From the NCBI GenBank assembly GCA_025362395.1, contig JANYGK010000053.1, positions 1 to 64,000 of the forward strand: a DNA stretch of 64,000 nucleotides, given 5' to 3'. This DNA is from Bacteroidota bacterium (GTDB lineage Bacteria > Bacteroidota > Bacteroidia > B-17B0 > Aurantibacillaceae). Shown here piece after piece: positions 1-64,000 of the stretch (position 1 is the first letter of the stretch; the number at the start of each line of letters is the position of its first letter). The translations under genes were made by a program, and so were the position numbers. Below the pieces are notes generated by a model. It did no database searches and was not told the DNA's origin. It saw only the letters and a program-made list of their open reading frames with translations.

Positions 1-88
1 CGGCTACATTCCAGCCTGCTTTAGCAAATGTTAATACAGCGGCCTTTCCTATGCCGCTTGAAGAACCTGTGATGATAACTGTTTTCAT
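1..88 (-). CDS. Short-chain dehydrogenase/reductase, N-terminal fragment
   Basis: The first 29 codons of a gene running off the left edge; it is not in the ORF track. Translation from the ATG at 88 gives an N-terminal beta strand followed by TGSSSGIG, the dinucleotide-binding glycine motif of classical SDR enzymes (TGxxxGxG). SDRs are NAD(P)-dependent oxidoreductases; the substrate cannot be inferred from this fragment. The gene lies 58 bp downstream of a TetR regulator on the same strand, and a 15-bp palindrome in the gap matches one in front of tetR. It is therefore probably the regulator's target. Confidence 0.8.
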   Translation of the reverse strand, partial: MKTVIITGSSSGIGKAAVLTFAKAGWNVA

Positions 89-115
89 ATTTATTATTTT
101 ATTTGTTTTTATTAT

Positions 116-130
116 GGAATAATTATTCTA
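116..130. promoter_or_regulatory. Putative TetR operator, copy 1 (upstream of SDR)
   Basis: GGAATAATTATTCTA contains the perfect 12-bp palindrome GAATAATTATTC. Its reverse complement differs by one base from the sequence at 733-747 in front of tetR. It lies between tetR and the SDR start, where a TetR dimer could block transcription into the SDR gene. Confidence 0.6.
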
Positions 131-146
131 TTTTTTGAAAAAAAAT

Positions 147-719
147 TTATCGTTTAATACTATCCCAACAAAGGGAAAATGCCTGATTTAAAAAAGCTTT
201 ATTTATTTTAATATTATGTTTCATACACATAGTTACCAGTTCATTTGCACTACCCATCATGTGGGCAGTTATAATAGTATTATCTATATTTTTCACAAGC
301 AATTCTTTTTTACCTTTATCCAACAATTCAAATACTCCAACAAAAGCCGCGTCATCCAACTTTTTAGATTCGGAGTCAAGAAAATGTGAATTAGAACATT
401 GTTCTACAAAAAAGTGTTCTTCAAAGTAATCAACACGGTTCTTAATGTAATTATCAAAAAGATCTTTCATACTCAACTTAAATGGAGCATTGGGTTTAAT
501 GACAGAGTAAATACGATTCGTGTTTAGTCCTTTCAAGCGTTTAAATAAGGAATTAATTAATTCTTCTTTACTTTTAAAGTAGCCATACATAGTACCCATA
601 CCTAATTTTGTTTCTTTACCAATGGCAGCCATATTCAATGCAGACAAGCCATTGTTCTTCACCAATTTTAATGTAGCGGTGTATATTATATGTATTTTAT
701 CAGGATCTTTTAACTTCAC
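147..719 (-). CDS. TetR/AcrR family transcriptional regulator
   Basis: A 190-aa protein, usual TetR length. Residues about 8-55 form the DNA-binding domain, with a helix-turn-helix ending in the typical GTMYGYFKSKEELI segment; the rest is the variable ligand-binding and dimerisation domain, whose ligand cannot be predicted. The start codon is GTG at 719; no in-frame ATG lies nearby. A TATATTTG -7 element sits only 4 bp upstream of this GTG, so the mRNA may be leaderless. Palindromes flank the gene on both sides, implying autorepression plus control of the downstream SDR gene. Confidence 0.85.
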   Translation of the reverse strand: MKLKDPDKIHIIYTATLKLVKNNGLSALNMAAIGKETKLGMGTMYGYFKSKEELINSLFKRLKGLNTNRIYSVIKPNAPFKLSMKDLFDNYIKNRVDYFEEHFFVEQCSNSHFLDSESKKLDDAAFVGVFELLDKGKKELLVKNIDNTIITAHMMGSANELVTMCMKHNIKINKAFLNQAFSLCWDSIKR

Positions 720-723
720 GGTA

Positions 724-747
724 CAAATATAATAGAATATTTATTCC
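724..747 (-). promoter_or_regulatory. tetR promoter with operator copy 2
   Basis: Read on the minus strand, TATATTTG (731-724) matches the Bacteroidota -7 consensus TAnnTTTG. The palindrome TAGAATATTTATTCC (733-747, + strand) lies directly upstream, between the -33 and -7 regions. A TTG at 751-749 gives only 17 bp spacing, so the -33 element is uncertain. The position fits classical autorepression. Confidence 0.6.
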
Positions 748-1087
748 GCAATGTATTTTTAACAATCCGGTTAAGTCCTAATTCGGGTTTAAGTTCAATT
801 AGCAGCTTGGAGCAAGTGAGATTATAGATACTGGTTCAAAATCTCATGCGGTGTTATAAATCAGTAATATGGGACTATTGATTAGCTATACCCTAATCCA
901 AATGGCGTTGCCCGTTTACATATTGTATTCCACACTTTTATTATTTATCTTTAGCGTACAAAATTAAAACCATCCTTAACTTCCTTCCCGAACACAAACT
1001 AGGCGAGCTCAGGACCATTTTAGCAGCTTTAAACCGAAAGAGTAAATTGTGTGTTTGGCTACACAGCTCGTTGTTCGCAGAAATTAC
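748..1087. other. Intergenic stretch with possible gene relic
   Basis: No intact gene is seen. One + strand frame from about 960 reads FLPEHKLGELRTILAAL before diverging. This resembles the N-terminus of the nucleotidyltransferase/HEPN proteins common in Bacteroidota, but it has no start codon and stops within about 45 codons. It may be a decayed remnant or chance. Confidence 0.25.
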
Positions 1088-1091
1088 TAAA

Positions 1092-1136
1092 AATTAAAAG
1101 CCGTTTTCCTCTTAAATTATCAGAGAAAAACGGCTT
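1092..1136 (-). terminator. Rho-independent terminator after tRNA-Leu
   Basis: On the minus strand, just past the tRNA 3' end, AGCCGTTTT pairs with AAAACGGCT and the stem continues with AGAG/CTCT after one mismatch. It is followed by TTTTAATTTTT. The long stem and U-rich tail fit an intrinsic terminator for the tRNA transcript. Confidence 0.8.
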
Positions 1137-1140
1137 AGTG

Positions 1141-1221
1141 TACCCGGAAGGAGACTCGAACTCCCACGTCTTGCGACATACGCACCTCAAGCGCACTTGT
1201 ATACCATTCCAACACCCGGGC
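1141..1221 (-). tRNA. tRNA-Leu (anticodon GAG)
   Basis: The minus strand folds as a class II tRNA of about 81 nt. The acceptor GCCCGGG pairs with TCCGGGT (G-U pairs at the ends), followed by a D arm with GG, the anticodon loop CTTGAGG on a 5-bp stem, a variable arm GTC-GCAA-GAC, and a T arm GGGAG-TTCGAGT-CTCCT. The discriminator is A and CCA is not encoded. The long variable arm and GAG anticodon identify leucine. It has its own promoter upstream and a terminator downstream. Confidence 0.9.
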
Positions 1222-1232
1222 AAAACCCTTTG

Positions 1233-1264
1233 CATGTATACTTTCCAAAAACAATCGGAACAAA
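1233..1264 (-). promoter_or_regulatory. tRNA-Leu promoter
   Basis: Minus strand reads TTTG (1264-1261), exactly 20 bp, then TATACATG (1240-1233), about 12 bp before the mature tRNA 5' end. The -33 element matches the Bacteroidota consensus; the -7 element is a partial match. Confidence 0.5.
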
Positions 1265-1349
1265 CACCTGAGTAAACTCTTTATTACCGTTACAATAATT
1301 AAGAACTGCAAAAATGATAATTAATTTTTAAATTAGCATTATAAAATTT

Positions 1350-3287
1350 ATGACTATTCTTAAAAACATTAAGGAACATTGGCTAATAATGTTAGTGCTC
1401 GTTTTAGGAATAGCTTTCCGGTTCATTCCTATTAATCAATACCAGTTTAGTTTTGATGAACTGAGCGCATTGAGCCGTACGGGTTATAATAGTTTTTTTG
1501 AAGCGGTTAATTATGGTGTTAAGCTTGACGCGCATCCTGCATTGATTCAAATTTTTTTATTTTATTGGGTTAAAATTTTCGATTTCAATGAAATAGCTGT
1601 TAAACTGCCTTTTCTACTTTGCGGTATTGCCGCCATTTATATGATTTATCGCTTTTGCCTTGAATTTTTTAGTGTAAAAGTGGCAATGGTTGCTTCTACT
1701 TTTGTTTCTCTTTCTTTTATATTTTTAGTTTACAGCTCATACGCACGCATGTATATTACCGGTGTATTGTTTTGCTTAATGCTTTTATACGCTGCGTTTA
1801 AAATTTTATTTTCTGAGCGCGTTGCCATAAAGCATTATGTATTATTTTCTCTTTCATGTTTACTGTGCGCTTACAACCACCATATAAGCTGCCTGTTCGC
1901 TTTTTCAGTAGGTATACTAAGCGTATTTTATATACCGAAGGAGCGTCTTAAACTATTTGCAGTGTTTTGTGGGATCACCGTAGTGTTTTACCTGCCGCAT
2001 TTACGCATCACGCTTTATCAGTTCTCTATTGGCGGCATTGGCGCGTCGGCGGGAGGTTGGCTCACACCTCCAAGAAACACAGAGATCTATTTTTTTATAA
2101 AAGCACTTTTTGGTTGCGGTATCAGCGGTAAAGTAATTATGGCGTTGTTTTTTATACTACTGTTCACCTCTGTTTTTAAGCTTATCCCTATTTCCAAAAA
2201 ACAGGTATTTTTATTTTGGATTTTTCTTATGAATTATTTGATCATCCATTTTTATTCCGTTTTTCGAAATCCCATTCTTCAATTTTCTGTTTTGTTATTC
2301 TGCGGGCTTTGCCTCATCCTGTTCCTGAGCTCTTTTGTAGAGTTTCTAACTAAAAAGCAAGTAAATGTATTTTGTTTCGTGATTATTTTTTTACTTTCCT
2401 TTCAATCTGTTTATAAAAAACAGCTATTTTCAAAAGTTCATATCCAGGATTTTGAATCACAAGTAAAAATAACTTTAGATCTTCAGAAACAATACGGAAA
2501 AAATAATGTTGCCGCTGTATTTAAAACAGAAGATTTTTTTGTATACGTCTACGAAAAAAAATACCACACACGTTTAAATTATCTTTCTTTAAAGGACAGC
2601 GCCTTACTGAAACCGTATTTATTCAGAAATTATCTCAGTCATTTAAAAAAGTCGTTCATAGTGTTAGGCGGAGCAGGAGCTGAAGACATAGCATTGGCCA
2701 AAGAATATTTTCCCTTTATAGTATCACATCAGGAAGATTATTTCAGGAACACTTTGGTGCTGTCAAAAAAAGATTTTCATAACGATGATGCTTCACTCAT
2801 AAATGTAATTCCTGTTTTAAACAGTGATATAACTATTATTAAAAACAAAACTAAACCTCTTTCTTTTTTAAACGACAGCCTTTATTTTTCAATCTATAAA
2901 GACGACGATGAATTTCCATTTAATTTAAATCTTCCATTAAGTAAAACATATTTTAAGCTTGGCCAATTTGTACTTGCCGAAATATCCTATTCGGCTGAGA
3001 GCGCCGAAGCCATTGATAAAGAACGTTTATGTGCGGCGGTTTCTGAAAAAGATAAGGAAGCCGTATTTTTTAAAACGTCCCTGCTATCAAATTATTATGA
3101 CAGCACTAAAACCATACAAACAACTTACCTGGAATATTTTGTAGGGGTAGATGATGTAAGATGGAAAAATAAAAATATGGCCTTAAACTTCTTTATTTGG
3201 AAAGCTAAAGGCACACATTATGCCATTCGTGGTTTTAATTTAAAGCAATTGGATTATAATCCTACTAAGTGGACCTTATGGGATTAA
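1350..3287 (+). CDS. GT-C fold membrane glycosyltransferase (GT39/ArnT-like)
   Basis: A 645-aa integral membrane protein with about 11 hydrophobic segments in the first 360 residues and a soluble C-terminal half. In the first periplasmic loop the acidic pair in FSFDEL (about residues 33-38) occupies the position of the catalytic DE/DD motif of GT-C enzymes such as protein mannosyltransferases and ArnT. These transfer sugars from polyprenyl-phosphate donors to lipids, glycans or proteins on the outer face of the inner membrane. Acceptor and donor are unknown. It converges with the outer-membrane protein gene at 3284, the stop codons overlapping by 4 bp. Confidence 0.7.
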   Translation: MTILKNIKEHWLIMLVLVLGIAFRFIPINQYQFSFDELSALSRTGYNSFFEAVNYGVKLDAHPALIQIFLFYWVKIFDFNEIAVKLPFLLCGIAAIYMIYRFCLEFFSVKVAMVASTFVSLSFIFLVYSSYARMYITGVLFCLMLLYAAFKILFSERVAIKHYVLFSLSCLLCAYNHHISCLFAFSVGILSVFYIPKERLKLFAVFCGITVVFYLPHLRITLYQFSIGGIGASAGGWLTPPRNTEIYFFIKALFGCGISGKVIMALFFILLFTSVFKLIPISKKQVFLFWIFLMNYLIIHFYSVFRNPILQFSVLLFCGLCLILFLSSFVEFLTKKQVNVFCFVIIFLLSFQSVYKKQLFSKVHIQDFESQVKITLDLQKQYGKNNVAAVFKTEDFFVYVYEKKYHTRLNYLSLKDSALLKPYLFRNYLSHLKKSFIVLGGAGAEDIALAKEYFPFIVSHQEDYFRNTLVLSKKDFHNDDASLINVIPVLNSDITIIKNKTKPLSFLNDSLYFSIYKDDDEFPFNLNLPLSKTYFKLGQFVLAEISYSAESAEAIDKERLCAAVSEKDKEAVFFKTSLLSNYYDSTKTIQTTYLEYFVGVDDVRWKNKNMALNFFIWKAKGTHYAIRGFNLKQLDYNPTKWTLWD

Positions 3288-3871
3288 TATAAATTAATAT
3301 TAAATCCAATTTGTATAATAGGATTTGTATAAGGAGATAAAGGAGTTTGGTTAACATTATAAAAAATCATGGCTACAAAGCTCGCGTGCTCCGTAAATAA
3401 TTGTTTGTAGCCGCCGCCTACTAAAAGATTATGTACCCATGCCCTGTCGTTTGCAATGGGCGATGTAAAATCAGGAACGCTTAATCTGTCCCATTCAACT
3501 TGCCCAAAAAAATTATCGGTTATCATGTAACGCGCAAACACGCTGCTTCCGTAAACTGTAGAGGCAAATTTTTGTCCACCGTAACTTTGGCTGTAATAAT
3601 TATAAGTGCCACCAACACCTGCCGAAATTTTTTTATTTATTTTAAAGCCAACTATAGGGGATAAATTAATATATGTAGTGCTGCCAAACCAACCGCTTAC
3701 GCTCCCGCCTACAAACACGCGTTCTTTAAGGCTTTGAAAATCGCCGGGCGCAGATTGGTTATTTAATGGCTGAGGAGAAGGATTAGGAGTGATTGGGTAA
3801 TCTTGTGCAGATGCTACATAAGGTACAATAACAGAAGCCAATATGATCAACCCTCTTATAAGTTTCATCAT
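3284..3871 (-). CDS. Outer-membrane beta-barrel protein, small
   Basis: 195 aa with a signal peptide ending at ASAQ (about residue 22), a Pro/Asn-rich spacer, and alternating amphipathic strands with many Tyr/Gly/Phe residues, ending in an aromatic C-terminus (NINLY). This is the appearance of a small 8-10 stranded Bacteroidota porin-like barrel. The start overlaps the stop of the upstream DUF4834-like gene (ATGATGA), so the two are translationally coupled. The function is unknown. Confidence 0.6.
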   Translation of the reverse strand: MMKLIRGLIILASVIVPYVASAQDYPITPNPSPQPLNNQSAPGDFQSLKERVFVGGSVSGWFGSTTYINLSPIVGFKINKKISAGVGGTYNYYSQSYGGQKFASTVYGSSVFARYMITDNFFGQVEWDRLSVPDFTSPIANDRAWVHNLLVGGGYKQLFTEHASFVAMIFYNVNQTPLSPYTNPIIQIGFNINLY

Positions 3872-4161
3872 TTTATTTCTTCATAATCTACATATTCGCC
3901 GTCACCCGGTTTAAAGTGCGGCTTATGAGCGCTTTGGGTAGAATCTATTTTAACTTCGCCTTCTTTACGCTGCTGCTGTTGGTATGTATTATTTTGATGA
4001 TTGACACGTTGAGCCTGCATTTTGGATATATTTTTAAAAGCACTCACTATTTTCCATACTACCCAAACAAGTATGACTGTCCATATAATATCACGCACGA
4101 TTTCCGGTTTTAATTGATACAAAATTACACTATTTAAGAACACACTGCTTGCCGTTAACAT
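3868..4161 (-). CDS. DUF4834-like single-pass membrane protein
   Basis: About 97 aa from the ATG at 4161. The ORF track extends to a TTG at 4176, but that lies inside the terminator of the upstream gene. One transmembrane segment (IIWTVILVWVVWKIV) is followed by a Gln-rich basic cytoplasmic tail ending in GEYVDYEEIK, an ending I recognise from the Bacteroidota DUF4834 family of small membrane proteins of unknown function. It is coupled to the downstream barrel-protein gene. Confidence 0.6.
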   Translation of the reverse strand: MLTASSVFLNSVILYQLKPEIVRDIIWTVILVWVVWKIVSAFKNISKMQAQRVNHQNNTYQQQQRKEGEVKIDSTQSAHKPHFKPGDGEYVDYEEIK

Positions 4162-4173
4162 AAATTGATGAAA

Positions 4174-4206
4174 CAAAAAACCCTCGCCGTTTGGAGAGGG
4201 TTTTCT
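4174..4206 (-). terminator. Terminator after the PorE-like gene
   Basis: Minus strand AAACCCTC and GAGGGTTT pair around a short loop and are followed by a run of six T. It sits 20 bp past the stop of the OmpA-family gene and immediately before the DUF4834-like gene, which must have its own promoter or rely on read-through. Confidence 0.8.
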
Positions 4207-4225
4207 ATTATATATAGATCAATTC

Positions 4226-6304
4226 TTATTTAGCATCAGGAGCATCTTCTATCGCATCAGAATTTTCTTCTCCTTTTACCTGTGGCTTATAAATAGGCTT
4301 GTCAGATTTTGGAGCGTTTGGATCCTGATAATCCCAACTTACGATACGGAATACGGTACGACGATTTTTTTGATGTAAGGCTTCTTTTTCTTCTTTAGTT
4401 TTAACTTTAGCAATTTGTGCGTCGGTAACTAATAATTTTTTCTCACCCCAACCTTTAGATTGTAGACGTGCTAAAGGGATTTTTTTCTCTTCATTTAAGT
4501 ATACAACACAGGATTTAGCACGGTCTTCAGATAATTTCTGATTTTTTGCGTCAGAACCACGGCTATCCGTGTGAGCTTGTAATTCAATCACAATAGTAGG
4601 ATTATCAACTAACGTCTGATATAAGAAATTTAATGAATCCTTTGATTCAGGACGTAAAGTTGCTTTACCTAAGTCATACTGAACGGCAGGGAAACGAATT
4701 TCCGCTTTTACAGGCGTTAACGAGAAATCTTTAATGAAATCTTTTGATTCATTTTCACCTACTGAACTTAATTTACCTAAATCTTTATTAGCTAAGAACC
4801 CTAATTTAAAGCTTTGAGAAACAGTGTTTTTATCGGTGGCTACAGTTACTTCATAAGATGTATTTTCTTTTAATTTGAAATTATACTTTCCATCAGCTCC
4901 TGTTTTAAATTCAAACATATCTCCGCTTGATCCTTTTAAGTGAATTAAAGCATTTTGTACAGGCTCATTATTTTCAACACTTACTACTGTTCCTGATAAG
5001 TTAAAGATTAACGGAGGTAATACAAACGACCAAAGATCATCTCCGCCTTTACCGCCTTCACGGTTTGATGAAAAATACCCTTTCATTTTTTTACCTTCAA
5101 ACACAATCCCAAAATCATCACCCGCTGAATTCATTGGGTATTTAAGGTTTTCAGGCGCTTTAGTAAATTTGCCGCCCGCGTCTTTTTCAGCTTTAAAAAT
5201 ATCAAGCCCGCCCATTCCTAAATGAGTATTTGATGAGAAATATAATATTTTATCATCATCAGAGATAAAAGGGAACCCTTCAGAACCTGCAGTATTAATG
5301 CTTGGGCCAACGTTAACGGGCTGTCCCCATGTTTTTCCTTTTTTGTCGAAAGAGCTGTACCAGATATCAGTCCCGCCATAACCGCCGGGTAATTTAGCAT
5401 CAAAGTATAACGTATTACCATCAGCAGATAAAGCCGGGTGACGGAAAGCGAATGAATCAATATTAAACGGTAACAACTCAGGTTCAGCCCATGCCGGACC
5501 TTGTTTTTTACACATATAAATCTGACATTTCAATTGCTTATTTTTTGCTTCAGGGCAACGTGTCATAAACATCATGTCGCCTTTTTTAGAGATATAAGCA
5601 CCGCCTTCATTCATTTTTGTATCAATAGCAGTAGCAAACGTAACAGGCGTACTCCATTTACCGTTCTTGTCTAATTTAGTTTCGTAAAGATCAGAGTGGT
5701 TTTGTCCGTTTATTACGTCAATGCCGCCTGTAGAGCCCTGACGGGTAGATGTAAAGATTAAAGTAGTAAATTTTTTATCAGAGTAAGCAGGACTGAAATC
5801 AGCTTCTTTTGAATTGATCAAAGCCATGTTTTCCACTTTAATACGTGTTTCAGGAGTATTTTTAGCATCCTTCCACTGCTTTGCTAATTCACATGATTTT
5901 ACGCCTTCTTCTCCGCGTTGGTCAGAGGGCATTTCTTTTTTGTAGTTATTGTACTCAACAATCGCTTCTTCATATTTAGACTGTGCTTTTAAAGCATCTG
6001 CTAATTTTAAATAAACGATCGGATCAGGGTATTTTGCCTTAATTGCTTTGCTATAGTAGGTTTCAGCGCCCTTAAGGTCGTTTATTTCTTGGTATGAACT
6101 GCCTGTTTTAAATAAAATTTTGGTTTTAACAGCCGCTTTTTTTTCTTTTACATACGCTTGTTTGTAAAGCTCGATGGCGTTAAAATACTGATGGTTGTTA
6201 TATGCAACCTCAGCATCTTTTAAAAAGTTCTTCTGCGCGCTTATTGAAAATGCAAATGCAATAATAGCGGTAGTGGTTAATGCTAGTTTTTTAAAGTTCT
6301 TCAT
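4226..6304 (-). CDS. OmpA-family protein with TPR, beta-propeller and carboxypeptidase-like domains (PorE-like)
   Basis: 692 aa. In order: signal peptide (to about residue 23), TPR repeats (about 25-140), a WD40/PD40-type beta-propeller (about 155-425) with repeated DIWYSS/FSSN blade motifs, a carboxypeptidase regulatory-like domain (about 435-530), and a C-terminal OmpA peptidoglycan-binding domain (about 545-660) with HTDSRG and LSxxRA. The Asp and Arg that bind diaminopimelate are present. This order and length match PorE, the T9SS component that anchors the secretion ring complex to peptidoglycan. Bacteroidota have several paralogues with this layout, so PorE identity is probable, not proven. 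T9SS cargo and gldH occur elsewhere in the window. Confidence 0.75.
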   Translation of the reverse strand: MKNFKKLALTTTAIIAFAFSISAQKNFLKDAEVAYNNHQYFNAIELYKQAYVKEKKAAVKTKILFKTGSSYQEINDLKGAETYYSKAIKAKYPDPIVYLKLADALKAQSKYEEAIVEYNNYKKEMPSDQRGEEGVKSCELAKQWKDAKNTPETRIKVENMALINSKEADFSPAYSDKKFTTLIFTSTRQGSTGGIDVINGQNHSDLYETKLDKNGKWSTPVTFATAIDTKMNEGGAYISKKGDMMFMTRCPEAKNKQLKCQIYMCKKQGPAWAEPELLPFNIDSFAFRHPALSADGNTLYFDAKLPGGYGGTDIWYSSFDKKGKTWGQPVNVGPSINTAGSEGFPFISDDDKILYFSSNTHLGMGGLDIFKAEKDAGGKFTKAPENLKYPMNSAGDDFGIVFEGKKMKGYFSSNREGGKGGDDLWSFVLPPLIFNLSGTVVSVENNEPVQNALIHLKGSSGDMFEFKTGADGKYNFKLKENTSYEVTVATDKNTVSQSFKLGFLANKDLGKLSSVGENESKDFIKDFSLTPVKAEIRFPAVQYDLGKATLRPESKDSLNFLYQTLVDNPTIVIELQAHTDSRGSDAKNQKLSEDRAKSCVVYLNEEKKIPLARLQSKGWGEKKLLVTDAQIAKVKTKEEKEALHQKNRRTVFRIVSWDYQDPNAPKSDKPIYKPQVKGEENSDAIEDAPDAK

Positions 6305-6472
6305 AGTGTTTCAACTTTGTAAGTCGCTAATTTATGTATTTTTTTAAAAAATCAAAAATTTTAAGCAACTTTTTAACCAAATACGTCTAAAAATGATAAC
6401 TAATTCATCTATAAAATAGCAATGCTAACTAATTATGCATAAAAACGACCGATTGCGAAATGTATAATTTGT

Positions 6473-6500
6473 AAAAAAGCCCTTGTATAACAGGGCTCTT
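6473..6500 (-). terminator. Terminator after glnN
   Basis: Minus strand GAGCCCTG and CAAGGGCT pair around TTATA, followed by six T, 26 bp past the glnN stop codon. Confidence 0.8.
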
Positions 6501-6525
6501 TATAGTTTATTTACTTACGATAATG

Positions 6526-8715
6526 CTATCTTAAATACAACATTTCTCTGTATTTAGGTAAAGGCCAGGTGCTGTCGTCAACAATGCTTTCAAGCTTATC
6601 AACATTATAACGCATGGTTTCAAAGTAAGGCTTCACTTTTTCGCAATACGCATGGGCTTGTTTCTTGGCACTGTCAAGGGTGTTCGCTTTTTTGCGTTCT
6701 TCTGTCATGACATCCGCTTCCGTTTTAATAAGAGTTACGCGCTCCGAAATTTCTTTAATAAGCTCTAATTGGCTTTTGGCAACTGTTTTAAATTCAGCGG
6801 GGCTCAAAATATCTTTCATGCCGCGTACATTATCCACTAAGTTTTTCTGATAGTTTAAAGCCGCGGGAATGATCTGATTATTCACCATATCGGCGATAAT
6901 GCGCGATTCGATTTGGATTTTTTTAGTGTAGGTTTCAAGGCTTATCTCATAGCGCGCTTCCTGTTCGCGGTGGTTCAGGATGCCTTGCGTTTCGAACATT
7001 GCCAACGATTTTTTAGAGATCATCGCTTCCAGAGCTCCCGGAGTTGTTGAGATATTATTTAAGCCGCGTTTTTTTGCTTCTGCTTTCCAGGCATCACCGT
7101 AGCCGTTTCCTTCAAAACGAATTTTTTTACTTTCAATAATGTATTTTTTCAGGATTTGAAAAATGGCTTCATCCTTTTCTACTTTTTTATTAATTAAAGC
7201 ATCTACATCTTTTTTGAAAGCAACCAACTGTTCTGCCATAATAGCGTTCAGTACCGTCATGGGCCCGCCGCAATTAGCGGAAGAACCAACGGCCCTGAAC
7301 TCAAATTTATTTCCCGTAAAAGCAAAAGGTGATGTACGGTTACGATCTGTATTGTCCAATAAAATATCAGGTATACGACCAATATTCATTTTAAGAGCCG
7401 TTTTTTCTTCCGGGCTCATTTTACCGTTATGAACTGATTTTTCCAGTTCATCCAGCACTTTAGATAATTGTTCTCCTAAAAACACGGACATGATAGCCGG
7501 GGGCGCTTCATTAGCTCCCAAACGGTGGTCGTTATTGGCAGAGGCAATAGAGGCACGTAACAAATCGGCGTGTTCATACACCGCCTTTACAGTATTAACA
7601 AAGAAGGTTAAGAACTGTAAATTTGTTTTAGGCGTTTTTCCGGGAGACAATAAATTTTTACCCGTGTTGGTCGCCAGGCTCCAGTTGTTGTGCTTACCGC
7701 TGCCGTTAACCCCGGCATAAGGTTTTTCATGCATCAACACACGGAAGTTATGGCGAATAGCTACTTTTTCCATCACATCCATTAATAATAAATTATGATC
7801 TACCGCAAGATTTGTTTCTTCAAATACAGGAGCACACTCAAATTGCGCCGGAGCTACTTCGTTATGGCGTGTACGAACGGGAATCCCTAATAAATGGGCT
7901 TCATATTCAAAATCGCGCATGTAAGCAGAAACTCTTTCAGGGATAGAGCCCCAGTAATGGTCTTCTAATTGCTGACCTTTAGCAGGTGCGTGTCCAAATA
8001 AAGTACGGCCGGTTTGTTGCAGGTCGTAACGGATATTATATAAAGCAGAGTCTACTAAAAAATATTCCTGTTCCCAACCTAAAGTAGCAATAACTTTAGT
8101 TACATTTTTATCGAAGTATTGGCAAACATCAGTCGCAGCCTTATCAACAGCATGTAACGATTTTAATAAAGGCGTTTTAAAATCCAACGATTCACCGGTG
8201 TAAGAAATAAAAATAGTAGGAATGCATAAGGTCTCTCCCCATATAAACGCAGGCGATGTAGGATCCCAAGCCGTGTAACCGCGGGCTTCAAAAGTATTAC
8301 GAATGCCGCCGTTAGGAAAAGAAGAGGCATCCGGTTCCTGCTGTACCAGAGCATTTCCACTGAAGCGCTCAATGGCTCTTCCGCCCTCAATAGGCTCAAA
8401 AAAACCATCGTGTTTTTCGGCAGTAGCTCCCGATAAAGGTTGAAACCAATGTGTAAAATGAGTCACGCCTTTGCTTTGCGCCCATGCTTTCATACAGGCC
8501 GCAACTTGGTCAGCCATTTTACGTTCTACAATAGTTCCTTGGTGCATGGAGTTTTGAATGCTGTTAAAAGCCTCTTCAGATAAAAACTCGCGCATAGCAT
8601 CTAAGCCGAATACGTTTGATCCATAATATTGTGAAACTTGTTTGTTGGTTTTATTAAACTCAACAGGAACGCGGTTAACCACATCTTGAAGTGCTAAAAT
8701 TCTCCTGGTACTCAT
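6526..8715 (-). CDS. glnN: Glutamine synthetase type III
   Basis: 729 aa, the size of the GSIII family first described in Bacteroides fragilis. It makes glutamine from glutamate, ammonia and ATP in the cytoplasm. Visible family features: the GSIII-specific N-terminal domain (about residues 1-150), a catalytic core with NEVAPAQFE and GSGKHNNWS (substrate and metal binding), the NRTSPFAF segment, and the long C-terminal helical region. The gene is monocistronic, with its own terminator and a well-matched promoter about 40 bp upstream. That promoter spacer contains an unusual homopolymer tract. Confidence 0.95.
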   Translation of the reverse strand: MSTRRILALQDVVNRVPVEFNKTNKQVSQYYGSNVFGLDAMREFLSEEAFNSIQNSMHQGTIVERKMADQVAACMKAWAQSKGVTHFTHWFQPLSGATAEKHDGFFEPIEGGRAIERFSGNALVQQEPDASSFPNGGIRNTFEARGYTAWDPTSPAFIWGETLCIPTIFISYTGESLDFKTPLLKSLHAVDKAATDVCQYFDKNVTKVIATLGWEQEYFLVDSALYNIRYDLQQTGRTLFGHAPAKGQQLEDHYWGSIPERVSAYMRDFEYEAHLLGIPVRTRHNEVAPAQFECAPVFEETNLAVDHNLLLMDVMEKVAIRHNFRVLMHEKPYAGVNGSGKHNNWSLATNTGKNLLSPGKTPKTNLQFLTFFVNTVKAVYEHADLLRASIASANNDHRLGANEAPPAIMSVFLGEQLSKVLDELEKSVHNGKMSPEEKTALKMNIGRIPDILLDNTDRNRTSPFAFTGNKFEFRAVGSSANCGGPMTVLNAIMAEQLVAFKKDVDALINKKVEKDEAIFQILKKYIIESKKIRFEGNGYGDAWKAEAKKRGLNNISTTPGALEAMISKKSLAMFETQGILNHREQEARYEISLETYTKKIQIESRIIADMVNNQIIPAALNYQKNLVDNVRGMKDILSPAEFKTVAKSQLELIKEISERVTLIKTEADVMTEERKKANTLDSAKKQAHAYCEKVKPYFETMRYNVDKLESIVDDSTWPLPKYREMLYLR

Positions 8716-8740
8716 TTTATAGGGGGTTAATAGTGAAATT

Positions 8741-8784
8741 TTGAACTATTTGGCAAAATTAGGTCAAAAAAAGGGGGGGTGCAA
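8741..8784 (-). promoter_or_regulatory. glnN promoter with homopolymer spacer and dyad
   Basis: Minus strand TTG (8784-8782), exactly 20 bp, then TAATTTTG (8761-8754), a full match to TAnnTTTG; the predicted start is about 30 nt before the ATG. The spacer holds an A7G7 run (+ strand 8766-8779). An imperfect inverted repeat, TTGAACTA-N11-TAGGTCAA (8741-8748 and 8760-8767), is centred on the -7 element and could be an operator. Confidence 0.7.
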
Positions 8785-8968
8785 GAAAAAAAGTTAACTT
8801 TTTTTGAAAATTATTTTGAAAAAAGAAAGTGGATATTTAAAACATCACGATTAAGTTAGAAAGTTATGCGTACTGTTTTAAGCGCCTGCTATCAGAAAAT
8901 ATTACAGTATTAAAAATTAACGCTTATAAAATGCTATTCAAGATTTAAATAAGTAATATGTACTTTTT

Positions 8969-9994
8969 CTAAATCATCTTGAGATACAACATAAAAGATC
9001 CCGGTTTTTCATTGAAATTTGCAGAACTGAAATCAAAGTGGATATTATCTTCATGTTTAAGGATTAATGATGCATATTTTTTAGTTGAAGTTAAAACCAT
9101 GCCCGAAGAGTTTTTAAGCCTGTCAAATTCTTTGACCTGATCACTATCAGATACATTAAGATTTTCTGTTACATTATTAAAAAACGTAAACGTTTTTTTG
9201 TTATGGGATATACTTGTAATATTTTTGAAAAACCCGGGATTGGGAGAGCCTTCATAATAATGTGATGTATTTCCTTTAGCATATTCATTATTACCAAGCG
9301 CATGCGTATACATTCCTTTTGATTTATAGGGGATGTGATTAAAATTTATAATATTGCCGACTTTATCAAATGTGAAAATTCCAATGTCGTCTGTTCTCGT
9401 ATCTACATAATCTCCTTTTAAATAAGACCTGAATGACTGAAAGATCAATTGATCTCTGTCGTCATCGTCTACATTAAAACTTATAGGAATATTAAATACA
9501 TATATTTTATTTTTTTCATCTACACTATTTATATTTTTATAAGCAGTGTGTAGCTTTTTTTGAGTGATCTCATATTTGTCACTTATTTTTAATACATCCT
9601 TCGATAAGCTTAAAACGGTAACATCTGTTGCTAAAGGTTTATCATAATTAAAGTCCTTTCCTAGAGAATAAGTGTTACAAAGAACAAATTTAGGTTGTTT
9701 ATTCTTTGTTTCAGAAAATTGACCGCTAATACGAGAGCCCGGTGCAAAACTTTTTTCGATTACAAGCGGAAGATCTTGAAGCGCATTATCAGCAAATTTA
9801 TAAATTATGGTCTCCTGTTCTTTTTGACTTATTCTACCCACGCTTTTAGATTCCTGCGCATAATTAACGGCAAAATAATAAGCCTTGTTTAATTGAATAT
9901 TAGAAAGCCGATTCACGTAGGCATATTTTTTCTCGATATTCTTGGAAAAAGTCGAGATTAATTTGTGACGATAAGAATAGCCGGATATTTTCAA
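8969..9994 (-). pseudogene. Hypothetical protein, probable 3' part of a frameshifted gene
   Basis: 341 codons are open, but the only available start is a TTG overlapping the stop of the upstream ORF; no in-frame ATG occurs until beyond residue 200, and there is no signal peptide. The sequence reads as a continuation of the 175-aa ORF before it. One extra T in GATTGAAA at the junction would fuse the two into a single secreted protein of about 515 aa. No domain is recognised; the C-terminal half is rich in Asn/Asp/Lys and beta-strand-like. Alternatively it is a separate, translationally coupled gene with a TTG start. Confidence 0.55.
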
Positions 9995-10518
9995 TCATTT
10001 ATATTATCATTGATTCGTACAAAGGTTGTAAGATAATAGGTTTCTAAAGAGTCACATTTAGTAATATCAAAAAAGTAGTTACCTAAAGTAAGATGGCTCC
10101 GGGTTAAGCCTTCATAGCTTATAAGTTCTTCTTCGCTAATTTTTTCCCCTGTTTTAGGATTAATTATGAATTTAAAAAATTTAATATCAACCCTTGTACT
10201 AAATGACATAAAAAAAACCACCGTATTATTAATCTCATATATGCCTGACACTTCAACCTTTCCTTCTTTTTTTGAAACCAATTCCCATATCTCTTTTTGT
10301 AATTCCAGTTTAGCTTCTTTATCATATCTCTTCATGAAAAATTTACTACGATGCTTGTCGGCATAAAAAAAAAGTGAAGAGCCGTCATTTAAGCCCAATA
10401 AGTAATGCCAGGTATTTATTTGATCGATTTCGTCACTGCTTGTTTTACTTATTATTGATTGGGATTGACTATTTAATGTTATAAAAACAATTATGGCAAT
10501 AAAGAGTATCTTTTTCAT
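9991..10518 (-). CDS. Hypothetical secreted protein (5' part of probable frameshifted gene)
   Basis: 175 aa with a Sec signal peptide (MKK, hydrophobic core, cleavage near SQSQS). No known domain is recognised; the mature part is mixed alpha/beta. It ends with no natural domain boundary, and the next ORF overlaps its stop by 4 bp in the -1 frame, so I treat the two as one disrupted gene unless a real ribosomal frameshift or separate start is shown. Confidence 0.5.
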   Translation of the reverse strand: MKKILFIAIIVFITLNSQSQSIISKTSSDEIDQINTWHYLLGLNDGSSLFFYADKHRSKFFMKRYDKEAKLELQKEIWELVSKKEGKVEVSGIYEINNTVVFFMSFSTRVDIKFFKFIINPKTGEKISEEELISYEGLTRSHLTLGNYFFDITKCDSLETYYLTTFVRINDNIND

Positions 10519-10574
10519 TTGCTGTAGCTACGGAGGTAAGTAGAATTGTAAAATTAATACTATTTTTACACTTG

Positions 10575-12623
10575 ATGAATTTTTTGTTTCCCACATTTTT
10601 AATTGGTTTAGCGGCAATAGCCATTCCTATTATTATTCATCTTTTCAATTTCAGAAAATACAAAAAAATATACTTCACCAATGTTCAATTTCTTAAGGAA
10701 TTAAAGCAGGAAAGCGACAGCAAGTCTAAATTAAAAGAGCTGCTTATTTTAGCCATGCGCATTTTGGCTATTGCCTGTTTGGTATTTGCTTTCGCGCAAC
10801 CTTTTATTCCGGGCAAAACAAAAATGCAGCAAGGAGAAAAAGCCGTCAGTATTTATATTGATAATTCCTTTAGCATGGAAGGCACCAATAAAACAGGCAC
10901 TTTGCTGGAAAATGCCAAGACAGATGCAACTGAGATTGTGAACTCATTTAATGCGAGCGATAAGTTTCAATTATTAACAAACGATTTTGAAGGGAAGCAC
11001 CAACGCTTTTTAAGTAGAGAAGAATTTGTGGAACAGTTGAATGATGTGAAAATTTCTTCCGCTACAAAAAATTTAACAGATGTGATCAAACGTCAGCAGG
11101 ATTTTTTACAAAATAGCGGTTCCAAAAATAAGCGATTATTTGTTTTAAGCGATTTTCAAAAAAATACATCTCTTATTTCGAAGCAGGACATTGATACGAA
11201 TGTTGTTATTAATTTAATTCCTATTGTTTCTTCGGAAGTAACTAACATATACATTGATAGTATTTGGTTTGAGACGCCCGTGCAGCAGCTTGGCACGCAA
11301 CAAATGGTACATGCTGCTATTATTAATAAAAGTACTAAAGATATTGAAAACGGGAGCTTAAAATTATTTATTAATGATAAGCAGGTATCCTTAAATTCAT
11401 TTAACGCAACAGCAGGCAGCAAAGTGGATGTAAGCATTGGATTTACCGTAAAAGCAAAAGGCATTAATAAAGGCATGCTGAAAATAGAAGATTATCCAAT
11501 TACGTATGACGATATATTTTATTTTACCTTTAATGCTCAATCTACCATTAGCGCACTTGTTATTAACGGAAAAGAAAGTAAAACAGCCGGCAATTTTAAG
11601 TCTTTAATGCAGGATGACAGCTTATTTTTATTTGCAGAAAATAGTGAGTCAACCATTGATTACAGTATCTTTCCTAAATTAAATTTAATTGTGCTGAATG
11701 AGCTTACAGGCATCACAACCGGCCTGGCAGCCGAGCTTCAAAAATTTGTTGCTAACGGAGGAAGCCTTGTTATTTTCCCGGCTAAAAAACCGGATCTATT
11801 ATCTTACAGTGAAGCGTTTAAAAACCTACAACTTCCTTTAATTACCGGGTTGGATACGAGTAATACAAAAACGCAAACCATTAATTTTGAGCAGGGATTA
11901 TATGAAGGTGTTTTTGAGAAGATCGACCAAAAGATGGATCTGCCAAAGGTTTATGAGCATTACCGCTTTACACAAAACACAAAAAGCAATTCGCAAAATG
12001 TAATAGTTCTTCAAAACGGGAACCCATTGCTGTTACAATATAACATAGGTACAGGAAAAATTTACGTATTTGCTATTCCTTCCGATGAGTCGGCTTCTAA
12101 TTTTATAAAACATGCGTTGTTTGTTCCAACGCTTATTAAAATAGCTATTCTAAGCTTAAAGCCTGATCCTTTATATTATAAAACTGCAGCCAACGAATCT
12201 ATTGATTTAGTTAATTCATCAAATTATTCGGATAAACCTTTACACATTATTAATACAACAAAAACAACTGATGTGATTCCGGAACACCGGTTAGTAAATA
12301 ATACAACTCATTTATTTACGCAAAATCAAATTACGCAGGCAGGGTGGTATAATGTGATGAATAATGATTCTGTTTTAAAAGGATTAGCCTTTAATTACGA
12401 CAGGCGTGAGTCTGATCTTAATTTTTATAATACTGACGAAATTCAAAAGCAAATAGATGATACAGGGCTGAGGAACATTCATATTATTGAGTCAGGTGAA
12501 AAAAAGCTGTCTGCTACTTTGCAGGAAGTGAATGACGGGAAAAAATTATGGAAATTATTTTTAATTTTAGCTTTGGGATTTTTAGCAGCTGAAATTTTAA
12601 TAATAAAATTGTTTAAAAATTAG
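10575..12623 (+). CDS. BatA/vWA-type membrane protein (aerotolerance family N-terminus)
   Basis: 682 aa from the ATG at 10575; the ORF track adds a TTG codon in front. The N-terminus is the BatA double-transmembrane domain: FLFPTFLIGLAAIAIPIIIHL, a basic loop with FRKYKK, then a second helix. A von Willebrand A-like domain follows (about residues 90-210, with DNSFSMEG resembling the MIDAS DxSxS), then a beta-rich region, and a last transmembrane helix at the extreme C-terminus. Family members sit in the inner membrane with most of the protein periplasmic and may act in envelope assembly; the exact role is not established. It stands alone, divergent from the 9991 gene. Confidence 0.75.
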   Translation: MNFLFPTFLIGLAAIAIPIIIHLFNFRKYKKIYFTNVQFLKELKQESDSKSKLKELLILAMRILAIACLVFAFAQPFIPGKTKMQQGEKAVSIYIDNSFSMEGTNKTGTLLENAKTDATEIVNSFNASDKFQLLTNDFEGKHQRFLSREEFVEQLNDVKISSATKNLTDVIKRQQDFLQNSGSKNKRLFVLSDFQKNTSLISKQDIDTNVVINLIPIVSSEVTNIYIDSIWFETPVQQLGTQQMVHAAIINKSTKDIENGSLKLFINDKQVSLNSFNATAGSKVDVSIGFTVKAKGINKGMLKIEDYPITYDDIFYFTFNAQSTISALVINGKESKTAGNFKSLMQDDSLFLFAENSESTIDYSIFPKLNLIVLNELTGITTGLAAELQKFVANGGSLVIFPAKKPDLLSYSEAFKNLQLPLITGLDTSNTKTQTINFEQGLYEGVFEKIDQKMDLPKVYEHYRFTQNTKSNSQNVIVLQNGNPLLLQYNIGTGKIYVFAIPSDESASNFIKHALFVPTLIKIAILSLKPDPLYYKTAANESIDLVNSSNYSDKPLHIINTTKTTDVIPEHRLVNNTTHLFTQNQITQAGWYNVMNNDSVLKGLAFNYDRRESDLNFYNTDEIQKQIDDTGLRNIHIIESGEKKLSATLQEVNDGKKLWKLFLILALGFLAAEILIIKLFKN

Positions 12624-12700
12624 TCCCGTAGCTTCAGTATTACAGGGATGTGATAGAGAATGTTTAGAATATAAAAAATAAGTCATAATATAAACCTATT

Positions 12701-12738
12701 AAAGTCTGCGCAGCTCTGCGAAATCTGCGGGAAAATTT
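12701..12738 (+). repeat. Extragenic 'CTCTGCG' repeat, copy 1
   Basis: Tandem degenerate units GTCTGCG / CTCTGCG / ATCTGCGG followed by AAAATTTAAA, ending 4 bp before the dihydroorotase ATG. The element at 51511-51558, before ccmE, has the same motif, orientation and position relative to the start codon. Confidence 0.55.
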
Positions 12739-12742
12739 AAAG

Positions 12743-14008
12743 ATGAATATACTCATAAAACAAGCTACTGTTGTAAATACGGCGAGCCCATATAATGGCA
12801 AAGTAGTGGATATATTAATTGAGAGAGGAGTGATCACTCAAATAAAAAAATCAATTACTCCCGAGAAGGGAATAAAAACAATAGAAGCGGAAGGTTTATA
12901 TGTATCGTTAGGTTGGTTAGACATGCAGGTAAATTTTTGTGACCCGGGTAACGAACATAAAGAAACATTAGATAACGGCTTGAAGACTGCTGCTAAAGGT
13001 GGTTTTACGGGAGTATGCGTGATGAGTGGCACTAACCCACCGCTACATAACAAAGCACAAATTGAATATGTTGTAAACAGGGCAAAGGATAATTTGGTAA
13101 ATGTTTTCCCGATTGGAACGATCAGTCATAACAGGGAAGGGAAGGACCTTTCGGAAATGTACGATATGCAGCTTGCAGGAGCAGTGGCTTTCAGTGATTA
13201 TAAAAAAGCGATACAGGATGCGGGATTAATATTAAGAGCGTTACAATATTCGCAAAATATTAACAGCTTTATTATTACACACGCCGATGATAAAACTATT
13301 TCGCATGGCGGGCAAATGAATGAAAGCGTTGTTTCTACAAAGCTTGGTTTAAAAGGGATTCCTGCTCTGGCGGAAGAGCTTATGATACAACGTAATTTAC
13401 AAATACTGGAATATACAAGCGGCAAAATACATTTTCCTACCATAAGTACAAAAGGAAGCATTGATTTGATTAAAAAAGCAAAGGCTAACGGTTTAAACGT
13501 TACCTGCGGTGTGGCGGCACATAATTTATTACTGGATGAAACAGAATTAGAAAGCTTTGATACGAATTATAAGCTGAATCCGCCCCTCAGATCAAAAGAT
13601 GATGTAAATGCACTAAAAAGAGCTTTAGAAAATGGGATTATAGATGTGGTTGTAAGTGACCATAATCCACAGGATATTGAAAGTAAAGATTTAGAGTTTG
13701 ACCTGGCAGACAGTGGCATTGTGGCTTTGCAAACAGCGTTTAATTGTTTGGTTACAGCGATGCCCAAAATTACTCCCGAAAAAATAGGAGAATGTTTGGC
13801 AGAGAACCCGAGAGCTATTTTAGGATTTGAAAATAACATGATCAAAGAGGGGCAAGACGCTAACCTCACTTTATTTACGTTGACAGGCAAAACCACACTT
13901 TCAGAAAAAGACATTGTTTCTAAATCGAAGAACACACCATTTATAGGAAAAACATTACAGGGAAAAGTAATTGGCGCTATTAATAATGATAAGATCGTTT
14001 TAAATTAA
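12743..14008 (+). CDS. pyrC: Dihydroorotase-like amidohydrolase (degenerate metal site)
   Basis: 421 aa, with the length and fold of multifunctional-complex-type dihydroorotase, which cyclises carbamoyl-aspartate to dihydroorotate in pyrimidine synthesis. The SDHNPQD segment near the C-terminus matches the family's SDHAP motif. The N-terminal metal motif DxHxHxRxPG is instead DMQVNFCDPG, so both zinc-binding histidines are missing. Similar sequences annotated PyrC occur across Bacteroidota, so the change is probably conserved. It may be a non-catalytic partner (PyrC') or an altered enzyme. carB, the pathway's first enzyme, lies about 15 kb away. An extragenic repeat abuts the start. Confidence 0.7.
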   Translation: MNILIKQATVVNTASPYNGKVVDILIERGVITQIKKSITPEKGIKTIEAEGLYVSLGWLDMQVNFCDPGNEHKETLDNGLKTAAKGGFTGVCVMSGTNPPLHNKAQIEYVVNRAKDNLVNVFPIGTISHNREGKDLSEMYDMQLAGAVAFSDYKKAIQDAGLILRALQYSQNINSFIITHADDKTISHGGQMNESVVSTKLGLKGIPALAEELMIQRNLQILEYTSGKIHFPTISTKGSIDLIKKAKANGLNVTCGVAAHNLLLDETELESFDTNYKLNPPLRSKDDVNALKRALENGIIDVVVSDHNPQDIESKDLEFDLADSGIVALQTAFNCLVTAMPKITPEKIGECLAENPRAILGFENNMIKEGQDANLTLFTLTGKTTLSEKDIVSKSKNTPFIGKTLQGKVIGAINNDKIVLN

Positions 14009-14018
14009 TAGCTGTATT

Positions 14019-15074
14019 TTGAGTAAACCCACGTTAATTATAGTTACCCCGGGTTTTCCAACAAACGAACAGGATACGTCTTGTTTACCTGCCTTTCAGC
14101 AGTTCGTCCTCTCCTTAAAAACTCAATTTCCACAAAATAATTTAATGGTTATTTCCTTTCAATATCCTTTCGAAAAAAAAGAATATACTTGGAACGGGAT
14201 TAGTGTTATTGCTTTAGGCGGAAAGAACAGGTCTAAATTATTTCGCGTCATGATATGGCTTAAAGCCTATCAAGTATTGAGTAGAATAAAGAAACAACAT
14301 TCTATTATGGGAATTGTAAGTTTATGGGCTACAGAATGCGCTTTAGTTGCAAATACATTTGCTAAAAAAAATAAGTTAAAACACCTGATCTGGATCATAG
14401 GCCAAGATGCCAAAGTGACCAATAAGTATATTGCCCTTATTAAACCTGAACCCGGCCAACTTATGGCTATGAGTGATTTTTTGAAGGATGAATTTTTTAA
14501 GAACCATCACATAACACCGGGCTTTGTTGTTGAGAACGGCATTAAAGAATCGGTATTCCCGGAATTTAATATTAATGAAAGACCTATTGATATATTTGGC
14601 GCGGGCTCGTTGATTCCATTAAAAAACTATAGTTTATTTATTGAATTAATAGCTGAAGTTAAATTAATTTTCCCGGATATACAGGCAGCTATTGCAGGAG
14701 GTGGCGAAGAAAAAAATAAATTACAGGACCTTATTAATAAATATGATCTTAGCAAAACTATAACATTACTTGGCGCCAAAACCCACGCTGAAACATTGGA
14801 TTTAATGAATGCCGGCAAATTGTTTTTGCATACTTCCTTTTACGAAGGTAATTCAACGGTGTTAATGGAGGCATTATATAGTGGCTGTAAAGTCATAAGT
14901 ACGTGCCCTTTATCTCATCAAACAACAGAGAATTTGTTTATTGAAAGGGAGCATACTAGGTTAAAAGAAAAAATCCTAAAACTATTATCTCAAAACAGTA
15001 GTGTTCAAAAAAGAGTGGTGTTTAATACAATGGACAGGTCTGCTCAACGTATCGTTGATCTACTTTTGCAATAG
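14019..15074 (+). CDS. Glycosyltransferase family 4 (GT-B fold)
   Basis: 351 aa from a TTG start; no in-frame ATG is near. The N-terminal Rossmann domain begins with a beta strand and VTPGFP; the C-terminal donor-binding domain has FGAGSLIPLKNY and the HTSFYEGNSTVLMEAL segment, whose E-x7-E pair (EGNSTVLME) is the GT4 retaining-enzyme signature. It transfers a nucleotide-activated sugar to a glycan or lipid acceptor at the cytoplasmic face. It follows the dihydroorotase gene by 10 bp and overlaps the 3' end of a converging GT4 by 15 bp, opening the glycan island. Confidence 0.8.
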   Translation: MSKPTLIIVTPGFPTNEQDTSCLPAFQQFVLSLKTQFPQNNLMVISFQYPFEKKEYTWNGISVIALGGKNRSKLFRVMIWLKAYQVLSRIKKQHSIMGIVSLWATECALVANTFAKKNKLKHLIWIIGQDAKVTNKYIALIKPEPGQLMAMSDFLKDEFFKNHHITPGFVVENGIKESVFPEFNINERPIDIFGAGSLIPLKNYSLFIELIAEVKLIFPDIQAAIAGGGEEKNKLQDLINKYDLSKTITLLGAKTHAETLDLMNAGKLFLHTSFYEGNSTVLMEALYSGCKVISTCPLSHQTTENLFIEREHTRLKEKILKLLSQNSSVQKRVVFNTMDRSAQRIVDLLLQ

Positions 15075-16163
15075 AGAATTTGCAATTGCTTCTATTTTTT
15101 TACCTATTGCCTGCAATGATAATTCTTTATTAAAATGTAAAGCAACTTTTGTACTTAATTCTTCCGGATTAATAGTATGAAGCTGTGATAATTTGTGAAG
15201 CAGGTCGTTTGTATTTCCGGGTTCAAAAAGAAAACCAAGTTGTCCGTTATCGGTCATTTTTAAAAATGATGAAATAGCTGTAGCTAAAGGAATACAGCCG
15301 CATGCCATGGCTTCGCATAAAGCAATGCCGCTGCCTTCGTAGTGTGATCCCGCAATAAAATAATCTGCGGCGCTATACCAATCTTCCAATTCAGGGTGAG
15401 GAACTTTTCCAAGTAAATTAATATAAGTTTGTAAATTATTTGTATCAATATAATTTTTTATTTCTTTTTCCAGCTCATCGGTAGCATATATCATATACAA
15501 CTTAAACTCATTTCCTGACTCTTTAAATTTATGTAACGCTTTTATAACAGTGAGAGGATCTTTATTGTTATCTAACCGCCCGACCCATAAAAACATGAGA
15601 GTGTTGGGGGTGTTTAAACGCTTTCTTGCTTCAGCTTTATCTTTTTTACGAAAGAGGGTTGAGCCTTCCATTACCTCAAAGATTTTATGTTTATCTTTTA
15701 TAATAGCATCCTCTAAAAATACGTCAGCCAATTCTTTTGATGAAAATAAATAGGCATCCGCCCTTGAATAAGCTATTTTTTGAAACAGCCGCTTTACTTT
15801 ATTAATAAAGGGTTTTTCGGCATGGTGTTGAATAATGAGCTTTGTGGTTTTAGGGATGAAGAGCTGTAATATCAGTAGTTGAACCGGGAACATAAAACCG
15901 TGAACCAATATAACTGTAGGATTTTCTTTACAAACATACTTGCATAATTTTAAAGGGAGATAAAAAAATCCGGTACGTCCTTTAACAAATAATTCATTAG
16001 TTTTATTCGGAGGAGTAAATCCGGGTTCTGTAAGTTTAAGATGAGTTACTTCAAAACTCTTGCTCATGCTTTCGTAAACCCTGGAATCTATAGTATGCCG
16101 GTATTCCAAAAAGTCGAATTCAGATCGCCTGACGGCTAAAAATAATATATTGAATAACTTCAT
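15060..16163 (-). CDS. Glycosyltransferase family 4 (GT-B fold)
   Basis: 367 aa. The N-terminal acceptor domain is followed by the nucleotide-sugar domain with FLWVGRLDNNKDP and the signature EGSGIALCEAMACG (E-x7-E), both typical of GT4. It is unlike the neighbouring GT4 outside these motifs. It converges with that gene, the 3' ends overlapping by 15 bp, and is divergent from the GT2 gene at 16218. It probably adds one residue of a cell-surface polysaccharide or glycolipid; the sugar is unknown. Confidence 0.8.
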   Translation of the reverse strand: MKLFNILFLAVRRSEFDFLEYRHTIDSRVYESMSKSFEVTHLKLTEPGFTPPNKTNELFVKGRTGFFYLPLKLCKYVCKENPTVILVHGFMFPVQLLILQLFIPKTTKLIIQHHAEKPFINKVKRLFQKIAYSRADAYLFSSKELADVFLEDAIIKDKHKIFEVMEGSTLFRKKDKAEARKRLNTPNTLMFLWVGRLDNNKDPLTVIKALHKFKESGNEFKLYMIYATDELEKEIKNYIDTNNLQTYINLLGKVPHPELEDWYSAADYFIAGSHYEGSGIALCEAMACGCIPLATAISSFLKMTDNGQLGFLFEPGNTNDLLHKLSQLHTINPEELSTKVALHFNKELSLQAIGKKIEAIANSLLQK

Positions 16164-16217
16164 GAAGTGATATGAGTATAAATTTATTACTTTTAGTTTA
16201 GCTAAAAAATTTTCTTT

Positions 16218-17108
16218 ATGCGTGTCAGCGCGCTTACCATTTTACATAACCGGGTCGATCTTTTTGCTGATACAGTGCGCTCTGTATTAAGTCAGTCACA
16301 TCCTGTACATGAGCTGGTAGTGATTGATGACGGTTCCACGGAAGATGTAAAAAGCTTACTGGACAGCTTTAATGATCCGCGGATACACTATTTCTATTAT
16401 AAAAGAATTGGTGTGATCAGCAAGCTTAGGAACATTGCTATTTTAAAAAGTACCGGCGACTACCTTGCTTTTATTGATTCGGATGACCTTTGGCATGAAG
16501 ATAAAATAAAGATCCATGTAGAAGAAACATTACGCACCGGTTCGGATATTTCATTCAGTGATTGCCAATTATTTAATGCGGAAGGTAATGTCGGGAAAAA
16601 TGTAGCGCATCAAATGTATGGTAAAGAAATTGATGTGTTTAAAGAACTTACTGTGCATAATATATCCCTGGCATTTGGGACAAATATTTTTTATAAAAAA
16701 GAGATTAATAGGAATGTTCCTTTATTGGATGAGCGTTTATTTGTAGGAGAGCATGATTTGATCGTTCGACTTTCTGCAAAGTATAAGAGTATTTTTATTC
16801 CGCGTGTTTTAAATTATATCAGGCGGCATGACAGGAATACGAGTAAAGAAAATACGATTCTGGATACTATTTCTCCTTTGGAATATAACAGGACCGTGGA
16901 TAAGCTTTTGGCTGAAGGTGCGCTCTCAAAGCAACAATGCCATGTTATTAAAGCAAGAAATTACAGTAAGGTTGGAGGGTATTACTTATATAAAAAACTA
17001 TATAAAAAAAGCAGGAAATACCTTGTACGATCTCTATTGTTAGATTTTCAATTTTATTATCTGAAGATCTTTCTTAAGATAGTTCTGCACGAAATAAAAA
17101 ACCGTTGA
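16218..17108 (+). CDS. Glycosyltransferase family 2 (GT-A fold)
   Basis: 296 aa. The GT-A domain spans about residues 1-200, with VVIDDGSTED (nucleotide-binding loop) and FIDSDDLWH (the DxD-type motif binding metal and UDP-sugar). EHDLIVRL may hold the catalytic base. The C-terminal about 80 residues are basic and helical, suggesting membrane association. It starts 54 bp from the divergent GT4 and converges with the GNAT gene. It is an inverting transferase of the surface-glycan island with unknown sugar specificity. Confidence 0.8.
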   Translation: MRVSALTILHNRVDLFADTVRSVLSQSHPVHELVVIDDGSTEDVKSLLDSFNDPRIHYFYYKRIGVISKLRNIAILKSTGDYLAFIDSDDLWHEDKIKIHVEETLRTGSDISFSDCQLFNAEGNVGKNVAHQMYGKEIDVFKELTVHNISLAFGTNIFYKKEINRNVPLLDERLFVGEHDLIVRLSAKYKSIFIPRVLNYIRRHDRNTSKENTILDTISPLEYNRTVDKLLAEGALSKQQCHVIKARNYSKVGGYYLYKKLYKKSRKYLVRSLLLDFQFYYLKIFLKIVLHEIKNR

Positions 17109-17116
17109 GGTTCATT

Positions 17117-18004
17117 TCAAAAAATATCAATATCAGTAAATTGAAATTTTAAATTGCCGGTGTTATAAGTTCCGCTTAGGTTTTTAATTATAACGGCAAA
17201 GCCCGGTTCCGGCTTTACAAGTTTTGATAAGGCTGCGTTTAATTGGTTTTGCGGAGATACCATAAAAGTAATAGAAGATGTATTTGTTAAATTTTGAATG
17301 GTTTTAATAAGTTGCTGGACTATCTCTTTTTTAAAAGGAGACAATCCGCCAATCCATCCACCTTTCGACACATTTATCCAAAACGATGTTTCGTTTTCCT
17401 GAACAATTAAATTTTGACTGTAACTTTTTTTATAGTTTATGTAATTTTTGCTGTAAACAACTCCATCATAACCCTCTTCAACTAATGAGTTATTTATAGT
17501 ATCGTTTTTTTTCTTAAAATGTATTAATCCCAGCTTCCTGTATAATAATTTATACGGAGTATTTGTAAATTGAAAGCTGAACCTGTTCAATGTTTCGGCA
17601 TGAGTAAAACCAAGTTTTTGAATAAAGCCGGGATAAGAATTTTGATTCGGAAAGCCAAAAACGAAATGAATGCCTTGTTTTTTCGCCAACTCAAACGTTT
17701 GTTTGGCAAGGGTTACAAATAATCCTTTTTTTCGATGATTTGGATGCGTCATCGTATCACACGACTGGGCGGCTAAAACGAGTTGTTTATTAATAGAAAC
17801 AATAATTGGCACAACACCATAATAGGCAATAGGTATTTCGCCTTCAAATGCTAAAAAGCCAATATATTCTGCGCCTGTATAAGACGTGTTATATTTTAAA
17901 TCGAAATAATGTTTAGCGCATTTTTTTTGGTATACGGCTTCAAAGAGTATATACAACCCATTTATATTTTCCGCATTGAGCTTAACTATATTATAATTAC
18001 TCAT
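17117..18004 (-). CDS. GNAT family N-acyltransferase
   Basis: 295 aa from the ATG at 18004; the ORF track start at 18049 lies inside the upstream gene. The N-terminal half is a GNAT fold: HPNHRKKGLF is the acetyl-CoA pyrophosphate-binding Q/RxxGxG/A-type loop, and FGFPNQNSYPGFIQKLGF is the terminal strand-helix typical of this family. The C-terminal half may be a second degenerate GNAT-like domain. Such proteins in polysaccharide loci acylate amino sugars or nucleotide sugars. It overlaps the deacetylase gene by 8 bp. A deacetylase next to an acyltransferase suggests exchange of the N-acyl group on an amino sugar. Confidence 0.7.
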   Translation of the reverse strand: MSNYNIVKLNAENINGLYILFEAVYQKKCAKHYFDLKYNTSYTGAEYIGFLAFEGEIPIAYYGVVPIIVSINKQLVLAAQSCDTMTHPNHRKKGLFVTLAKQTFELAKKQGIHFVFGFPNQNSYPGFIQKLGFTHAETLNRFSFQFTNTPYKLLYRKLGLIHFKKKNDTINNSLVEEGYDGVVYSKNYINYKKSYSQNLIVQENETSFWINVSKGGWIGGLSPFKKEIVQQLIKTIQNLTNTSSITFMVSPQNQLNAALSKLVKPEPGFAVIIKNLSGTYNTGNLKFQFTDIDIF

Positions 18005-19010
18005 AATTATTTTTCGAAATATAATACATTTGGTTGATCGCCGATACAAAAGGATTTACGGTAAAACGCTCATATATTTTATTTTTTGAATCTACCCGAA
18101 ACTTTTTTTCCGTTCCAAACAGCAATGTTAATTCATGATTCTCACAAGCGGTTATAACTTTTTGATTATAACTGCCAAAAGGAAAAGCGATCGCCTCAAT
18201 GCGTCTATCCAAAACGGCTGCAAAATAATTTACGGAGTTTTCCAATTCGTTATTTATATCAATATCCGATAATGTACTAAGGTCAGTATGGTATAAGCCA
18301 TGTGAACCAATCTCATAATCCGGGTATTCACTAATTTCTTCCATTTCCTCTTCATTCATTAATTCAAAATAGATCTTATTTTCATCAAGTTTTGCAGGGG
18401 GAATTACTTTTATGAGTTCGCGTACAATGCTTTCACGCGTTACGTAAGAAGCGTCATGATAACGTTCCGCAAGTGATACCCCTTCTTTATTTAGGAAACG
18501 GTGGTTAAGAAATATTTTCTCTGAAAAAAAATATTCATCGTTAATCTCAACATCATTATTTATTAACAAAGGGGCAATATCAGTAATGTCATTAAACATA
18601 TATGGCAGCGATGTATTAGCGAGACCCGTTACAAAAAAGACAGCAGGAATACTGTGTTTTTTCAATAAAGGAAATGCATGCGTAAAGTTATTTTTCAAAC
18701 CGTCATCAAAGGTGATAAGGATATTTAATTTTTCATTCGATAAATTATTATTTTTCAAATCCTTTAACGAAACGAGGTTATACAGTTTTTTGATCAATAC
18801 AAGATGCTCCTCAAATTGTTTTGCGGTAATAAAACGCGAGTTAAACTTATACGGCTCTGTTTCACAAATCCCGTGATATACCAATATTCTCAGTCCGTTT
18901 GCCCGGTGTATTTCTGCAGGGATGTATTTGAATAATTTATAATTGATATTAAAAAAACCCTCCCTTAAAGCTTTAGTAACTTTTTTATAGATATGTTTTA
19001 ATTTAACCAT
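17997..19010 (-). CDS. Polysaccharide deacetylase family protein (NodB/CE4)
   Basis: 337 aa. The NodB domain is clear: ITFDDGLKNN (motif 1, catalytic base and metal Asp), SHGLYHTDL (motif 2, HxxxH metal ligands) and FPFGSYN (motif 3). The N-terminal basic, helical segment lacks a signal peptide and may be a membrane-associated extension. CE4 enzymes remove N-acetyl groups from chitin-like glycans, peptidoglycan or glycolipid amino sugars. It precedes and overlaps the GNAT gene and follows the GT-C gene by 20 bp, so all three probably form one operon. Confidence 0.8.
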   Translation of the reverse strand: MVKLKHIYKKVTKALREGFFNINYKLFKYIPAEIHRANGLRILVYHGICETEPYKFNSRFITAKQFEEHLVLIKKLYNLVSLKDLKNNNLSNEKLNILITFDDGLKNNFTHAFPLLKKHSIPAVFFVTGLANTSLPYMFNDITDIAPLLINNDVEINDEYFFSEKIFLNHRFLNKEGVSLAERYHDASYVTRESIVRELIKVIPPAKLDENKIYFELMNEEEMEEISEYPDYEIGSHGLYHTDLSTLSDIDINNELENSVNYFAAVLDRRIEAIAFPFGSYNQKVITACENHELTLLFGTEKKFRVDSKNKIYERFTVNPFVSAINQMYYISKNNYE

Positions 19011-19030
19011 GAACGTAATTACAAGATAAG

Positions 19031-20485
19031 TTATTTATTATTAAGCTTATTTTGGAAATAATAGACAGTATAATTTTCAAATTTATTTATTGACCCATAA
19101 AATGCCGTCTTAGTGGAAAAAATGGTATTCTTAGTTTTGGAATTAATAAGACTGTCTAAATTTCGGTTTGTCACAAAATAAAATGGAGGCGTTTTATTTT
19201 CTCCAAGCCTTTTCAATAAGTGATCTATAAAAACTGACTCAGTCGAATTAGCATCTCCATAGCAGGTAAGGCATGACAAGGTAAAAGGACTGCCTGTGGT
19301 GGCATCCAAATAATTTCGTTCATAATAATGATTAAGGGTTGTGTAAACAGACTGCGGATAAACATATACCGGGTCAGCACTTTTAGAATTTGATCTTAAA
19401 TAGGATGCTGTATTCTTTGACTGTGAGAATGGCTTGATAATATCTTTAATGCAAAAATAAACCCCCGATACACTACTTATAAATAGAGAACTGTAGATCA
19501 GGTAGCTGAATGTTTTATTAAATCCGCTATTGCCGTTAGCTATAAGGAGCAACAGCGTTACAATAATCGTGTAGTAAATAGTGAAGTAGCGCATGGCACT
19601 AATTGGAAAAATAAAATAGAATAAGAGAATCGGAAAAAAACCTAAAAACAAAACGGATGTTTTATAGGTTTTTTTACATTGAAAATAGATAACCGTAAGA
19701 AGTCCTATAGATATCAAGGCAATATAACGTCTTAATAGTATATCGGAAAGTAAAGAAGAATTCCAGTCAGAAATTGTAAAGTTACTTAAGGGAAACAAAC
19801 CGATTGTAAAGCCTGATAAGCTGTGTGTAAGCCTTGCGGCAAAACTAACATCGAATCTCGGAATTAAATGAGCATTTTTCGGCGTTGAAAAATAAAGTGT
19901 CACAAGCATGCCGGCACCAAAAAACAAAATGTGTTTTATTTCCCTGCCTTTAAAAACAGATTTAAGATTGTTAAATTGAATCAGAAATAAAAAGGGTGCC
20001 AGCATAAAAAATAAATTATGCGAATTGGCTATTAAAAGTAAAACTATACTATTTCGAAGGCGGCTCGAGGTTTCATAATTAATAAAATATAAAATAACAA
20101 AACAAAAAGCGAAAGAATAAGTTCTGACAAGTACTGTATATTCGAAAGCAAGGTTATAACTGAAAACAACAAAAACAAGAATTGACAATGGTAGTTTTGA
20201 CCTGAATAAAAGAAGATAAGCCGTGATGATTGAAAAGCTTAGATTAATTAATTTCGGGCCAATGTCGGAGTCATACAGCTTATAAGATATAAAATAAAAA
20301 AACTCTACGAGCCATGGTTCGCCTTCGTTTTTCATATTATTGTAATAGTCGAAAAATGAATTGCTGTTTTTGCTGATGTTTAGCCGGTGAGCTTCATCCA
20401 ACCATAGTTCGTGAAAAAAACTGCTGCATAAAACAAGACTTATGAATAAAAAGAATAAGAGAATTTTAATGTGTTTTTTACTCAT
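19031..20485 (-). CDS. GT-C fold membrane glycosyltransferase
   Basis: 484 aa from the ATG at 20485. The ORF track extends to 20608, but that would overlap the divergent radical SAM gene, and the first natural N-terminus is MSKKHIK followed by a hydrophobic helix. There are 10-11 transmembrane segments, an ELWLDEAHR acidic motif in the first periplasmic loop (GT39/GT83 type), and a periplasmic C-terminal domain of about 110 residues. It probably uses a polyprenyl-phosphate sugar. It shares layout but little sequence with the GT-C protein at 1350. It is first in the operon with the deacetylase and GNAT genes. Confidence 0.65.
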   Translation of the reverse strand: MSKKHIKILLFFLFISLVLCSSFFHELWLDEAHRLNISKNSNSFFDYYNNMKNEGEPWLVEFFYFISYKLYDSDIGPKLINLSFSIITAYLLLFRSKLPLSILVFVVFSYNLAFEYTVLVRTYSFAFCFVILYFINYETSSRLRNSIVLLLIANSHNLFFMLAPFLFLIQFNNLKSVFKGREIKHILFFGAGMLVTLYFSTPKNAHLIPRFDVSFAARLTHSLSGFTIGLFPLSNFTISDWNSSLLSDILLRRYIALISIGLLTVIYFQCKKTYKTSVLFLGFFPILLFYFIFPISAMRYFTIYYTIIVTLLLLIANGNSGFNKTFSYLIYSSLFISSVSGVYFCIKDIIKPFSQSKNTASYLRSNSKSADPVYVYPQSVYTTLNHYYERNYLDATTGSPFTLSCLTCYGDANSTESVFIDHLLKRLGENKTPPFYFVTNRNLDSLINSKTKNTIFSTKTAFYGSINKFENYTVYYFQNKLNNK

Positions 20486-20518
20486 TATCTCAAATATAAT
20501 TATTATTTTAGTAATATA

Positions 20519-22012
20519 ATGATCCTGCTTTTTAATCCCCGCGCATCCAATCACAAGCCCCGCATACCTAACAGTATATTGCAGGTAGCGGCCAGTATAA
20601 ACGGGCAATATGATTGGGTAATAGTAGATGGAAACTTAGAAGCGGATCCCTGGAAAAAAATAAATGATTATTTAGCTACAGGAAAATTCAATTATTTTGG
20701 GTGTACCGTTATGCCCGGCCCTCAATTAAAACAAGCCATTCCTTATTCTAAAAAAATTAAAGAATTGTATTCCTACGTCAAAATTATTTGGGGCGGTTAT
20801 TTTGCTTCTAATCAGTACAAAGTAATTTTAGATTCAGGTTATGTAAATTATATTGTAAACGGGCCCGGTGATAATACATTTCCAAAATTATTAAATGCCT
20901 TAGAAAATAATTTACCGGTTAACGACATTAAAAACCTTATCATACACGAGAACGGCCAGTATATTAAAACGGCGAAAGAAGAATTATTAGACCTTGATAA
21001 ACTACCGGATCTGCCATACGACAAACTAAATGCATTTTATCCTTTATCAAAATACTTAGGCAAAACGTATTTGGGAACGCGTACATTGGCTTACCACAGC
21101 AGTTTCGGTTGTCCTTTCACCTGTTCGTTTTGTGCCGTGGTTCCCATTTATAACGCCCGTTGGAAAGGAAAATCTGCCCTTGGAATTTATAACGATGTAA
21201 AAGCATTAAAAGAAAAACACAACGTAGATGCAATCGAATTTCATGATAATAATTTTTTTGTATCAGAAAAACGGGTTGTTGAATTTTCTAATCTTATAAA
21301 AAACGAGAATATTGTATGGTGGGGGGAAGCCCGTATTGATACAATGGATAAATATAAGGATGAATCTCTTGCCATACTGAGAGCATCAGGTTGTAAGATG
21401 ATATTTTTTGGTGCTGAAACAGGGAATGACGAAGTACTTAAAAAAATGGATAAAGGAGGCACTCAAACCGGGGCGCAAATTTTACAATTTGCAGAACGTT
21501 TAAAAAAGTTTGATATTATTCCTGAATACTCTTTTGTACTTGGTACGCCCGGGGATAATGAAGAAGAAGTGAATAAACAGATTGACGGTGATATTGAATT
21601 TATAAAAAAAGTAAAAGCAATTAACCCAAACACAGAAATTATTATTTATACGTACAGTCCCGTACCTACTGAAGGTTCTGATATGTATCAAAAAGTGCTT
21701 GACAGCGGCTTTAAATTTCCTGAAACGCTGGAGGATTGGATCAGCCCGGCCTGGGAAAACTTTGATCTGAGAAAGAACCCTTTAACCCCTTGGATCAAAC
21801 CTTATATGATCGATAAGATCCGTAATTTTGAAACAGTATTGAATGCATACTATCCTACTATATCAGATATTAAATTAAATAAAACAAAAGTATTTTTATT
21901 GAAGCTGATGAGCGCTTGGCGTTATAAATTTCATGTATATGTTTTCCCGAAAGAAATACGCTTGCTGCATGTGCTGTGGAAATACAGACAACCTGAAAAA
22001 GAAGGCTTTTAA
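20519..22012 (+). CDS. B12-binding-domain radical SAM protein
   Basis: 497 aa from the ATG at 20519; the track's extra 16 residues would run into the divergent gene. The N-terminal cobalamin-binding-like Rossmann domain is residues 1-140, the radical SAM domain about 175-400. FGCPFTCSFCAV is the CxxxCxxC motif binding the 4Fe-4S cluster and SAM, and FFGAETGND is the SAM-binding GGE-like strand. The family (class B, BchE/elongator-like) does radical methylations, cyclisations and other C-C chemistry. The substrate is unknown. It is first of six co-directional genes; the next start overlaps its stop (TAATG). Confidence 0.85.
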   Translation: MILLFNPRASNHKPRIPNSILQVAASINGQYDWVIVDGNLEADPWKKINDYLATGKFNYFGCTVMPGPQLKQAIPYSKKIKELYSYVKIIWGGYFASNQYKVILDSGYVNYIVNGPGDNTFPKLLNALENNLPVNDIKNLIIHENGQYIKTAKEELLDLDKLPDLPYDKLNAFYPLSKYLGKTYLGTRTLAYHSSFGCPFTCSFCAVVPIYNARWKGKSALGIYNDVKALKEKHNVDAIEFHDNNFFVSEKRVVEFSNLIKNENIVWWGEARIDTMDKYKDESLAILRASGCKMIFFGAETGNDEVLKKMDKGGTQTGAQILQFAERLKKFDIIPEYSFVLGTPGDNEEEVNKQIDGDIEFIKKVKAINPNTEIIIYTYSPVPTEGSDMYQKVLDSGFKFPETLEDWISPAWENFDLRKNPLTPWIKPYMIDKIRNFETVLNAYYPTISDIKLNKTKVFLLKLMSAWRYKFHVYVFPKEIRLLHVLWKYRQPEKEGF

Positions 22013-22689
22013 TGAACCTGCTGTATCATACATATTATAAATATATTTATAAGCCTGTGGCAACGGTTTATTTAAAATCAGATTCTAATATTACGTTTGA
22101 TGATTTTAAACTTAAAATTTTAAAAGATGTATTTCATCCTAAGCTGTTTTTCAGTTCACGCTACTTTTATGATTTTTTAAAAACTAAAAATCTATCCGGT
22201 AAATTATTTTTAGAGATCGGCTGCGGCTCAGGAATACTAAGCTTATTAGCTTTCAGGAAAAATGCAAAAGTTACTTTAACGGACATTGATCCTAAGGCGA
22301 TAGAAAATGCTTCGCTAAATTTCAGAACTAATTTTAAAGATTCGTTTAACGAAGCAGAGATGGTACAAAGCGATGTGTTTAGCAATATACCCCAAAAGAA
22401 ATTTGATGTTATTGTGGTGAATCCTCCTTACTATTTTAAAAAGGTAGAAGTTGATAAACAATTGGCATGGTATTGCGGAGAGAACGGGGAATATTTCGAG
22501 AAGTTTTTTTCTACTTTGCAGTTTTATGTATATCCTGCAAGTGATGTGTATATGGTATTAGCCGATACCGCTGAAATAGAACGTATAAAACATATTGCTC
22601 AAAAACATAAAATAACTTTTTCTGTAGCAGATGAAAAACAGATAAAGTTTGAAAAGAATTATATCTTCCAATTGAGCCTTCAACACTAA
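22012..22689 (+). CDS. SAM-dependent methyltransferase (HemK/RlmG-like)
   Basis: 225 aa. Class I methyltransferase fold: LEIGCGSG (motif I) and VVNPPYY (motif IV, the NPPY signature of enzymes methylating amide or ring nitrogens, e.g. PrmC and rRNA/DNA N-methyltransferases). In this operon a small-molecule target is as likely as protein or RNA. Its start overlaps the stop of the radical SAM gene by one base, indicating translational coupling. Confidence 0.75.
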   Translation: MNLLYHTYYKYIYKPVATVYLKSDSNITFDDFKLKILKDVFHPKLFFSSRYFYDFLKTKNLSGKLFLEIGCGSGILSLLAFRKNAKVTLTDIDPKAIENASLNFRTNFKDSFNEAEMVQSDVFSNIPQKKFDVIVVNPPYYFKKVEVDKQLAWYCGENGEYFEKFFSTLQFYVYPASDVYMVLADTAEIERIKHIAQKHKITFSVADEKQIKFEKNYIFQLSLQH

Positions 22690-23630
22690 ATACTATAGAA
22701 ACAACAGAATATATATTTACAAAAAGTCGTTTAGAAATCATCAAAGCAGTATTATACTTTGAGGTCTTTGAATACCCGCTAACAGTTGATGAACTTTTCG
22801 AGAATTCTGCCGTAAACATTACAAAAGAAGAGTTTGTATCTGAGCTTGAGTTATTATTAGAGAAGAAAACATTAACCAGGTCAGGTCGTTTTATATTAGG
22901 ATTGAAAGCAAACACTGCTGCTATTGCCAAAAGATTAAATGGAAATAAAGGGGCCGAAAGTATTATGGAAACGGCTTACAGGTATAGTAAAAAAGTAGCC
23001 TCCTTTCCTTTTGTAGAAGGCATTTGCTTATCGGGTGGTTTGTCGAAAAATTACTATGACGAAAAAGGAGACATTGATTTTTTTATCATTACAAAGCCCG
23101 GAAGATTATGGATCTGTCGAACCTTGTTGATCATTAAATACAAGCTCTTGCCAAAAAGTAAAAAGAAATTTTGGTGTGTTAATTATTTTATTTCCTCTGA
23201 CAGCTTATCTATTCCTGAGAATAATGTATTTACCGGGACGGAGCTAGCATACCTCATTCCTACAGTAAACTATAGCGTTTATGAAAATCTATTGAATAAA
23301 AATAAATGGTATAAAACACGTTTTCCCAATAAAGAAATATTGTCGGACGTTAATTGTATTAATACTCCCACGCCGATTTTGAAATCAGTTATAGAAAATA
23401 TATTTTCCGGTAAATTGGGAATGTGGCTTGATAATACGTTGCTAAGCCTTACCTTAAAACACTGGAGGAAAAAATACCCTGAAATGAATCATGAAGATTT
23501 TGAATTGCAATTCAGATCCAGGAAAGACGTATGTAAGCGACACACTAACGGGTTCCAAAACATAGTGTTGCAAAAATGGACTGAAAAACAAAATGAGTAT
23601 GAGCAAATGTTGAATATAAAATTTACATAA
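22671..23630 (+). CDS. Nucleotidyltransferase-fold protein with N-terminal winged helix; start uncertain
   Basis: The ORF track starts at TTG 22902, but the frame is open from 22653 and the extra residues read as a winged-helix-like domain (IIKAVLYFEVFEYPLTVDEL), so the real protein is longer (about 310-319 aa). No ATG, GTG, TTG or CTG exists in that frame upstream of 22902. Candidate starts are ATT 22671, ATA 22695 or ATA 22713. The catalytic part has SGGLSKNYYDEKGDIDFF, the GS-x-DxD pattern of polymerase-beta-type nucleotidyltransferases, followed by KPGRLW as in a family often found beside glycan and lipid genes. It may nucleotidylate a small molecule or sugar; the substrate is unknown. 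Confidence 0.65.
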   Translation: MEPSTLNTIETTEYIFTKSRLEIIKAVLYFEVFEYPLTVDELFENSAVNITKEEFVSELELLLEKKTLTRSGRFILGLKANTAAIAKRLNGNKGAESIMETAYRYSKKVASFPFVEGICLSGGLSKNYYDEKGDIDFFIITKPGRLWICRTLLIIKYKLLPKSKKKFWCVNYFISSDSLSIPENNVFTGTELAYLIPTVNYSVYENLLNKNKWYKTRFPNKEILSDVNCINTPTPILKSVIENIFSGKLGMWLDNTLLSLTLKHWRKKYPEMNHEDFELQFRSRKDVCKRHTNGFQNIVLQKWTEKQNEYEQMLNIKFT

Positions 23631-23644
23631 TTAACAGGCATTAA

Positions 23645-25105
23645 TTGAAAGTATTATTTACACATAGTTATTTTTTAAAGTTTGATGCAAAGCAATATAA
23701 AACGGCTATGCCTTATCCGCCTTTGGGAACGCTCTATGCCATGTCTTATTTGAAAGAGCATGGTTACGAAGTAAAATTATTTGATACCATGTTTTGTGAT
23801 TCGGCTAAAGACATCTTCACTACGATTAATACATACAAGCCGGACATATTTATAAGTTACGACGACGGGTTTAATTACTTAACAAAAATGTGCCTGACTA
23901 ACATGCGTGAAGCATGTTTTGAAATGCAGGAATATGCAAGATCTAAAAACTGTAAAATAATTACGTCGAGTTCTGATGCAGTCGATCATTACGAGGAATA
24001 TTTAAACCATGGGGCAGACGCTATTGCTATAGGGGAGGCTGAGCAAACTGTACTGGAACTATGTAATGCATTTAAAAATAATACCGGTATTAATTTAATT
24101 CCCGGTATTGCCTTTAACGAAGGCGGTTCTTTAAAGCTGACTGCTAAACGCTCGGTTATTAAAGATCTTGATACATTGCCTCCTCCTGCATGGGATGATA
24201 TTGATGTTGCGCCTTATAAAAACATGTGGGTGGAAAATCACGGCTACTTTTCTCTAAATTTTGTAACCACGCGCGGTTGCCCTTATAAATGTAACTGGTG
24301 CGCAAAACCTATATACGGGAACCGTTATAACTCGCATAGCCCGGAAAACATTGTTTTGGAAATTAAAAAAAGACAGCAACAATTCGGTTTCACACATATT
24401 TGGTTTGCCGATGATATTTTTGGCTTAAAGCCTCATTGGCTTAGCGAATTTGAACATTACATTAAAAAAGAAAATGTAATTATAAATTACAAAATCCAAA
24501 GCCGGGCTGATCTTCTTTTAGAAGAAGACAACATCATTCATTTAGCAAACAGCGGCTGTAAAACTGTTTGGATGGGCGCAGAGAGTGGTTCTCAGAGGAT
24601 ACTTGATGCTATGGATAAAGGCACAAAAGTAGAACAGATCTACAAAGCTACCGAGCTATTAAAAAAACACCACATACATGTAGCATTATTTTTACAGTTG
24701 GGTTATTTAGGAGAAACTATTGATGACATAACGCTTACCATAAAAATGGTGGAAGACCTGATGCCTGATGACATAGGGATTTCTGTTTCATATCCTTTAC
24801 CCGGAACCGTTTTTTATGATAAAGTGAAGCATCAGTTAAAAGAAAAAAGCAACTGGGTGGATAGTGATGATCTTGACCTTATGTTTGAAAATACGTATGG
24901 AAAAGAATTTTATAAAGTGCTGCAACGTTACATCCATAAGCGTTACAGGCATGCGGTAGGTATCCGGGCTCTCCATAATTTAAAGAAAGATTTTTCTTTA
25001 CGGAATATTAAAAATGGATTAGCGCTCCTGCATATTGTTACCTCAGAAAGTAGGGCTAAGAAAAAGTTAATTGCTTTAGAACCTTTAATACGTTCAAAGT
25101 TTTAG
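23645..25105 (+). CDS. B12-binding-domain radical SAM protein
   Basis: 486 aa from a TTG start 14 bp after the nucleotidyltransferase gene. The N-terminal cobalamin-binding-like domain (1-150, with YPPLGTLYAMSYL) is followed by a radical SAM domain with TRGCPYKCNWC (CxxxCxxC), WFADDIFG, and WMGAESGS. The C-terminal 80 residues are helical. It resembles the BchE/HpnJ group rather than the first radical SAM protein of the operon, so the pair are probably not a recent duplication. It may do a second radical step (methylation, oxidation or rearrangement) on the same product. Confidence 0.85.
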   Translation: MKVLFTHSYFLKFDAKQYKTAMPYPPLGTLYAMSYLKEHGYEVKLFDTMFCDSAKDIFTTINTYKPDIFISYDDGFNYLTKMCLTNMREACFEMQEYARSKNCKIITSSSDAVDHYEEYLNHGADAIAIGEAEQTVLELCNAFKNNTGINLIPGIAFNEGGSLKLTAKRSVIKDLDTLPPPAWDDIDVAPYKNMWVENHGYFSLNFVTTRGCPYKCNWCAKPIYGNRYNSHSPENIVLEIKKRQQQFGFTHIWFADDIFGLKPHWLSEFEHYIKKENVIINYKIQSRADLLLEEDNIIHLANSGCKTVWMGAESGSQRILDAMDKGTKVEQIYKATELLKKHHIHVALFLQLGYLGETIDDITLTIKMVEDLMPDDIGISVSYPLPGTVFYDKVKHQLKEKSNWVDSDDLDLMFENTYGKEFYKVLQRYIHKRYRHAVGIRALHNLKKDFSLRNIKNGLALLHIVTSESRAKKKLIALEPLIRSKF

Positions 25106-25107
25106 TT

Positions 25108-25869
25108 TTGGAAATAGTAAGTCATATTAATTTCCAAGACGGAGTTCATGTTTCCGGGCCAACACGCCAACATTTTTCTGATTTCGAAACACATTATATT
25201 TCGGTGAGAAATAAAGAAAAGCGGGTATTATCTATTTCTGAAATTCAACAGCTGCCTTACCCTGATATCACAAACGCAAATTACAACGAATGGAAGCTTC
25301 GTCAAAAAAGCATCGAACGCTTTTTATCTTATTTACATAAAAAGAAAACGCCTTTGCGCATTTTAGATATTGGTTGCGGCAATGGTTTTATGACGCATTT
25401 AATGGCAAGTAACCAAAATGAGGCTGTGGGCGTCGATGTTAATTTAACGGAGTTAAAACAAGCTGCTATTGCGTTTCCCGGTAAAAATTTAAAATGGTAT
25501 TATTTAGATATTCTAAACGAAACCTTACCCGAAAAACCCTTTGATATCATAACATTCGGCGCATCGTTCCAGTATTTTAAAGACGCAAAGCAAATTTTGG
25601 ACACGTGTAAAAATAGGTTATCTAAAGCCGGGGAAATCCATATTATTGACAGCCCTTTTTATTCAGAAAATTCTAAACTAAACGCTAAGGAAAATTCCAA
25701 ACACTATTTCAATAAAATGGGTGTAGAGCACATGAACAATTATTATAATCATCATTCCTACAGTGTTTTTACCAATTATAAGAGTGAAATACTGTACGAT
25801 CCAAATTCAATGATCAATAAATTATTCAGAAGATCAAATTCACCTTTTCCTTGGATAAAAATTAGTTAG
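25108..25869 (+). CDS. SAM-dependent methyltransferase (class I)
   Basis: 253 aa from a TTG start only 2 bp after the radical SAM stop codon. Methyltransf_25-type core: LDIGCGNGFMTHL (motif I), GVDVN (acidic loop), FDIITFGASFQYF (motif IV), then the HIIDSPFY strand. The N-terminal 80 residues are a family-specific extension with a Tyr/Asn-rich region. Substrate unknown; its position suggests it modifies the same product as the flanking radical SAM enzymes. Confidence 0.75.
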   Translation: MEIVSHINFQDGVHVSGPTRQHFSDFETHYISVRNKEKRVLSISEIQQLPYPDITNANYNEWKLRQKSIERFLSYLHKKKTPLRILDIGCGNGFMTHLMASNQNEAVGVDVNLTELKQAAIAFPGKNLKWYYLDILNETLPEKPFDIITFGASFQYFKDAKQILDTCKNRLSKAGEIHIIDSPFYSENSKLNAKENSKHYFNKMGVEHMNNYYNHHSYSVFTNYKSEILYDPNSMINKLFRRSNSPFPWIKIS

Positions 25870-25874
25870 CTTTG
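25867..25874 (+). promoter_or_regulatory. Possible internal promoter -7 element
   Basis: TAGCTTTG fully matches TAnnTTTG, 18 bp before the ATG of the last methyltransferase. No good TTG lies 19-21 bp upstream, so support is only partial. Confidence 0.35.
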
Positions 25875-25892
25875 TAAATCTTAATTTAAGAA

Positions 25893-26708
25893 ATGAATCA
25901 CACTCAACAGGAAGAGCAAGTAAGCGGTGCATTCAGCAGCCAATCGGCGGTATTTGACAGCATTACTGATTCTAACCCGTTGGAAGTAATTTATAGGGAA
26001 ATTATACGAACCCATGTGTTACAATTTATTTCACCCGGGCAGCAAATGCTCGAATTAAATTGCGGGACAGGCTTGGACGCTCTTTTTTTCGCATCGCAAG
26101 GTCTTAAAATTCACGCTACCGATAATTCGGAAGGGATGCTGGAACAATTAAAAAGAAAGATCCTTTTGCAACATATTGAAAACATTACTATTGAAAAATG
26201 TTCCTTTAATGCCTTAGAGCTTAAAAAAAATCCGGTGACTCAATTCGATCACCTCTTTTCAAATTACGGTGGTTTAAATTGTGCGGAAGATATAACCTCT
26301 GTTATAAAACAAGCAGATGCTTATTTAAAACCGGGCGGCATGGCTCATTTTGTGTTTATTGCTCCTGTTTGCTTGTGGGAATGGGCAACACTCTTTAAAG
26401 GAAAATATAAATTTGCTTTCAGGCGGCTCACAAAAAAAGGAGTAAAATCGCACTTGGAGGGACATTATTTTGACACCTATTATTATTCTCCGAATACGAT
26501 TAAAAAAGCATTCGGCCATAGATATGAATTAGTGCAATTACGTTCGTTAGGTTGCTTTATGCCGCCAACCTTTAACGATTATTTTCCCGCAAAATATCCT
26601 AAATTATTCAATGTCTTAAAAACAATGGAGTTGGCTGTTAACACAAAATGGCCGTTTAACCGGATCGGTGATTTATTTATTATTTCCGTAAAAAAGGAAG
26701 AGGCTTAA
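25893..26708 (+). CDS. SAM-dependent methyltransferase (class I, Methyltransf_11/25 type)
   Basis: 271 aa. Motif I is LELNCGTG, with Asn where Gly is usual, which still fits; then HATDNSEGML (ribose-binding acidic residue), FDHLFSNYGGLNC, and YLKPGGMAHF. The N-terminal segment VSGAFSSQSAVFDSI recalls the lid helix of ubiquinone/menaquinone-type C-methyltransferases. Residues about 165-215 form an insertion that may hold the acceptor. It is the last gene of the radical SAM operon, 23 bp after the previous gene, and may also have its own promoter. Confidence 0.75.
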   Translation: MNHTQQEEQVSGAFSSQSAVFDSITDSNPLEVIYREIIRTHVLQFISPGQQMLELNCGTGLDALFFASQGLKIHATDNSEGMLEQLKRKILLQHIENITIEKCSFNALELKKNPVTQFDHLFSNYGGLNCAEDITSVIKQADAYLKPGGMAHFVFIAPVCLWEWATLFKGKYKFAFRRLTKKGVKSHLEGHYFDTYYYSPNTIKKAFGHRYELVQLRSLGCFMPPTFNDYFPAKYPKLFNVLKTMELAVNTKWPFNRIGDLFIISVKKEEA

Positions 26709-27265
26709 AAGCTTATCCCAACACTTACTCCGCCCCAAAACGTAAAATACCCGGGATGAAAACCCAAAGCATCATTACTCATAACGGCAGGGGTAATGCC
26801 TGCCCTTAAAAAAAAGCCGTCATCCTTTTTTTGATAACGGTAGCCGCAGCGCCAAACGCTGAATAATATATTTTCCCAAAAATAAACATCCGTTTGGTTG
26901 GGCCGTTCATTATAACGCCGCTGCATCGTAACACCAACGCCAAACTCTAAATGATGCGGATTTTTAAATAAAATAAAATTATTCTCCAATACATAAGCTT
27001 GCTCTATATAAATGCCGTTAAAATTCGGCGCAAAACCCCCACGGACGCTCATTTTTAATTTTTCTTTGTAAAAATAAATTCGTTCATAATTCAAAGAAAA
27101 AAAACCGGCATTACCTCCTAATTCTATATAAGCCAAGTTTTTAGACGGATTCACCTCATAATCACGAGCCGGCCGCGGAGCCGTATAATCTTCTTCTTGT
27201 GCATTGGCTGAAAAGCCTGATAACACAACAAGAACGAATAGGATCGTATGTTTTAAAAAATGCAT
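26705..27265 (-). CDS. Outer-membrane beta-barrel protein
   Basis: 186 aa with a signal peptide ending at ANAQ (about residue 23), then alternating beta strands with LAYIELGGNAGFFSLNYE near the start and an aromatic terminal residue (VGISF), both typical of Bacteroidota barrel proteins. Function unknown. It converges on the methyltransferase operon, stop codons overlapping by 4 bp. Confidence 0.6.
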   Translation of the reverse strand: MHFLKHTILFVLVVLSGFSANAQEEDYTAPRPARDYEVNPSKNLAYIELGGNAGFFSLNYERIYFYKEKLKMSVRGGFAPNFNGIYIEQAYVLENNFILFKNPHHLEFGVGVTMQRRYNERPNQTDVYFWENILFSVWRCGYRYQKKDDGFFLRAGITPAVMSNDALGFHPGYFTFWGGVSVGISF

Positions 27266-27386
27266 TATTCAAACTTACAAAAATTTAGAAGGAAATAGTA
27301 AGGCGCGCATACTATTATTCCAATTTTATTAGTTAATACATGGCCATTAAAACTATAGCAGAAGATTTCTTAAGACATTGTGGAGA

Positions 27387-28052
27387 TCACTTATTATAAG
27401 GAATCTTACCAAAATGGATAGCTGCCGATTTTTTGCCTTTTAACTTAAATTTAATACGCATTTTTTTACCTTTTTTTAAATTCCAATTTTCTTGCAAATC
27501 TGTATTTATAAATAAAATTGTAGAAGAGAGGTTCGAATTATTTTTTAAGGAGAGCATCCACTTATAGTCTTCTAAAAGTTTTGTTTTTTTTCCGGCGAAT
27601 TTAGCCCAGAAAACAATTAGATAGTAATTTGTAAGGGGCCTATAATCATTATTAATAGGAAAAGCGTTTGAAAGAATAGCCGGTAGCTTGATACTATCGT
27701 TTACGCATGGCTGATAGTTTTTATTAAAGTCATAATAAGCTTCCTTTAGTTGTTTCCCGGTACACCTATCCTTGCCTTTATAGCAATATTTAAGGCCCGT
27801 GCTATCAAAAAGCAGAATTTCTCCCCGTAAACCATTGAGTATATTTTTAAAAATGTTCGAACTGTCAGAGCAACACTTTATAATATATGAATTTTGTAGG
27901 GGAACCTTTGATGCAATTAAATGATTTGTTATACTTTCTGTATTTTCAACTACAGGATTTTTGATTCCTATCATTTTTTTAAGTAGCGGCGAACATGAGT
28001 TCAGCGCCATTAAACAATACGTTAAAAAAAATGTATTTTTTTTTAAGATCAT
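27387..28052 (-). CDS. Putative lipoprotein with degenerate thioredoxin-like fold
   Basis: 221 aa. The N-terminal hydrophobic segment ends in ALNSC, a plausible though imperfect lipobox. The central strand YYLIVFWAKFAGKKTK looks like the thioredoxin FWAxWCGxCK strand-turn with both cysteines replaced, followed by STILFINTDLQENW as the next strand. I infer a catalytically dead thioredoxin-like domain in an envelope lipoprotein; no function is assigned. It follows another lipoprotein gene (28107) but is separated from it by a terminator. Confidence 0.45.
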   Translation of the reverse strand: MILKKNTFFLTYCLMALNSCSPLLKKMIGIKNPVVENTESITNHLIASKVPLQNSYIIKCCSDSSNIFKNILNGLRGEILLFDSTGLKYCYKGKDRCTGKQLKEAYYDFNKNYQPCVNDSIKLPAILSNAFPINNDYRPLTNYYLIVFWAKFAGKKTKLLEDYKWMLSLKNNSNLSSTILFINTDLQENWNLKKGKKMRIKFKLKGKKSAAIHFGKIPYNK

Positions 28053-28064
28053 TATACTATTATA

Positions 28065-28096
28065 AAAGTCCTTTACACTAAGGTAAAGGACTTTTT
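28065..28096 (-). terminator. Terminator between the two lipoprotein genes
   Basis: A perfect 13-bp inverted repeat, AAAAGTCCTTTAC and GTAAAGGACTTTT, with a 6-nt loop. On the minus strand it follows the 28107 gene stop by 11 bp. Confidence 0.8.
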
Positions 28097-28106
28097 AACA
28101 TTTTAA

Positions 28107-28634
28107 CTAGTTTAACCAAATTTTGTATCCGCCAAAATTTCCCATCGATGAATTATAAGGATACAAGCCTGCTTTTGCAACTAAATTTCTACCAATTACA
28201 GAACCTGCTGTGTTAACCAAAATATCTCCATCAATTGGTAAATTATCAAAATCGCTAGAAGTAGGACGCACATTTGCAAAAAGAATTTCTAAGTAATAAT
28301 TTCCATTATTGTCCTGCACAATTGGCGCACTATATCTGCCGGGAGTAGGTGTTTGGGGAAACCAAGTGAAATCGCAAAGACCCCATTTTTTGCAATCACT
28401 GTTTTTTCTTCCCCATTCTTCCCATGAACATAGTACTAATGTTCCACGCCCTGCGGCTAATAAATCTCTTTTTGAAAGATTAACAAACTCTACATTTTGA
28501 TAATCTTCCGTAATAGATTGGGGTTCATTAATAGGCTTTAAAGCTATCTGTGCTTTTTTTTCCTTGCTACAGCTAATAAAAACGGTAAGCGCTACCGACA
28601 ATAATAACGAAGAAGTTAAAATTACTTTTTTCAT
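28107..28634 (-). CDS. Hypothetical lipoprotein
   Basis: 175 aa. A lipoprotein signal peptide has FISC as lipobox (about residues 19-22), followed by a charged linker. The mature domain has four Cys in addition to the lipid-bearing one and a Trp-rich middle (CSWEEWGRKNSDCKKWGLCDFTW), then a beta-rich end. No family is recognised. A -7 element TAAGTTTG (+ strand 28670-28677) lies 36 bp before the ATG. Divergent from the XRE regulator. Confidence 0.55.
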   Translation of the reverse strand: MKKVILTSSLLLSVALTVFISCSKEKKAQIALKPINEPQSITEDYQNVEFVNLSKRDLLAAGRGTLVLCSWEEWGRKNSDCKKWGLCDFTWFPQTPTPGRYSAPIVQDNNGNYYLEILFANVRPTSSDFDNLPIDGDILVNTAGSVIGRNLVAKAGLYPYNSSMGNFGGYKIWLN

Positions 28635-28711
28635 AGTTAAATTTTTAAAGTTGGTGCCTTATGGCCTAACAAACTTATATTAAATATTAAATTTTATATA
28701 GTGAAAAAAAC

Positions 28712-28742
28712 AACTTTATGTCAAAAAAAAGTAACTTTACGT
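28712..28742 (+). promoter_or_regulatory. Possible XRE autoregulatory direct repeats
   Basis: AACTTTATGT (28712-28721) and AACTTTACGT (28733-28742) are near-identical direct repeats with a 21-bp period, two helical turns, just before the ATG of the XRE gene. The second overlaps TAACTTTA, a near -7 element. The layout suits repression by an HTH dimer. Confidence 0.4.
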
Positions 28743-28760
28743 AAACTTAAACTGCTTAAA

Positions 28761-29132
28761 ATGGATATTGGTAATAATATTAAACGGATTCGTGAATTTA
28801 AAAACCTAACTCAGGAATATATTGCGACCCAATTAGGAATAAGTCGGCAAACTTACATGATGATAGAAAGCGGACAGACTGACGTAAAATTTGAAAATAT
28901 TAAAAAAATTGCCGCATTATTAGATGTAAGTGTTAATGATATTATTGCTTATAATGATAAAATGGTTTTAAATAATCGTACTAATTCTAATTTTGGTTAT
29001 AATTATCAAGCAGTATCGGTTGACGAAAAAGAGCTTTATCAGAAATTATTGGTTGAAAGGGATTTACGATTAAAGCAATATGAAGATCTTTTAAAAGCTA
29101 AAGATCAGTTAATTGATTCTTTAAAGAAATAA
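28761..29132 (+). CDS. XRE-family transcriptional regulator
   Basis: 123 aa from the ATG at 28761; the track's GTG at 28701 would add 20 Lys-rich residues running through the probable operator. Residues 4-62 are a Cro/C1 helix-turn-helix (LTQEYIATQLGISRQTYMMIE), and the C-terminus is a heptad-like coiled coil (LYQKLLVERDLRLKQYEDLL) suited to dimerisation. There is no toxin partner adjacent. It may regulate itself and the divergent lipoprotein gene. A terminator follows. Confidence 0.8.
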   Translation: MDIGNNIKRIREFKNLTQEYIATQLGISRQTYMMIESGQTDVKFENIKKIAALLDVSVNDIIAYNDKMVLNNRTNSNFGYNYQAVSVDEKELYQKLLVERDLRLKQYEDLLKAKDQLIDSLKK

Positions 29133-29189
29133 GATCTGCCCTCCTAAGAAGTATTAATTAAATGTTAAAATCTTATATCTTCTAATTCT

Positions 29190-29222
29190 AACAAACTTGT
29201 ATCTTTACCAAGTTTGTTTTTT
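29190..29222 (+). terminator. Terminator after XRE gene
   Basis: ACAAACTTG and CAAGTTTGT form a perfect 9-bp stem around a 9-nt loop, followed by six T, 58 bp after the stop. Confidence 0.8.
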
Positions 29223-29336
29223 ACTGACGATTTGAAAGTTTTAAAGTTAAAGGTTTGGAAAGTTTTATTGCTTTAACCCTTTAAGTCTTCCGAAACTTTC
29301 TCAGCCTTCGTAACTCACAAACCTTCAACTTACAGA
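29223..29336 (+). repeat. AAAGTTT-type degenerate repeat region before carB
   Basis: GAAAGTTTTAAAGTTAAAGGTTTGGAAAGTTTT, then reversed-sense pieces (GAAACTTTC, AAACCTTC) form a low-complexity, partly inverted sequence. It ends immediately before the carB ATG. It resembles degenerate extragenic repeats; no clear promoter is seen in it. Confidence 0.35.
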
Positions 29337-29339
29337 AAA

Positions 29340-32150
29340 ATGAAAGATACAACTATAAAATCCGTTTTAATTATTGGTTCAGGCCCTATCGTTATCGGTC
29401 AGGCATGCGAGTTTGATTACTCCGGTTCACAGTCTGCCAAAAGCCTTCGTGAAGAAGGAATTGAGGTTACACTCATTAACTCAAACCCGGCAACTATTAT
29501 GACAGATAAGGTTACGGCAGATCATATTTATTTATTGCCTTTAGAAGTTAAATCCATTATAAAAATATTGGAAGAACGACACATTGATGCCGTATTGCCT
29601 ACTATGGGCGGCCAAACAGCCTTAAACTTGGCGCTGAAATGCGATGACTTGGGTATCTGGAAAAAATACAATGTTAAAATGATTGGTGTTGATATTGACG
29701 CGATTAAAGTTACTGAAGACCGTGACCTGTTTCGTATCCGTATGAATGAAATCGGAATAGCAATGGCACCGAGCAAAATTGCCAAATCATTTTTAGAAGG
29801 TAAATCCGTTGCACAGGAATTCGGTTTTCCATTAGTGATCCGCCCTTCGTTTACCCTTGGTGGGAGCGGCGGTTCAGTGGTTTATAGAAAAGAAGATTAC
29901 GATGCTTTATTAAACAGGGGTTTACAAACATCGCCCATCCATGAAGTGTTAATTGATAAAGCAGTGTTGGGTTGGAAAGAATATGAGCTTGAATTATTGC
30001 GTGATAAAAGCGATAACGTGGCCATTATTTGTTCTATCGAAAATTTTGATCCAATGGGTGTGCACACAGGTGACAGTATTACTGTGGCGCCTGCCCAAAC
30101 ACTGAGTGATAGTACCTATCAAAAAATGCGTACTATGGCCATTAAAATGATGCGCAGTATAGGTAATTTCTCAGGTGGTTGTAATGTGCAGTTTGCCGTA
30201 AGTGATGATGAAGAGGAAAAAATTATTGCCATTGAAATTAATCCCCGTGTATCCCGTTCGTCGGCATTAGCAAGTAAAGCTACCGGTTACCCCATTGCCC
30301 GCATTGCCAGTAAATTGGCCATTGGATATACATTAGACGAATTGCAAAATCAAATTACAAAATTAACGTCAGCCTATTTTGAACCGACGTTAGATTATGT
30401 GATTGTAAAAATTCCGCGTTGGAATTTCGATAAATTTAAAGGCTGTAACCGAGAGTTGGGTTTCCAGATGAAATCGGTTGGCGAAGTAATGGCCATTGGC
30501 CGCAGCTTTCAGGAAGCTTTGCAAAAAGCATGTCAATCGTTGGAAATTAAACGTAACGGTTTAGGAGCCGACGGTAAAGAAAACACCAACCAGGCTGAGC
30601 TGTTAGCGGGCTTGGAAAGGCCGAGTTGGAATAGGTTATTTATGATCTATGACGCCATGAAGCTGGGTATTTCTATTAAAACTATCCAAAAGCTGACACG
30701 CATCGATATGTGGTTTCTGGAGCAGATTGAACAAATGATAGCCTTGGAAAACGAAGTATCTAAATACAAACTGAGCGATATTCCTAAAGACTTGTTGTAT
30801 GAAGCAAAACAGATGGGTTATGCCGACAGGCAGGTAGCGCATTTATTACGTTGCCTTGAGAGCGAAGTCTATAATAAAAGAAAAGAATTGAATATTAACC
30901 GCGTGTTTAAAATGGTAGATACCTGCGCCGCAGAATTTGAAGCCAAAACTCCCTATTACTATTCCACCTTTGAGGATGAGAACGAAAGCATTTGCTCCGA
31001 CAAAAAGAAAATTATTATCTTAGGAAGTGGGCCTAACCGCATAGGGCAGGGCATTGAGTTTGATTACAGTTGTGTGCACGGTGTATTAGCGGCTAAGGAA
31101 ATGGGCTACGAAACCATTATGATAAACTGTAACCCCGAAACCGTTAGTACTGATTTTAACACAGCCGACAAATTATATTTTGAGCCTGTATTCTGGGAAC
31201 ATATCTATGATATTATTCTACACGAAAAACCGGAAGGTGTTATTGTTCAACTTGGAGGCCAAACCGCTTTAAAGTTGGCTGAAAAACTGGAGCGTTACGG
31301 CATTAAAATTATCGGTACCGATTTTAAATCCTTGGATCTGGCTGAAGACAGGGGAAGCTTTTCTAACTTATTAAAAAACAATAACATTCCTTATCCTAAA
31401 TTCGGGGTCATTAATGATGCTGAAGAAGCCATTACCTTATCCAAAGAATTAGGCTTTCCTTTGTTGGTTCGTCCGAGTTACGTACTGGGCGGACAAAGCA
31501 TGAAAATTGTGATTAATGAGGAAGAGCTTGAACAGCACGTCGTAAAATTATTGCATGACCTGCCGGACAATAAGGTGTTGCTCGATCACTTTTTGCAAAA
31601 TGCCATTGAGGCAGAATCTGATTCTATTTGCGACGGAAAAGATGTTTATATTATTGGAATGATGGAACATATAGAGCCCGCCGGGATCCATAGTGGCGAC
31701 AGTTATGCGGTGCTGCCCCCATTCGATTTAAGCGCTGATGTATTGAGGCAAATGGAAGAACACACCAAAACCATTGCGCTTGCCCTTAATACCGTTGGCT
31801 TATTAAATATTCAGTTCGCTATAAAAGAAGGAGTTGTTTATATTATAGAAGCAAACCCCCGCGCATCGCGCACCGTGCCGTTTATAGCAAAAGCTTACGA
31901 CGAGCCTTATGTAAATTATGCTACTAAAGTAATGCTGGGCGCAAAAGTAAAAGACTTCAACTTTAAGCCTACTAAAAAGGGATATGCCATTAAAATCCCG
32001 GTATTCAGTTATGATAAATTCCCGGAGATCCAAAAAGAATTAGGACCTGAAATGAAATCGACCGGCGAGGCTATTTATTTTATTGACAGCCTGCAGGACG
32101 AGTACTTCCAAAACATTTACAGCGAGAGGAATTTGTATTTGAGTAAGTAA
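29340..32150 (+). CDS. carB: Carbamoyl-phosphate synthase large subunit, without MGS domain
   Basis: 936 aa against about 1070 in E. coli. Two ATP-grasp halves are present: carboxyphosphate half (about 1-400), oligomerisation region (400-545) and carbamoyl-phosphate half (about 550-930). Each starts with a Rossmann pre-ATP-grasp motif (IGSGPIVIGQACEFDYSG; LGSGPNRIGQGIEFDYS). The protein ends at the close of the second ATP-grasp domain, so the MGS-like domain that binds UMP and ornithine in E. coli is missing. It makes carbamoyl phosphate for pyrimidine and arginine synthesis with CarA, which is not in the window. The short form fits what I recall of other Bacteroidota. Confidence 0.95.
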   Translation: MKDTTIKSVLIIGSGPIVIGQACEFDYSGSQSAKSLREEGIEVTLINSNPATIMTDKVTADHIYLLPLEVKSIIKILEERHIDAVLPTMGGQTALNLALKCDDLGIWKKYNVKMIGVDIDAIKVTEDRDLFRIRMNEIGIAMAPSKIAKSFLEGKSVAQEFGFPLVIRPSFTLGGSGGSVVYRKEDYDALLNRGLQTSPIHEVLIDKAVLGWKEYELELLRDKSDNVAIICSIENFDPMGVHTGDSITVAPAQTLSDSTYQKMRTMAIKMMRSIGNFSGGCNVQFAVSDDEEEKIIAIEINPRVSRSSALASKATGYPIARIASKLAIGYTLDELQNQITKLTSAYFEPTLDYVIVKIPRWNFDKFKGCNRELGFQMKSVGEVMAIGRSFQEALQKACQSLEIKRNGLGADGKENTNQAELLAGLERPSWNRLFMIYDAMKLGISIKTIQKLTRIDMWFLEQIEQMIALENEVSKYKLSDIPKDLLYEAKQMGYADRQVAHLLRCLESEVYNKRKELNINRVFKMVDTCAAEFEAKTPYYYSTFEDENESICSDKKKIIILGSGPNRIGQGIEFDYSCVHGVLAAKEMGYETIMINCNPETVSTDFNTADKLYFEPVFWEHIYDIILHEKPEGVIVQLGGQTALKLAEKLERYGIKIIGTDFKSLDLAEDRGSFSNLLKNNNIPYPKFGVINDAEEAITLSKELGFPLLVRPSYVLGGQSMKIVINEEELEQHVVKLLHDLPDNKVLLDHFLQNAIEAESDSICDGKDVYIIGMMEHIEPAGIHSGDSYAVLPPFDLSADVLRQMEEHTKTIALALNTVGLLNIQFAIKEGVVYIIEANPRASRTVPFIAKAYDEPYVNYATKVMLGAKVKDFNFKPTKKGYAIKIPVFSYDKFPEIQKELGPEMKSTGEAIYFIDSLQDEYFQNIYSERNLYLSK

Positions 32151-32167
32151 GTTTATTAGCACATCTT

Positions 32168-32199
32168 TAATCCCGTTAGTTCTGCTGACGGGATTTTTA
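32168..32199 (+). terminator. Terminator after carB
   Basis: AATCCCGTTAG and CTGACGGGATT pair (one imperfect position) with a 5-nt loop and a TTTTT tail, 19 bp after carB. Its end touches the stop codon of the converging 32197 gene. Confidence 0.8.
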
Positions 32200-32937
32200 A
32201 TTTCCGGCCAACATAGTTTTTACCCGGCGCCGGTATTTTTTCCTGGTAAACCCATAATATCTTACATCACGGTATATCTGTCTTAAATCAACCCATACAC
32301 CATAAGAATAATAGGCCCCGCTAAAATTAATATTAGGATTTTTATCCAAAGAAATTCTATAACCCGCAGTACCTGATACGCCTATCCATTTAAACGGTTT
32401 CAAAATAATGTTTACACCCCCTCCTGTAATCATAGTGCCGCCTTTTTGATCGGCTAGTATTTTATGAGCAATAGTGTCTTCTGAACGCACGTGGTAACTC
32501 CCTAAGCCAACTTCAAGCGGCAAATCCAATTCAAAGAAACGTGTATCCACAATCACATATTGGTAAAACAATGTCATGTATTTTAAACTCAAACTCCGTT
32601 TTACAGGAACTTTATTGTCATTTTTGTTTGATATGTTTTGCTTTGAACTATTTCGTAAACTGTACACACCAAATCCAATAGTATGCTTTTCTTTTAAAAT
32701 AACACCCAGCTGGAAACCTTTAACATTTACGGGTTTGTCTTTAATAAAGGAGTTTCTGTTATCAATAGCTGCAAAAGGCCGCACTACCTTAAACCGGAAA
32801 ATATGCGCGCTGTCCGTTTTAAATTTTAATGTGAGCGAGTCAATTTTACGTTGTTTAATGTCGTTTTGGCTATAACAGTAGGTGGCAGCTGTACTTAAAT
32901 ATAAAACAAAATATAAAGCGAGTAGATGAATTTTCAT
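32197..32937 (-). CDS. Hypothetical outer-membrane or periplasmic protein
   Basis: 246 aa with a signal peptide (cleavage around TYCYSQ, residue 24). The mature protein has repeated amphipathic beta strands (HTIGFGVYSLR; ELDLPLEVGLGSY; GVSGTAGYRISL), suggesting a beta-barrel, but it ends in a basic tail (KKYRRRVK) rather than an aromatic residue. No family recognised. It converges on carB. Confidence 0.5.
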   Translation of the reverse strand: MKIHLLALYFVLYLSTAATYCYSQNDIKQRKIDSLTLKFKTDSAHIFRFKVVRPFAAIDNRNSFIKDKPVNVKGFQLGVILKEKHTIGFGVYSLRNSSKQNISNKNDNKVPVKRSLSLKYMTLFYQYVIVDTRFFELDLPLEVGLGSYHVRSEDTIAHKILADQKGGTMITGGGVNIILKPFKWIGVSGTAGYRISLDKNPNINFSGAYYSYGVWVDLRQIYRDVRYYGFTRKKYRRRVKTMLAGN

Positions 32938-33032
32938 AGGATGAACGCGTTTTTTGAAAGCATTAAACTTATAAACAAAAAATGTATTTGCAAATATTTT
33001 TTAAGGAAGACAAAATATTAAGCACAAAAAAA

Positions 33033-33127
33033 GGGTAAGCTACTTTCATCGCACCGCTCAACCATCTACCCTTGCTTTGTTCCCAACCTGGGGGATTTGA
33101 CAGGAGCTGGTCGTGAAAGACTTACCC
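33033..33127 (-). ncRNA. ffs: Signal recognition particle RNA, small bacterial type
   Basis: On the minus strand GGGTAAG..CTTTCA pairs with TGAAAG..CTTACCC to close a long hairpin. The apical part carries the SRP domain IV signature: CCCAGGTTG-GGAA-CAAAGCAAGGG, with a GGAA tetraloop and the asymmetric AGG/AGCA internal loop bound by Ffh. A seven-T tail follows directly (33032-33026). Length about 95 nt. It guides membrane and secreted proteins to the Sec translocon. Confidence 0.85.
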
Positions 33128-33131
33128 GCCG

Positions 33132-33139
33132 CAAAAGTA
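33132..33139 (-). promoter_or_regulatory. SRP RNA promoter -7 element
   Basis: Minus strand TACTTTTG, a full TAnnTTTG match, ends 4 bp before the predicted RNA 5' end. The -33 region (ATG/TGC at 20-21 bp) is poor. Confidence 0.6.
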
Positions 33140-33219
33140 GATAATTTATTTCATTATTAGCATTTTTTTCGTAAAATTTGTACATTGACTAAATCATGTC
33201 GATTTTTTAAAATTATAGT

Positions 33220-34179
33220 ATGAATATTTCCATTGTTATTCCCTTATTTAACGAAGAAGAATCCCTGCCTGAGCTTCATGATTGGATTAAAAAGGTAATG
33301 GATGAGCACCGGTTTTCTTATGAAATTTTGTTTATAGATGACGGCAGTAAGGACAAATCGTGGCAGGTAATAGAATCACTTTCGGCGCTTAATCCCCATG
33401 TAAAAGCCATAAAATTCCGTCGTAACTACGGTAAATCCCCCGGTTTGCATGTCGGCTTCAATGCCGCGCAGGGCGACGTTATTATTACGATGGATGCCGA
33501 TCTGCAAGACTCTCCCGATGAGATTCCTGAATTATATAGAATGGTTACCGAACAAAATTTTGACTTGGTAAGCGGTTGGAAACAAAAGCGGTTTGATAAC
33601 ACGTTTACTAAGAACATTCCGTCGAAATTATATAATTGGACAAATCGAAAAATTTCAGGAATTAAATTACATGACATGAATTGCGGCTTAAAGGCATACC
33701 GTAAAGATGTAGTGAAGAGCATTGAAATATATGGGGAGATGCACCGGTTTATCCCGGTACTGGCAAAAAATGCCGGTTTTTATAATATCGGTGAAAAAGT
33801 AGTGCAGCACCAAGCCCGTAAATATGGTGTCAGCAAATTTGGCTGGGAACGCTTTATTAACGGGTTTCTCGACCTGTTAACCATTACCTTTTTATCCAAG
33901 TTCGGCAAACGCCCCATGCACTTTTTTGGATTAATAGGAACACTGATGTTTGTTATCGGGTTATTTTCAACAATCTATTTGGGAATAGATAAAGCATACC
34001 ATGCTTTTATTATTCATAAAGCAGCGCGACTGCTCACTGAGCGTCCTTCGTTTTACATTGCATTAACCTCCATGATGTTAGGAACCATGTTGTTTTTAGC
34101 AGGATTTATAGGGGAGTTAATTTTAAGAAACTCTTCGGACAGGAATAATTACCTGCTTGAGAAAAAAATTAATATCTGA
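33220..34179 (+). CDS. Glycosyltransferase family 2, polyprenyl-phosphate type (DPM1/ArnC-like)
   Basis: 319 aa. GT-A domain (residues 1-220) with FIDDGSKDKSW and MDADLQDSPDEIP (DADLQD is the DPM1/GtrB-type metal motif), then two C-terminal transmembrane helices (about 230-250 and 275-300). Such enzymes charge undecaprenyl phosphate with a sugar at the cytoplasmic face, supplying GT-C transferases like those at 1350 and 19031. The sugar is unknown. The next gene overlaps its stop by one base. Confidence 0.8.
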   Translation: MNISIVIPLFNEEESLPELHDWIKKVMDEHRFSYEILFIDDGSKDKSWQVIESLSALNPHVKAIKFRRNYGKSPGLHVGFNAAQGDVIITMDADLQDSPDEIPELYRMVTEQNFDLVSGWKQKRFDNTFTKNIPSKLYNWTNRKISGIKLHDMNCGLKAYRKDVVKSIEIYGEMHRFIPVLAKNAGFYNIGEKVVQHQARKYGVSKFGWERFINGFLDLLTITFLSKFGKRPMHFFGLIGTLMFVIGLFSTIYLGIDKAYHAFIIHKAARLLTERPSFYIALTSMMLGTMLFLAGFIGELILRNSSDRNNYLLEKKINI

Positions 34180-34775
34180 TGACTGAAGAACAACCGCGGA
34201 GAAAGCAACGGATCCCATTATCTCCAACAGAGTTGTATTATTTTATTGAGCTTAAAAAATTAAAGCAGGCTCAAAAAATAGAAAAGTTTAAAGCAAGTTT
34301 TTTTTATAAAATCACCAATTGCGCCAATATTACCCTAGCGGCTATTTTAACCTATTGTCTTGTTAGTATTGTCATGCTTAATTACTGGCAAAAAACATAC
34401 GTACTAAAAACCATCAGCGTGTATGGTGAAACAAAAGCACATAACCACCGCCGTACCATTGCAGAACTACAAATTAAAACAACATCGGGCGAACATATTA
34501 TAGTAAAAACCGACGACTTGTTTGAACTGCCTCAGATGAACCAAGAAATTTATATCGGTAAAGATTTTTTATTCGGCAAGGTATTAAAAGCAAAACTGGC
34601 TTACGATGAACGGCCTTTTTGGAGTATTAATTCTTACGCTCGTTTTACGGTCTGTATTTTTGCATTGGCTATGGGATTTTTTATTTACAAAGTCAATAAG
34701 CACTTAACCATTAACGGCCTTTTGGTAACCTTTGCCTTATTTTTTTTGGCTAGCCTTTATTTTGTAATGATATAA
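34179..34775 (+). CDS. Hypothetical membrane protein
   Basis: 198 aa. A basic N-terminal region (about 1-45) is followed by a transmembrane helix (about 48-70), a periplasmic or cytoplasmic beta-rich domain (75-145), and two more transmembrane helices at the C-terminus. No family is recognised. It is coupled to the GT2 gene (TGATG overlap), so it may be an accessory of that glycosyltransferase. Its 3' end overlaps the converging MATE gene by 26 bp. Confidence 0.55.
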   Translation: MTEEQPRRKQRIPLSPTELYYFIELKKLKQAQKIEKFKASFFYKITNCANITLAAILTYCLVSIVMLNYWQKTYVLKTISVYGETKAHNHRRTIAELQIKTTSGEHIIVKTDDLFELPQMNQEIYIGKDFLFGKVLKAKLAYDERPFWSINSYARFTVCIFALAMGFFIYKVNKHLTINGLLVTFALFFLASLYFVMI

Positions 34776-36111
34776 CTGTTTTTAGCTTTATTAAATTTTT
34801 TATTCTGAAATATAAGGCTAAAGCTACAAAACCAAGCCCCACACTTAGCCCCAGCCATACGCCGTATACTTGGTAGTTAAAAGTAAACGCAAATAAATAG
34901 CATAAGGGTAAAGCGATTACCCAATAGCCGATAAACGCGATATAAGTGGGAAACTTATAATCTTCCAAACCCCTTAAAATACCGATGGCCGTTACCTGTG
35001 TGCCGTCAAATAACTGGAACAAAGCAGCATATAATAACAAGGTAGAAGCAATAGAAATAATCTCCTTGTCATTGGTGAAAATAGAAGGCAATACCGTGTT
35101 AAAAGAAATAAACAGGAGCGCCATAATGCCCATTGTAATAATAACCGATTTATAAGATGTTTTAATGGCAAGCCTTACATTATGCAAATCATTCATAGCA
35201 TAATATTTACCTACCCTAATGGTAGTGGCACTGCCAATGCCACTGGCAAACATATAGGTAAAGGCGGCAAGGCTTAAAGCTATACCGTGCCCGTCAATCT
35301 GTTCTTTTCCAAACACGCCCGCCATTAAGCCTGATATAGCAAAAGCGGCAACCTCAAAAGTAAACTGTAAAGCAGAGGCAAGGCCGTCTTTTAATAACTG
35401 CCAAAAATGCAACGCATTTAATTTAGCTTCTTTAAAGTAAACAGCAAAAGAGTTAACGCTTTTATGGTTAAATAAAAAAATAAGAGAGCCTGCTCCCATA
35501 AAAACCCTTGCTATAAAGGTTGCCCAGCATGATCCCATATAGCCCATTTCGGGCAGACCTGCTTTACCGTAAATTAAGCCATAATTTAAAATAACATTAA
35601 TAATGTTGCCCGCCACGCTAATATACATAGCGGCCCTGGTATTGCCAAGTCCTTCGGTATATTGTTTACATACAAAAAATAAGGAGACCGGGATAATAGA
35701 AAAAATTAGCACATCAAAAAAGGGAATAGCTAAGGTTACCACATCTGCCGGTTGCTGCATATATTCCAATACGCCCGAAAGAAAAAACAAAACAATAAAT
35801 AATAAAATGCCTAACACACTATTAATAAATAACGCGTTTTTAAATAAGGAAGCCTTTTCCTTTTCATTCTTATTTACGTGGGCATCGGTAACAGCGGGAG
35901 TTAGCACATAGCTCATGCCAATGCTGAATACTAATACAATTACAAACAGGTTATTGGATAAAATGCCTGCCGCCTGCTCCGTTTTGCCGAGCTTACCTAA
36001 AAAAATAGTATCTACCATACCTGTAATAATATGCCCGATCTGGGTTAAAATTAAAGGAATAGAAAGGCTTACGGTTTCTTTAAGGTGCAAATATTTGGCT
36101 TCATTTTTCAA
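34750..36111 (-). CDS. MATE family efflux transporter (NorM-like)
   Basis: About 453 aa from the TTG at 36111. The ORF track start at 36258 overlaps hpt and adds residues unlike the family; the conserved region begins near LKETVSLSIPLILTQIGHIITGMVDTIFLG. There are twelve hydrophobic segments in two halves. MATE proteins export cationic drugs or metabolites using Na+ or H+ gradients. It lies opposite hpt and converges with the 34179 gene. Confidence 0.8.
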   Translation of the reverse strand: MKNEAKYLHLKETVSLSIPLILTQIGHIITGMVDTIFLGKLGKTEQAAGILSNNLFVIVLVFSIGMSYVLTPAVTDAHVNKNEKEKASLFKNALFINSVLGILLFIVLFFLSGVLEYMQQPADVVTLAIPFFDVLIFSIIPVSLFFVCKQYTEGLGNTRAAMYISVAGNIINVILNYGLIYGKAGLPEMGYMGSCWATFIARVFMGAGSLIFLFNHKSVNSFAVYFKEAKLNALHFWQLLKDGLASALQFTFEVAAFAISGLMAGVFGKEQIDGHGIALSLAAFTYMFASGIGSATTIRVGKYYAMNDLHNVRLAIKTSYKSVIITMGIMALLFISFNTVLPSIFTNDKEIISIASTLLLYAALFQLFDGTQVTAIGILRGLEDYKFPTYIAFIGYWVIALPLCYLFAFTFNYQVYGVWLGLSVGLGFVALALYFRIKNLIKLKTVISLQNKG

Positions 36112-36197
36112 GGGATGCAAATGTAAAACAAATTTATTGTCCGGCTTGTATAGGTACCTTTTATTGTTTAAAATATAGGCAAAAGTTAAATTGTTAC

Positions 36198-36205
36198 TAT
36201 ATTTG
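36198..36205 (+). promoter_or_regulatory. hpt-adk promoter -7 element
   Basis: TATATTTG matches TAnnTTTG, 22 bp before the hpt ATG; no clear -33 element at the right distance. Confidence 0.45.
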
Positions 36206-36227
36206 TGCTTCAATAGTAAAATCTTTA

Positions 36228-36764
36228 ATGCAGCGCGTAATCTTAAAAGATAAAACATTTGTGCCTTACATTACTTCCGATAAAATTTTGGAAAGTGTAA
36301 AACACATGGCTCAAAAAATAAATTTGGATCTCGAAAAAGAAATGCCTTTGTTTTTAGTAATATTAAACGGGTCGTTTATGTTTGCTGCCGATCTTTTAAA
36401 AGAAGTAACCATACCCTGCGAGATTTCCTTCATTAAGCTTGCTTCATATCACGGCACAAGCAGTACGGGAACCGTTACTGAAATGATAGGACTTACCGAA
36501 GAAATTAAAGGCAGAACAGTTGTAGTGGTAGAAGATATTGTGGATACAGGTGTAACGTTAGAAAAACTTGCCATACTGTTGGCAAAAAAGGAAGTTAAAC
36601 AAATGAAAGTTGCTTCCTTTTTATTAAAGCCTGATGCCTATAAAAAAAGTATTGTAGTGGATTATGTGGGAATGGAAATCCCTAACGCGTTTGTAGTTGG
36701 TTACGGCTTAGATTATGACGGTTTGGGAAGAAACATGAAAGATATTTTTGTACTTGATAAATAA
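36228..36764 (+). CDS. hpt: Hypoxanthine phosphoribosyltransferase
   Basis: 178 aa, the normal size. VVVVEDIVDTGVTL is the PRPP-binding motif of purine phosphoribosyltransferases, LNGSFMFAADL is the flexible-loop region, and KPDAYKKSIVVDYVGMEIPNAFVVGYGLDYD is the purine-binding C-terminal part. It converts hypoxanthine (and guanine) plus PRPP to IMP/GMP in salvage. It is 33 bp upstream of adk; the pair forms a purine-nucleotide operon. Confidence 0.92.
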   Translation: MQRVILKDKTFVPYITSDKILESVKHMAQKINLDLEKEMPLFLVILNGSFMFAADLLKEVTIPCEISFIKLASYHGTSSTGTVTEMIGLTEEIKGRTVVVVEDIVDTGVTLEKLAILLAKKEVKQMKVASFLLKPDAYKKSIVVDYVGMEIPNAFVVGYGLDYDGLGRNMKDIFVLDK

Positions 36765-36797
36765 ATTAAGAACCACTAACCTATAAAAACCATCAAT

Positions 36798-38162
36798 ATG
36801 TTGAACATTGTTTTATTTGGCCCACCGGGCGCGGGGAAAGGGACACAGTCTCAAAAGCTAATCGATAAATACGGGTTGGTACATTTATCTACCGGCGATT
36901 TGTTACGAAGCGAAATTGCCAACGGTACCGCCTTGGGAATGGAAGCAAAACAAATTATGGATCGCGGCGATTTAGTAAGCGACGATATTGTTATTGGGAT
37001 GATAGAAGCAAGACTGGATGCTAACCAAAACGCTAAGGGATTTATTTTTGACGGATTTCCGCGTACACAGGCGCAAGCTGTCGCATTGGACGATCTGCTT
37101 CAGAAAAAAGGGACTGCGATAAGCGCTATGCTAGCTTTAGAAGTTGATAAAGATGAATTGGTAAAACGTTTATTGCTTCGAGGTAAAGAAACCGGAAGAC
37201 CTGATGACAGTGATGAAACCATTATCACTAATAGGGTAAATGAGTATAACAATAAAACCTTACCCTTAAAAACATATTATTCCGAGCAATCAAAATTCCA
37301 TTCCATTAAAGGAATAGGCTCTATACAATCAATATTTAATGACCTTATAGAAAGAATTATATTTGTAAACGCTGAAATTGAATTAACTATGTTAGAAAAC
37401 GATATTGAACATTTAGACTTAACTGTAAACGATTTTGAAGAAGCAACAGAAATTTCTCCTGAGCTTCAAAAAGATATGGATGAAGTAAGAAAAGAAGAAA
37501 GTAAAAAAGAGGAAAAGAAAGAAGGAGAGGATGCCGAAAAACCAAAAGGGATCATTGCCGCTATTAAAGAAAAAGTAAGCCATTTTTTACATCTTGATAA
37601 CAACCAACAGGGATCAGATAAAAAAACCCCTGCTAAGAAGACGGTAAAAAAAGCAAGTCCAAAAAAGCTTGCCCCGGTTAAAAAAGCGACGGCTAAGCCT
37701 GTAGCTGCAGTGGCAGCAAAGGCTAAGAAAGCGGTTAAAAAAGTAGCAACAAAATCGGTTAAAGCGACTGCCCCCGTTAAAAAGGCGTTAAAGAAAGCAG
37801 TTAAAAAAATAGCGGCCAAAAAAGCAATCGTTAAAAGGGCAATAGCTAAAAAACCCGTTAAAAAAGCAATTGCTAAAGCGGCCAAAAAAGCTACACCCAA
37901 AAAAGTAATTAAAAAAATAACTCAGGCGGTAAAAAAGGCAGCCCCTAAAAAATTACTTAAAAAGGTAGTCAAAAAAGTCGCTCCAAAAAAAGCAGTTAAA
38001 AAAACTAGTACAGCTAAAGCTCCAATTAAAAAAGCTGCAAAAAAAGTGGTTAAAGCAGTTAAAAAAGCAGCCCAAAAAAAAGCAATTAAAAAAGTAACAA
38101 CGCCTGTAAAAAAAGCCGTGAAAAAAATTGCCCCGAAAAAAGCAGCTAAAAAAAAGAAATAA
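36798..38162 (+). CDS. adk: Adenylate kinase with histone-H1-like Lys/Ala-rich C-terminal extension
   Basis: 454 aa; ordinary bacterial Adk is 190-215. Residues 1-190 are a complete short-LID adenylate kinase: GPPGAGKGTQ (P-loop), DGFPRTQAQA, and RGKETGRPDDSDETI (short lid without zinc cysteines). Residues about 191-255 are an acidic linker (EESKKEEKKEGEDAE) with a short amphipathic stretch (IKEKVSHFLHL). Residues about 270-454 consist almost only of Lys, Ala, Pro, Val and Thr in KKAVKKA/PKK repeats, like histone H1 tails and bacterial Hc1/AlgP-type proteins. The tail is in frame with no stop and could bind DNA, RNA or ribosomes. A 12-bp inverted repeat follows. Confidence 0.9.
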   Translation: MLNIVLFGPPGAGKGTQSQKLIDKYGLVHLSTGDLLRSEIANGTALGMEAKQIMDRGDLVSDDIVIGMIEARLDANQNAKGFIFDGFPRTQAQAVALDDLLQKKGTAISAMLALEVDKDELVKRLLLRGKETGRPDDSDETIITNRVNEYNNKTLPLKTYYSEQSKFHSIKGIGSIQSIFNDLIERIIFVNAEIELTMLENDIEHLDLTVNDFEEATEISPELQKDMDEVRKEESKKEEKKEGEDAEKPKGIIAAIKEKVSHFLHLDNNQQGSDKKTPAKKTVKKASPKKLAPVKKATAKPVAAVAAKAKKAVKKVATKSVKATAPVKKALKKAVKKIAAKKAIVKRAIAKKPVKKAIAKAAKKATPKKVIKKITQAVKKAAPKKLLKKVVKKVAPKKAVKKTSTAKAPIKKAAKKVVKAVKKAAQKKAIKKVTTPVKKAVKKIAPKKAAKKKK

Positions 38163-38175
38163 TGTATTGACTCAG

Positions 38176-38226
38176 GATAAAGATTTAAGATAGAAGGATT
38201 CAGTCTTTTGTCTTAAATCTTTTATC
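38176..38226. repeat. AT-rich inverted repeat between adk and obgE
   Basis: AAAGATTTAAGA (38179-38190) and TCTTAAATCTTT (38211-38222) are perfect 12-bp arms, extendable to GATAAAGATTTAAGA with one bulge; the loop is 20 nt. It could act as a weak terminator or be an extragenic repeat. It ends 16 bp before the obgE GTG. Confidence 0.5.
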
Positions 38227-38241
38227 TTTTATTTAAAAAAG

Positions 38242-39246
38242 GTGGACTCTAATTTTGTTGATTACGTAAAAATTTGTTGCAGGAGCGGTAAAGGCGGAGC
38301 AGGATCTACGCATTTACATCGTGATATATTAACTGCTTACGGCGGACCCGACGGCGGCGACGGCGGTAGAGGAGGGCATATTATTTTGCGCGGTAATAAA
38401 CAATTCTGGACACTTATTCACTTAAAATACAGGAAACATATTATTGCTGAACCGGGTGGTGGCGGAGGTTCTTCGCACAAGTCGGGTAAAGAAGGAGAGG
38501 ATCAGATTTTAGATGTGCCGCTTGGAACCATAGCCAGAGACGCGGAAACAGACGAATTTATATGCGAAATTACGGAAGAAGGGCAAGAGGTTATTCTATT
38601 GCCGGGCGGAAGAGGCGGTTTAGGAAATGCACACTTTAAATCGCCAACCAATCAAACCCCCCGTTACTCACAGCCCGGGGAAGAGGGCAAAACAGAATGG
38701 AAAGTTCTTGAATTAAAAGTATTGGCTGATGTTGGGTTGGTTGGTTTACCTAATGCGGGCAAGTCAACTTTATTATCTGTTATATCTGCAGCTAAACCCG
38801 AAATTGCTAATTATGCTTTTACAACGCTTACACCTAATTTAGGAATTGTGCCTTATAGGGATTATAAAAGTTTTGTAGTGGCCGACATTCCCGGAATTAT
38901 TGAAGGGGCAAGCGACGGAAAAGGCCTTGGTACAAGGTTTCTGAGGCATATTGAAAGAAACTCCAGTTTATTGTTTATGGTAAGTTGCCAAAGCAGTAAT
39001 ATTTATGAAGAGTATAAAATATTATTGAACGAACTAAAACAATATAATCCTGAATTGCTCGATAAGCAACGGTTACTGGCTATTTCGCAGTGCGATACCA
39101 TTGACGAAGAATTAATTGAGGAGCTCGATAAGGACCTTAAAAAAAGAATGAAAGGCAAATTTAAAATACCTTATATCTTTATATCCTCTCAGTCGGGCTA
39201 TAACATTCCACAGCTTAAAGATATGCTGTGGCAGCAATTAAATTAA
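38242..39246 (+). CDS. obgE: GTPase ObgE/CgtA
   Basis: 334 aa from a GTG start; the family N-terminus NFVDYVKI begins at residue 4, which supports it. The glycine-rich Obg fold (1-158) has GGDGGRGG and [11 protein letters not shown]; the GTPase domain (about 160-330) has GLPNAGKST (G1), DIPG (G3) and a G4 motif reading SQCD where NKxD or SKxD is usual. No OCT domain. Obg binds the large ribosomal subunit and couples ribosome assembly to the GTP/ppGpp state. It follows adk by 79 bp. Confidence 0.92.
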
Positions 39247-39334
39247 CAACTAATTGAAGTTCGCTATTTTATTTAATCAATCCTTTTAGACCAAGTATAG
39301 GTGGTAGAAATTAAATTACCTGTATTTTTATAGC

Positions 39335-39901
39335 ATGTTTATTTGGCTGTTTAAATTAGGAGGGTGGAAGATTACACATTACCTGCCCGAACACATTAAA
39401 AAATGCGTCATAATAGCCGCCCCTCATACCGGTAATTGGGATTTTATGTATGGTATGGGCGCTATAAAGGCTATGAAGCTTAAAATGCGGTTTACCATTA
39501 AAAAAGAATGGATCAAATTTCCTTTTAAAACATTAATGTACAGGCTTGGTGCTCTGCCCATAGACAGAACGCAAAATGCCGACGGTACAAAAAAAGGTAC
39601 CGTAGAGGCTATTGCTGAATTATTTGAAAAACATAACGAAATCCTTTTGCTGATTACTCCCGAAGGAACCCGTTCGAAGGTAGAAAAGTGGAAGACCGGT
39701 TTTTATTATGTTGCCCTAAAAGCTAAGGTACCGTTGGCTCTTGGCTTTATGGATTATGCGAAGCATGAATGTGGTATCGATAAAATAATATACCCTACCG
39801 GTGACTTTTATAGGGATATGAAAGAGATCATGGATTTTTATTCTACAAAAACGGGAAAAAACCCGCAAAATTTCTCTATAGATACTTCCATCAGCGTTTA
39901 G
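39335..39901 (+). CDS. PlsC-like acyltransferase
   Basis: 188 aa. HTGNWD is the HX4D catalytic motif of glycerolipid acyltransferases, IDRT and PEGTRS the phosphate/glycerol-binding motifs. It is short and lacks an obvious transmembrane helix, unlike typical PlsC (about 240 aa). It probably acylates a lysophospholipid or another lipid alcohol at the membrane. It stands 88 bp after obgE. Confidence 0.75.
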   Translation: MFIWLFKLGGWKITHYLPEHIKKCVIIAAPHTGNWDFMYGMGAIKAMKLKMRFTIKKEWIKFPFKTLMYRLGALPIDRTQNADGTKKGTVEAIAELFEKHNEILLLITPEGTRSKVEKWKTGFYYVALKAKVPLALGFMDYAKHECGIDKIIYPTGDFYRDMKEIMDFYSTKTGKNPQNFSIDTSISV

Positions 39902-39931
39902 TTAGTTTTAGGAACGTATTTATATAAAGTG

Positions 39932-39939
39932 TACTTTTG
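39932..39939 (+). promoter_or_regulatory. Promoter -7 element of the putative copper-related genes
   Basis: TACTTTTG matches TAnnTTTG, 20 bp before the TTG start at 39960. The -33 region is not convincing. Confidence 0.45.
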
Positions 39940-39959
39940 CCTTCGGTTAAGTCTTTTTT

Positions 39960-40340
39960 TTGAAAAAATGGTTTCAAATATTTTTTTCTATACTTTTGTT
40001 GTTAAGCTTAAGCTGGCAATGCAGCGCAAAAAGTATTATTTACTTTAACTTTAAATACCGCCAAAATGAGCTGGCAAAAACCCTTTGCGAAAACAAAACT
40101 AAGCCCGGCAGCTGCTGTAAAGCAAAATGTTATTTAGCTAAAGAAATTAAAAAAGAAGAAAAAAGACAATCCGATCTTCCGGCTTCTATTAAAGATAAAA
40201 ACGAAAAGGCAGAACTGTTTTCAGGTTTTTTGTCTTTCTCTTATTTAGAAAATCCGGTTGTTGTAAGCGCTGCATTTAACTATTCGCAAACTCTGCCAAA
40301 TTTTCAATTGGGCTCTGTCTTTCACCCGCCAACAGTTTAA
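39960..40340 (+). CDS. Small secreted Cys-rich protein (CxxKCYL family)
   Basis: 126 aa from a TTG start (LKKW), chosen because it gives a complete signal peptide ending near QCSAKS. The mature N-terminus has LCENKTKPGSCCKAKCYLAKEI. I recognise the KxxxCxxKCYLxK motif from small Bacteroidota proteins found next to metal-handling genes. The cysteines could bind copper. The rest is charged then beta-like. The next gene encodes an MbnP-like lipoprotein. Confidence 0.55.
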   Translation: MKKWFQIFFSILLLLSLSWQCSAKSIIYFNFKYRQNELAKTLCENKTKPGSCCKAKCYLAKEIKKEEKRQSDLPASIKDKNEKAELFSGFLSFSYLENPVVVSAAFNYSQTLPNFQLGSVFHPPTV

Positions 40341-40605
40341 CGGTTTTATGTATATGTAGGTTATTGTGTTCATACAATAGCTTGGCTTACTATTTTAATA
40401 AAATACATTAAACTTAAACAGCTGAAAATAATAATCTTTATTTTTTTGCCTTTAACTGTATATATGCTGAACGAATACTGTTTAATCAGAAAATACATAA
40501 AGGCTATTGAAAGAGCCGATTAAAAGCAATAACACCATTCTTTAATTATATGCCTCCTTTTTAAAAGGGATGATACAATATGTAAAAAACTTAAACTATA
40601 TTAAA

Positions 40606-41400
40606 ATGAAATCAATGTATAAAATAAGCGCACTGCTGTTACTCATAACAGTAATGCCGAATTGTAAAAAAGAAACAAAAGTACCTGCACCGGAGCCTAT
40701 ACCAACTGTTTCAACTACGGCAGCGGGAAGCATGAAAATAGAATTTGAAGCAACAGTGGGCGACTCCGATTTAGTGTTTTCAACAGCAACCTACACAAAT
40801 TTTGCAGGCAATACATTTAAAATAACCCTGTTTAAATATTACATCAGTAATATTAAAATCACCATAAGTGATAATACTGTGTGGGCGGAACCGAACAGTT
40901 ATCATTTAGTGGATCATTCCGAGGCTTCTACCACTATAATCAAAATGCAAGGGGTTCCTTATGCCGAGTATAAAGCCATTGAATTTATGATTGGTGTAGA
41001 TAGTGTAAGCAATGTTTCGGGCGCACAAAACGGCGATCTTGATCCCGTTAAAGGAATGTTTTGGAGCTGGAACAGTGGTTATATTATGGCAAAAATGGAA
41101 GGTACCTCTGCTCAGTCTTCAGCAACGGATCATAAGCTTACAATCCATGTAGGGGGCTTTAGCGGCCCTAATTCAGTACTTAAAGTTATTTCTCTTTCCT
41201 TTAACGGAGGTGTTGCAAAAGTAACAAGCTCAGGTACACCTGCGATCCGGCTAAAAAGTAATATCATGCAATGGTTTCAAGCACCAAATGTTATTGATTT
41301 TAATATATTGAATACAGTACACATGCCGGGAACAGATGCTAAAAAAGTATCTGATAATTACGCAGATATGTTCAGTATAGCATACATCCATAACAACTAA
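40606..41400 (+). CDS. MbnP-like lipoprotein
   Basis: 264 aa from the ATG at 40606. The lipoprotein signal has PNC as lipobox (about residue 20). The mature domain, with IEFEATVGDSDLVFS near the start, KITLFKYYISNI, and YHLVDHSEA further on, matches what I know of the MbnP-like domain, first named beside methanobactin (copper chelator) genes and paired with MauG-like MbnH. No MbnH-type peroxidase is seen here. It likely works at the outer membrane in copper binding or import. The 265-bp gap before it has no gene. Confidence 0.7.
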   Translation: MKSMYKISALLLLITVMPNCKKETKVPAPEPIPTVSTTAAGSMKIEFEATVGDSDLVFSTATYTNFAGNTFKITLFKYYISNIKITISDNTVWAEPNSYHLVDHSEASTTIIKMQGVPYAEYKAIEFMIGVDSVSNVSGAQNGDLDPVKGMFWSWNSGYIMAKMEGTSAQSSATDHKLTIHVGGFSGPNSVLKVISLSFNGGVAKVTSSGTPAIRLKSNIMQWFQAPNVIDFNILNTVHMPGTDAKKVSDNYADMFSIAYIHNN

Positions 41401-41405
41401 GCTGT

Positions 41406-42392
41406 ATGATAAAAATTAAATGGATTGCTCTGTGTATTTTTTTAAGTACTTTATATTCTTCTTTAGGATGTGATATTTGCGGGAATTTTATAGGGGTTAC
41501 GCCTTACAACAACCGAAACAGTATTTCTTTTTTGCACAGGTACAGGATCTTTAACGGCTACAGAGATTACGGTGAAAGAAGCAACTTTTTCCCTGCGGCG
41601 GCTTACAGGACAAATCATACAGAGCATATGGTGGATACGGCCTCTACTATTTTAAATAAACATTCGAGTAAAGATTTTGAATCGTATAAAGTATTTGAAT
41701 TAAGAATGAAATACTTTGTGCATAAACGAATAGAACTCAATGTTTTTTTGCCGGTGTTGGATAATAAAACCAAAACCAACGAAGTGTATTCGCATCATAC
41801 GGGTTTTGGTGATATGTCGTTTAATGCCGGCTTCCATGTAATCTTACCAAAAGAATATTGTAAATTAAAACAGAAACTGGTTTTTGGCGCAGGCGTAAAA
41901 TTGCCAACCGGTAATTTTTATGCACATGACCGGTACAGTAACCGCTTACCCTTTGAAATGCAGCCGGGGACGGGCAGTTTAGACGAGTTCGTGTATTTTA
42001 ATTATATTTTAATGTATGAAAAATTGGGAGTGAATATAAACGGTAATTATAAAATGAACGGCCAAAATAGTTATAAGGAAAAAGTAAATAACAGCACTAC
42101 CGGGTTTGTTTCTATATTTTACAAACTGAAATACAGATCAGTGATGTTTTACCCTTCCGCGCAATTTTATTATGAATTTACTAAAGGGTTGCAGGTAAAG
42201 CATGTGTTGCAGCCGGTAATGGCTGTAAATGCTTTAATGATAGGGCCCGCGTTAGATGTATACTATAAAGCCTTCTCTTTAAATACCTCTTGGCAGTTTA
42301 CCGTAGCAGAAAAAATAGTACCCGACAAATTAAAAAGTGCGGGACGCTTAAGTGTTGCCTTGAATTATAATTTCGGCGGTAAAAAGAAATGA
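41406..42392 (+). CDS. Outer-membrane barrel protein with N-terminal CDICG motif
   Basis: 328 aa with a signal peptide; immediately after it comes CDICGNFIGVTPYNNRNSIS, a motif I recognise from Bacteroidota barrel proteins encoded next to MbnP-like genes. The rest is a series of amphipathic strands ending in VALNYNFGG. The two Cys may bind a metal at the periplasmic or surface side. It starts 5 bp after the MbnP-like gene, so the two are coupled. Confidence 0.6.
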   Translation: MIKIKWIALCIFLSTLYSSLGCDICGNFIGVTPYNNRNSISFLHRYRIFNGYRDYGERSNFFPAAAYRTNHTEHMVDTASTILNKHSSKDFESYKVFELRMKYFVHKRIELNVFLPVLDNKTKTNEVYSHHTGFGDMSFNAGFHVILPKEYCKLKQKLVFGAGVKLPTGNFYAHDRYSNRLPFEMQPGTGSLDEFVYFNYILMYEKLGVNINGNYKMNGQNSYKEKVNNSTTGFVSIFYKLKYRSVMFYPSAQFYYEFTKGLQVKHVLQPVMAVNALMIGPALDVYYKAFSLNTSWQFTVAEKIVPDKLKSAGRLSVALNYNFGGKKK

Positions 42393-42410
42393 AATTCTTT
42401 TCCTAAACTA

Positions 42411-42441
42411 AAAATCCCAGTTTTGCAAGCGGGGATTTTTT
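42411..42441. terminator. Bidirectional terminator
   Basis: AAAATCCCAGTTT..AAGCGGGGATTTTTT: an 8-bp stem (AAATCCC/GGGATTT) flanked by A-run and T-run. It lies between converging genes (42392 + and 42463 -), so it can serve both. Confidence 0.75.
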
Positions 42442-42462
42442 ATGTCGATTTAAAATAGTTAT

Positions 42463-42948
42463 TTATTTTACTTTCTCTATCACCATTCCAAAATCCATGA
42501 TCAGGGGTAATGGATTGCTTCGCATACCTTGCTCAAACGTAAAATTATATTTCCCTTTTTGAGGAAATACTACATTTTGTTTCAATGGTATTTTATTATC
42601 CCAAAGATCGCCTGCGCCATCGCCCTGCCATTCTCCCTTTTTGTTGGCTAACGCGCACTCTAGTGTATCAACCGATTTTTTTCCGTCAGGATAAGTAGTC
42701 GTTAAAAACACAAATAAATTGCTGTAAGGATAGGCATCCGCGTGTCTTACAGTTAAAAATACGTTATGATAAGCGCTGTTGTTATCGATAGTTACATCGT
42801 ACGATAATTTATTTTCGGTTCTCCAGCCTTCTTCCGGTATTTTTTTATACTCACTGAACACTACATTTTTATTGCAGGAAAAAAATAAACTGCTTAGCAG
42901 TATGCAAACCGTTAGTTTAAAAAAGCTATGCTTTATCGCCGCCATCAT
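42463..42948 (-). CDS. gldH: Gliding motility lipoprotein GldH
   Basis: 161 aa. Lipoprotein signal with FFSC lipobox (about residue 25); the mature domain begins FSEYKKIPEEGW and contains VRHADAYPYSNLFVFL and a GDGAGDLWD segment, both typical of GldH. GldH is required for gliding motility and for stable T9SS function in flavobacteria. It overlaps the end of ricT by 23 bp, the gene order known from other Bacteroidota. Confidence 0.88.
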   Translation of the reverse strand: MMAAIKHSFFKLTVCILLSSLFFSCNKNVVFSEYKKIPEEGWRTENKLSYDVTIDNNSAYHNVFLTVRHADAYPYSNLFVFLTTTYPDGKKSVDTLECALANKKGEWQGDGAGDLWDNKIPLKQNVVFPQKGKYNFTFEQGMRSNPLPLIMDFGMVIEKVK

Positions 42949-44380
42949 TTTTAGGTTTTGGTTTATGGTTATGTACCGGTTTTTTATGCTGAGGGTTCGG
43001 GTTTTGAGATTTTGGCTGCCCTTGTGGACTATTTTTTTGAGGAGGCTGTTTTAAATTTTTGTTATGCTGAGGTTGTTGCAGTTTATTTTGTGTATTCTGT
43101 TCAGGTTTGGCCTGGTTAGCGTGTGGCTTGTGTTGAGGCCTGTCATGTTTTTTTGGTTGTTGATTAGGATCAATATTTTCATCGACCTGCTCAGTTCCTG
43201 CCAAATTTTTCAGATGAGTATTTTGTCTTTTTTGATTATTGTTTTTTGGTTTGGTGTGCTGTTGTTTTTTTCGGGTATCAAAACGGGTTAAAGAATCCTG
43301 GCCAACCACATTTTCATAATCAGGCTGCTTAACTTCCTGTAGCTCCTTATATTGTTTTGGCTCCAGCAGATCGGCCGGCTTAATATTTTCCGCGTTTAAT
43401 TTAAAAATTTCTTTGGTGCGCTCAATGGATAGTGCATGAAACACATCGGGTTCACTTGTATACGACCACCAAATGATCCGCTTAAAAATATCTGTTTTTT
43501 GATGAAAAGCATATCCTTTTTCAGTAGCCAGTTTTTTATTATCAATTTCCGGAAACTCCTTTAAAGCGTCCATATAGCTGTCGAGCTCATAATTTAAGCA
43601 GCATTTTAATTTACCGCATTGTCCTGCCAGCTTTAAAGGGTTTAAAGAGAGTTGCTGGTAACGAGCCGCAGAGGTAGTAACTGTTCTAAAATCATTTAAC
43701 CAAGTTGAGCAACATAGCTCCCTGCCACATGAGCCTATCGCCCCAAGCCTTGCCGCTTCCTGCCTTGCACCAATCTGGCGCATTTCTATCCGCACCTTAA
43801 ATTCATCAGCCATTACTTTAATCAGTTCCCTGAAATCGACCCGGCCGTTTGCAGTGTAATAAAATACCGCTTTACTTTTATCGCCTTGGTATTCCACATC
43901 GCTTATCTTCATTTGTAAGCCAAGCTTAAGGGCCAGCGTGCGGGCCTTGTACATCGTTTCCACTTCCAGGCTTTGGGCTTCGCGCCATTTGTCAATGTCC
44001 TGCTGTTTGGCTTTACGGTATATTTTTTTTATTTCCTCGCTGTCATAACTTACGTTCTTCTTCTTCAGTTGAAGCCTTACCAATTCCCCGGTAATGGAAA
44101 CCACACCAATATCATGACCGGGTGATGATTCTACAGCCACTACATCGCCTACGTGTAATGATAAATTATTGACGTTCTTAAAAAATTCTTTACGCGAATT
44201 TTTAAACCGGATCTCTAAAACATCGCAGGGTACCTGTCCTTCCGGCAGGCTCATATTGCCCAGCCAATCAAACACATTAAGCTTATTACATCCGCCCCCT
44301 GTTCCGCAGGAACCGTTATTATTACACCCTTTCGGAATTCCGCTATTATCCTGCCCCGTAGAGCAACTTGTACAAGACAT
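42926..44380 (-). CDS. ricT: RicT-like PSP1-domain protein with low-complexity tail
   Basis: 484 aa. The PSP1 C-terminal domain occupies about residues 60-270. Conserved cysteines (CGRELCCSTWL, CGKLKCCLNYEL) match the RicT/YaaT family, which in Bacillus forms an Fe-S complex (RicA-F-T) affecting RNA processing. An extra N-terminal Cys-rich segment (CTSCSTG, CNNNGSCGTGGGCN) may hold another cluster. From about residue 370 the tail is Gln/Asn/Lys/Pro/His-rich and looks disordered. Coupled with gldH. Confidence 0.8.
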   Translation of the reverse strand: MSCTSCSTGQDNSGIPKGCNNNGSCGTGGGCNKLNVFDWLGNMSLPEGQVPCDVLEIRFKNSRKEFFKNVNNLSLHVGDVVAVESSPGHDIGVVSITGELVRLQLKKKNVSYDSEEIKKIYRKAKQQDIDKWREAQSLEVETMYKARTLALKLGLQMKISDVEYQGDKSKAVFYYTANGRVDFRELIKVMADEFKVRIEMRQIGARQEAARLGAIGSCGRELCCSTWLNDFRTVTTSAARYQQLSLNPLKLAGQCGKLKCCLNYELDSYMDALKEFPEIDNKKLATEKGYAFHQKTDIFKRIIWWSYTSEPDVFHALSIERTKEIFKLNAENIKPADLLEPKQYKELQEVKQPDYENVVGQDSLTRFDTRKKQQHTKPKNNNQKRQNTHLKNLAGTEQVDENIDPNQQPKKHDRPQHKPHANQAKPEQNTQNKLQQPQHNKNLKQPPQKNSPQGQPKSQNPNPQHKKPVHNHKPKPKNDGGDKA

Positions 44381-44578
44381 ATCTATTTATATAGTTCAAA
44401 ACCATATTCTAAATTTTAATTTAGAGTATAAATTTATGAAGGTTAAACACTAATTGGCCCTCTTTAAAAAAGAGTTGCATAAATATACTTAATTTTACAG
44501 GAATATTTTTTCCTATGTAACATTGTTATAAAGGATTGGTTTTTTATATTTTAGTGTTACTTATTTAGCAAAATAATT

Positions 44579-45328
44579 ATGATCGCATGTATTACAGGAG
44601 CCACGTCAGGCATAGGTAAAGCAACCGCATTAATCTTCGCGGAAAACAACTATGACCTTATTATTACGGGAAGGCGAGCCGAACGGTTGCAGGAATTAAA
44701 AAACGAAATAATAAATAAGTACCGCGTAAAAGTGGTGGATCTGTGTTTTGACATAAGAGATGAACAGCAGGTAAAAAATGCCGTAAATACATTACCGGGC
44801 GAATTTAGCCGGATAGATGTGTTAGTTAATAATGCCGGGTTAGCAGCAGGGTTGGCTCCAATACAAGACGGACAAATTGCTCATTGGGAGCAAATGATAG
44901 ATACAAACATTAAAGGTTTATTGTACATGTCAAAACATGTTGCTAATATAATGATCCCCAATAAAAAAGGACATATTATAAATATAGGGTCTGTTGCGGG
45001 TAAAGAAGTGTATGCAAACGGAAATGTATATTGTGCTACCAAGCATGCCGTAGATGCTTTAAACAAAGGCATGAGAATAGATCTTCTCCCGCATAATATA
45101 AGAGTGTCTGCCGTTAACCCGGGCATGGTGGAAACAGAATTTAGCATAGTACGTTTTGAAGGTGATGAGGAGCGGGCAAAAAAAGTATATGAAAACATTG
45201 TGCCCTTAAAACCGGAAGATATTGCGGAAACCATTTATTGGATAGCTTCCCGGCCTGCCCACGTAAATATTAACGACATTTTAATTATGCCGACCATCCA
45301 GGCAAATGCCACTACAATTTTGAGGTAA
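44579..45328 (+). CDS. SDR family oxidoreductase (YdfG-like)
   Basis: 249 aa, complete classical SDR. TGATSGIGKA (NADP-binding), NNAG, catalytic Ser in IGSVAG, YxxxK as YCATK, and PGMVET after the catalytic site. The Arg in TGRRAERL favours NADP. Closest in appearance to the YdfG group acting on serine and 3-hydroxy acids; the true substrate is not known. A TTG-19 bp-TATATTTT promoter candidate lies upstream (44523-44552). Confidence 0.82.
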   Translation: MIACITGATSGIGKATALIFAENNYDLIITGRRAERLQELKNEIINKYRVKVVDLCFDIRDEQQVKNAVNTLPGEFSRIDVLVNNAGLAAGLAPIQDGQIAHWEQMIDTNIKGLLYMSKHVANIMIPNKKGHIINIGSVAGKEVYANGNVYCATKHAVDALNKGMRIDLLPHNIRVSAVNPGMVETEFSIVRFEGDEERAKKVYENIVPLKPEDIAETIYWIASRPAHVNINDILIMPTIQANATTILR

Positions 45329-45381
45329 ATAATATAATCGAGTATTAGTTATTTCAAATGTGCAACTCATCTCTTATCCTA

Positions 45382-45945
45382 TTACTTTCCTTCAATCCAA
45401 TTGACGATTTTTTTGCAGTCGGGACTTTTAAAGGAAACAACGTGGCCTACTAAAAAACCGTTTTCATCGATCATGTATTTTTGAAAATTCCATTTAACGG
45501 AACTGTTTTCAACGCCGTTTTTTTCTTTAGAAGTAAGCCATTTATAAATGCCGGCAGCGTTGTCTCCTTTAACGTCTGTTTTTTCCATCATAGGAAATGT
45601 TACACCGTAATTTTTGGTACAAAACGATTTAATTTCGGTTCCTGAGCCGGGGTCTTGGTTTCCAAACTGGTTGCAAGGGAAACCGATAATAGCAAAATTC
45701 TTATCCTTATACTTTTCAAATAAAGCTTCCAGGTGTTCAAACTGGGGAGTAAAACCGCATTTGCTCGCCGTGTTTACCACCAATATTTTTTTTCCTTTCA
45801 GAGAAGAAAAATCAAATTCCGTTCCTTCAATGGTATTTACCTTAAAACCATATATAGTGGAGGTTGGAGTGCCTTTAAGTTTAAAAAAAGAAAACATCAT
45901 AAATGAAGCGCTAATTATAATAAATATAATAATTGTTTTACTCAT
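45382..45945 (-). CDS. Glutathione peroxidase family protein
   Basis: 187 aa. An N-terminal hydrophobic anchor or signal peptide (about residues 1-20), then NTASKCGFTPQ (peroxidatic Cys), GFPCNQFGNQDPG and VKWNFQKYMI: the complete Cys-type GPx signature with catalytic Cys, Gln, Trp and Asn. Bacterial members reduce hydroperoxides, usually with thioredoxin as donor. It is probably attached to the periplasmic face of the inner membrane. Converges with the SDR gene. Confidence 0.88.
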   Translation of the reverse strand: MSKTIIIFIIISASFMMFSFFKLKGTPTSTIYGFKVNTIEGTEFDFSSLKGKKILVVNTASKCGFTPQFEHLEALFEKYKDKNFAIIGFPCNQFGNQDPGSGTEIKSFCTKNYGVTFPMMEKTDVKGDNAAGIYKWLTSKEKNGVENSSVKWNFQKYMIDENGFLVGHVVSFKSPDCKKIVNWIEGK

Positions 45946-45970
45946 TTTAAATAAACTTTTAGAATAATTA

Positions 45971-46002
45971 TTGTAATAATAAGAAAAAAATCACTACGTT
46001 TG
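45971..46002 (+). promoter_or_regulatory. Promoter of the T9SS adhesin gene
   Basis: TTG (45971-45973), 21 bp, TACGTTTG (45995-46002): a full -7 match. The predicted start is about 30 nt before the ATG at 46037. Confidence 0.6.
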
Positions 46003-46036
46003 AAATTACATGATTTTTAATACCCTCACTAATACT

Positions 46037-49000
46037 ATGAAAAAATTATATCCTATTCTATTAATTTTGTTTAGCACAATTACAGTTATAAATGCTCAAA
46101 CGATACTTTTATCTACACAAAGTTACCAAAATTTAAAGCAAAAAGGGCAACTGGTTTTCGGTGTTAATTATAAGTTTATAAATTCTCCCAACAGTTCTCA
46201 TACTACAGCTAATGTTTCAACCGCCGCTAATCCGTTAAGTATTCAAAACCTGCCTGTAGCTAAAACTACTACAACCGCCGCAGGGCCATGTGCTTGTTAT
46301 GTGCCTATAGACCCTACTTTTTCGGTAGTTCCATTCGATTTTCAAACCCCGCCGGATTATAGAAATGATGATGCTACAACAACTTCAATCCCATTAGGGT
46401 TTAATTTTTGTTTTTACGGTACAACATTTACTTCTTGTTTTATTAATAATAATGGAAATATTTCTTTTGGAGCAGGGTATACTCCTTTTAGTTCAACAGG
46501 TTTTCCTTCCGGCGCTGTAAGTATGATTGCTCCCTTTTGGGCCGATGTAGATACACAGTCTCCTCTCAGTGGCTTGGTATATTATAAAAAAACGCCGACG
46601 GCTTTAATAGTAAAGTGGAAAGATGTAGGTTACTATAGCTCACACGGGGATAAATTAAACGATTTTCAATTGATTATTACAGACGGAACAGATCCCCTGT
46701 TACCGAACGGCAATAATGTGGCATTTTGTTATGGAGATATGCAATGGACTACCGGAGATGTATCCCCTCCGGGTAACGTTGGCGGATTTGGCGGAATAGC
46801 TTCTACAGTTGGTGTAAATAAAGGGGATGGAACAAATTTTATTCAAATTGGAAGATTTAATCTTAATAATTCAGCTTATGACGGGCCTTATGGCTTGAAT
46901 GACGGTGTTAACTTTTTGGATAACAAATCTTATTTTTTTAATACCTGTGGTACAAATAATAATTTACCGCCTATTGTTCAGGATGCTACAGGTGGTGGCT
47001 CTGCCTGCGGCGATACAATAAGGATTTGTGCTTTGGGCGATACACTGGTTTATACCACAAGTTTTCTGGCACCTGAAAATAATCAAACTATTACAGTTAC
47101 GGGAAGCGCGCCAACATTAGGTTCGAGTTTTGTTCCTTTAGGAGTAACCACTACAACGGCAGGTATTACAACTTATGCCTGGATGGTTGTTGCCAGCCCA
47201 ACGGTTACAGGCGTGCATACGGTTATAATTACAGGTACAGATAACGGCAGTCCTCCTCTTGCTTCATCGGCCACATATTATATAAAAATTCAAAATATTG
47301 CTATTCCTCATCCAACTCTCTCTTTAGCGCCTGCTACCGGGAGTATATGTGCAACCCCTGGTGGCACCATAACGTTAACAAACTGTTCAGCTTATGATAA
47401 TGTGTATTGGAGCAACGGTACAAGCGGCTGTTCAACAATTGCAAATGTAACAGGAGTTTATTTTGTAACAGTCAGTAAGTTGGGTTGTTATAAATCATCA
47501 TCCGATACAATCGGCGTATATCCAAATCCTATTCCTGTAGTTACAGGCCCTCTTAATTACTGCCCCCCGGCACTAAGCACAACCCTTGCTTTAGCTCCGC
47601 CGTTAACAGGTATGGCAGCATACAGCACATATACCTGGACACCGGGAGTTATAAATACTTCAACAGCCTCACTAACGGGAACACCAATAGGCACGCAGTA
47701 TACAGTAGCTGTTACGGATGCTAACGGGTGTAAAGGACAAAGCAGTTTTACGGTATCATCAGGCTCACCAACAGTTGGTATTACAGCTAATCCGCTTTCT
47801 ATATGCGGTACGGGTTCATCTACTTTAACGGCCAGTATTACAGGCGCTACAAGTTATAGCTGGTCAAACGGTGGAACAGGGCAATCCACTACAGTTAATG
47901 TTGGTGGCGTATACAGCTTAACGGTAACAAATGCTAACTGTGTATCTACGCAAACCGTTAATGTAAATATTTCACCTACACCAACAGTTATTATTACACC
48001 GTCCATTACATTATGTGCCGGCAGCACAGGAACTGTTGCCGTAGTTTCTTTTAATCCTTCAGGAGGGTCGTACACTTATACATGGAGTACTGGAGTGCAT
48101 ACACCAACCGTTTTAGTAAATGCGGATACACTCATTTCTTTAGTTGTAACCAATACAGTAACAGGCTGCATCAGCGATACTTCAAACATCTGTACAGTTT
48201 CAGTGTCCTCTAACCCGGCGCCAAATTTTATTATTTCAGGACCGTTTAATTACTGTCCGCCTGTCACAAGTACGGTTTTAAATATATTACCTCCTTTTAC
48301 AGGAATGCCTGCATATAGCACCTATAGTTGGACCCCGGGAGCAATTACCACATCCTCTGCCAATTTAACCGGGCCTACAGACTACACCGTCACAGTAACA
48401 GATGTAAATGGATGTTTTGCCAGCCAGGCCTTTACGGTGTCAAATACCAGTCCTACATTAGCTGTTACAGCTAACCCTGTATCCATCTGTGGCACAACGG
48501 CTTCTACGTTAACGCCTTCCATTTTAGGAGCAACAAGTTACAGCTGGTCAACAGGTGCAACTACCGAAACCATAAGTGTTACTTCAAGCGGTACCTATTC
48601 AGTTCATGTCGTTGCTAATAATTGCACGGCAAACGCTTCAGTAAGCGTTACTATTAATCCTACACCCACAGTTACCATCCCCCCTAATTTAGGAATTTGC
48701 TCGGGCGCAGCTGCTACAGTCACACCTATATCCATTACCCCTGCGGGGGTATATACCTATACATGGAGTAACGGGTCGCATGCAACTTCACAAACTATTA
48801 CAACGCCTACGGTATTAACGCTGCAAATTACAAATACGGCAACAGGCTGCAGCGCAATATCTAACCCCTGTACAATAGTAGTAGCAACAAACCCCGCGGT
48901 ATCTTTATCAGGCGCGCCGGTCGTTTTTTGTGAAGGATTAAATGCTATATTAACTCCAACTGTAACAGGCGGCACGCCGGCTTATTCTTATTTTTGGACA

Positions 49001-49858
49001 CCTTCTTCTTTAGGCAACGGCTCAACGGCCACTACTCCTAATGTAGGAACATACTCTGTTTTGGTAAGAGATCAAAATTTATGTAAGGGAAGTGCGACAG
49101 TTTCAACCGTAAAATCAAATCCTTCTGTAGTGTTGTCATCACCTGATTTGGTTATTTGTCCCCGTGAGTGTTCAAAAATTAAAGCTGTAGGAACTTCTTC
49201 CTACCCTCCGTTTACATATTCTTGGTCAAATAACCCCGCTTCTACACGTGATACAACATCTGCCTGTGTTATTGGAACCGTAACAGTTACAGCTACTGAT
49301 GCTCAAGGCTGTGTGGCAAGAAATGTTATTACTGTAACAGCCGATATATCTCCTGTGGCGAGCTTCACCTATTCTCCTTTATCACCCGTAGCTGCGGGCC
49401 AGTCTATTAATTTCACCAGTACTTCTACTATTCCTTCAGGATCTATTACAAGTACTACTTGGACTTTTGGTGAAGGAACCGGAACAAGCGGAACTACTGC
49501 AACTCACGCTTATGCAAGTGTTGGTTCTTATACGGTAACGCTTACAGTAACAGGTTCTGCGGGTTGCTTAGATGCAGCAACAACTGTTATTGTGGTTAAT
49601 GCTACGCTTGTAATACCTAACGTTATTACACCTAACGGCGACGGTGCTAACGACTTCCTGAAATTCAGATATTTAGAAAGCTTCGGAAATAATAACTTAA
49701 CCGTATTTAACCGTTGGGGAACAAAAATATTTGAACAGGATAATTATAAAAACGATTGGAATGGCGGCGGACATGTAGATGGAACTTATTTCTTTATTTT
49801 AAGTGTACCTGGCGCAACCCCTAACGTTTATAAAGGATACTTCCAATTGATACGATAA
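46037..49858 (+). CDS. Secreted adhesin with T9SS type-B (gliding-motility) C-terminal domain
   Basis: 1273 aa from the ATG at 46037, which gives a clean signal peptide (MKKLYPILLILF..NAQ); the track start adds nine residues. After about 300 residues of a nidogen-like beta domain (PFWADVDTQ, VKWKDVGYY) come Ig/PKD-like beta modules. Among them is a 231-residue superunit (NYCPP..TYTWTPG..VTDANGC) present twice in tandem. A PKD domain (SFTYSPLSPVAAGQS) precedes the C-terminal sorting domain (VITPNGDGANDFLKF, VFNRWG, GTYFFIL). T9SS should place it on the surface; likely adhesion or gliding role. Confidence 0.85.
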   Translation: MKKLYPILLILFSTITVINAQTILLSTQSYQNLKQKGQLVFGVNYKFINSPNSSHTTANVSTAANPLSIQNLPVAKTTTTAAGPCACYVPIDPTFSVVPFDFQTPPDYRNDDATTTSIPLGFNFCFYGTTFTSCFINNNGNISFGAGYTPFSSTGFPSGAVSMIAPFWADVDTQSPLSGLVYYKKTPTALIVKWKDVGYYSSHGDKLNDFQLIITDGTDPLLPNGNNVAFCYGDMQWTTGDVSPPGNVGGFGGIASTVGVNKGDGTNFIQIGRFNLNNSAYDGPYGLNDGVNFLDNKSYFFNTCGTNNNLPPIVQDATGGGSACGDTIRICALGDTLVYTTSFLAPENNQTITVTGSAPTLGSSFVPLGVTTTTAGITTYAWMVVASPTVTGVHTVIITGTDNGSPPLASSATYYIKIQNIAIPHPTLSLAPATGSICATPGGTITLTNCSAYDNVYWSNGTSGCSTIANVTGVYFVTVSKLGCYKSSSDTIGVYPNPIPVVTGPLNYCPPALSTTLALAPPLTGMAAYSTYTWTPGVINTSTASLTGTPIGTQYTVAVTDANGCKGQSSFTVSSGSPTVGITANPLSICGTGSSTLTASITGATSYSWSNGGTGQSTTVNVGGVYSLTVTNANCVSTQTVNVNISPTPTVIITPSITLCAGSTGTVAVVSFNPSGGSYTYTWSTGVHTPTVLVNADTLISLVVTNTVTGCISDTSNICTVSVSSNPAPNFIISGPFNYCPPVTSTVLNILPPFTGMPAYSTYSWTPGAITTSSANLTGPTDYTVTVTDVNGCFASQAFTVSNTSPTLAVTANPVSICGTTASTLTPSILGATSYSWSTGATTETISVTSSGTYSVHVVANNCTANASVSVTINPTPTVTIPPNLGICSGAAATVTPISITPAGVYTYTWSNGSHATSQTITTPTVLTLQITNTATGCSAISNPCTIVVATNPAVSLSGAPVVFCEGLNAILTPTVTGGTPAYSYFWTPSSLGNGSTATTPNVGTYSVLVRDQNLCKGSATVSTVKSNPSVVLSSPDLVICPRECSKIKAVGTSSYPPFTYSWSNNPASTRDTTSACVIGTVTVTATDAQGCVARNVITVTADISPVASFTYSPLSPVAAGQSINFTSTSTIPSGSITSTTWTFGEGTGTSGTTATHAYASVGSYTVTLTVTGSAGCLDAATTVIVVNATLVIPNVITPNGDGANDFLKFRYLESFGNNNLTVFNRWGTKIFEQDNYKNDWNGGGHVDGTYFFILSVPGATPNVYKGYFQLIR

Positions 49859-49860
49859 AA

Positions 49861-49901
49861 TTGTGATTTTGACTATTTGGGTGTAAATTTGCGCCCAAAT
49901 G
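49861..49901 (+). promoter_or_regulatory. ccm operon promoter with perfect dyad; likely leaderless
   Basis: TTG (49861-49863), exactly 20 bp, TAAATTTG (49884-49891), then the ccmB ATG at 49899, so the transcript probably starts at or within a few bases of the start codon. A 9-bp inverted repeat, ATTTGGGTG / CGCCCAAAT (49875-49883 and 49892-49900; one G-T pair), has the whole -7 element as its loop: a candidate operator. Confidence 0.65.
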
Positions 49902-50558
49902 TCAAAGCAACAATTAACAGCTCTTATTAAGAAAGAATTTGTATTGGAATTCCGGCAAAAATCAACCCTTGCCGGAATTGCTGTTTATATTATTGCCACT
50001 GTTTTTATTTCTGCACTGTCATTCAAAAAAATTATTCACCCTATAGTCTGGAATGCCCTGTTTTGGGTCATCTTCATGTTTATTGCCGTAAACGTATCAA
50101 GCAAAAGCTTTACGCAGGAAACCAAAGGAAAAGGCTTATACAATTACATCTATTATAATGCGAGGCAATTTATATTAAGTAAAATACTTTATAATATGCT
50201 GCTCATGTCGGTATTAAGTGTATTTACTTTTTTCTTTTATTCCTGGTTTGTCGGCAGTATGGTAGAAGACCTGCCATTGTTTTTAATAGTATTGATATTT
50301 AGCTCCACCGCTTTTTCAGGGGTGTTAAGTTTAATGAGTGCCATCGCTTCAAAAGCGGGAAATAACATGAGCCTGATGGCTATTTTAAGCTTTCCGGTAT
50401 TAATGCCGTTATTATTGGTTTCTATTAAGCTTAGTAAAAATGCCATAGACGGCTTGGCCTGGAGTGTAAGCGCAAATTACTTATTGGTTTTAATCATGCT
50501 AAATTTTGTTGTAATTACATTGGCAACACTATTATTTAACTACCTTTGGCGCGAATGA
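49899..50558 (+). CDS. ccmB: Heme exporter protein CcmB
   Basis: 219 aa with six transmembrane segments; the N-terminal ALIKKEFVLEFRQK and the FFYSWFVGSM region match CcmB. It is the permease partner of CcmA in the system that loads heme for c-type cytochrome maturation. ccmA is not in the window. The stop overlaps the ccmC ATG (ATGA). First gene of a five-gene operon. Confidence 0.88.
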   Translation: MSKQQLTALIKKEFVLEFRQKSTLAGIAVYIIATVFISALSFKKIIHPIVWNALFWVIFMFIAVNVSSKSFTQETKGKGLYNYIYYNARQFILSKILYNMLLMSVLSVFTFFFYSWFVGSMVEDLPLFLIVLIFSSTAFSGVLSLMSAIASKAGNNMSLMAILSFPVLMPLLLVSIKLSKNAIDGLAWSVSANYLLVLIMLNFVVITLATLLFNYLWRE

Positions 50559-51217
50559 TAAAGTGGTGGAAAATATTGGCAGCATTGATTATCGTCTACA
50601 CATTAATATGGGGAATGCTGGGGCCTGTTCCAAAATTAAATATATTATACGAAACCATTCGTAATGTATATTACCATGTGCCAATTTGGTTTGCTATGCT
50701 GTTTCAAATGGGCTTTTCGGTGGTATGTGCCGTTAACTATTTATACAAAAGCGATTTAAGATCTGATCTTATAAGTGAACAAGCCGCACAGGTTGGTTTA
50801 TTTTTTAGTCTGCCCGGTTTGTTAACAGGTTGCATGTGGGCCAAATTTACATGGGGCACCTGGTGGACATTTCAAGACCCGAAACTGAACGGGGTTGCCA
50901 TTGCAATACTGATTTATCTTGCTTATTTTATTTTAAGAAGCTCTATAACCGACGAATTAAAGCGCGCGCGCATCTCCGCAGTATATAATATTTTTGCATT
51001 TGTTATGATGTTTGTTTTCATAATGATCTTACCAAGGCTCACAGATTCATTACATCCCGGGAACGGTAATAATCCTGCATTCGGAAAATACGATCTCGAC
51101 AATCACATGCGCATGGTATTTTATCCTGCTATTATCGGTTGGATCTTATTAAGCTTATGGATTTTGGATATTAAAAAACGAATTTCCATTTTAAAATATA
51201 ATGCAGAAAATGAATAA
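50555..51217 (+). CDS. ccmC: Heme-handling protein CcmC
   Basis: 220 aa from the ATG at 50555; the track's TTG start lies inside ccmB. Six transmembrane helices, the tryptophan-rich WWD-type motif (WGTWWTFQDPKL) and flanking His residues (YYHVPIWF, DNHMRM) that bind heme. CcmC attaches heme to CcmE. It overlaps ccmB by 4 bp and ccmD by 17 bp. Confidence 0.9.
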   Translation: MIKWWKILAALIIVYTLIWGMLGPVPKLNILYETIRNVYYHVPIWFAMLFQMGFSVVCAVNYLYKSDLRSDLISEQAAQVGLFFSLPGLLTGCMWAKFTWGTWWTFQDPKLNGVAIAILIYLAYFILRSSITDELKRARISAVYNIFAFVMMFVFIMILPRLTDSLHPGNGNNPAFGKYDLDNHMRMVFYPAIIGWILLSLWILDIKKRISILKYNAENE

Positions 51218-51503
51218 AATAATTTACTTAATGGTTTTTGTATTGAGCTCATTTATCGGCTCCGCTCAAGAAATTAATAAACCCGAACCAAACGTTAAGG
51301 ATACTCTTTTAACTAACTTAAAAAATAATGCTTTATCCGAAGCTCAACCGGAGCCTGCTATGGCAGATGCTTTTAGAAGTGAAGGGAAAATTTATGTGGT
51401 TATTGCCGTTTTAGTTATAATTTTTTTATGCATTATAGGGTACTTAATTTACTTAGATGTTAAGTTGAGAAAAATAGAAAACAATACTAAGGAAAAATTG
51501 TAA
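51201..51503 (+). CDS. ccmD: CcmD family protein
   Basis: 100 aa, longer than E. coli CcmD (about 69). Signal-like N-terminal hydrophobic segment, an acidic linker, then a transmembrane helix (KIYVVIAVLVIIFLCIIGYLIYL) followed by the conserved DxKLRKIE end typical of CcmD. It helps release holo-CcmE from CcmC. It overlaps ccmC by 17 bp. Confidence 0.75.
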   Translation: MQKMNKIIYLMVFVLSSFIGSAQEINKPEPNVKDTLLTNLKNNALSEAQPEPAMADAFRSEGKIYVVIAVLVIIFLCIIGYLIYLDVKLRKIENNTKEKL

Positions 51504-51510
51504 TACTTAA

Positions 51511-51558
51511 AAACCTCCGCGATCTCTGCAAAAACTCTTGCGAACTTTGCGGTTAAAA
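51511..51558 (+). repeat. Extragenic 'CTCTGCG' repeat, copy 2
   Basis: CCTCCGCGATCTCTGCAAAAACTCTTGCGAACTTTGCGG (here split by mismatches) followed by TTAAAAT, 9 bp before the ccmE ATG. Same units, orientation and position as the copy at 12701, though inside an operon. Confidence 0.55.
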
Positions 51559-51567
51559 TAAATTAAA

Positions 51568-51957
51568 ATGAAAAAGCTTCACATTGTAGGTATCATCGTT
51601 ATAGCTGTTGCTATCGGTGTTATTTTTACATCCCTTCAAAGCAACGCTTCTTATTCTGATTTTTCGGAGGCATCCCTAAATCCCGATACAGAATACCATG
51701 TAGTGGGTAAGTTAAATAAAACAGTACCCGTTGAGTACGACCCGAAAGTTAATGCTGACGAATGCTCTTTTTTAATGACAGATAATAAAGGTGTTGAAAA
51801 AAGAGTAGTATTGCATAAAAGCGTGCCGCAGGATATGGAAAAATCAGAACAAATTGTTTTGATAGGCAAAATGCAGGCAGGGGAGTTTCACGCTAACGAA
51901 ATTCTAATGAAATGTCCTAGTAAATACAACGACGGGAAACCTCAAATTAAAGCCTAA
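51568..51957 (+). CDS. ccmE: Cytochrome c maturation protein CcmE
   Basis: 129 aa. N-terminal membrane anchor, then an OB-fold domain beginning with YHVVGKLNKTVPVEYDP. It is recognised as CcmE by position and by the VLIGKMQAGEFHANEILMKCPSKY end, where HANEILMKCPSKY is the classical CcmE segment. The usual heme-binding His of HxxxY falls outside a perfect match. It carries heme from CcmC to CcmF in the periplasm. Confidence 0.85.
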   Translation: MKKLHIVGIIVIAVAIGVIFTSLQSNASYSDFSEASLNPDTEYHVVGKLNKTVPVEYDPKVNADECSFLMTDNKGVEKRVVLHKSVPQDMEKSEQIVLIGKMQAGEFHANEILMKCPSKYNDGKPQIKA

Positions 51958-51972
51958 AGGGGCAACAGTAAC

Positions 51973-54588
51973 TTGGACAAAATTACATTCATCGGCGAAC
52001 ATTTATGGGTAGGGATATTAGGAAATACGTTTGTATTTCTGTCATTAATTTCAGCCCTTGTGGCTGCGGTTGCCTATTATTTTTATTCTAAAGAACAGCT
52101 TACTCACGAGTGGAAAATATTTGCGCGTACCGCTTTTTCTATTCACAGTATTTCAGTAATAGGTATTGCGGCTACCTTGTTCTATGCCTTATTTAATCAT
52201 TTTTACGAATACTCTTATGTTTGGCAGCATAGTAGCAATTCCATGCCCATGCAATACATTATGTCTTGTTTTTGGGAAGGGCAGGAGGGAAGCTTTTTAC
52301 TTTGGACATTTTGGAATGTTGTATTAGGTAATATTCTTCGCCGTACTATTGACAGTAAGTGGGAAGCGCCAACCATGGCGGTCATCTCTTTAGTACAGGT
52401 GTTTTTAGCCAGCATGTTATTGGGAATTGTTTTAGGCGATTATAATTTAGGAACCAATCCTTTTATTTTATTAAGGGAAAATCCTGAGTTTGCCAATATG
52501 CCTTTCATTCAAATTCCTACTTATTTAGTTAAGCTTGATGGCAGAGGATTAAATCCTTTGTTAATGAACTATTGGATGACCATTCATCCGCCAACCTTGT
52601 TTTTAGGCTTCGCATCTACATTGCCGCCATTCGCCTTTGCATTGGCCGGTTTATGGAAGCGCGATTTTATAAGCTGGCAAAAACCGGCATTGACCTGGAC
52701 ATTTTTCAGCATCATGATCTTAGGGACAGGTATTTTAATGGGTGGCGCATGGGCTTATGAAGCCTTGAGCTTTGGCGGTTTCTGGGCCTGGGATCCTGTA
52801 GAAAATTCTTCGTTAGTACCATGGATCGTTATGGTTGGAGCAGGCCATGTAATGATCATTAATAAAAATAAAGGCGGATCATTGTTTATGACACACCTTT
52901 TGGCAATTGCGTCTTTCTTATTAGTGTTATACTCTACATTCCTTACACGCAGCGGTATTTTAGGCGAGAGCTCAGTGCATGCTTTTACAGACCTTGGTAT
53001 GCAAGGGCAATTGGTTATATACGTGATCAGTTTTATTTTTCTGTGCGTAGCTTTATTAATTCACGACAAACTCATACGGGTATCGTATGCCATGTGTTCT
53101 ATTTTAATGTTAGCGATCTCTGTATTATACGGCTATAAAAAAATAATCTTATTGGGTTGGTTGGGAGCAAGTACCGGCATTACTATTTTTTCTTACATAA
53201 AATACTTCCCTAAAGAGGAAGAAGAGGAAAGCCTTTATTCACGGGAGTTTTGGATGTTTATCGGTTCGCTCGTATTAATGCTGTCTGCTTTGGTAATTAC
53301 GTATTTTACATCTATTCCTGTTTTAAATAAATTATTTACGTTGAATAAAGCGCCGGTAAAGATTCCTGAATATAATTTATGGCAAATTCCTTTTTCAATT
53401 ATAACCTTAACATTAGTTGCCGTTACTCAATTTTTTAAATACAAAAAAACAGATCCCAAAATAGTCTTTAAGCAACTTCGGTTCTCTCTCCTATTAGCAC
53501 TTGTGTTTGGTTTAACCTGCTCCATTCCTTTATATTTTTTAAAAGAGTATGCAGGCGCTAAAAATTTAGAGAAATGGAATTTAATTTCTTACAGCCTCTT
53601 ATTTATCGCCGGCTTGTTTGCCGTGTTTGCTAATGCAGAATATGCGATACGCGTATTGAAAGGCAAGATAAGACATGCGGGTTCTTCTATTGCTCACATT
53701 GGCTTTGCCTTGATATTAATAGGCGCTTTAATTTCAACTTCTAAAAAACAAACCATCTCTCAAAATACTTCTAAAAAAAGTGTGGAAGGCTTGGGTGAAG
53801 ACTTTAATGCTAAAAAAAGCTTACTGTTAACAAAAGGGGATACCTTGCCGTTAGGAAAATATATGGTAACCTATAAAGGCAAAGAACGCATAGGAATAGA
53901 CGTGTTCTTTCATATGGATTATTTTACAAAGAACGAAAAAGGAGTTTTAGTAAAAGCATTTGAATTAAGTCCGATGGTGCAGGATAACCCGCGAATGGGT
54001 AAAGCTTCGAACCCCGATACAAAACATTTTTTAAATAACGACATCTACACACACATTACATACGCCGACCTTTCAGACGATTCACCTAAAAACAAAGATG
54101 CTTATAAAGAACCGACTAATTTTGTGGGTCACATGGGAGATACCATCTTTTCAGGTAACGCCATTATATTAATTGACAGTATTACTACTAACTTAAACGA
54201 AGAACAGTTTTCTAAAAACGATAGTTTTTTAGTAGTGACGGCTGTTTTAAAAGCAACCGATGTAAACGGAAAAGTATACAGGGCAACCCCTAAATATATT
54301 TTAAAGAACAGCATGGTAATGCCAGATCAATTTGAACTGAGTGCACTTGGCTTAAAATTTATTTTTTGGAAAATAAATCCGACGGAAGGCAGCGTAGAAA
54401 TACAGATGAGCGAAAAAGTAAGCAACGCCAAAGAGTTTGTAGTGCTTGAAGCCTATATGTTCCCGTATATTAATGTATTGTGGTTAGGCTGTCTTATAAT
54501 GATAACAGGCACGCTGATCGCCATTTTTGAAAGACGAAGGGTTAACCGTTTAAAAAAGCATACACTCTCCGGAGAAAAAAATAATTAA
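51973..54588 (+). CDS. ccmF: Cytochrome c heme lyase subunit CcmF
   Basis: 871 aa from a TTG start 15 bp after ccmE. About 15 transmembrane segments; GGFWAWDPVENSSLVPW is the WWD heme-handling motif, and MTIHPPTLFLG and HSSNSMPMQYIMSCFWEGQEGS are conserved CcmF sequences. A large periplasmic beta-rich domain (about 640-830) precedes the last helix. It ligates heme to apocytochrome c. Longer than E. coli CcmF (about 650 aa), mainly in the C-terminal domain. Confidence 0.92.
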   Translation: MDKITFIGEHLWVGILGNTFVFLSLISALVAAVAYYFYSKEQLTHEWKIFARTAFSIHSISVIGIAATLFYALFNHFYEYSYVWQHSSNSMPMQYIMSCFWEGQEGSFLLWTFWNVVLGNILRRTIDSKWEAPTMAVISLVQVFLASMLLGIVLGDYNLGTNPFILLRENPEFANMPFIQIPTYLVKLDGRGLNPLLMNYWMTIHPPTLFLGFASTLPPFAFALAGLWKRDFISWQKPALTWTFFSIMILGTGILMGGAWAYEALSFGGFWAWDPVENSSLVPWIVMVGAGHVMIINKNKGGSLFMTHLLAIASFLLVLYSTFLTRSGILGESSVHAFTDLGMQGQLVIYVISFIFLCVALLIHDKLIRVSYAMCSILMLAISVLYGYKKIILLGWLGASTGITIFSYIKYFPKEEEEESLYSREFWMFIGSLVLMLSALVITYFTSIPVLNKLFTLNKAPVKIPEYNLWQIPFSIITLTLVAVTQFFKYKKTDPKIVFKQLRFSLLLALVFGLTCSIPLYFLKEYAGAKNLEKWNLISYSLLFIAGLFAVFANAEYAIRVLKGKIRHAGSSIAHIGFALILIGALISTSKKQTISQNTSKKSVEGLGEDFNAKKSLLLTKGDTLPLGKYMVTYKGKERIGIDVFFHMDYFTKNEKGVLVKAFELSPMVQDNPRMGKASNPDTKHFLNNDIYTHITYADLSDDSPKNKDAYKEPTNFVGHMGDTIFSGNAIILIDSITTNLNEEQFSKNDSFLVVTAVLKATDVNGKVYRATPKYILKNSMVMPDQFELSALGLKFIFWKINPTEGSVEIQMSEKVSNAKEFVVLEAYMFPYINVLWLGCLIMITGTLIAIFERRRVNRLKKHTLSGEKNN

Positions 54589-54624
54589 TGCGTTCAGCGT
54601 TATGTGTTTTTTAAAAATTGTAAA

Positions 54625-55422
54625 ATGTTGTTACAGCCGTTAAAAATAATTATTATAGGAACAGGAAATGTAGCCGGGCATATAGCGGAATCGTTTACTG
54701 AAATTAACACTCTTAAACTAGTTCAGGTCTTTAATCACCGGAAGTCAAAGCAAGCTATGGCTTTTTCCAAAAAACATGGAACAACTTTACTTGTTGATTA
54801 TAAAAAGATAGATACAACGGCCGACCTCTATATCATTTCCGTAAAAGATGATGCGATCGCAGAGGTGGTTAAACAACTTTCCGGCTTAAAGCTTAAAGGC
54901 TTGGTGGCGCACACTTCCGGGAGCATAGATATAAATGCATTGAAAACTGCTTCCATGCAAACAGGCGTTTATTACCCTTTACAAACCTTTACCAAAAATA
55001 ACAGTATCGATTGGAGAACAACTCCTTTACTAATCGAATCAAACACTCCGAAGGGCTTAGCCATACTTAAAAAAGTGGCAGGTTCTGTATCAGGCACCGT
55101 TAAAACCATTAATTCAACAACACGACTAAAGTTACATGTATCGGCTGTATTTGCCTGTAACTTTACTAACGCCTTGTATGCTGCCGCTTTCGAAATAATA
55201 GAAACCGGTTTAAATAAAAAAGATACGGCTTTATTAAAACCTATTATGCTGCAGTCGTATTTAAAGCTTGATACCATGAGCCCAAAACAAGCGCAAACAG
55301 GCCCTGCTATGCGGAATGATAAAACGGTCATGAAAAAACATTTATCTTTATTGAAATCAGATAAGCAGTTAACAGCGGTATACAAATTACTGTCTGACCT
55401 CATTATAAAACAACATACATAA
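54625..55422 (+). CDS. Rossmann/DUF2520-domain protein
   Basis: 265 aa from the ATG at 54625. N-terminal NAD(P)-binding Rossmann domain (IIIIGTGNVAGH; VAHTSGS) and a helical C-terminal DUF2520 domain (about 130-260). The fold is like 6-phosphogluconate or ketopantoate dehydrogenases; no enzyme activity is established to my knowledge. It is followed after 10 bp by the KdsC-like gene, a pairing I recall from other Bacteroidota. Confidence 0.75.
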   Translation: MLLQPLKIIIIGTGNVAGHIAESFTEINTLKLVQVFNHRKSKQAMAFSKKHGTTLLVDYKKIDTTADLYIISVKDDAIAEVVKQLSGLKLKGLVAHTSGSIDINALKTASMQTGVYYPLQTFTKNNSIDWRTTPLLIESNTPKGLAILKKVAGSVSGTVKTINSTTRLKLHVSAVFACNFTNALYAAAFEIIETGLNKKDTALLKPIMLQSYLKLDTMSPKQAQTGPAMRNDKTVMKKHLSLLKSDKQLTAVYKLLSDLIIKQHT

Positions 55423-55432
55423 ACCAATTTCT

Positions 55433-55945
55433 GTGGAAAATTTCAAACAAAAGCTGACGCGTATAAAAACAATTTTGTTGGATGTAGACGGTGTTTTAAC
55501 CAACGGGCAGGTATTATTAATGGAGAACGGTGAGTTTGTGCGCAATATGAATTCTAAAGACGGGTATGCTCTGCAGCTGGCAGTTAAAAAAGGATACAGG
55601 ATCACTATTATTTCCGGCGGCAACAGTTTAACCGTTAAAAAAGCCTTGGAAAACTTAGGTATCACCGATATATTTTTAAGCCGGCATGATAAGCTACAAT
55701 GCTATAAAGATTACATCAACGAACTTAATATTATAGAAGAAGAGATTTTATACATGGGCGATGATCTCCCGGATTATGATGTAATGAAAAGGGTAGGCAT
55801 AGCGGCTTGCCCTTTTAATGCCGCCCATGAGATCAAAGATATCAGCATGTATATTTCAAACAGGAACGGCGGCGAAGGCTGTGTGCGCGATATTATTGAA
55901 CAAGTAATGCGCTCACAGGGAACCTGGGAAATCACGGGTTGGTAA
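55433..55945 (+). CDS. KdsC-like HAD phosphatase
   Basis: 170 aa from a GTG start. DVDGVLTNG (HAD motif I), ISGG (motif II), and MGDDLPDYDVM (motif IV) define a C0-type HAD; length and GYALQLAVKKGYRITIISGG match KdsC, which dephosphorylates Kdo-8-phosphate for LPS. Kdo genes are not seen here, and relatives act on other sugar acids, so the call is by family. Last gene of the run starting with ccmB, converging with the NUDIX gene. Confidence 0.8.
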   Translation: MENFKQKLTRIKTILLDVDGVLTNGQVLLMENGEFVRNMNSKDGYALQLAVKKGYRITIISGGNSLTVKKALENLGITDIFLSRHDKLQCYKDYINELNIIEEEILYMGDDLPDYDVMKRVGIAACPFNAAHEIKDISMYISNRNGGEGCVRDIIEQVMRSQGTWEITGW

Positions 55946-55963
55946 AGTAGTTTTTAATTGAGC

Positions 55964-56536
55964 CTATAAATTGATCAGTTTTTTCTCCAATAGGTAAGTT
56001 GTCTTCATAATTGCCGCAACACTAATGGCATCTGTTATTTTACCTTTCATTACCATATCAAACGCTTCGCTGATATGTACCTTTTTAACGTTAAGGTCTT
56101 CCGTTTCTTCGGGCTCAGCTTCTTCAAAACTTAAACCGGTTGCTAAAAAAACAAAGGCATGTTCATCAGTAGCAGAATTGCTTAAATGCAGCTGCATAAT
56201 TTCTTCAAATTTTACGGCAACAATTCCTGTTTCTTCTTTTAATTCTCTTTTTGCGGTTTCCACAGGTTTTTCTCCAAGCGGGCCGCCGCCTTCAGGTATT
56301 TCCCAACTATAGGCATTTAAAGGATAGCGCCATTGGCCTACAAGCCAAGTGAAGCCGTCTGTGCTTAAAGGTAAAATACCTATTGCCAAATTTTTAAAAT
56401 TTACAACACTGTAAATTGCGGGCTTGCCTGCCGGGTTAGTGGTTTGGTGCTTGTTTACGGCAATCCATGCTGACTCATAAACTAATTCGGAAGACAGCGT
56501 TTTCCATGTATTAAGCGAATCATTATCAATGTTCAT
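55964..56536 (-). CDS. NUDIX hydrolase (ADP-ribose pyrophosphatase-like)
   Basis: 190 aa. The Nudix box is complete (GGPLGEKPVETAKRELKEETGI, here in two parts: GGGPLGEKP and RELKEETG). An N-terminal beta domain with WIAVNKHQTTNP and the QWRYPLNAYSWEIPEGG lead-in resemble ADP-sugar pyrophosphatases. It hydrolyses nucleoside diphosphate derivatives such as ADP-ribose. 12 bp downstream of the M43 protease gene on the same strand, though the two are functionally unlike. Confidence 0.85.
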   Translation of the reverse strand: MNIDNDSLNTWKTLSSELVYESAWIAVNKHQTTNPAGKPAIYSVVNFKNLAIGILPLSTDGFTWLVGQWRYPLNAYSWEIPEGGGPLGEKPVETAKRELKEETGIVAVKFEEIMQLHLSNSATDEHAFVFLATGLSFEEAEPEETEDLNVKKVHISEAFDMVMKGKITDAISVAAIMKTTYLLEKKLINL

Positions 56537-56548
56537 TACAAATGGCTT

Positions 56549-59500
56549 TTATTTAATGATAATAAATTTATCTTTTTTAAATAAATGAGCACCTTGTCTA
56601 ATAGTATAAAAATATAATCCTTCACTGAGCGCAGTAAGATTTATTTGTAATTTGCCTTCAGTACTCTCTAAATAGGAACTTTCTAATACTCTACTGGTTA
56701 CATCAGTAATTATAAGTTGTGCCGCTTCCGGTGAATTTAACCTGTAGTTTAATTCCATAGTTCCATTGTTAGGATTAGGGTATAATGAAAAAAAGGAGTC
56801 AGGAGTATTTTCATTTAAATAATTATCATTTTGATCAGAAGACATGATGATAGAAGAACCGCCTCCACCGGGAGGAACCGCAGTTCCACAATATATAGCC
56901 GATCCGCCTACAACCTTGATCCCTAATGTAGAACCTGTTTGATACTCTTGCCCTGATACAACAGCCAAGTTTAATATAGGAGCAGTATGTATAGGGCTTG
57001 AAGTATTGGCGTTCACATACAAAGGAGAAAAACACGTAGCGGCAGATTGGTTTACGTTTATCGAATTAACCACAAATGTTTCAGCATGAACAATAGTAGT
57101 CCATAAATTTCCGGATTGGTTATTACTTGAGCCTGAGCTACCCTGAGCGCCGATAACTCCGTTTGTATTTAATTCAAGCCCGTGGTAACTGGCAGACATG
57201 CTGTTTACCAACCAAGCATTTGTGCAATTACCTGTAAATAAAAAGCACCGCCCTGTTTGCGACACTACATTACAGTTTACCACACCGCCATAACTGTTGG
57301 TAAGTGAAATGCCGTTTATATAAGTGTAATTACCTGAAGTTACACCGCTTCCTGTAGCCATAATATTAGGGTTATTAGCTATAGTGGGAGCGTAACAGTT
57401 ATTCAATACAATACCGTTGCGTGTAAATGATCCCGTACCGCCGTAAGTTTTTGTTTGCTCAAAACTTATTAACGGATTGTCATGTATAAATAAGCCACCT
57501 TGCAGGCTGTTGCCAACAACGCCATTATACACCTGTTGTATGGTGTTTTGTGTAACACCTAGTGAATTATTAGTAAGCGTATAAGTAGTTACAGGTTGAT
57601 CTATTTGTATAGCCGCGCCACAGTATCCAGATGCAGAAGGCGAACTTATACTGTTTGTATTAATAGCAATTAAACCTATTGCGGAGTTAGTAATAGAATG
57701 GCTTAAATAGATGCCGGATCTTAAATTGATTATTTTATTATTGCTGATATTACCCGTTGCAGTTAGGCCTTTTATCCATATACCGCTTTGAGCAACCCAG
57801 CTATAATAAGTTGGTATCGGTAAGCTTCCTGTATAGACAGGAGTTCCTGATGAATACAAGTAGTTTCCTTTTGCGATAGTATTGGCAACATTATTACTAA
57901 ATACTCCTTTGTTACACCCGTCAAAGCTATTTCCTTTGGGGTATGAAGCAGCCGCAGTGGAAGGCACTGTATTGCCTGAACCTACAATTAACTTATAGCC
58001 GCCTCCTATTGTATGGTCGGCAGCTACACCAATACCAATTTCCTGTAAACCGGTAGCTCCGGTTTGGTTAGGACTTCCCGTCAGATTAGTGAAGTTGTTA
58101 TTTTTTACTTCGGTAGTATTGTCTTTCGTTGCAATACCAATATCTAAATTATTAAATAAATTAGTATTGTTAACAGAAGTTGTATCACCAATAAGAATAG
58201 TGTTTTTTGGGACTTTTGCAATATATACTCCCACAAACCCTCTTGGAAACTGCACATATGGTAAAGTGTTATTAGTTATTTGATTATAATTATAAGTATA
58301 AAGGGTTGAAGGTTTTAAAGTAGTGCCGGGTGAATTAGCGGATGTAATAGTATTGAAGGTAGTTGTACTCACGGATAAAGGGTAATAAGAAGACCCGTAA
58401 CCTGTATTTTTAATTACCTGTATGCTAATGTAATTTTTATTAAATAAAGTTTTAGTGGAAAGAATACTTCCCTGTATTCCATTGGGATTTCCCGCGGCAG
58501 TGTTTTGCCAGTCGGCCACAATTCCCTGGTGCATATCCTCCACCGTAGTATTATAAAAACTGATGCTTCCCGAAACGGAGCTGGTAGTTAATAATTGAAT
58601 GCCCCACCAAAGTTCACTACAACTGAAAAGATTACAATTGGATAATTTTAATGAGCCTGTAGAAGTAATTTCGATCTTTGCAGTAGGTTCCATTCTTACC
58701 CTAACCCCGCTCCAGGCTGTCGCCTGATTAATAGTTAATGTGCCTGATATAACAATATCGGCAACCCCTAAAGGGCTTGATCCTGCATAGCTTAAAAAAG
58801 AAGAAGGTAAAATTGCTACTCCGTAACCCGTGCCTAACCTGTTACTTACGGCCGGCATACTGCAGCAATACTGGCCTGCTTGGTAATAAGCCACTGTATT
58901 AGTAGCTGTACCGCACATATTGGAGGCAGTGAGTGTATAAACAGTAAACGCACCCGGGTTTGCCAAAGGGTTTGAAACAGTTGAGCTGCTTAAACCTGTA
59001 GTTGGAAGCCAGAAATAGTTTGTATTAGGTAATGCCGGGCCACCGATATTAACTAATGGAGAAGAGCTACAGCCTACTACGCTTCCCGCTGTTGTAGCTA
59101 TTGGATAATTAATAACATATACAGTTTGTGTAGCAGTAGCTGAACAACTGTTCGCTCCCGTTACTGTATATACTGTTGTAGCTATAGGAGTTACCGTTAA
59201 GGAAGCGGTGTTACATCCACTGCTGCATGGTAACCAACTGTAAGTACTTGTTCCCGAGGCGGTAAGTGTTGTTGTTTGACCTGCGCAAATAGTAGAACTC
59301 GAGGCGGTTATACTGATGGAAGGTACAGGTAATACAGTTATTGCCACTGTGTTTGTAGCAGTACAGCCATATATGTTTGTTCCTGTAACCGTGTAAATGG
59401 TTGAAGATGCAGCGCTAACGGTTAACGTAGTAGTATTACAGCTGCTCACACAAGGTGCCCATGTGTAGGTGCTTGCGCCTGAAACAGAAAGAGTAGTCGC

Positions 59501-62500
59501 AGCGCCTTGGCAAACACTGTACTGGCTTGCCGTTACAGATAAAACAGGAGATAAAACAGTAACTGTTGTAGAGGCATAGGATGTGCCGCAACTGTTGGTA
59601 ACACTTAAAGTATAAACCGTAGTTGTGCCTGGTGAAGCTACCGGCCCCGCACAGGTGTAACAAGATAAACCTGCGGCCGGAAGCCATTGGTATGTGCCGC
59701 TACCGCTGCCGGTTAAAGTGACTGACCCGGTAGGACAGATGGTGAAGCTCGGACCTGCATTGGCATTTGGAGAGCCTGTTAGAGTAACCATTACAGTATG
59801 CGTAATTACAATAGGATATGTAACAAGCGGACCGCTTAAAGTAGCTGTAACTAAATACGTTCCGGGGCTATTAAATACATGGGTAGATGAAGCGCCGCTA
59901 CCGGTAGGAGTACCGTCACCATAGTTCCAGCTTACAGTATACTGTTTGTAACAATTATTAACCTCGAACAAGTAGGTAGGACATCCTGCTATAATATTGG
60001 TAACGCTAAAATCAGGTGTAACATAGGAGGGTATAGTTGCATCCATGTTATTTACAATAGTATTAGAATTTATCATTCTGATAGGAGTTCCTGCTGCCCC
60101 CGCAGTAGTAACAAGACTTACATTAGATTGGACCGCAATATTACCTGTTGCAGCATCCGGGTTCGGGATTTCATTTAAATAATCTTGTTTTGAATAATTT
60201 GCAAAGTATAAATGATTATTTGGACCAAGTTGCATATAAGTAGGTGTAGCATTAAATGGCAAGTTAATCGCAGAATTTGAATTTGATAAAATATCGTATT
60301 TTATAATAAAATCATTTATTATTATGCCACCCGCATATCCTAATACAGTTGAATAAATATATTGTCCATTAGGACTGAAACTACAGCCATAATATTTTCC
60401 TCCGCCATAATAATGAGGAGTAATTATTTCATTACTAATAACGCCGGTTGAACTGTTAAAGTCATAAATTGATAAATTAGAACCCGACATGGCTATCTTA
60501 TTTCCTAAAGGAGACGCTTTAAGTTGTAATTGAGATGATGTTAAAGGATCCGCATTAAAAGCACCGGTACAGGATGGATAAGAATCGGCCTCCAAACTTG
60601 TAAATATATTGTTAGTGATGCCGTTTTGTGTTACCATATACACATAAAAGCGCCTGTTTTGCCTGCTGTAAAAAATCACCCAATAGTCTTTGCCGTTACA
60701 GTGTGGAATAGCAGTGATGGCAGTACTCAAAGCTTCAGACCCGGCACATGATGGTAAAGGTAATAAGCCCTGATTCATAACTGTGCCACCAGCTACATCT
60801 ATAAGTGCATAACCACCCCTTGCATTCATTAAATTAGATGGTAGGCCGTCGGGAGCATTAAATATATAATATTTATTGGGAAATCCCGGAGCAGGAAAAC
60901 TGATACTGTTTGAAGTTGCCTTTTTAAAGCTTTGCCCTAAATTATTAATACCGGGAGTTGAATAAACACTTGGGAGCGGAGCGGTCGTATTAATTTTAGA
61001 AGGTACGCCACCTGAAATTTTCCAAGCATCGACTCCATTGGCATAATATAGGTCCGAACCTGTATTGTCAGAAATAGAAACGCATAACGTTCCCGCATTG
61101 TTTATAGAGGTTTGAGGCGTAAAGGTATTATCATTTTTTATGGGCACACCTGTATTAAAATCTAAAGAAATGTAATCTCCGAAATGCCAGTTAGCTTGAC
61201 TTTTTTTAGAGGGATCAAGAATACAATCTACAACCAAAACCTGCAGTGTGGATGTTTGTGTAGCGCTTAAAGGGTCGGTTACTGTCAGGCTGATAGTATA
61301 AGTACCTGCTGAACTAAAAGTGACAGCGGGTGGGTTAGCAGAAGCACAAGCTGTGCTAATATAAGAAGTAGAACTGCTTCCCGGCATACTCCAATTCCAG
61401 TTTACCGCTGCATTACCGCTATAGCAGGAAACAGCACTAAAATTAATGGGTTTTCCTACACAGGCATAAGCATCGGAACCGGTAATATCAGAAACTAAAG
61501 CTTTGTTTCCCACACACCCACCTGTGCCTATAAGTCCCGTTTGAACTAAATTTCCGGTAGTCCATAAATGGGACCACTTAATATTAAGGCAAGCCCACAT
61601 TCTCAGTTTTTGATCATGCGTAAAGGTGTTCCAACATGGATCGCTTTCATAAGACATATAGTCATTTGGCATGTCTTCAATACCGCATGCAGGCGTATAA
61701 TATTCTATACATGAATTAGGTCGTGACGCTGGGTTGCAAAGCCCTGTAGAACTTGCGCACATAGGAGCAATATCGCAAATAGCATCGCCCTCTAAATCAC
61801 ATTGGTCACTGGCACTTCCTGCTGCATACGTACCTACACAGCCAGTATTAAGTGCAAACGGATTCAATCCACTGTTTGGATAAAAAGTATGTTGTACCGC
61901 AAGAAAATGACCTACTTCATGTGCCAGAGTCTTTCCATCTTGTTTGTTAGATAAAAGATTAAATGAATTTCCTGTTAAAGTATTTTCACCAAAGCACTCT
62001 GAATCCATTACTACTCCTTCAGCTTCCGAGATATTTATAATATTGTTACCGAAATAAACTCCTGCTGCTTGACCAGTTTGAGCAGAAATATTATCTACAA
62101 CCCAAATATTAAAATAGTTTAATTTATTAAAACTACTTCTACTTGCATCATTTGTTAATACTACAAATGGATTAAATTGAGACAAAGGAATTGCTGATAA
62201 GTTAACATTAATAGCAGGGTCACTTAAATTAGGAACATCGTAACGCATTACACCGTATTCAACATTACTCGATGGATCTAAAGACCAGGCTAACGTGCTT
62301 GGTTGGGTATTTCTCGCCAAACAAAATTGGATTTGAGTGTTCACACTATAAATGCCTTGGTAATTGGCTTGACTTGCAGCATAAGCAACATTTAACGAGT
62401 TAATTTGAGATTTTATTTGCGCATAAGATATATTAGTACCTGTCCCGTATGTCATTCCCGGCGTTTTAATAACATGCACTACTACAGGAATTGTATAGAG

Positions 62501-62710
62501 CGTACCGCTTGGCAAGAGATTGTGAGTTGAATAATTAGCGGCAATATAATTTTTTACCTGTTTGTTAAAGGCTAAGTTTAATTCGTCATATTTAGGATTT
62601 TCTTTTCTACCCATAGTTTCAAGTTCGTGATTACCGCAGGGAAGTTTTTGAGAATAAACATTTTTACTGATTGAAATCAGCAAACAAAATAGAATAAATA
62701 AATTTTTCAT
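56549..62710 (-). CDS. Giant secreted M43 metalloprotease with PKD, Ig-like and beta-helix modules and T9SS type-A sorting domain
   Basis: 2053 aa. Signal peptide (to about residue 20); M43 pappalysin-type catalytic domain (about 60-380) with HEVGHFLAVQH zinc site and DYMSYE Met-turn; PKD domain (about 400-490, SAVSCYSGNAAVNW); a region of WD/YVTN-like repeats (500-900); another PKD (about 910-990); Ig-like repeats of about 75 residues (about 1000-1270); a right-handed beta-helix region (about 1310-1880, NNNFTNLTG, SNNKIINLRSGIYL); and a T9SS type-A sorting domain (about 1975-2053, LYPNPNNGTMEL). Exported by T9SS and probably anchored to surface lipopolysaccharide or released. Confidence 0.85.
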   Translation of the reverse strand: MKNLFILFCLLISISKNVYSQKLPCGNHELETMGRKENPKYDELNLAFNKQVKNYIAANYSTHNLLPSGTLYTIPVVVHVIKTPGMTYGTGTNISYAQIKSQINSLNVAYAASQANYQGIYSVNTQIQFCLARNTQPSTLAWSLDPSSNVEYGVMRYDVPNLSDPAINVNLSAIPLSQFNPFVVLTNDASRSSFNKLNYFNIWVVDNISAQTGQAAGVYFGNNIINISEAEGVVMDSECFGENTLTGNSFNLLSNKQDGKTLAHEVGHFLAVQHTFYPNSGLNPFALNTGCVGTYAAGSASDQCDLEGDAICDIAPMCASSTGLCNPASRPNSCIEYYTPACGIEDMPNDYMSYESDPCWNTFTHDQKLRMWACLNIKWSHLWTTGNLVQTGLIGTGGCVGNKALVSDITGSDAYACVGKPINFSAVSCYSGNAAVNWNWSMPGSSSTSYISTACASANPPAVTFSSAGTYTISLTVTDPLSATQTSTLQVLVVDCILDPSKKSQANWHFGDYISLDFNTGVPIKNDNTFTPQTSINNAGTLCVSISDNTGSDLYYANGVDAWKISGGVPSKINTTAPLPSVYSTPGINNLGQSFKKATSNSISFPAPGFPNKYYIFNAPDGLPSNLMNARGGYALIDVAGGTVMNQGLLPLPSCAGSEALSTAITAIPHCNGKDYWVIFYSRQNRRFYVYMVTQNGITNNIFTSLEADSYPSCTGAFNADPLTSSQLQLKASPLGNKIAMSGSNLSIYDFNSSTGVISNEIITPHYYGGGKYYGCSFSPNGQYIYSTVLGYAGGIIINDFIIKYDILSNSNSAINLPFNATPTYMQLGPNNHLYFANYSKQDYLNEIPNPDAATGNIAVQSNVSLVTTAGAAGTPIRMINSNTIVNNMDATIPSYVTPDFSVTNIIAGCPTYLFEVNNCYKQYTVSWNYGDGTPTGSGASSTHVFNSPGTYLVTATLSGPLVTYPIVITHTVMVTLTGSPNANAGPSFTICPTGSVTLTGSGSGTYQWLPAAGLSCYTCAGPVASPGTTTVYTLSVTNSCGTSYASTTVTVLSPVLSVTASQYSVCQGAATTLSVSGASTYTWAPCVSSCNTTTLTVSAASSTIYTVTGTNIYGCTATNTVAITVLPVPSISITASSSTICAGQTTTLTASGTSTYSWLPCSSGCNTASLTVTPIATTVYTVTGANSCSATATQTVYVINYPIATTAGSVVGCSSSPLVNIGGPALPNTNYFWLPTTGLSSSTVSNPLANPGAFTVYTLTASNMCGTATNTVAYYQAGQYCCSMPAVSNRLGTGYGVAILPSSFLSYAGSSPLGVADIVISGTLTINQATAWSGVRVRMEPTAKIEITSTGSLKLSNCNLFSCSELWWGIQLLTTSSVSGSISFYNTTVEDMHQGIVADWQNTAAGNPNGIQGSILSTKTLFNKNYISIQVIKNTGYGSSYYPLSVSTTTFNTITSANSPGTTLKPSTLYTYNYNQITNNTLPYVQFPRGFVGVYIAKVPKNTILIGDTTSVNNTNLFNNLDIGIATKDNTTEVKNNNFTNLTGSPNQTGATGLQEIGIGVAADHTIGGGYKLIVGSGNTVPSTAAASYPKGNSFDGCNKGVFSNNVANTIAKGNYLYSSGTPVYTGSLPIPTYYSWVAQSGIWIKGLTATGNISNNKIINLRSGIYLSHSITNSAIGLIAINTNSISSPSASGYCGAAIQIDQPVTTYTLTNNSLGVTQNTIQQVYNGVVGNSLQGGLFIHDNPLISFEQTKTYGGTGSFTRNGIVLNNCYAPTIANNPNIMATGSGVTSGNYTYINGISLTNSYGGVVNCNVVSQTGRCFLFTGNCTNAWLVNSMSASYHGLELNTNGVIGAQGSSGSSNNQSGNLWTTIVHAETFVVNSINVNQSAATCFSPLYVNANTSSPIHTAPILNLAVVSGQEYQTGSTLGIKVVGGSAIYCGTAVPPGGGGSSIIMSSDQNDNYLNENTPDSFFSLYPNPNNGTMELNYRLNSPEAAQLIITDVTSRVLESSYLESTEGKLQINLTALSEGLYFYTIRQGAHLFKKDKFIIIK

Positions 62711-62961
62711 AGTATTTTAATTAATGGTAAGTAGTAAATGACAATATTTAAAATTATACAATAATTTAACATATTTAACAATAAGTGTAAAAATCACTAT
62801 AAATAGGTATATAAACGAAAATATTAAAAACAGACATTTATATATTAACTATTAGTTAATAGGTTAAATACATGTTTCAAACACTTAAATGTGAATACCG
62901 GCTTATTTTTTGTTGTTTTAGAAACCTAAATCAGTTATTTTCGTAAAAGTTAAAAAGTGTT
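62711..62961. other. Divergent promoter region between the two secreted-protein genes
   Basis: AT-rich, no gene seen. Toward the right gene, TTG-N20-TATTTTCG (ending about 13 bp before the ATG) is a near promoter match. Toward the left gene, TTG-N20-TATAATTT is a weaker candidate. Confidence 0.35.
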
Positions 62962-64000
62962 ATGTTGAGAAAACTATTATTACTATTTATCCTTTCATTT
63001 TCGTATTTCATTCATTCCCAAACTTTATATTGGATTGGTGGCTCAGGTTATTGGAATGATGTGAACCATTGGTCAACTATTTCCGGTGGAGCTTCTGCCG
63101 GTGTAGTTCCGGGTAATCTTACAGATATTATGTTTGATGATCATTCCGGATCGGTGAATGCTGTTATACATGCTACACAAAATGTTGAAATTGGATCCAT
63201 AAAATCAATTAACCGTAATTTTTCAGTTCAGCTGATTGGCAGCCCTACAGTAAACTTTAAAATCAATTCATATGTTGCGTTAAACGAATATTTTAAATTC
63301 GATTATAATGGAAAAATTTTGTTAACACCTGCGCAACCTACAATTTATCAATTCTCTCAAACCATATTTAAAGGAGAATTAATTGTTAATTCTAATTATG
63401 ATATTGAATTAGGATTTATAAACAGCTTGTCAAAAATTACTATGGCAGGAAATTTTTCTTTAAAAAACACAATTTGTAAAAGCTCAGAGCTTCAATTTTT
63501 AAATTCCAATGTGATTTTAAGTAATGTAACTTTAAACTCCATAGGCATTGTCTCTATTTCAAATTCCACCTTAACCGGGGGAATGGGTATTAACAGATTA
63601 ATTGTACAAAGAAATAATTTAAGCGTTGCTCAACTTACCGCATTAGAAAGCTCTAATATTATTATTAGAAATCCGATTCCTCAATCAAATACTCCCGTAT
63701 TAACAAATTCAACTAATCCTACTTGCCCGGGCGTATGTGATGGTACGGCTACTGTAAACCTGGCGGCTGTAACAAATCAGCCTCTTACGATACAATGGTT
63801 AAATGCAGGAGGGGCAGGACCCTGTCAAACTTTTCCGCCGTTTGATCCCTCTTATACAGGAACAACTTATACAACAAATACAATTTGCGGGTGTGGCTCG
63901 CAGTATACTATATTGTTTGAAAATTCCATCGGAGAACAAGGAGTTGTAACTATTAGTTGTGTTGACCCCCCTTCTACTTTATTGTCTTTCTCTTTCGCGC
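62962..64000 (+). CDS. Secreted adhesin-like protein, N-terminal part
   Basis: 346 codons open to the right edge; absent from the ORF track because no stop is reached. ATG at 62962 gives a signal peptide (MLRKLLLLFILSFSYFIHS) with probable cleavage at HSQ. The mature start TLYWIGGSGYWNDVNHWS followed by GG matches the GSGxWxxxxHWS motif of large Bacteroidota surface adhesins. From about residue 255 it shifts to Ig-like SprB-type repeats (PTCPGVCDGTATV). A C-terminal T9SS signal is expected outside the window. Confidence 0.75.
   Translation, partial: MLRKLLLLFILSFSYFIHSQTLYWIGGSGYWNDVNHWSTISGGASAGVVPGNLTDIMFDDHSGSVNAVIHATQNVEIGSIKSINRNFSVQLIGSPTVNFKINSYVALNEYFKFDYNGKILLTPAQPTIYQFSQTIFKGELIVNSNYDIELGFINSLSKITMAGNFSLKNTICKSSELQFLNSNVILSNVTLNSIGIVSISNSTLTGGMGINRLIVQRNNLSVAQLTALESSNIIIRNPIPQSNTPVLTNSTNPTCPGVCDGTATVNLAAVTNQPLTIQWLNAGGAGPCQTFPPFDPSYTGTTYTTNTICGCGSQYTILFENSIGEQGVVTISCVDPPSTLLSFSFA

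Follow-up and report, generated by a model that had tools for sequence, protein, structure and literature searches.

An apparently uncharacterised Bacteroidota gene unit that joins two B12-type radical SAM enzymes, a nucleotidyltransferase and glycan genes

The window analysed is a 64,000-nt stretch of Bacteroidota DNA. Six open reading frames on the plus strand at 20519-26708 follow one another in the order RS1-MT1-NT-RS2-MTa-MTb (Table 1). Provided that NT starts near 22695, neighbouring frames are separated by gaps or overlaps of 1-24 bp, in keeping with the initial annotation, which had described six genes spaced by about 25 bp at most. Matching gene sets were found again in dozens of loci across orders, so the block is far beyond chance. 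A scan of the operon for promoters and terminators performed no better than on shuffled sequences, and no Rfam elements were found nearby.

Table 1. Features of the unit and of its flanks in the window.
Feature	Description	Position	Strand	Evidence
pyrC	Left edge of the insertion, outside the system	12743..14008	+	Next to the 186-aa gene and carB where congeners lack RS2
c0	System-specific GT4-type glycosyltransferase	14019..15074	+	Pfam; 9/297 genomes, all RS2-positive
c1	GT4-type glycosyltransferase, recurs with c0 at RS2 loci	15060..16163	-	Pfam; 33 loci of the comparison set
c7	GT2-type glycosyltransferase	16218..17108	+	Pfam; 21 loci
c17	GNAT acetyltransferase, start uncertain	17117..18049	-	Pfam Acetyltransf_9; 10 loci
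c16	Polysaccharide deacetylase	17997..19010	-	Pfam; 11 loci
Membrane protein	Hydrophobic, possibly GT-C glycosyltransferase	19031..20488	-	No Pfam match; 24% identity to a gene in a relative (locus L036)
RS1	Predicted B12-type (class B) radical SAM enzyme, 497 aa, CxxxCxxC	20519..22012	+	Pfam Radical_SAM 54.7 bits, B12-binding weak
MT1	Class I methyltransferase, NPPY motif, MTS/PrmC-like	22012..22689	+	Pfam MTS 61 bits
NT	Winged helix and predicted pol-beta-type nucleotidyltransferase, ~311 aa, start codon uncertain (ATA 22695?)	22695..23630	+	Stop-to-stop frame 22653-23630
RS2	Predicted B12-type radical SAM enzyme, 486 aa, system core	23645..25105	+	Pfam 73.9 bits
MTa	Class I SAM methyltransferase	25108..25869	+	Pfam; 32/54 full RS2 loci
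MTb	Class I SAM methyltransferase	25893..26708	+	Pfam; 37/54 full RS2 loci
186-aa gene	Conserved gene bounding the insertion on the right, outside the system	26705..27265	-	Between pyrC and carB in 4/4 RS2-lacking congeners

The six genes are part of a larger unit. A 12.7-kb segment (14009-26704) exactly fills the interval between pyrC and the small 186-aa gene beside carB, and these three genes adjoin in all four RS2-lacking congeners checked. For comparison, a panel of 297 Bacteroidota genomes was used. Nine of these genomes had matches to c0 at E<=1e-60; all nine are RS2-positive, with the two genes no more than 10 kb apart. Since RS2 loci supplied the sequences for the c0 model, this specificity arises partly by selection. 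Because c0 is confined to RS2 genomes and the whole 12.7 kb is one insertion between pyrC and carB, the range 20519-26708 initially given for the unit is too narrow and was widened to 14009-26704. The glycan genes seen next to the operon do adjoin it, but as components of the same unit rather than as a separate neighbouring module. The membrane protein upstream of RS1 is possibly a GT-C glycosyltransferase, judging from an LWLDEA stretch.

RS1 and RS2 are 26% identical and both carry CxxxCxxC, which is kept in 62/63 RS1 and 97/97 RS2 sequences. Both exceed the Pfam Radical_SAM cut-off, and the window's copies fall below that for B12-binding (25 and 23.5 vs 32.1 bits), while 15/15 RS1 orthologues match both domains (PF02310 at E<=0.01). 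The predicted RS2 fold matches MgmA, AprD4, TsrM and OxsB (E ~1e-18 to 1e-16), and its cobalamin-binding-type Rossmann and radical SAM domains both align with those of TsrM, OxsB, MgmA and TokK. By sequence and predicted fold, RS1 and RS2 are thus assigned as putative class B enzymes with a radical SAM core and an N-terminal cobalamin-binding-type domain, as two dissimilar cobalamin-type proteins had been proposed to be. AprD4 suggests that such a fold can be without functional cobalamin. Cobalamin riboswitches were found elsewhere in the genome in all ten carriers tested.

NT has no ATG, GTG or TTG before 22902, a position 3' of the conserved winged helix. The start codon is therefore either non-standard (ATA 22695 or ATT 22671) or lost. 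The window's NT is weak in Pfam (17.4 bits vs a cut-off of 21), and NTP_transf_2 was matched by 30/31 orthologues at E<=0.1. The motif G[GS]x9-13DxD occurs in 82/84 NT sequences with both Asp residues invariant in the alignment, the form GSx10DxD being conserved. The AlphaFold model has a pLDDT of 94.7; its fold matches (MNT, HalB, ANT4/AadA) are weak, none at E<=1e-3, and a sequence search against solved structures found nothing. The motif on this fold points to a pol-beta-type nucleotidyltransferase, with weak fold matches, and supports the earlier assignment of a winged-helix nucleotidyltransferase. The NPPY motif attributed to MT1 is present there and in 39/39 orthologues, and in family-model comparison MT1 resembles glutamine methyltransferases. 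Judged by the recurrence of neighbours, an MNT-HEPN toxin-antitoxin pair is not favoured: the fixed partner of NT is RS2, and no other conserved small gene was found among the recurrent neighbours.

RS2 is patchily distributed, in 24 of the 297 genomes (~8%), and NT lies within ~5 kb of it in all 24 (hypergeometric p ~1e-32, before allowing for relatedness); RS2 and NT are a fixed pair. The RS1 profile is nested within that of RS2, as is that of c0: all 14 genomes with RS1 are RS2-positive. Distances among RS2, NT and RS1 correlate (Mantel r 0.65-0.74, 0/999 permutations), with a contribution from common descent. The genes therefore form one coherent set, as first proposed, and are not scattered in relatives. 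At least 535 candidate relatives of RS2 were found in GTDB contigs, of which the best 80 were listed; the spread considered is within Bacteroidota in the broad sense, with Ignavibacteria and Kapaibacteria counted in. The gene group is common to hundreds of soil and water Bacteroidota, and the system is widespread and modular. Carriers include the culturable genera Mucilaginibacter, Niastella, Chitinophaga, Dyadobacter and Flavobacterium. A plasmid-borne system was rejected, with no RS2 match at E<=1e-40 among 72,556 plasmids. Loci of relatives carry an extra SPASM radical SAM enzyme, or a third B12-type enzyme (RS3) with a methyltransferase. The window holds a short or reduced version, its relatives having one or two more radical SAM enzymes. 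A search of the whole genome of the window for the SPASM gene gave no match; this search, run without a positive control, is weak, and the family is readily visible in relatives' loci.

Recurrent glycan families were found at 45 of 54 full RS2 loci, a raw count taken at RS2 loci alone; the other nine have none within 10 kb, with only recurrent families scored. The families named are GT4/GT2, sugar transferase, Wzy_C, Polysacc_deac and a PglK/MsbA-like exporter, and many loci adjoin Wzy/Wzx/sugar-transferase genes for polymer assembly. An ABC exporter (c3) occurs at 24/54 and an amidohydrolase (c2) at 25/54 full RS2 loci; the exporter is not present in the window's block. No NDP-sugar enzymes (dehydratase, aminotransferase) were found among the recurrent families. 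With glycosyltransferases and assembly genes at loci across lineages and c0 confined to RS2 genomes, the setting is that of a glycan cluster. It can be compared with LFG, the protein O-glycosylation locus of the same phylum, which is also rich in glycosyltransferases and has products with methyl and acetyl groups (PMC12871550). LFG differs in gene order, with metG and a wzx flippase at its start, an arrangement that the window does not show, and the RS2 set is found in ~8% of the phylum's genomes.

No named NCBIfam family was reached at its curated cut-off by RS1-RS3 or the block, all scores lying below, and no pathway was named, which bears out the view that the set is not a recognised pathway. 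No description of this gene set was found in the literature; this is weak evidence, most subscription papers being beyond the search, and the system is apparently uncharacterised. In PADLOC, similarity was limited to generic methyltransferase and radical SAM matches, and anti-phage defence was rejected. No small ORF is shared outside groups of two or three close relatives, so the unit is not a typical RiPP cluster.

Since the radical SAM enzymes always occur with NT and usually with sugar-joining genes, they probably build an unusual surface-sugar decoration. The best explanation is a module devoted to tailoring a surface glycan or glycolipid (probability about 0.5), which would make a methylated or rearranged sugar-like group for it. 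The RS2-NT pairing, the RS1 and c0 profiles, the correlated distances and the glycan families at RS2 loci speak for it, as do the fold match of RS2 to AprD4, an enzyme of amino-sugar chemistry, and the cobalamin riboswitches of the ten carriers. The analysis shows the gene content, the pairing, the nested profiles, the block at one site and the glycan setting; we infer the substrate, the order of steps and the role of NT as follows. RS2, with RS1 and in relatives a SPASM enzyme or RS3, would carry out radical C-methylation, dehydration or rearrangement of a sugar, or of a building block resembling one. NT may attach a nucleotide to that block or to its precursor, either to let RS2 bind it or to activate the product. 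Taken alone, this nucleotide-handle step is doubtful and is put forward by analogy with fosfomycin synthesis, in which cytidylylation precedes the B12 radical SAM methyltransferase Fom3 (PMC8158854); the phosphonate genes of that pathway were not seen here. The methyltransferases would add O- or N-methyl groups; assembly or trimming of the glycan would fall to c0, c1, c7, the deacetylase and the acetyltransferase, and its export, in many relatives, to an MsbA/PglK-like exporter or a Wzx/Wzy set. The Fom1 cytidylyltransferase belongs to another family than NT.

The product might instead be a soluble specialised metabolite, a glycosylated small molecule resembling an aminoglycoside or a nucleoside. 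NT would assemble it together with the radical SAM enzymes and the methyltransferases, c0/c1 would glycosylate it and the ABC transporter would export it. Modular gene content, patchy spread, c3 and c2 at their many loci, and AprD4 and OxsB among the nearest RS2 folds favour such a product. AprD4 (PDB 6fd2) is a radical SAM enzyme that serves as diol dehydratase in apramycin synthesis, with the amino sugar paromamine as its substrate. It is the second-best fold match of RS2 alongside other B12-type enzymes and the best sequence match of RS1 and RS3 among solved structures; however, identity is 16%, scores lie far below the AprD4 model cut-off and apramycin-type pathway genes were not seen. There is also no recognisable scaffold enzyme, the window's block has no exporter and many loci adjoin the polymer genes, so this reading appears rather unlikely. 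Membrane lipid modification (hopanoid cyclitol ether or methyl-lipid) by HpnJ-, HpnR- or ladderane-type B12 radical SAM enzymes is improbable. RS1-RS3 do score against BchE, HpnJ, HpnR and ladderane models, and the HpnI-HpnK-HpnJ route to bacteriohopanetetrol cyclitol ether resembles the unit in gene types, with a glycosyltransferase, a deacetylase and a radical SAM enzyme whose substrate is an amino sugar linked to a lipid (PMC12583986). Every model score is far below its curated cut-off, though (89-145 bits vs 577.6 for HpnJ), squalene-hopene cyclase (PF13249) is found in 0/10 carriers (B. subtilis control positive), which led us to reject the hopanoid pathway, and no lipid or fatty-acid genes recur as neighbours. 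Of the initial proposal of specialised metabolite or lipid modification, the lipid part is thus not favoured, and a glycan or glycoconjugate is preferred.

Post-translational modification of a protein encoded elsewhere, with RS2 (MgmA-like) C-methylating, MT1 (NPPY, PrmC-like) N-methylating and NT (MNT-like) nucleotidylating it, is considered quite unlikely. SPASM enzymes often modify peptides, MNT, an enzyme that AMPylates HEPN, is among the NT fold matches, and the likeness of MT1 to glutamine methyltransferases would fit. The closest solved structure to RS2 is MgmA, the methyl-coenzyme M reductase glutamine C-methyltransferase (PDB 9ccb, PMC11796369; sequence E 1.9e-25 with the RS2 profile, fold E 2.2e-18), at 17% identity over the fold alignment and with RS2 scoring 100.5 bits vs an NCBIfam cut-off of 360. 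No conserved small ORF is present at the loci, no candidate target protein recurs among neighbours and c0 is confined to RS2 genomes, all of which count against protein modification. The target of MgmA, MCR, is an archaeal methane enzyme. Counted against the glycan reading are that RS2's closest solved relative by sequence methylates a protein glutamine, the nine loci without a glycan family, the sub-cut-off B12-binding scores, the lack of NDP-sugar enzymes among the recurrent families and the weak NT fold matches.

To our knowledge, no substrate has been assigned to most B12-type radical SAM enzymes. The RS2 family has an obligate partner in NT, recurring helpers, a glycan setting and culturable hosts, so its chemistry can be sought directly. 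A bolder version, in which a phylum-wide route leads to a new glycan building block, with NT adding a nucleotide handle, two to four radical SAM enzymes in sequence C-methylating or rearranging the skeleton and dedicated glycosyltransferases then placing the product on the cell surface, is unlikely as a whole. If the glycan reading is true, radical chemistry would supply sugars for the surface decoration of common soil Bacteroidota, and cobalamin dependence would tie surface structure to B12 supply.

The six genes lie where the initial annotation had placed them, all on the plus strand and 1-24 bp apart, and encode two B12-type radical SAM enzymes (RS1 and RS2), three methyltransferases (MT1, MTa and MTb) and a winged-helix, pol-beta-type nucleotidyltransferase (NT). 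For NT and both radical SAM enzymes, every NCBIfam score stayed far short of the model's cut-off.

Positions and Pfam results for the six-gene block
Gene	Position	Strand	Pfam result
RS1	20519-22012	+	radical SAM core confirmed
MT1	22012-22689	+	MTS-type methyltransferase with NPPY
NT	frame 22653-23630	+	sub-threshold nucleotidyltransferase domain
RS2	23645-25105	+	radical SAM core confirmed
MTa	25108-25869	+	class I methyltransferase
MTb	25893-26708	+	class I methyltransferase

Among 297 genomes sampled evenly across Bacteroidota, RS2 orthologues were detected in 24 genomes from 21 genera. GTDB contigs hold at least 535 RS2 relatives, the best 80 of which all come from Bacteroidota, Ignavibacteria or Kapaibacteria where the record title names the group. 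The NT model, searched against the same 297 genomes, hit each of the 24 RS2-bearing genomes and, weakly, three others. By coordinates, NT lies no more than about 5 kb from RS2 in 24/24 genomes and is mostly directly adjacent (in G346, a contig end splits NT). RS1 was found in 14 genomes, each of them RS2-positive. Since NT is paired with RS2 in all 24 and RS1 occurs solely in RS2 genomes, NT and RS2 form the core, with RS1 nested. The gene set is a real, conserved, modular system in which the RS2-NT pair is kept across genomes. The RS2, NT and RS1 distance matrices are strongly correlated with one another; the co-occurrence probabilities leave relatedness out of account. Weak NT matches in two RS2-lacking genomes (G179:C28:22978-23811 and G168:C1:2037242-2037904) lie inside far longer open frames of 669 and 675 aa and are possible NT-domain fusions.

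Gene content was counted at the 54 RS2 loci with full flanks. NT was present at 50, RS1 at 41, MTb at 37, MTa at 32, a SPASM-domain radical SAM gene at 31, MT1 at 17, a further methyltransferase (MTc) at 14, and a third B12-type enzyme (RS3, sharing about 40% identity with RS2 in the nearest relatives) at 13. Most often the genes run RS1-MTa-SPASM-RS2-MTb, and NT lies convergently at the 3' end. In the window and its close relatives, RS1-MT1-NT-RS2 precedes either MTa-MTb or MTc-RS3. At the congener locus L032 the order is nearly that of the window, except that a SPASM gene separates NT from RS2. As no match to this type of SPASM gene was found in the window's own genome, the window carries a reduced version of the module. 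At another relative's locus, a second RS1-like gene upstream of RS1 (L033:4979-6394, 29% identity to window RS1) suggests duplication and divergence within the module.

In the NT frame, ATG, GTG and TTG are all absent upstream of 22902 (window 22653-22902), a position downstream of the conserved winged helix. Alignment with L032 places the expected start near 22692-22695; L032 has ATG there, and the window reads ACT-ATA, with ATA at the expected start. NT may initiate at ATA/ATT or be coupled to MT1; alternatively, the start has been lost or the sequence contains an error.

Four RS2-lacking congeners have pyrC, a 186-aa gene and carB side by side, with about 0.7 kb separating pyrC from carB. 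In the window, all of 14009-26704 lies between pyrC and the 186-aa gene, so glycosyltransferases, an acetyltransferase, a deacetylase and a membrane protein form one block at one site with the six genes. Strong matches to c0, the first glycosyltransferase of the block (GT4-type), were found in 9/297 genomes, all nine RS2-positive and each no more than 10 kb from RS2. The six-gene unit is real, but on this evidence its boundaries were drawn too narrowly and the system is larger. The pyrC-carB interval (window 14009-29339) is a variable site for glycan islands; at six loci of RS2-positive relatives (L031-L033 and L035-L037), glycan/radical SAM clusters of differing content adjoin pyrC or carB. 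Between the 186-aa gene and carB the window has three more genes (27387-29132), absent from the RS2-lacking congeners checked: two code for small proteins whose N-termini look signal-like, and the third is an ORF resembling an XRE-type regulator. A Bacteroidales small SRP RNA (RF04183) was located at 33029-33134 on the minus strand (98.5 bits).

The families of c0, c1 (GT4-type), c7 (GT2-type), c16 (polysaccharide deacetylase) and c17 (GNAT acetyltransferase) are found repeatedly at RS2 loci, among them those of Mucilaginibacter, Dyadobacter and Puia, and frequently stand beside a PglK/MsbA-like exporter, a sugar transferase, Wzy_C and more glycosyltransferases. At least one recurrent glycan family was present at 45/54 loci.

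The predicted RS2 structure (pLDDT 83) resembles MgmA, AprD4, TsrM, OxsB, CysS and TokK over both domains (E 1e-18 to 1e-13). These matches support a B12-type radical SAM enzyme without pointing to a particular substrate. Cobalamin riboswitches in 10/10 carriers tested indicate that carrier cells handle cobalamin. The NT prediction, of high confidence (pLDDT 94.7), joins a helical N-terminus, interpreted as a winged helix, to a nucleotidyltransferase domain. Against the PDB it gave no strong match; the plausible ones were MNT antitoxins, HalB and aminoglycoside nucleotidyltransferases.

The constant pairing of RS2 with NT, the changing set of helpers and the glycan surroundings are consistent with a tailoring module in which a modified sugar-like group is made and handed over to dedicated glycosyltransferases. 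NT may supply a nucleotide handle or activation step, a role proposed only by analogy with fosfomycin synthesis, in which Fom3 receives a cytidylylated substrate (PMC8158854). Rival products are a soluble glycosylated metabolite and a modified protein (MgmA being the nearest relative). A third rival, lipid modification, is weakened because ten carriers lack a hopene cyclase and the recurrent neighbours include no lipid genes.

A description of this system was not found in the open-access literature. The system's link to glycans is well supported but unproven, and the system would be a variation on the radical SAM tailoring known from biosynthetic clusters.
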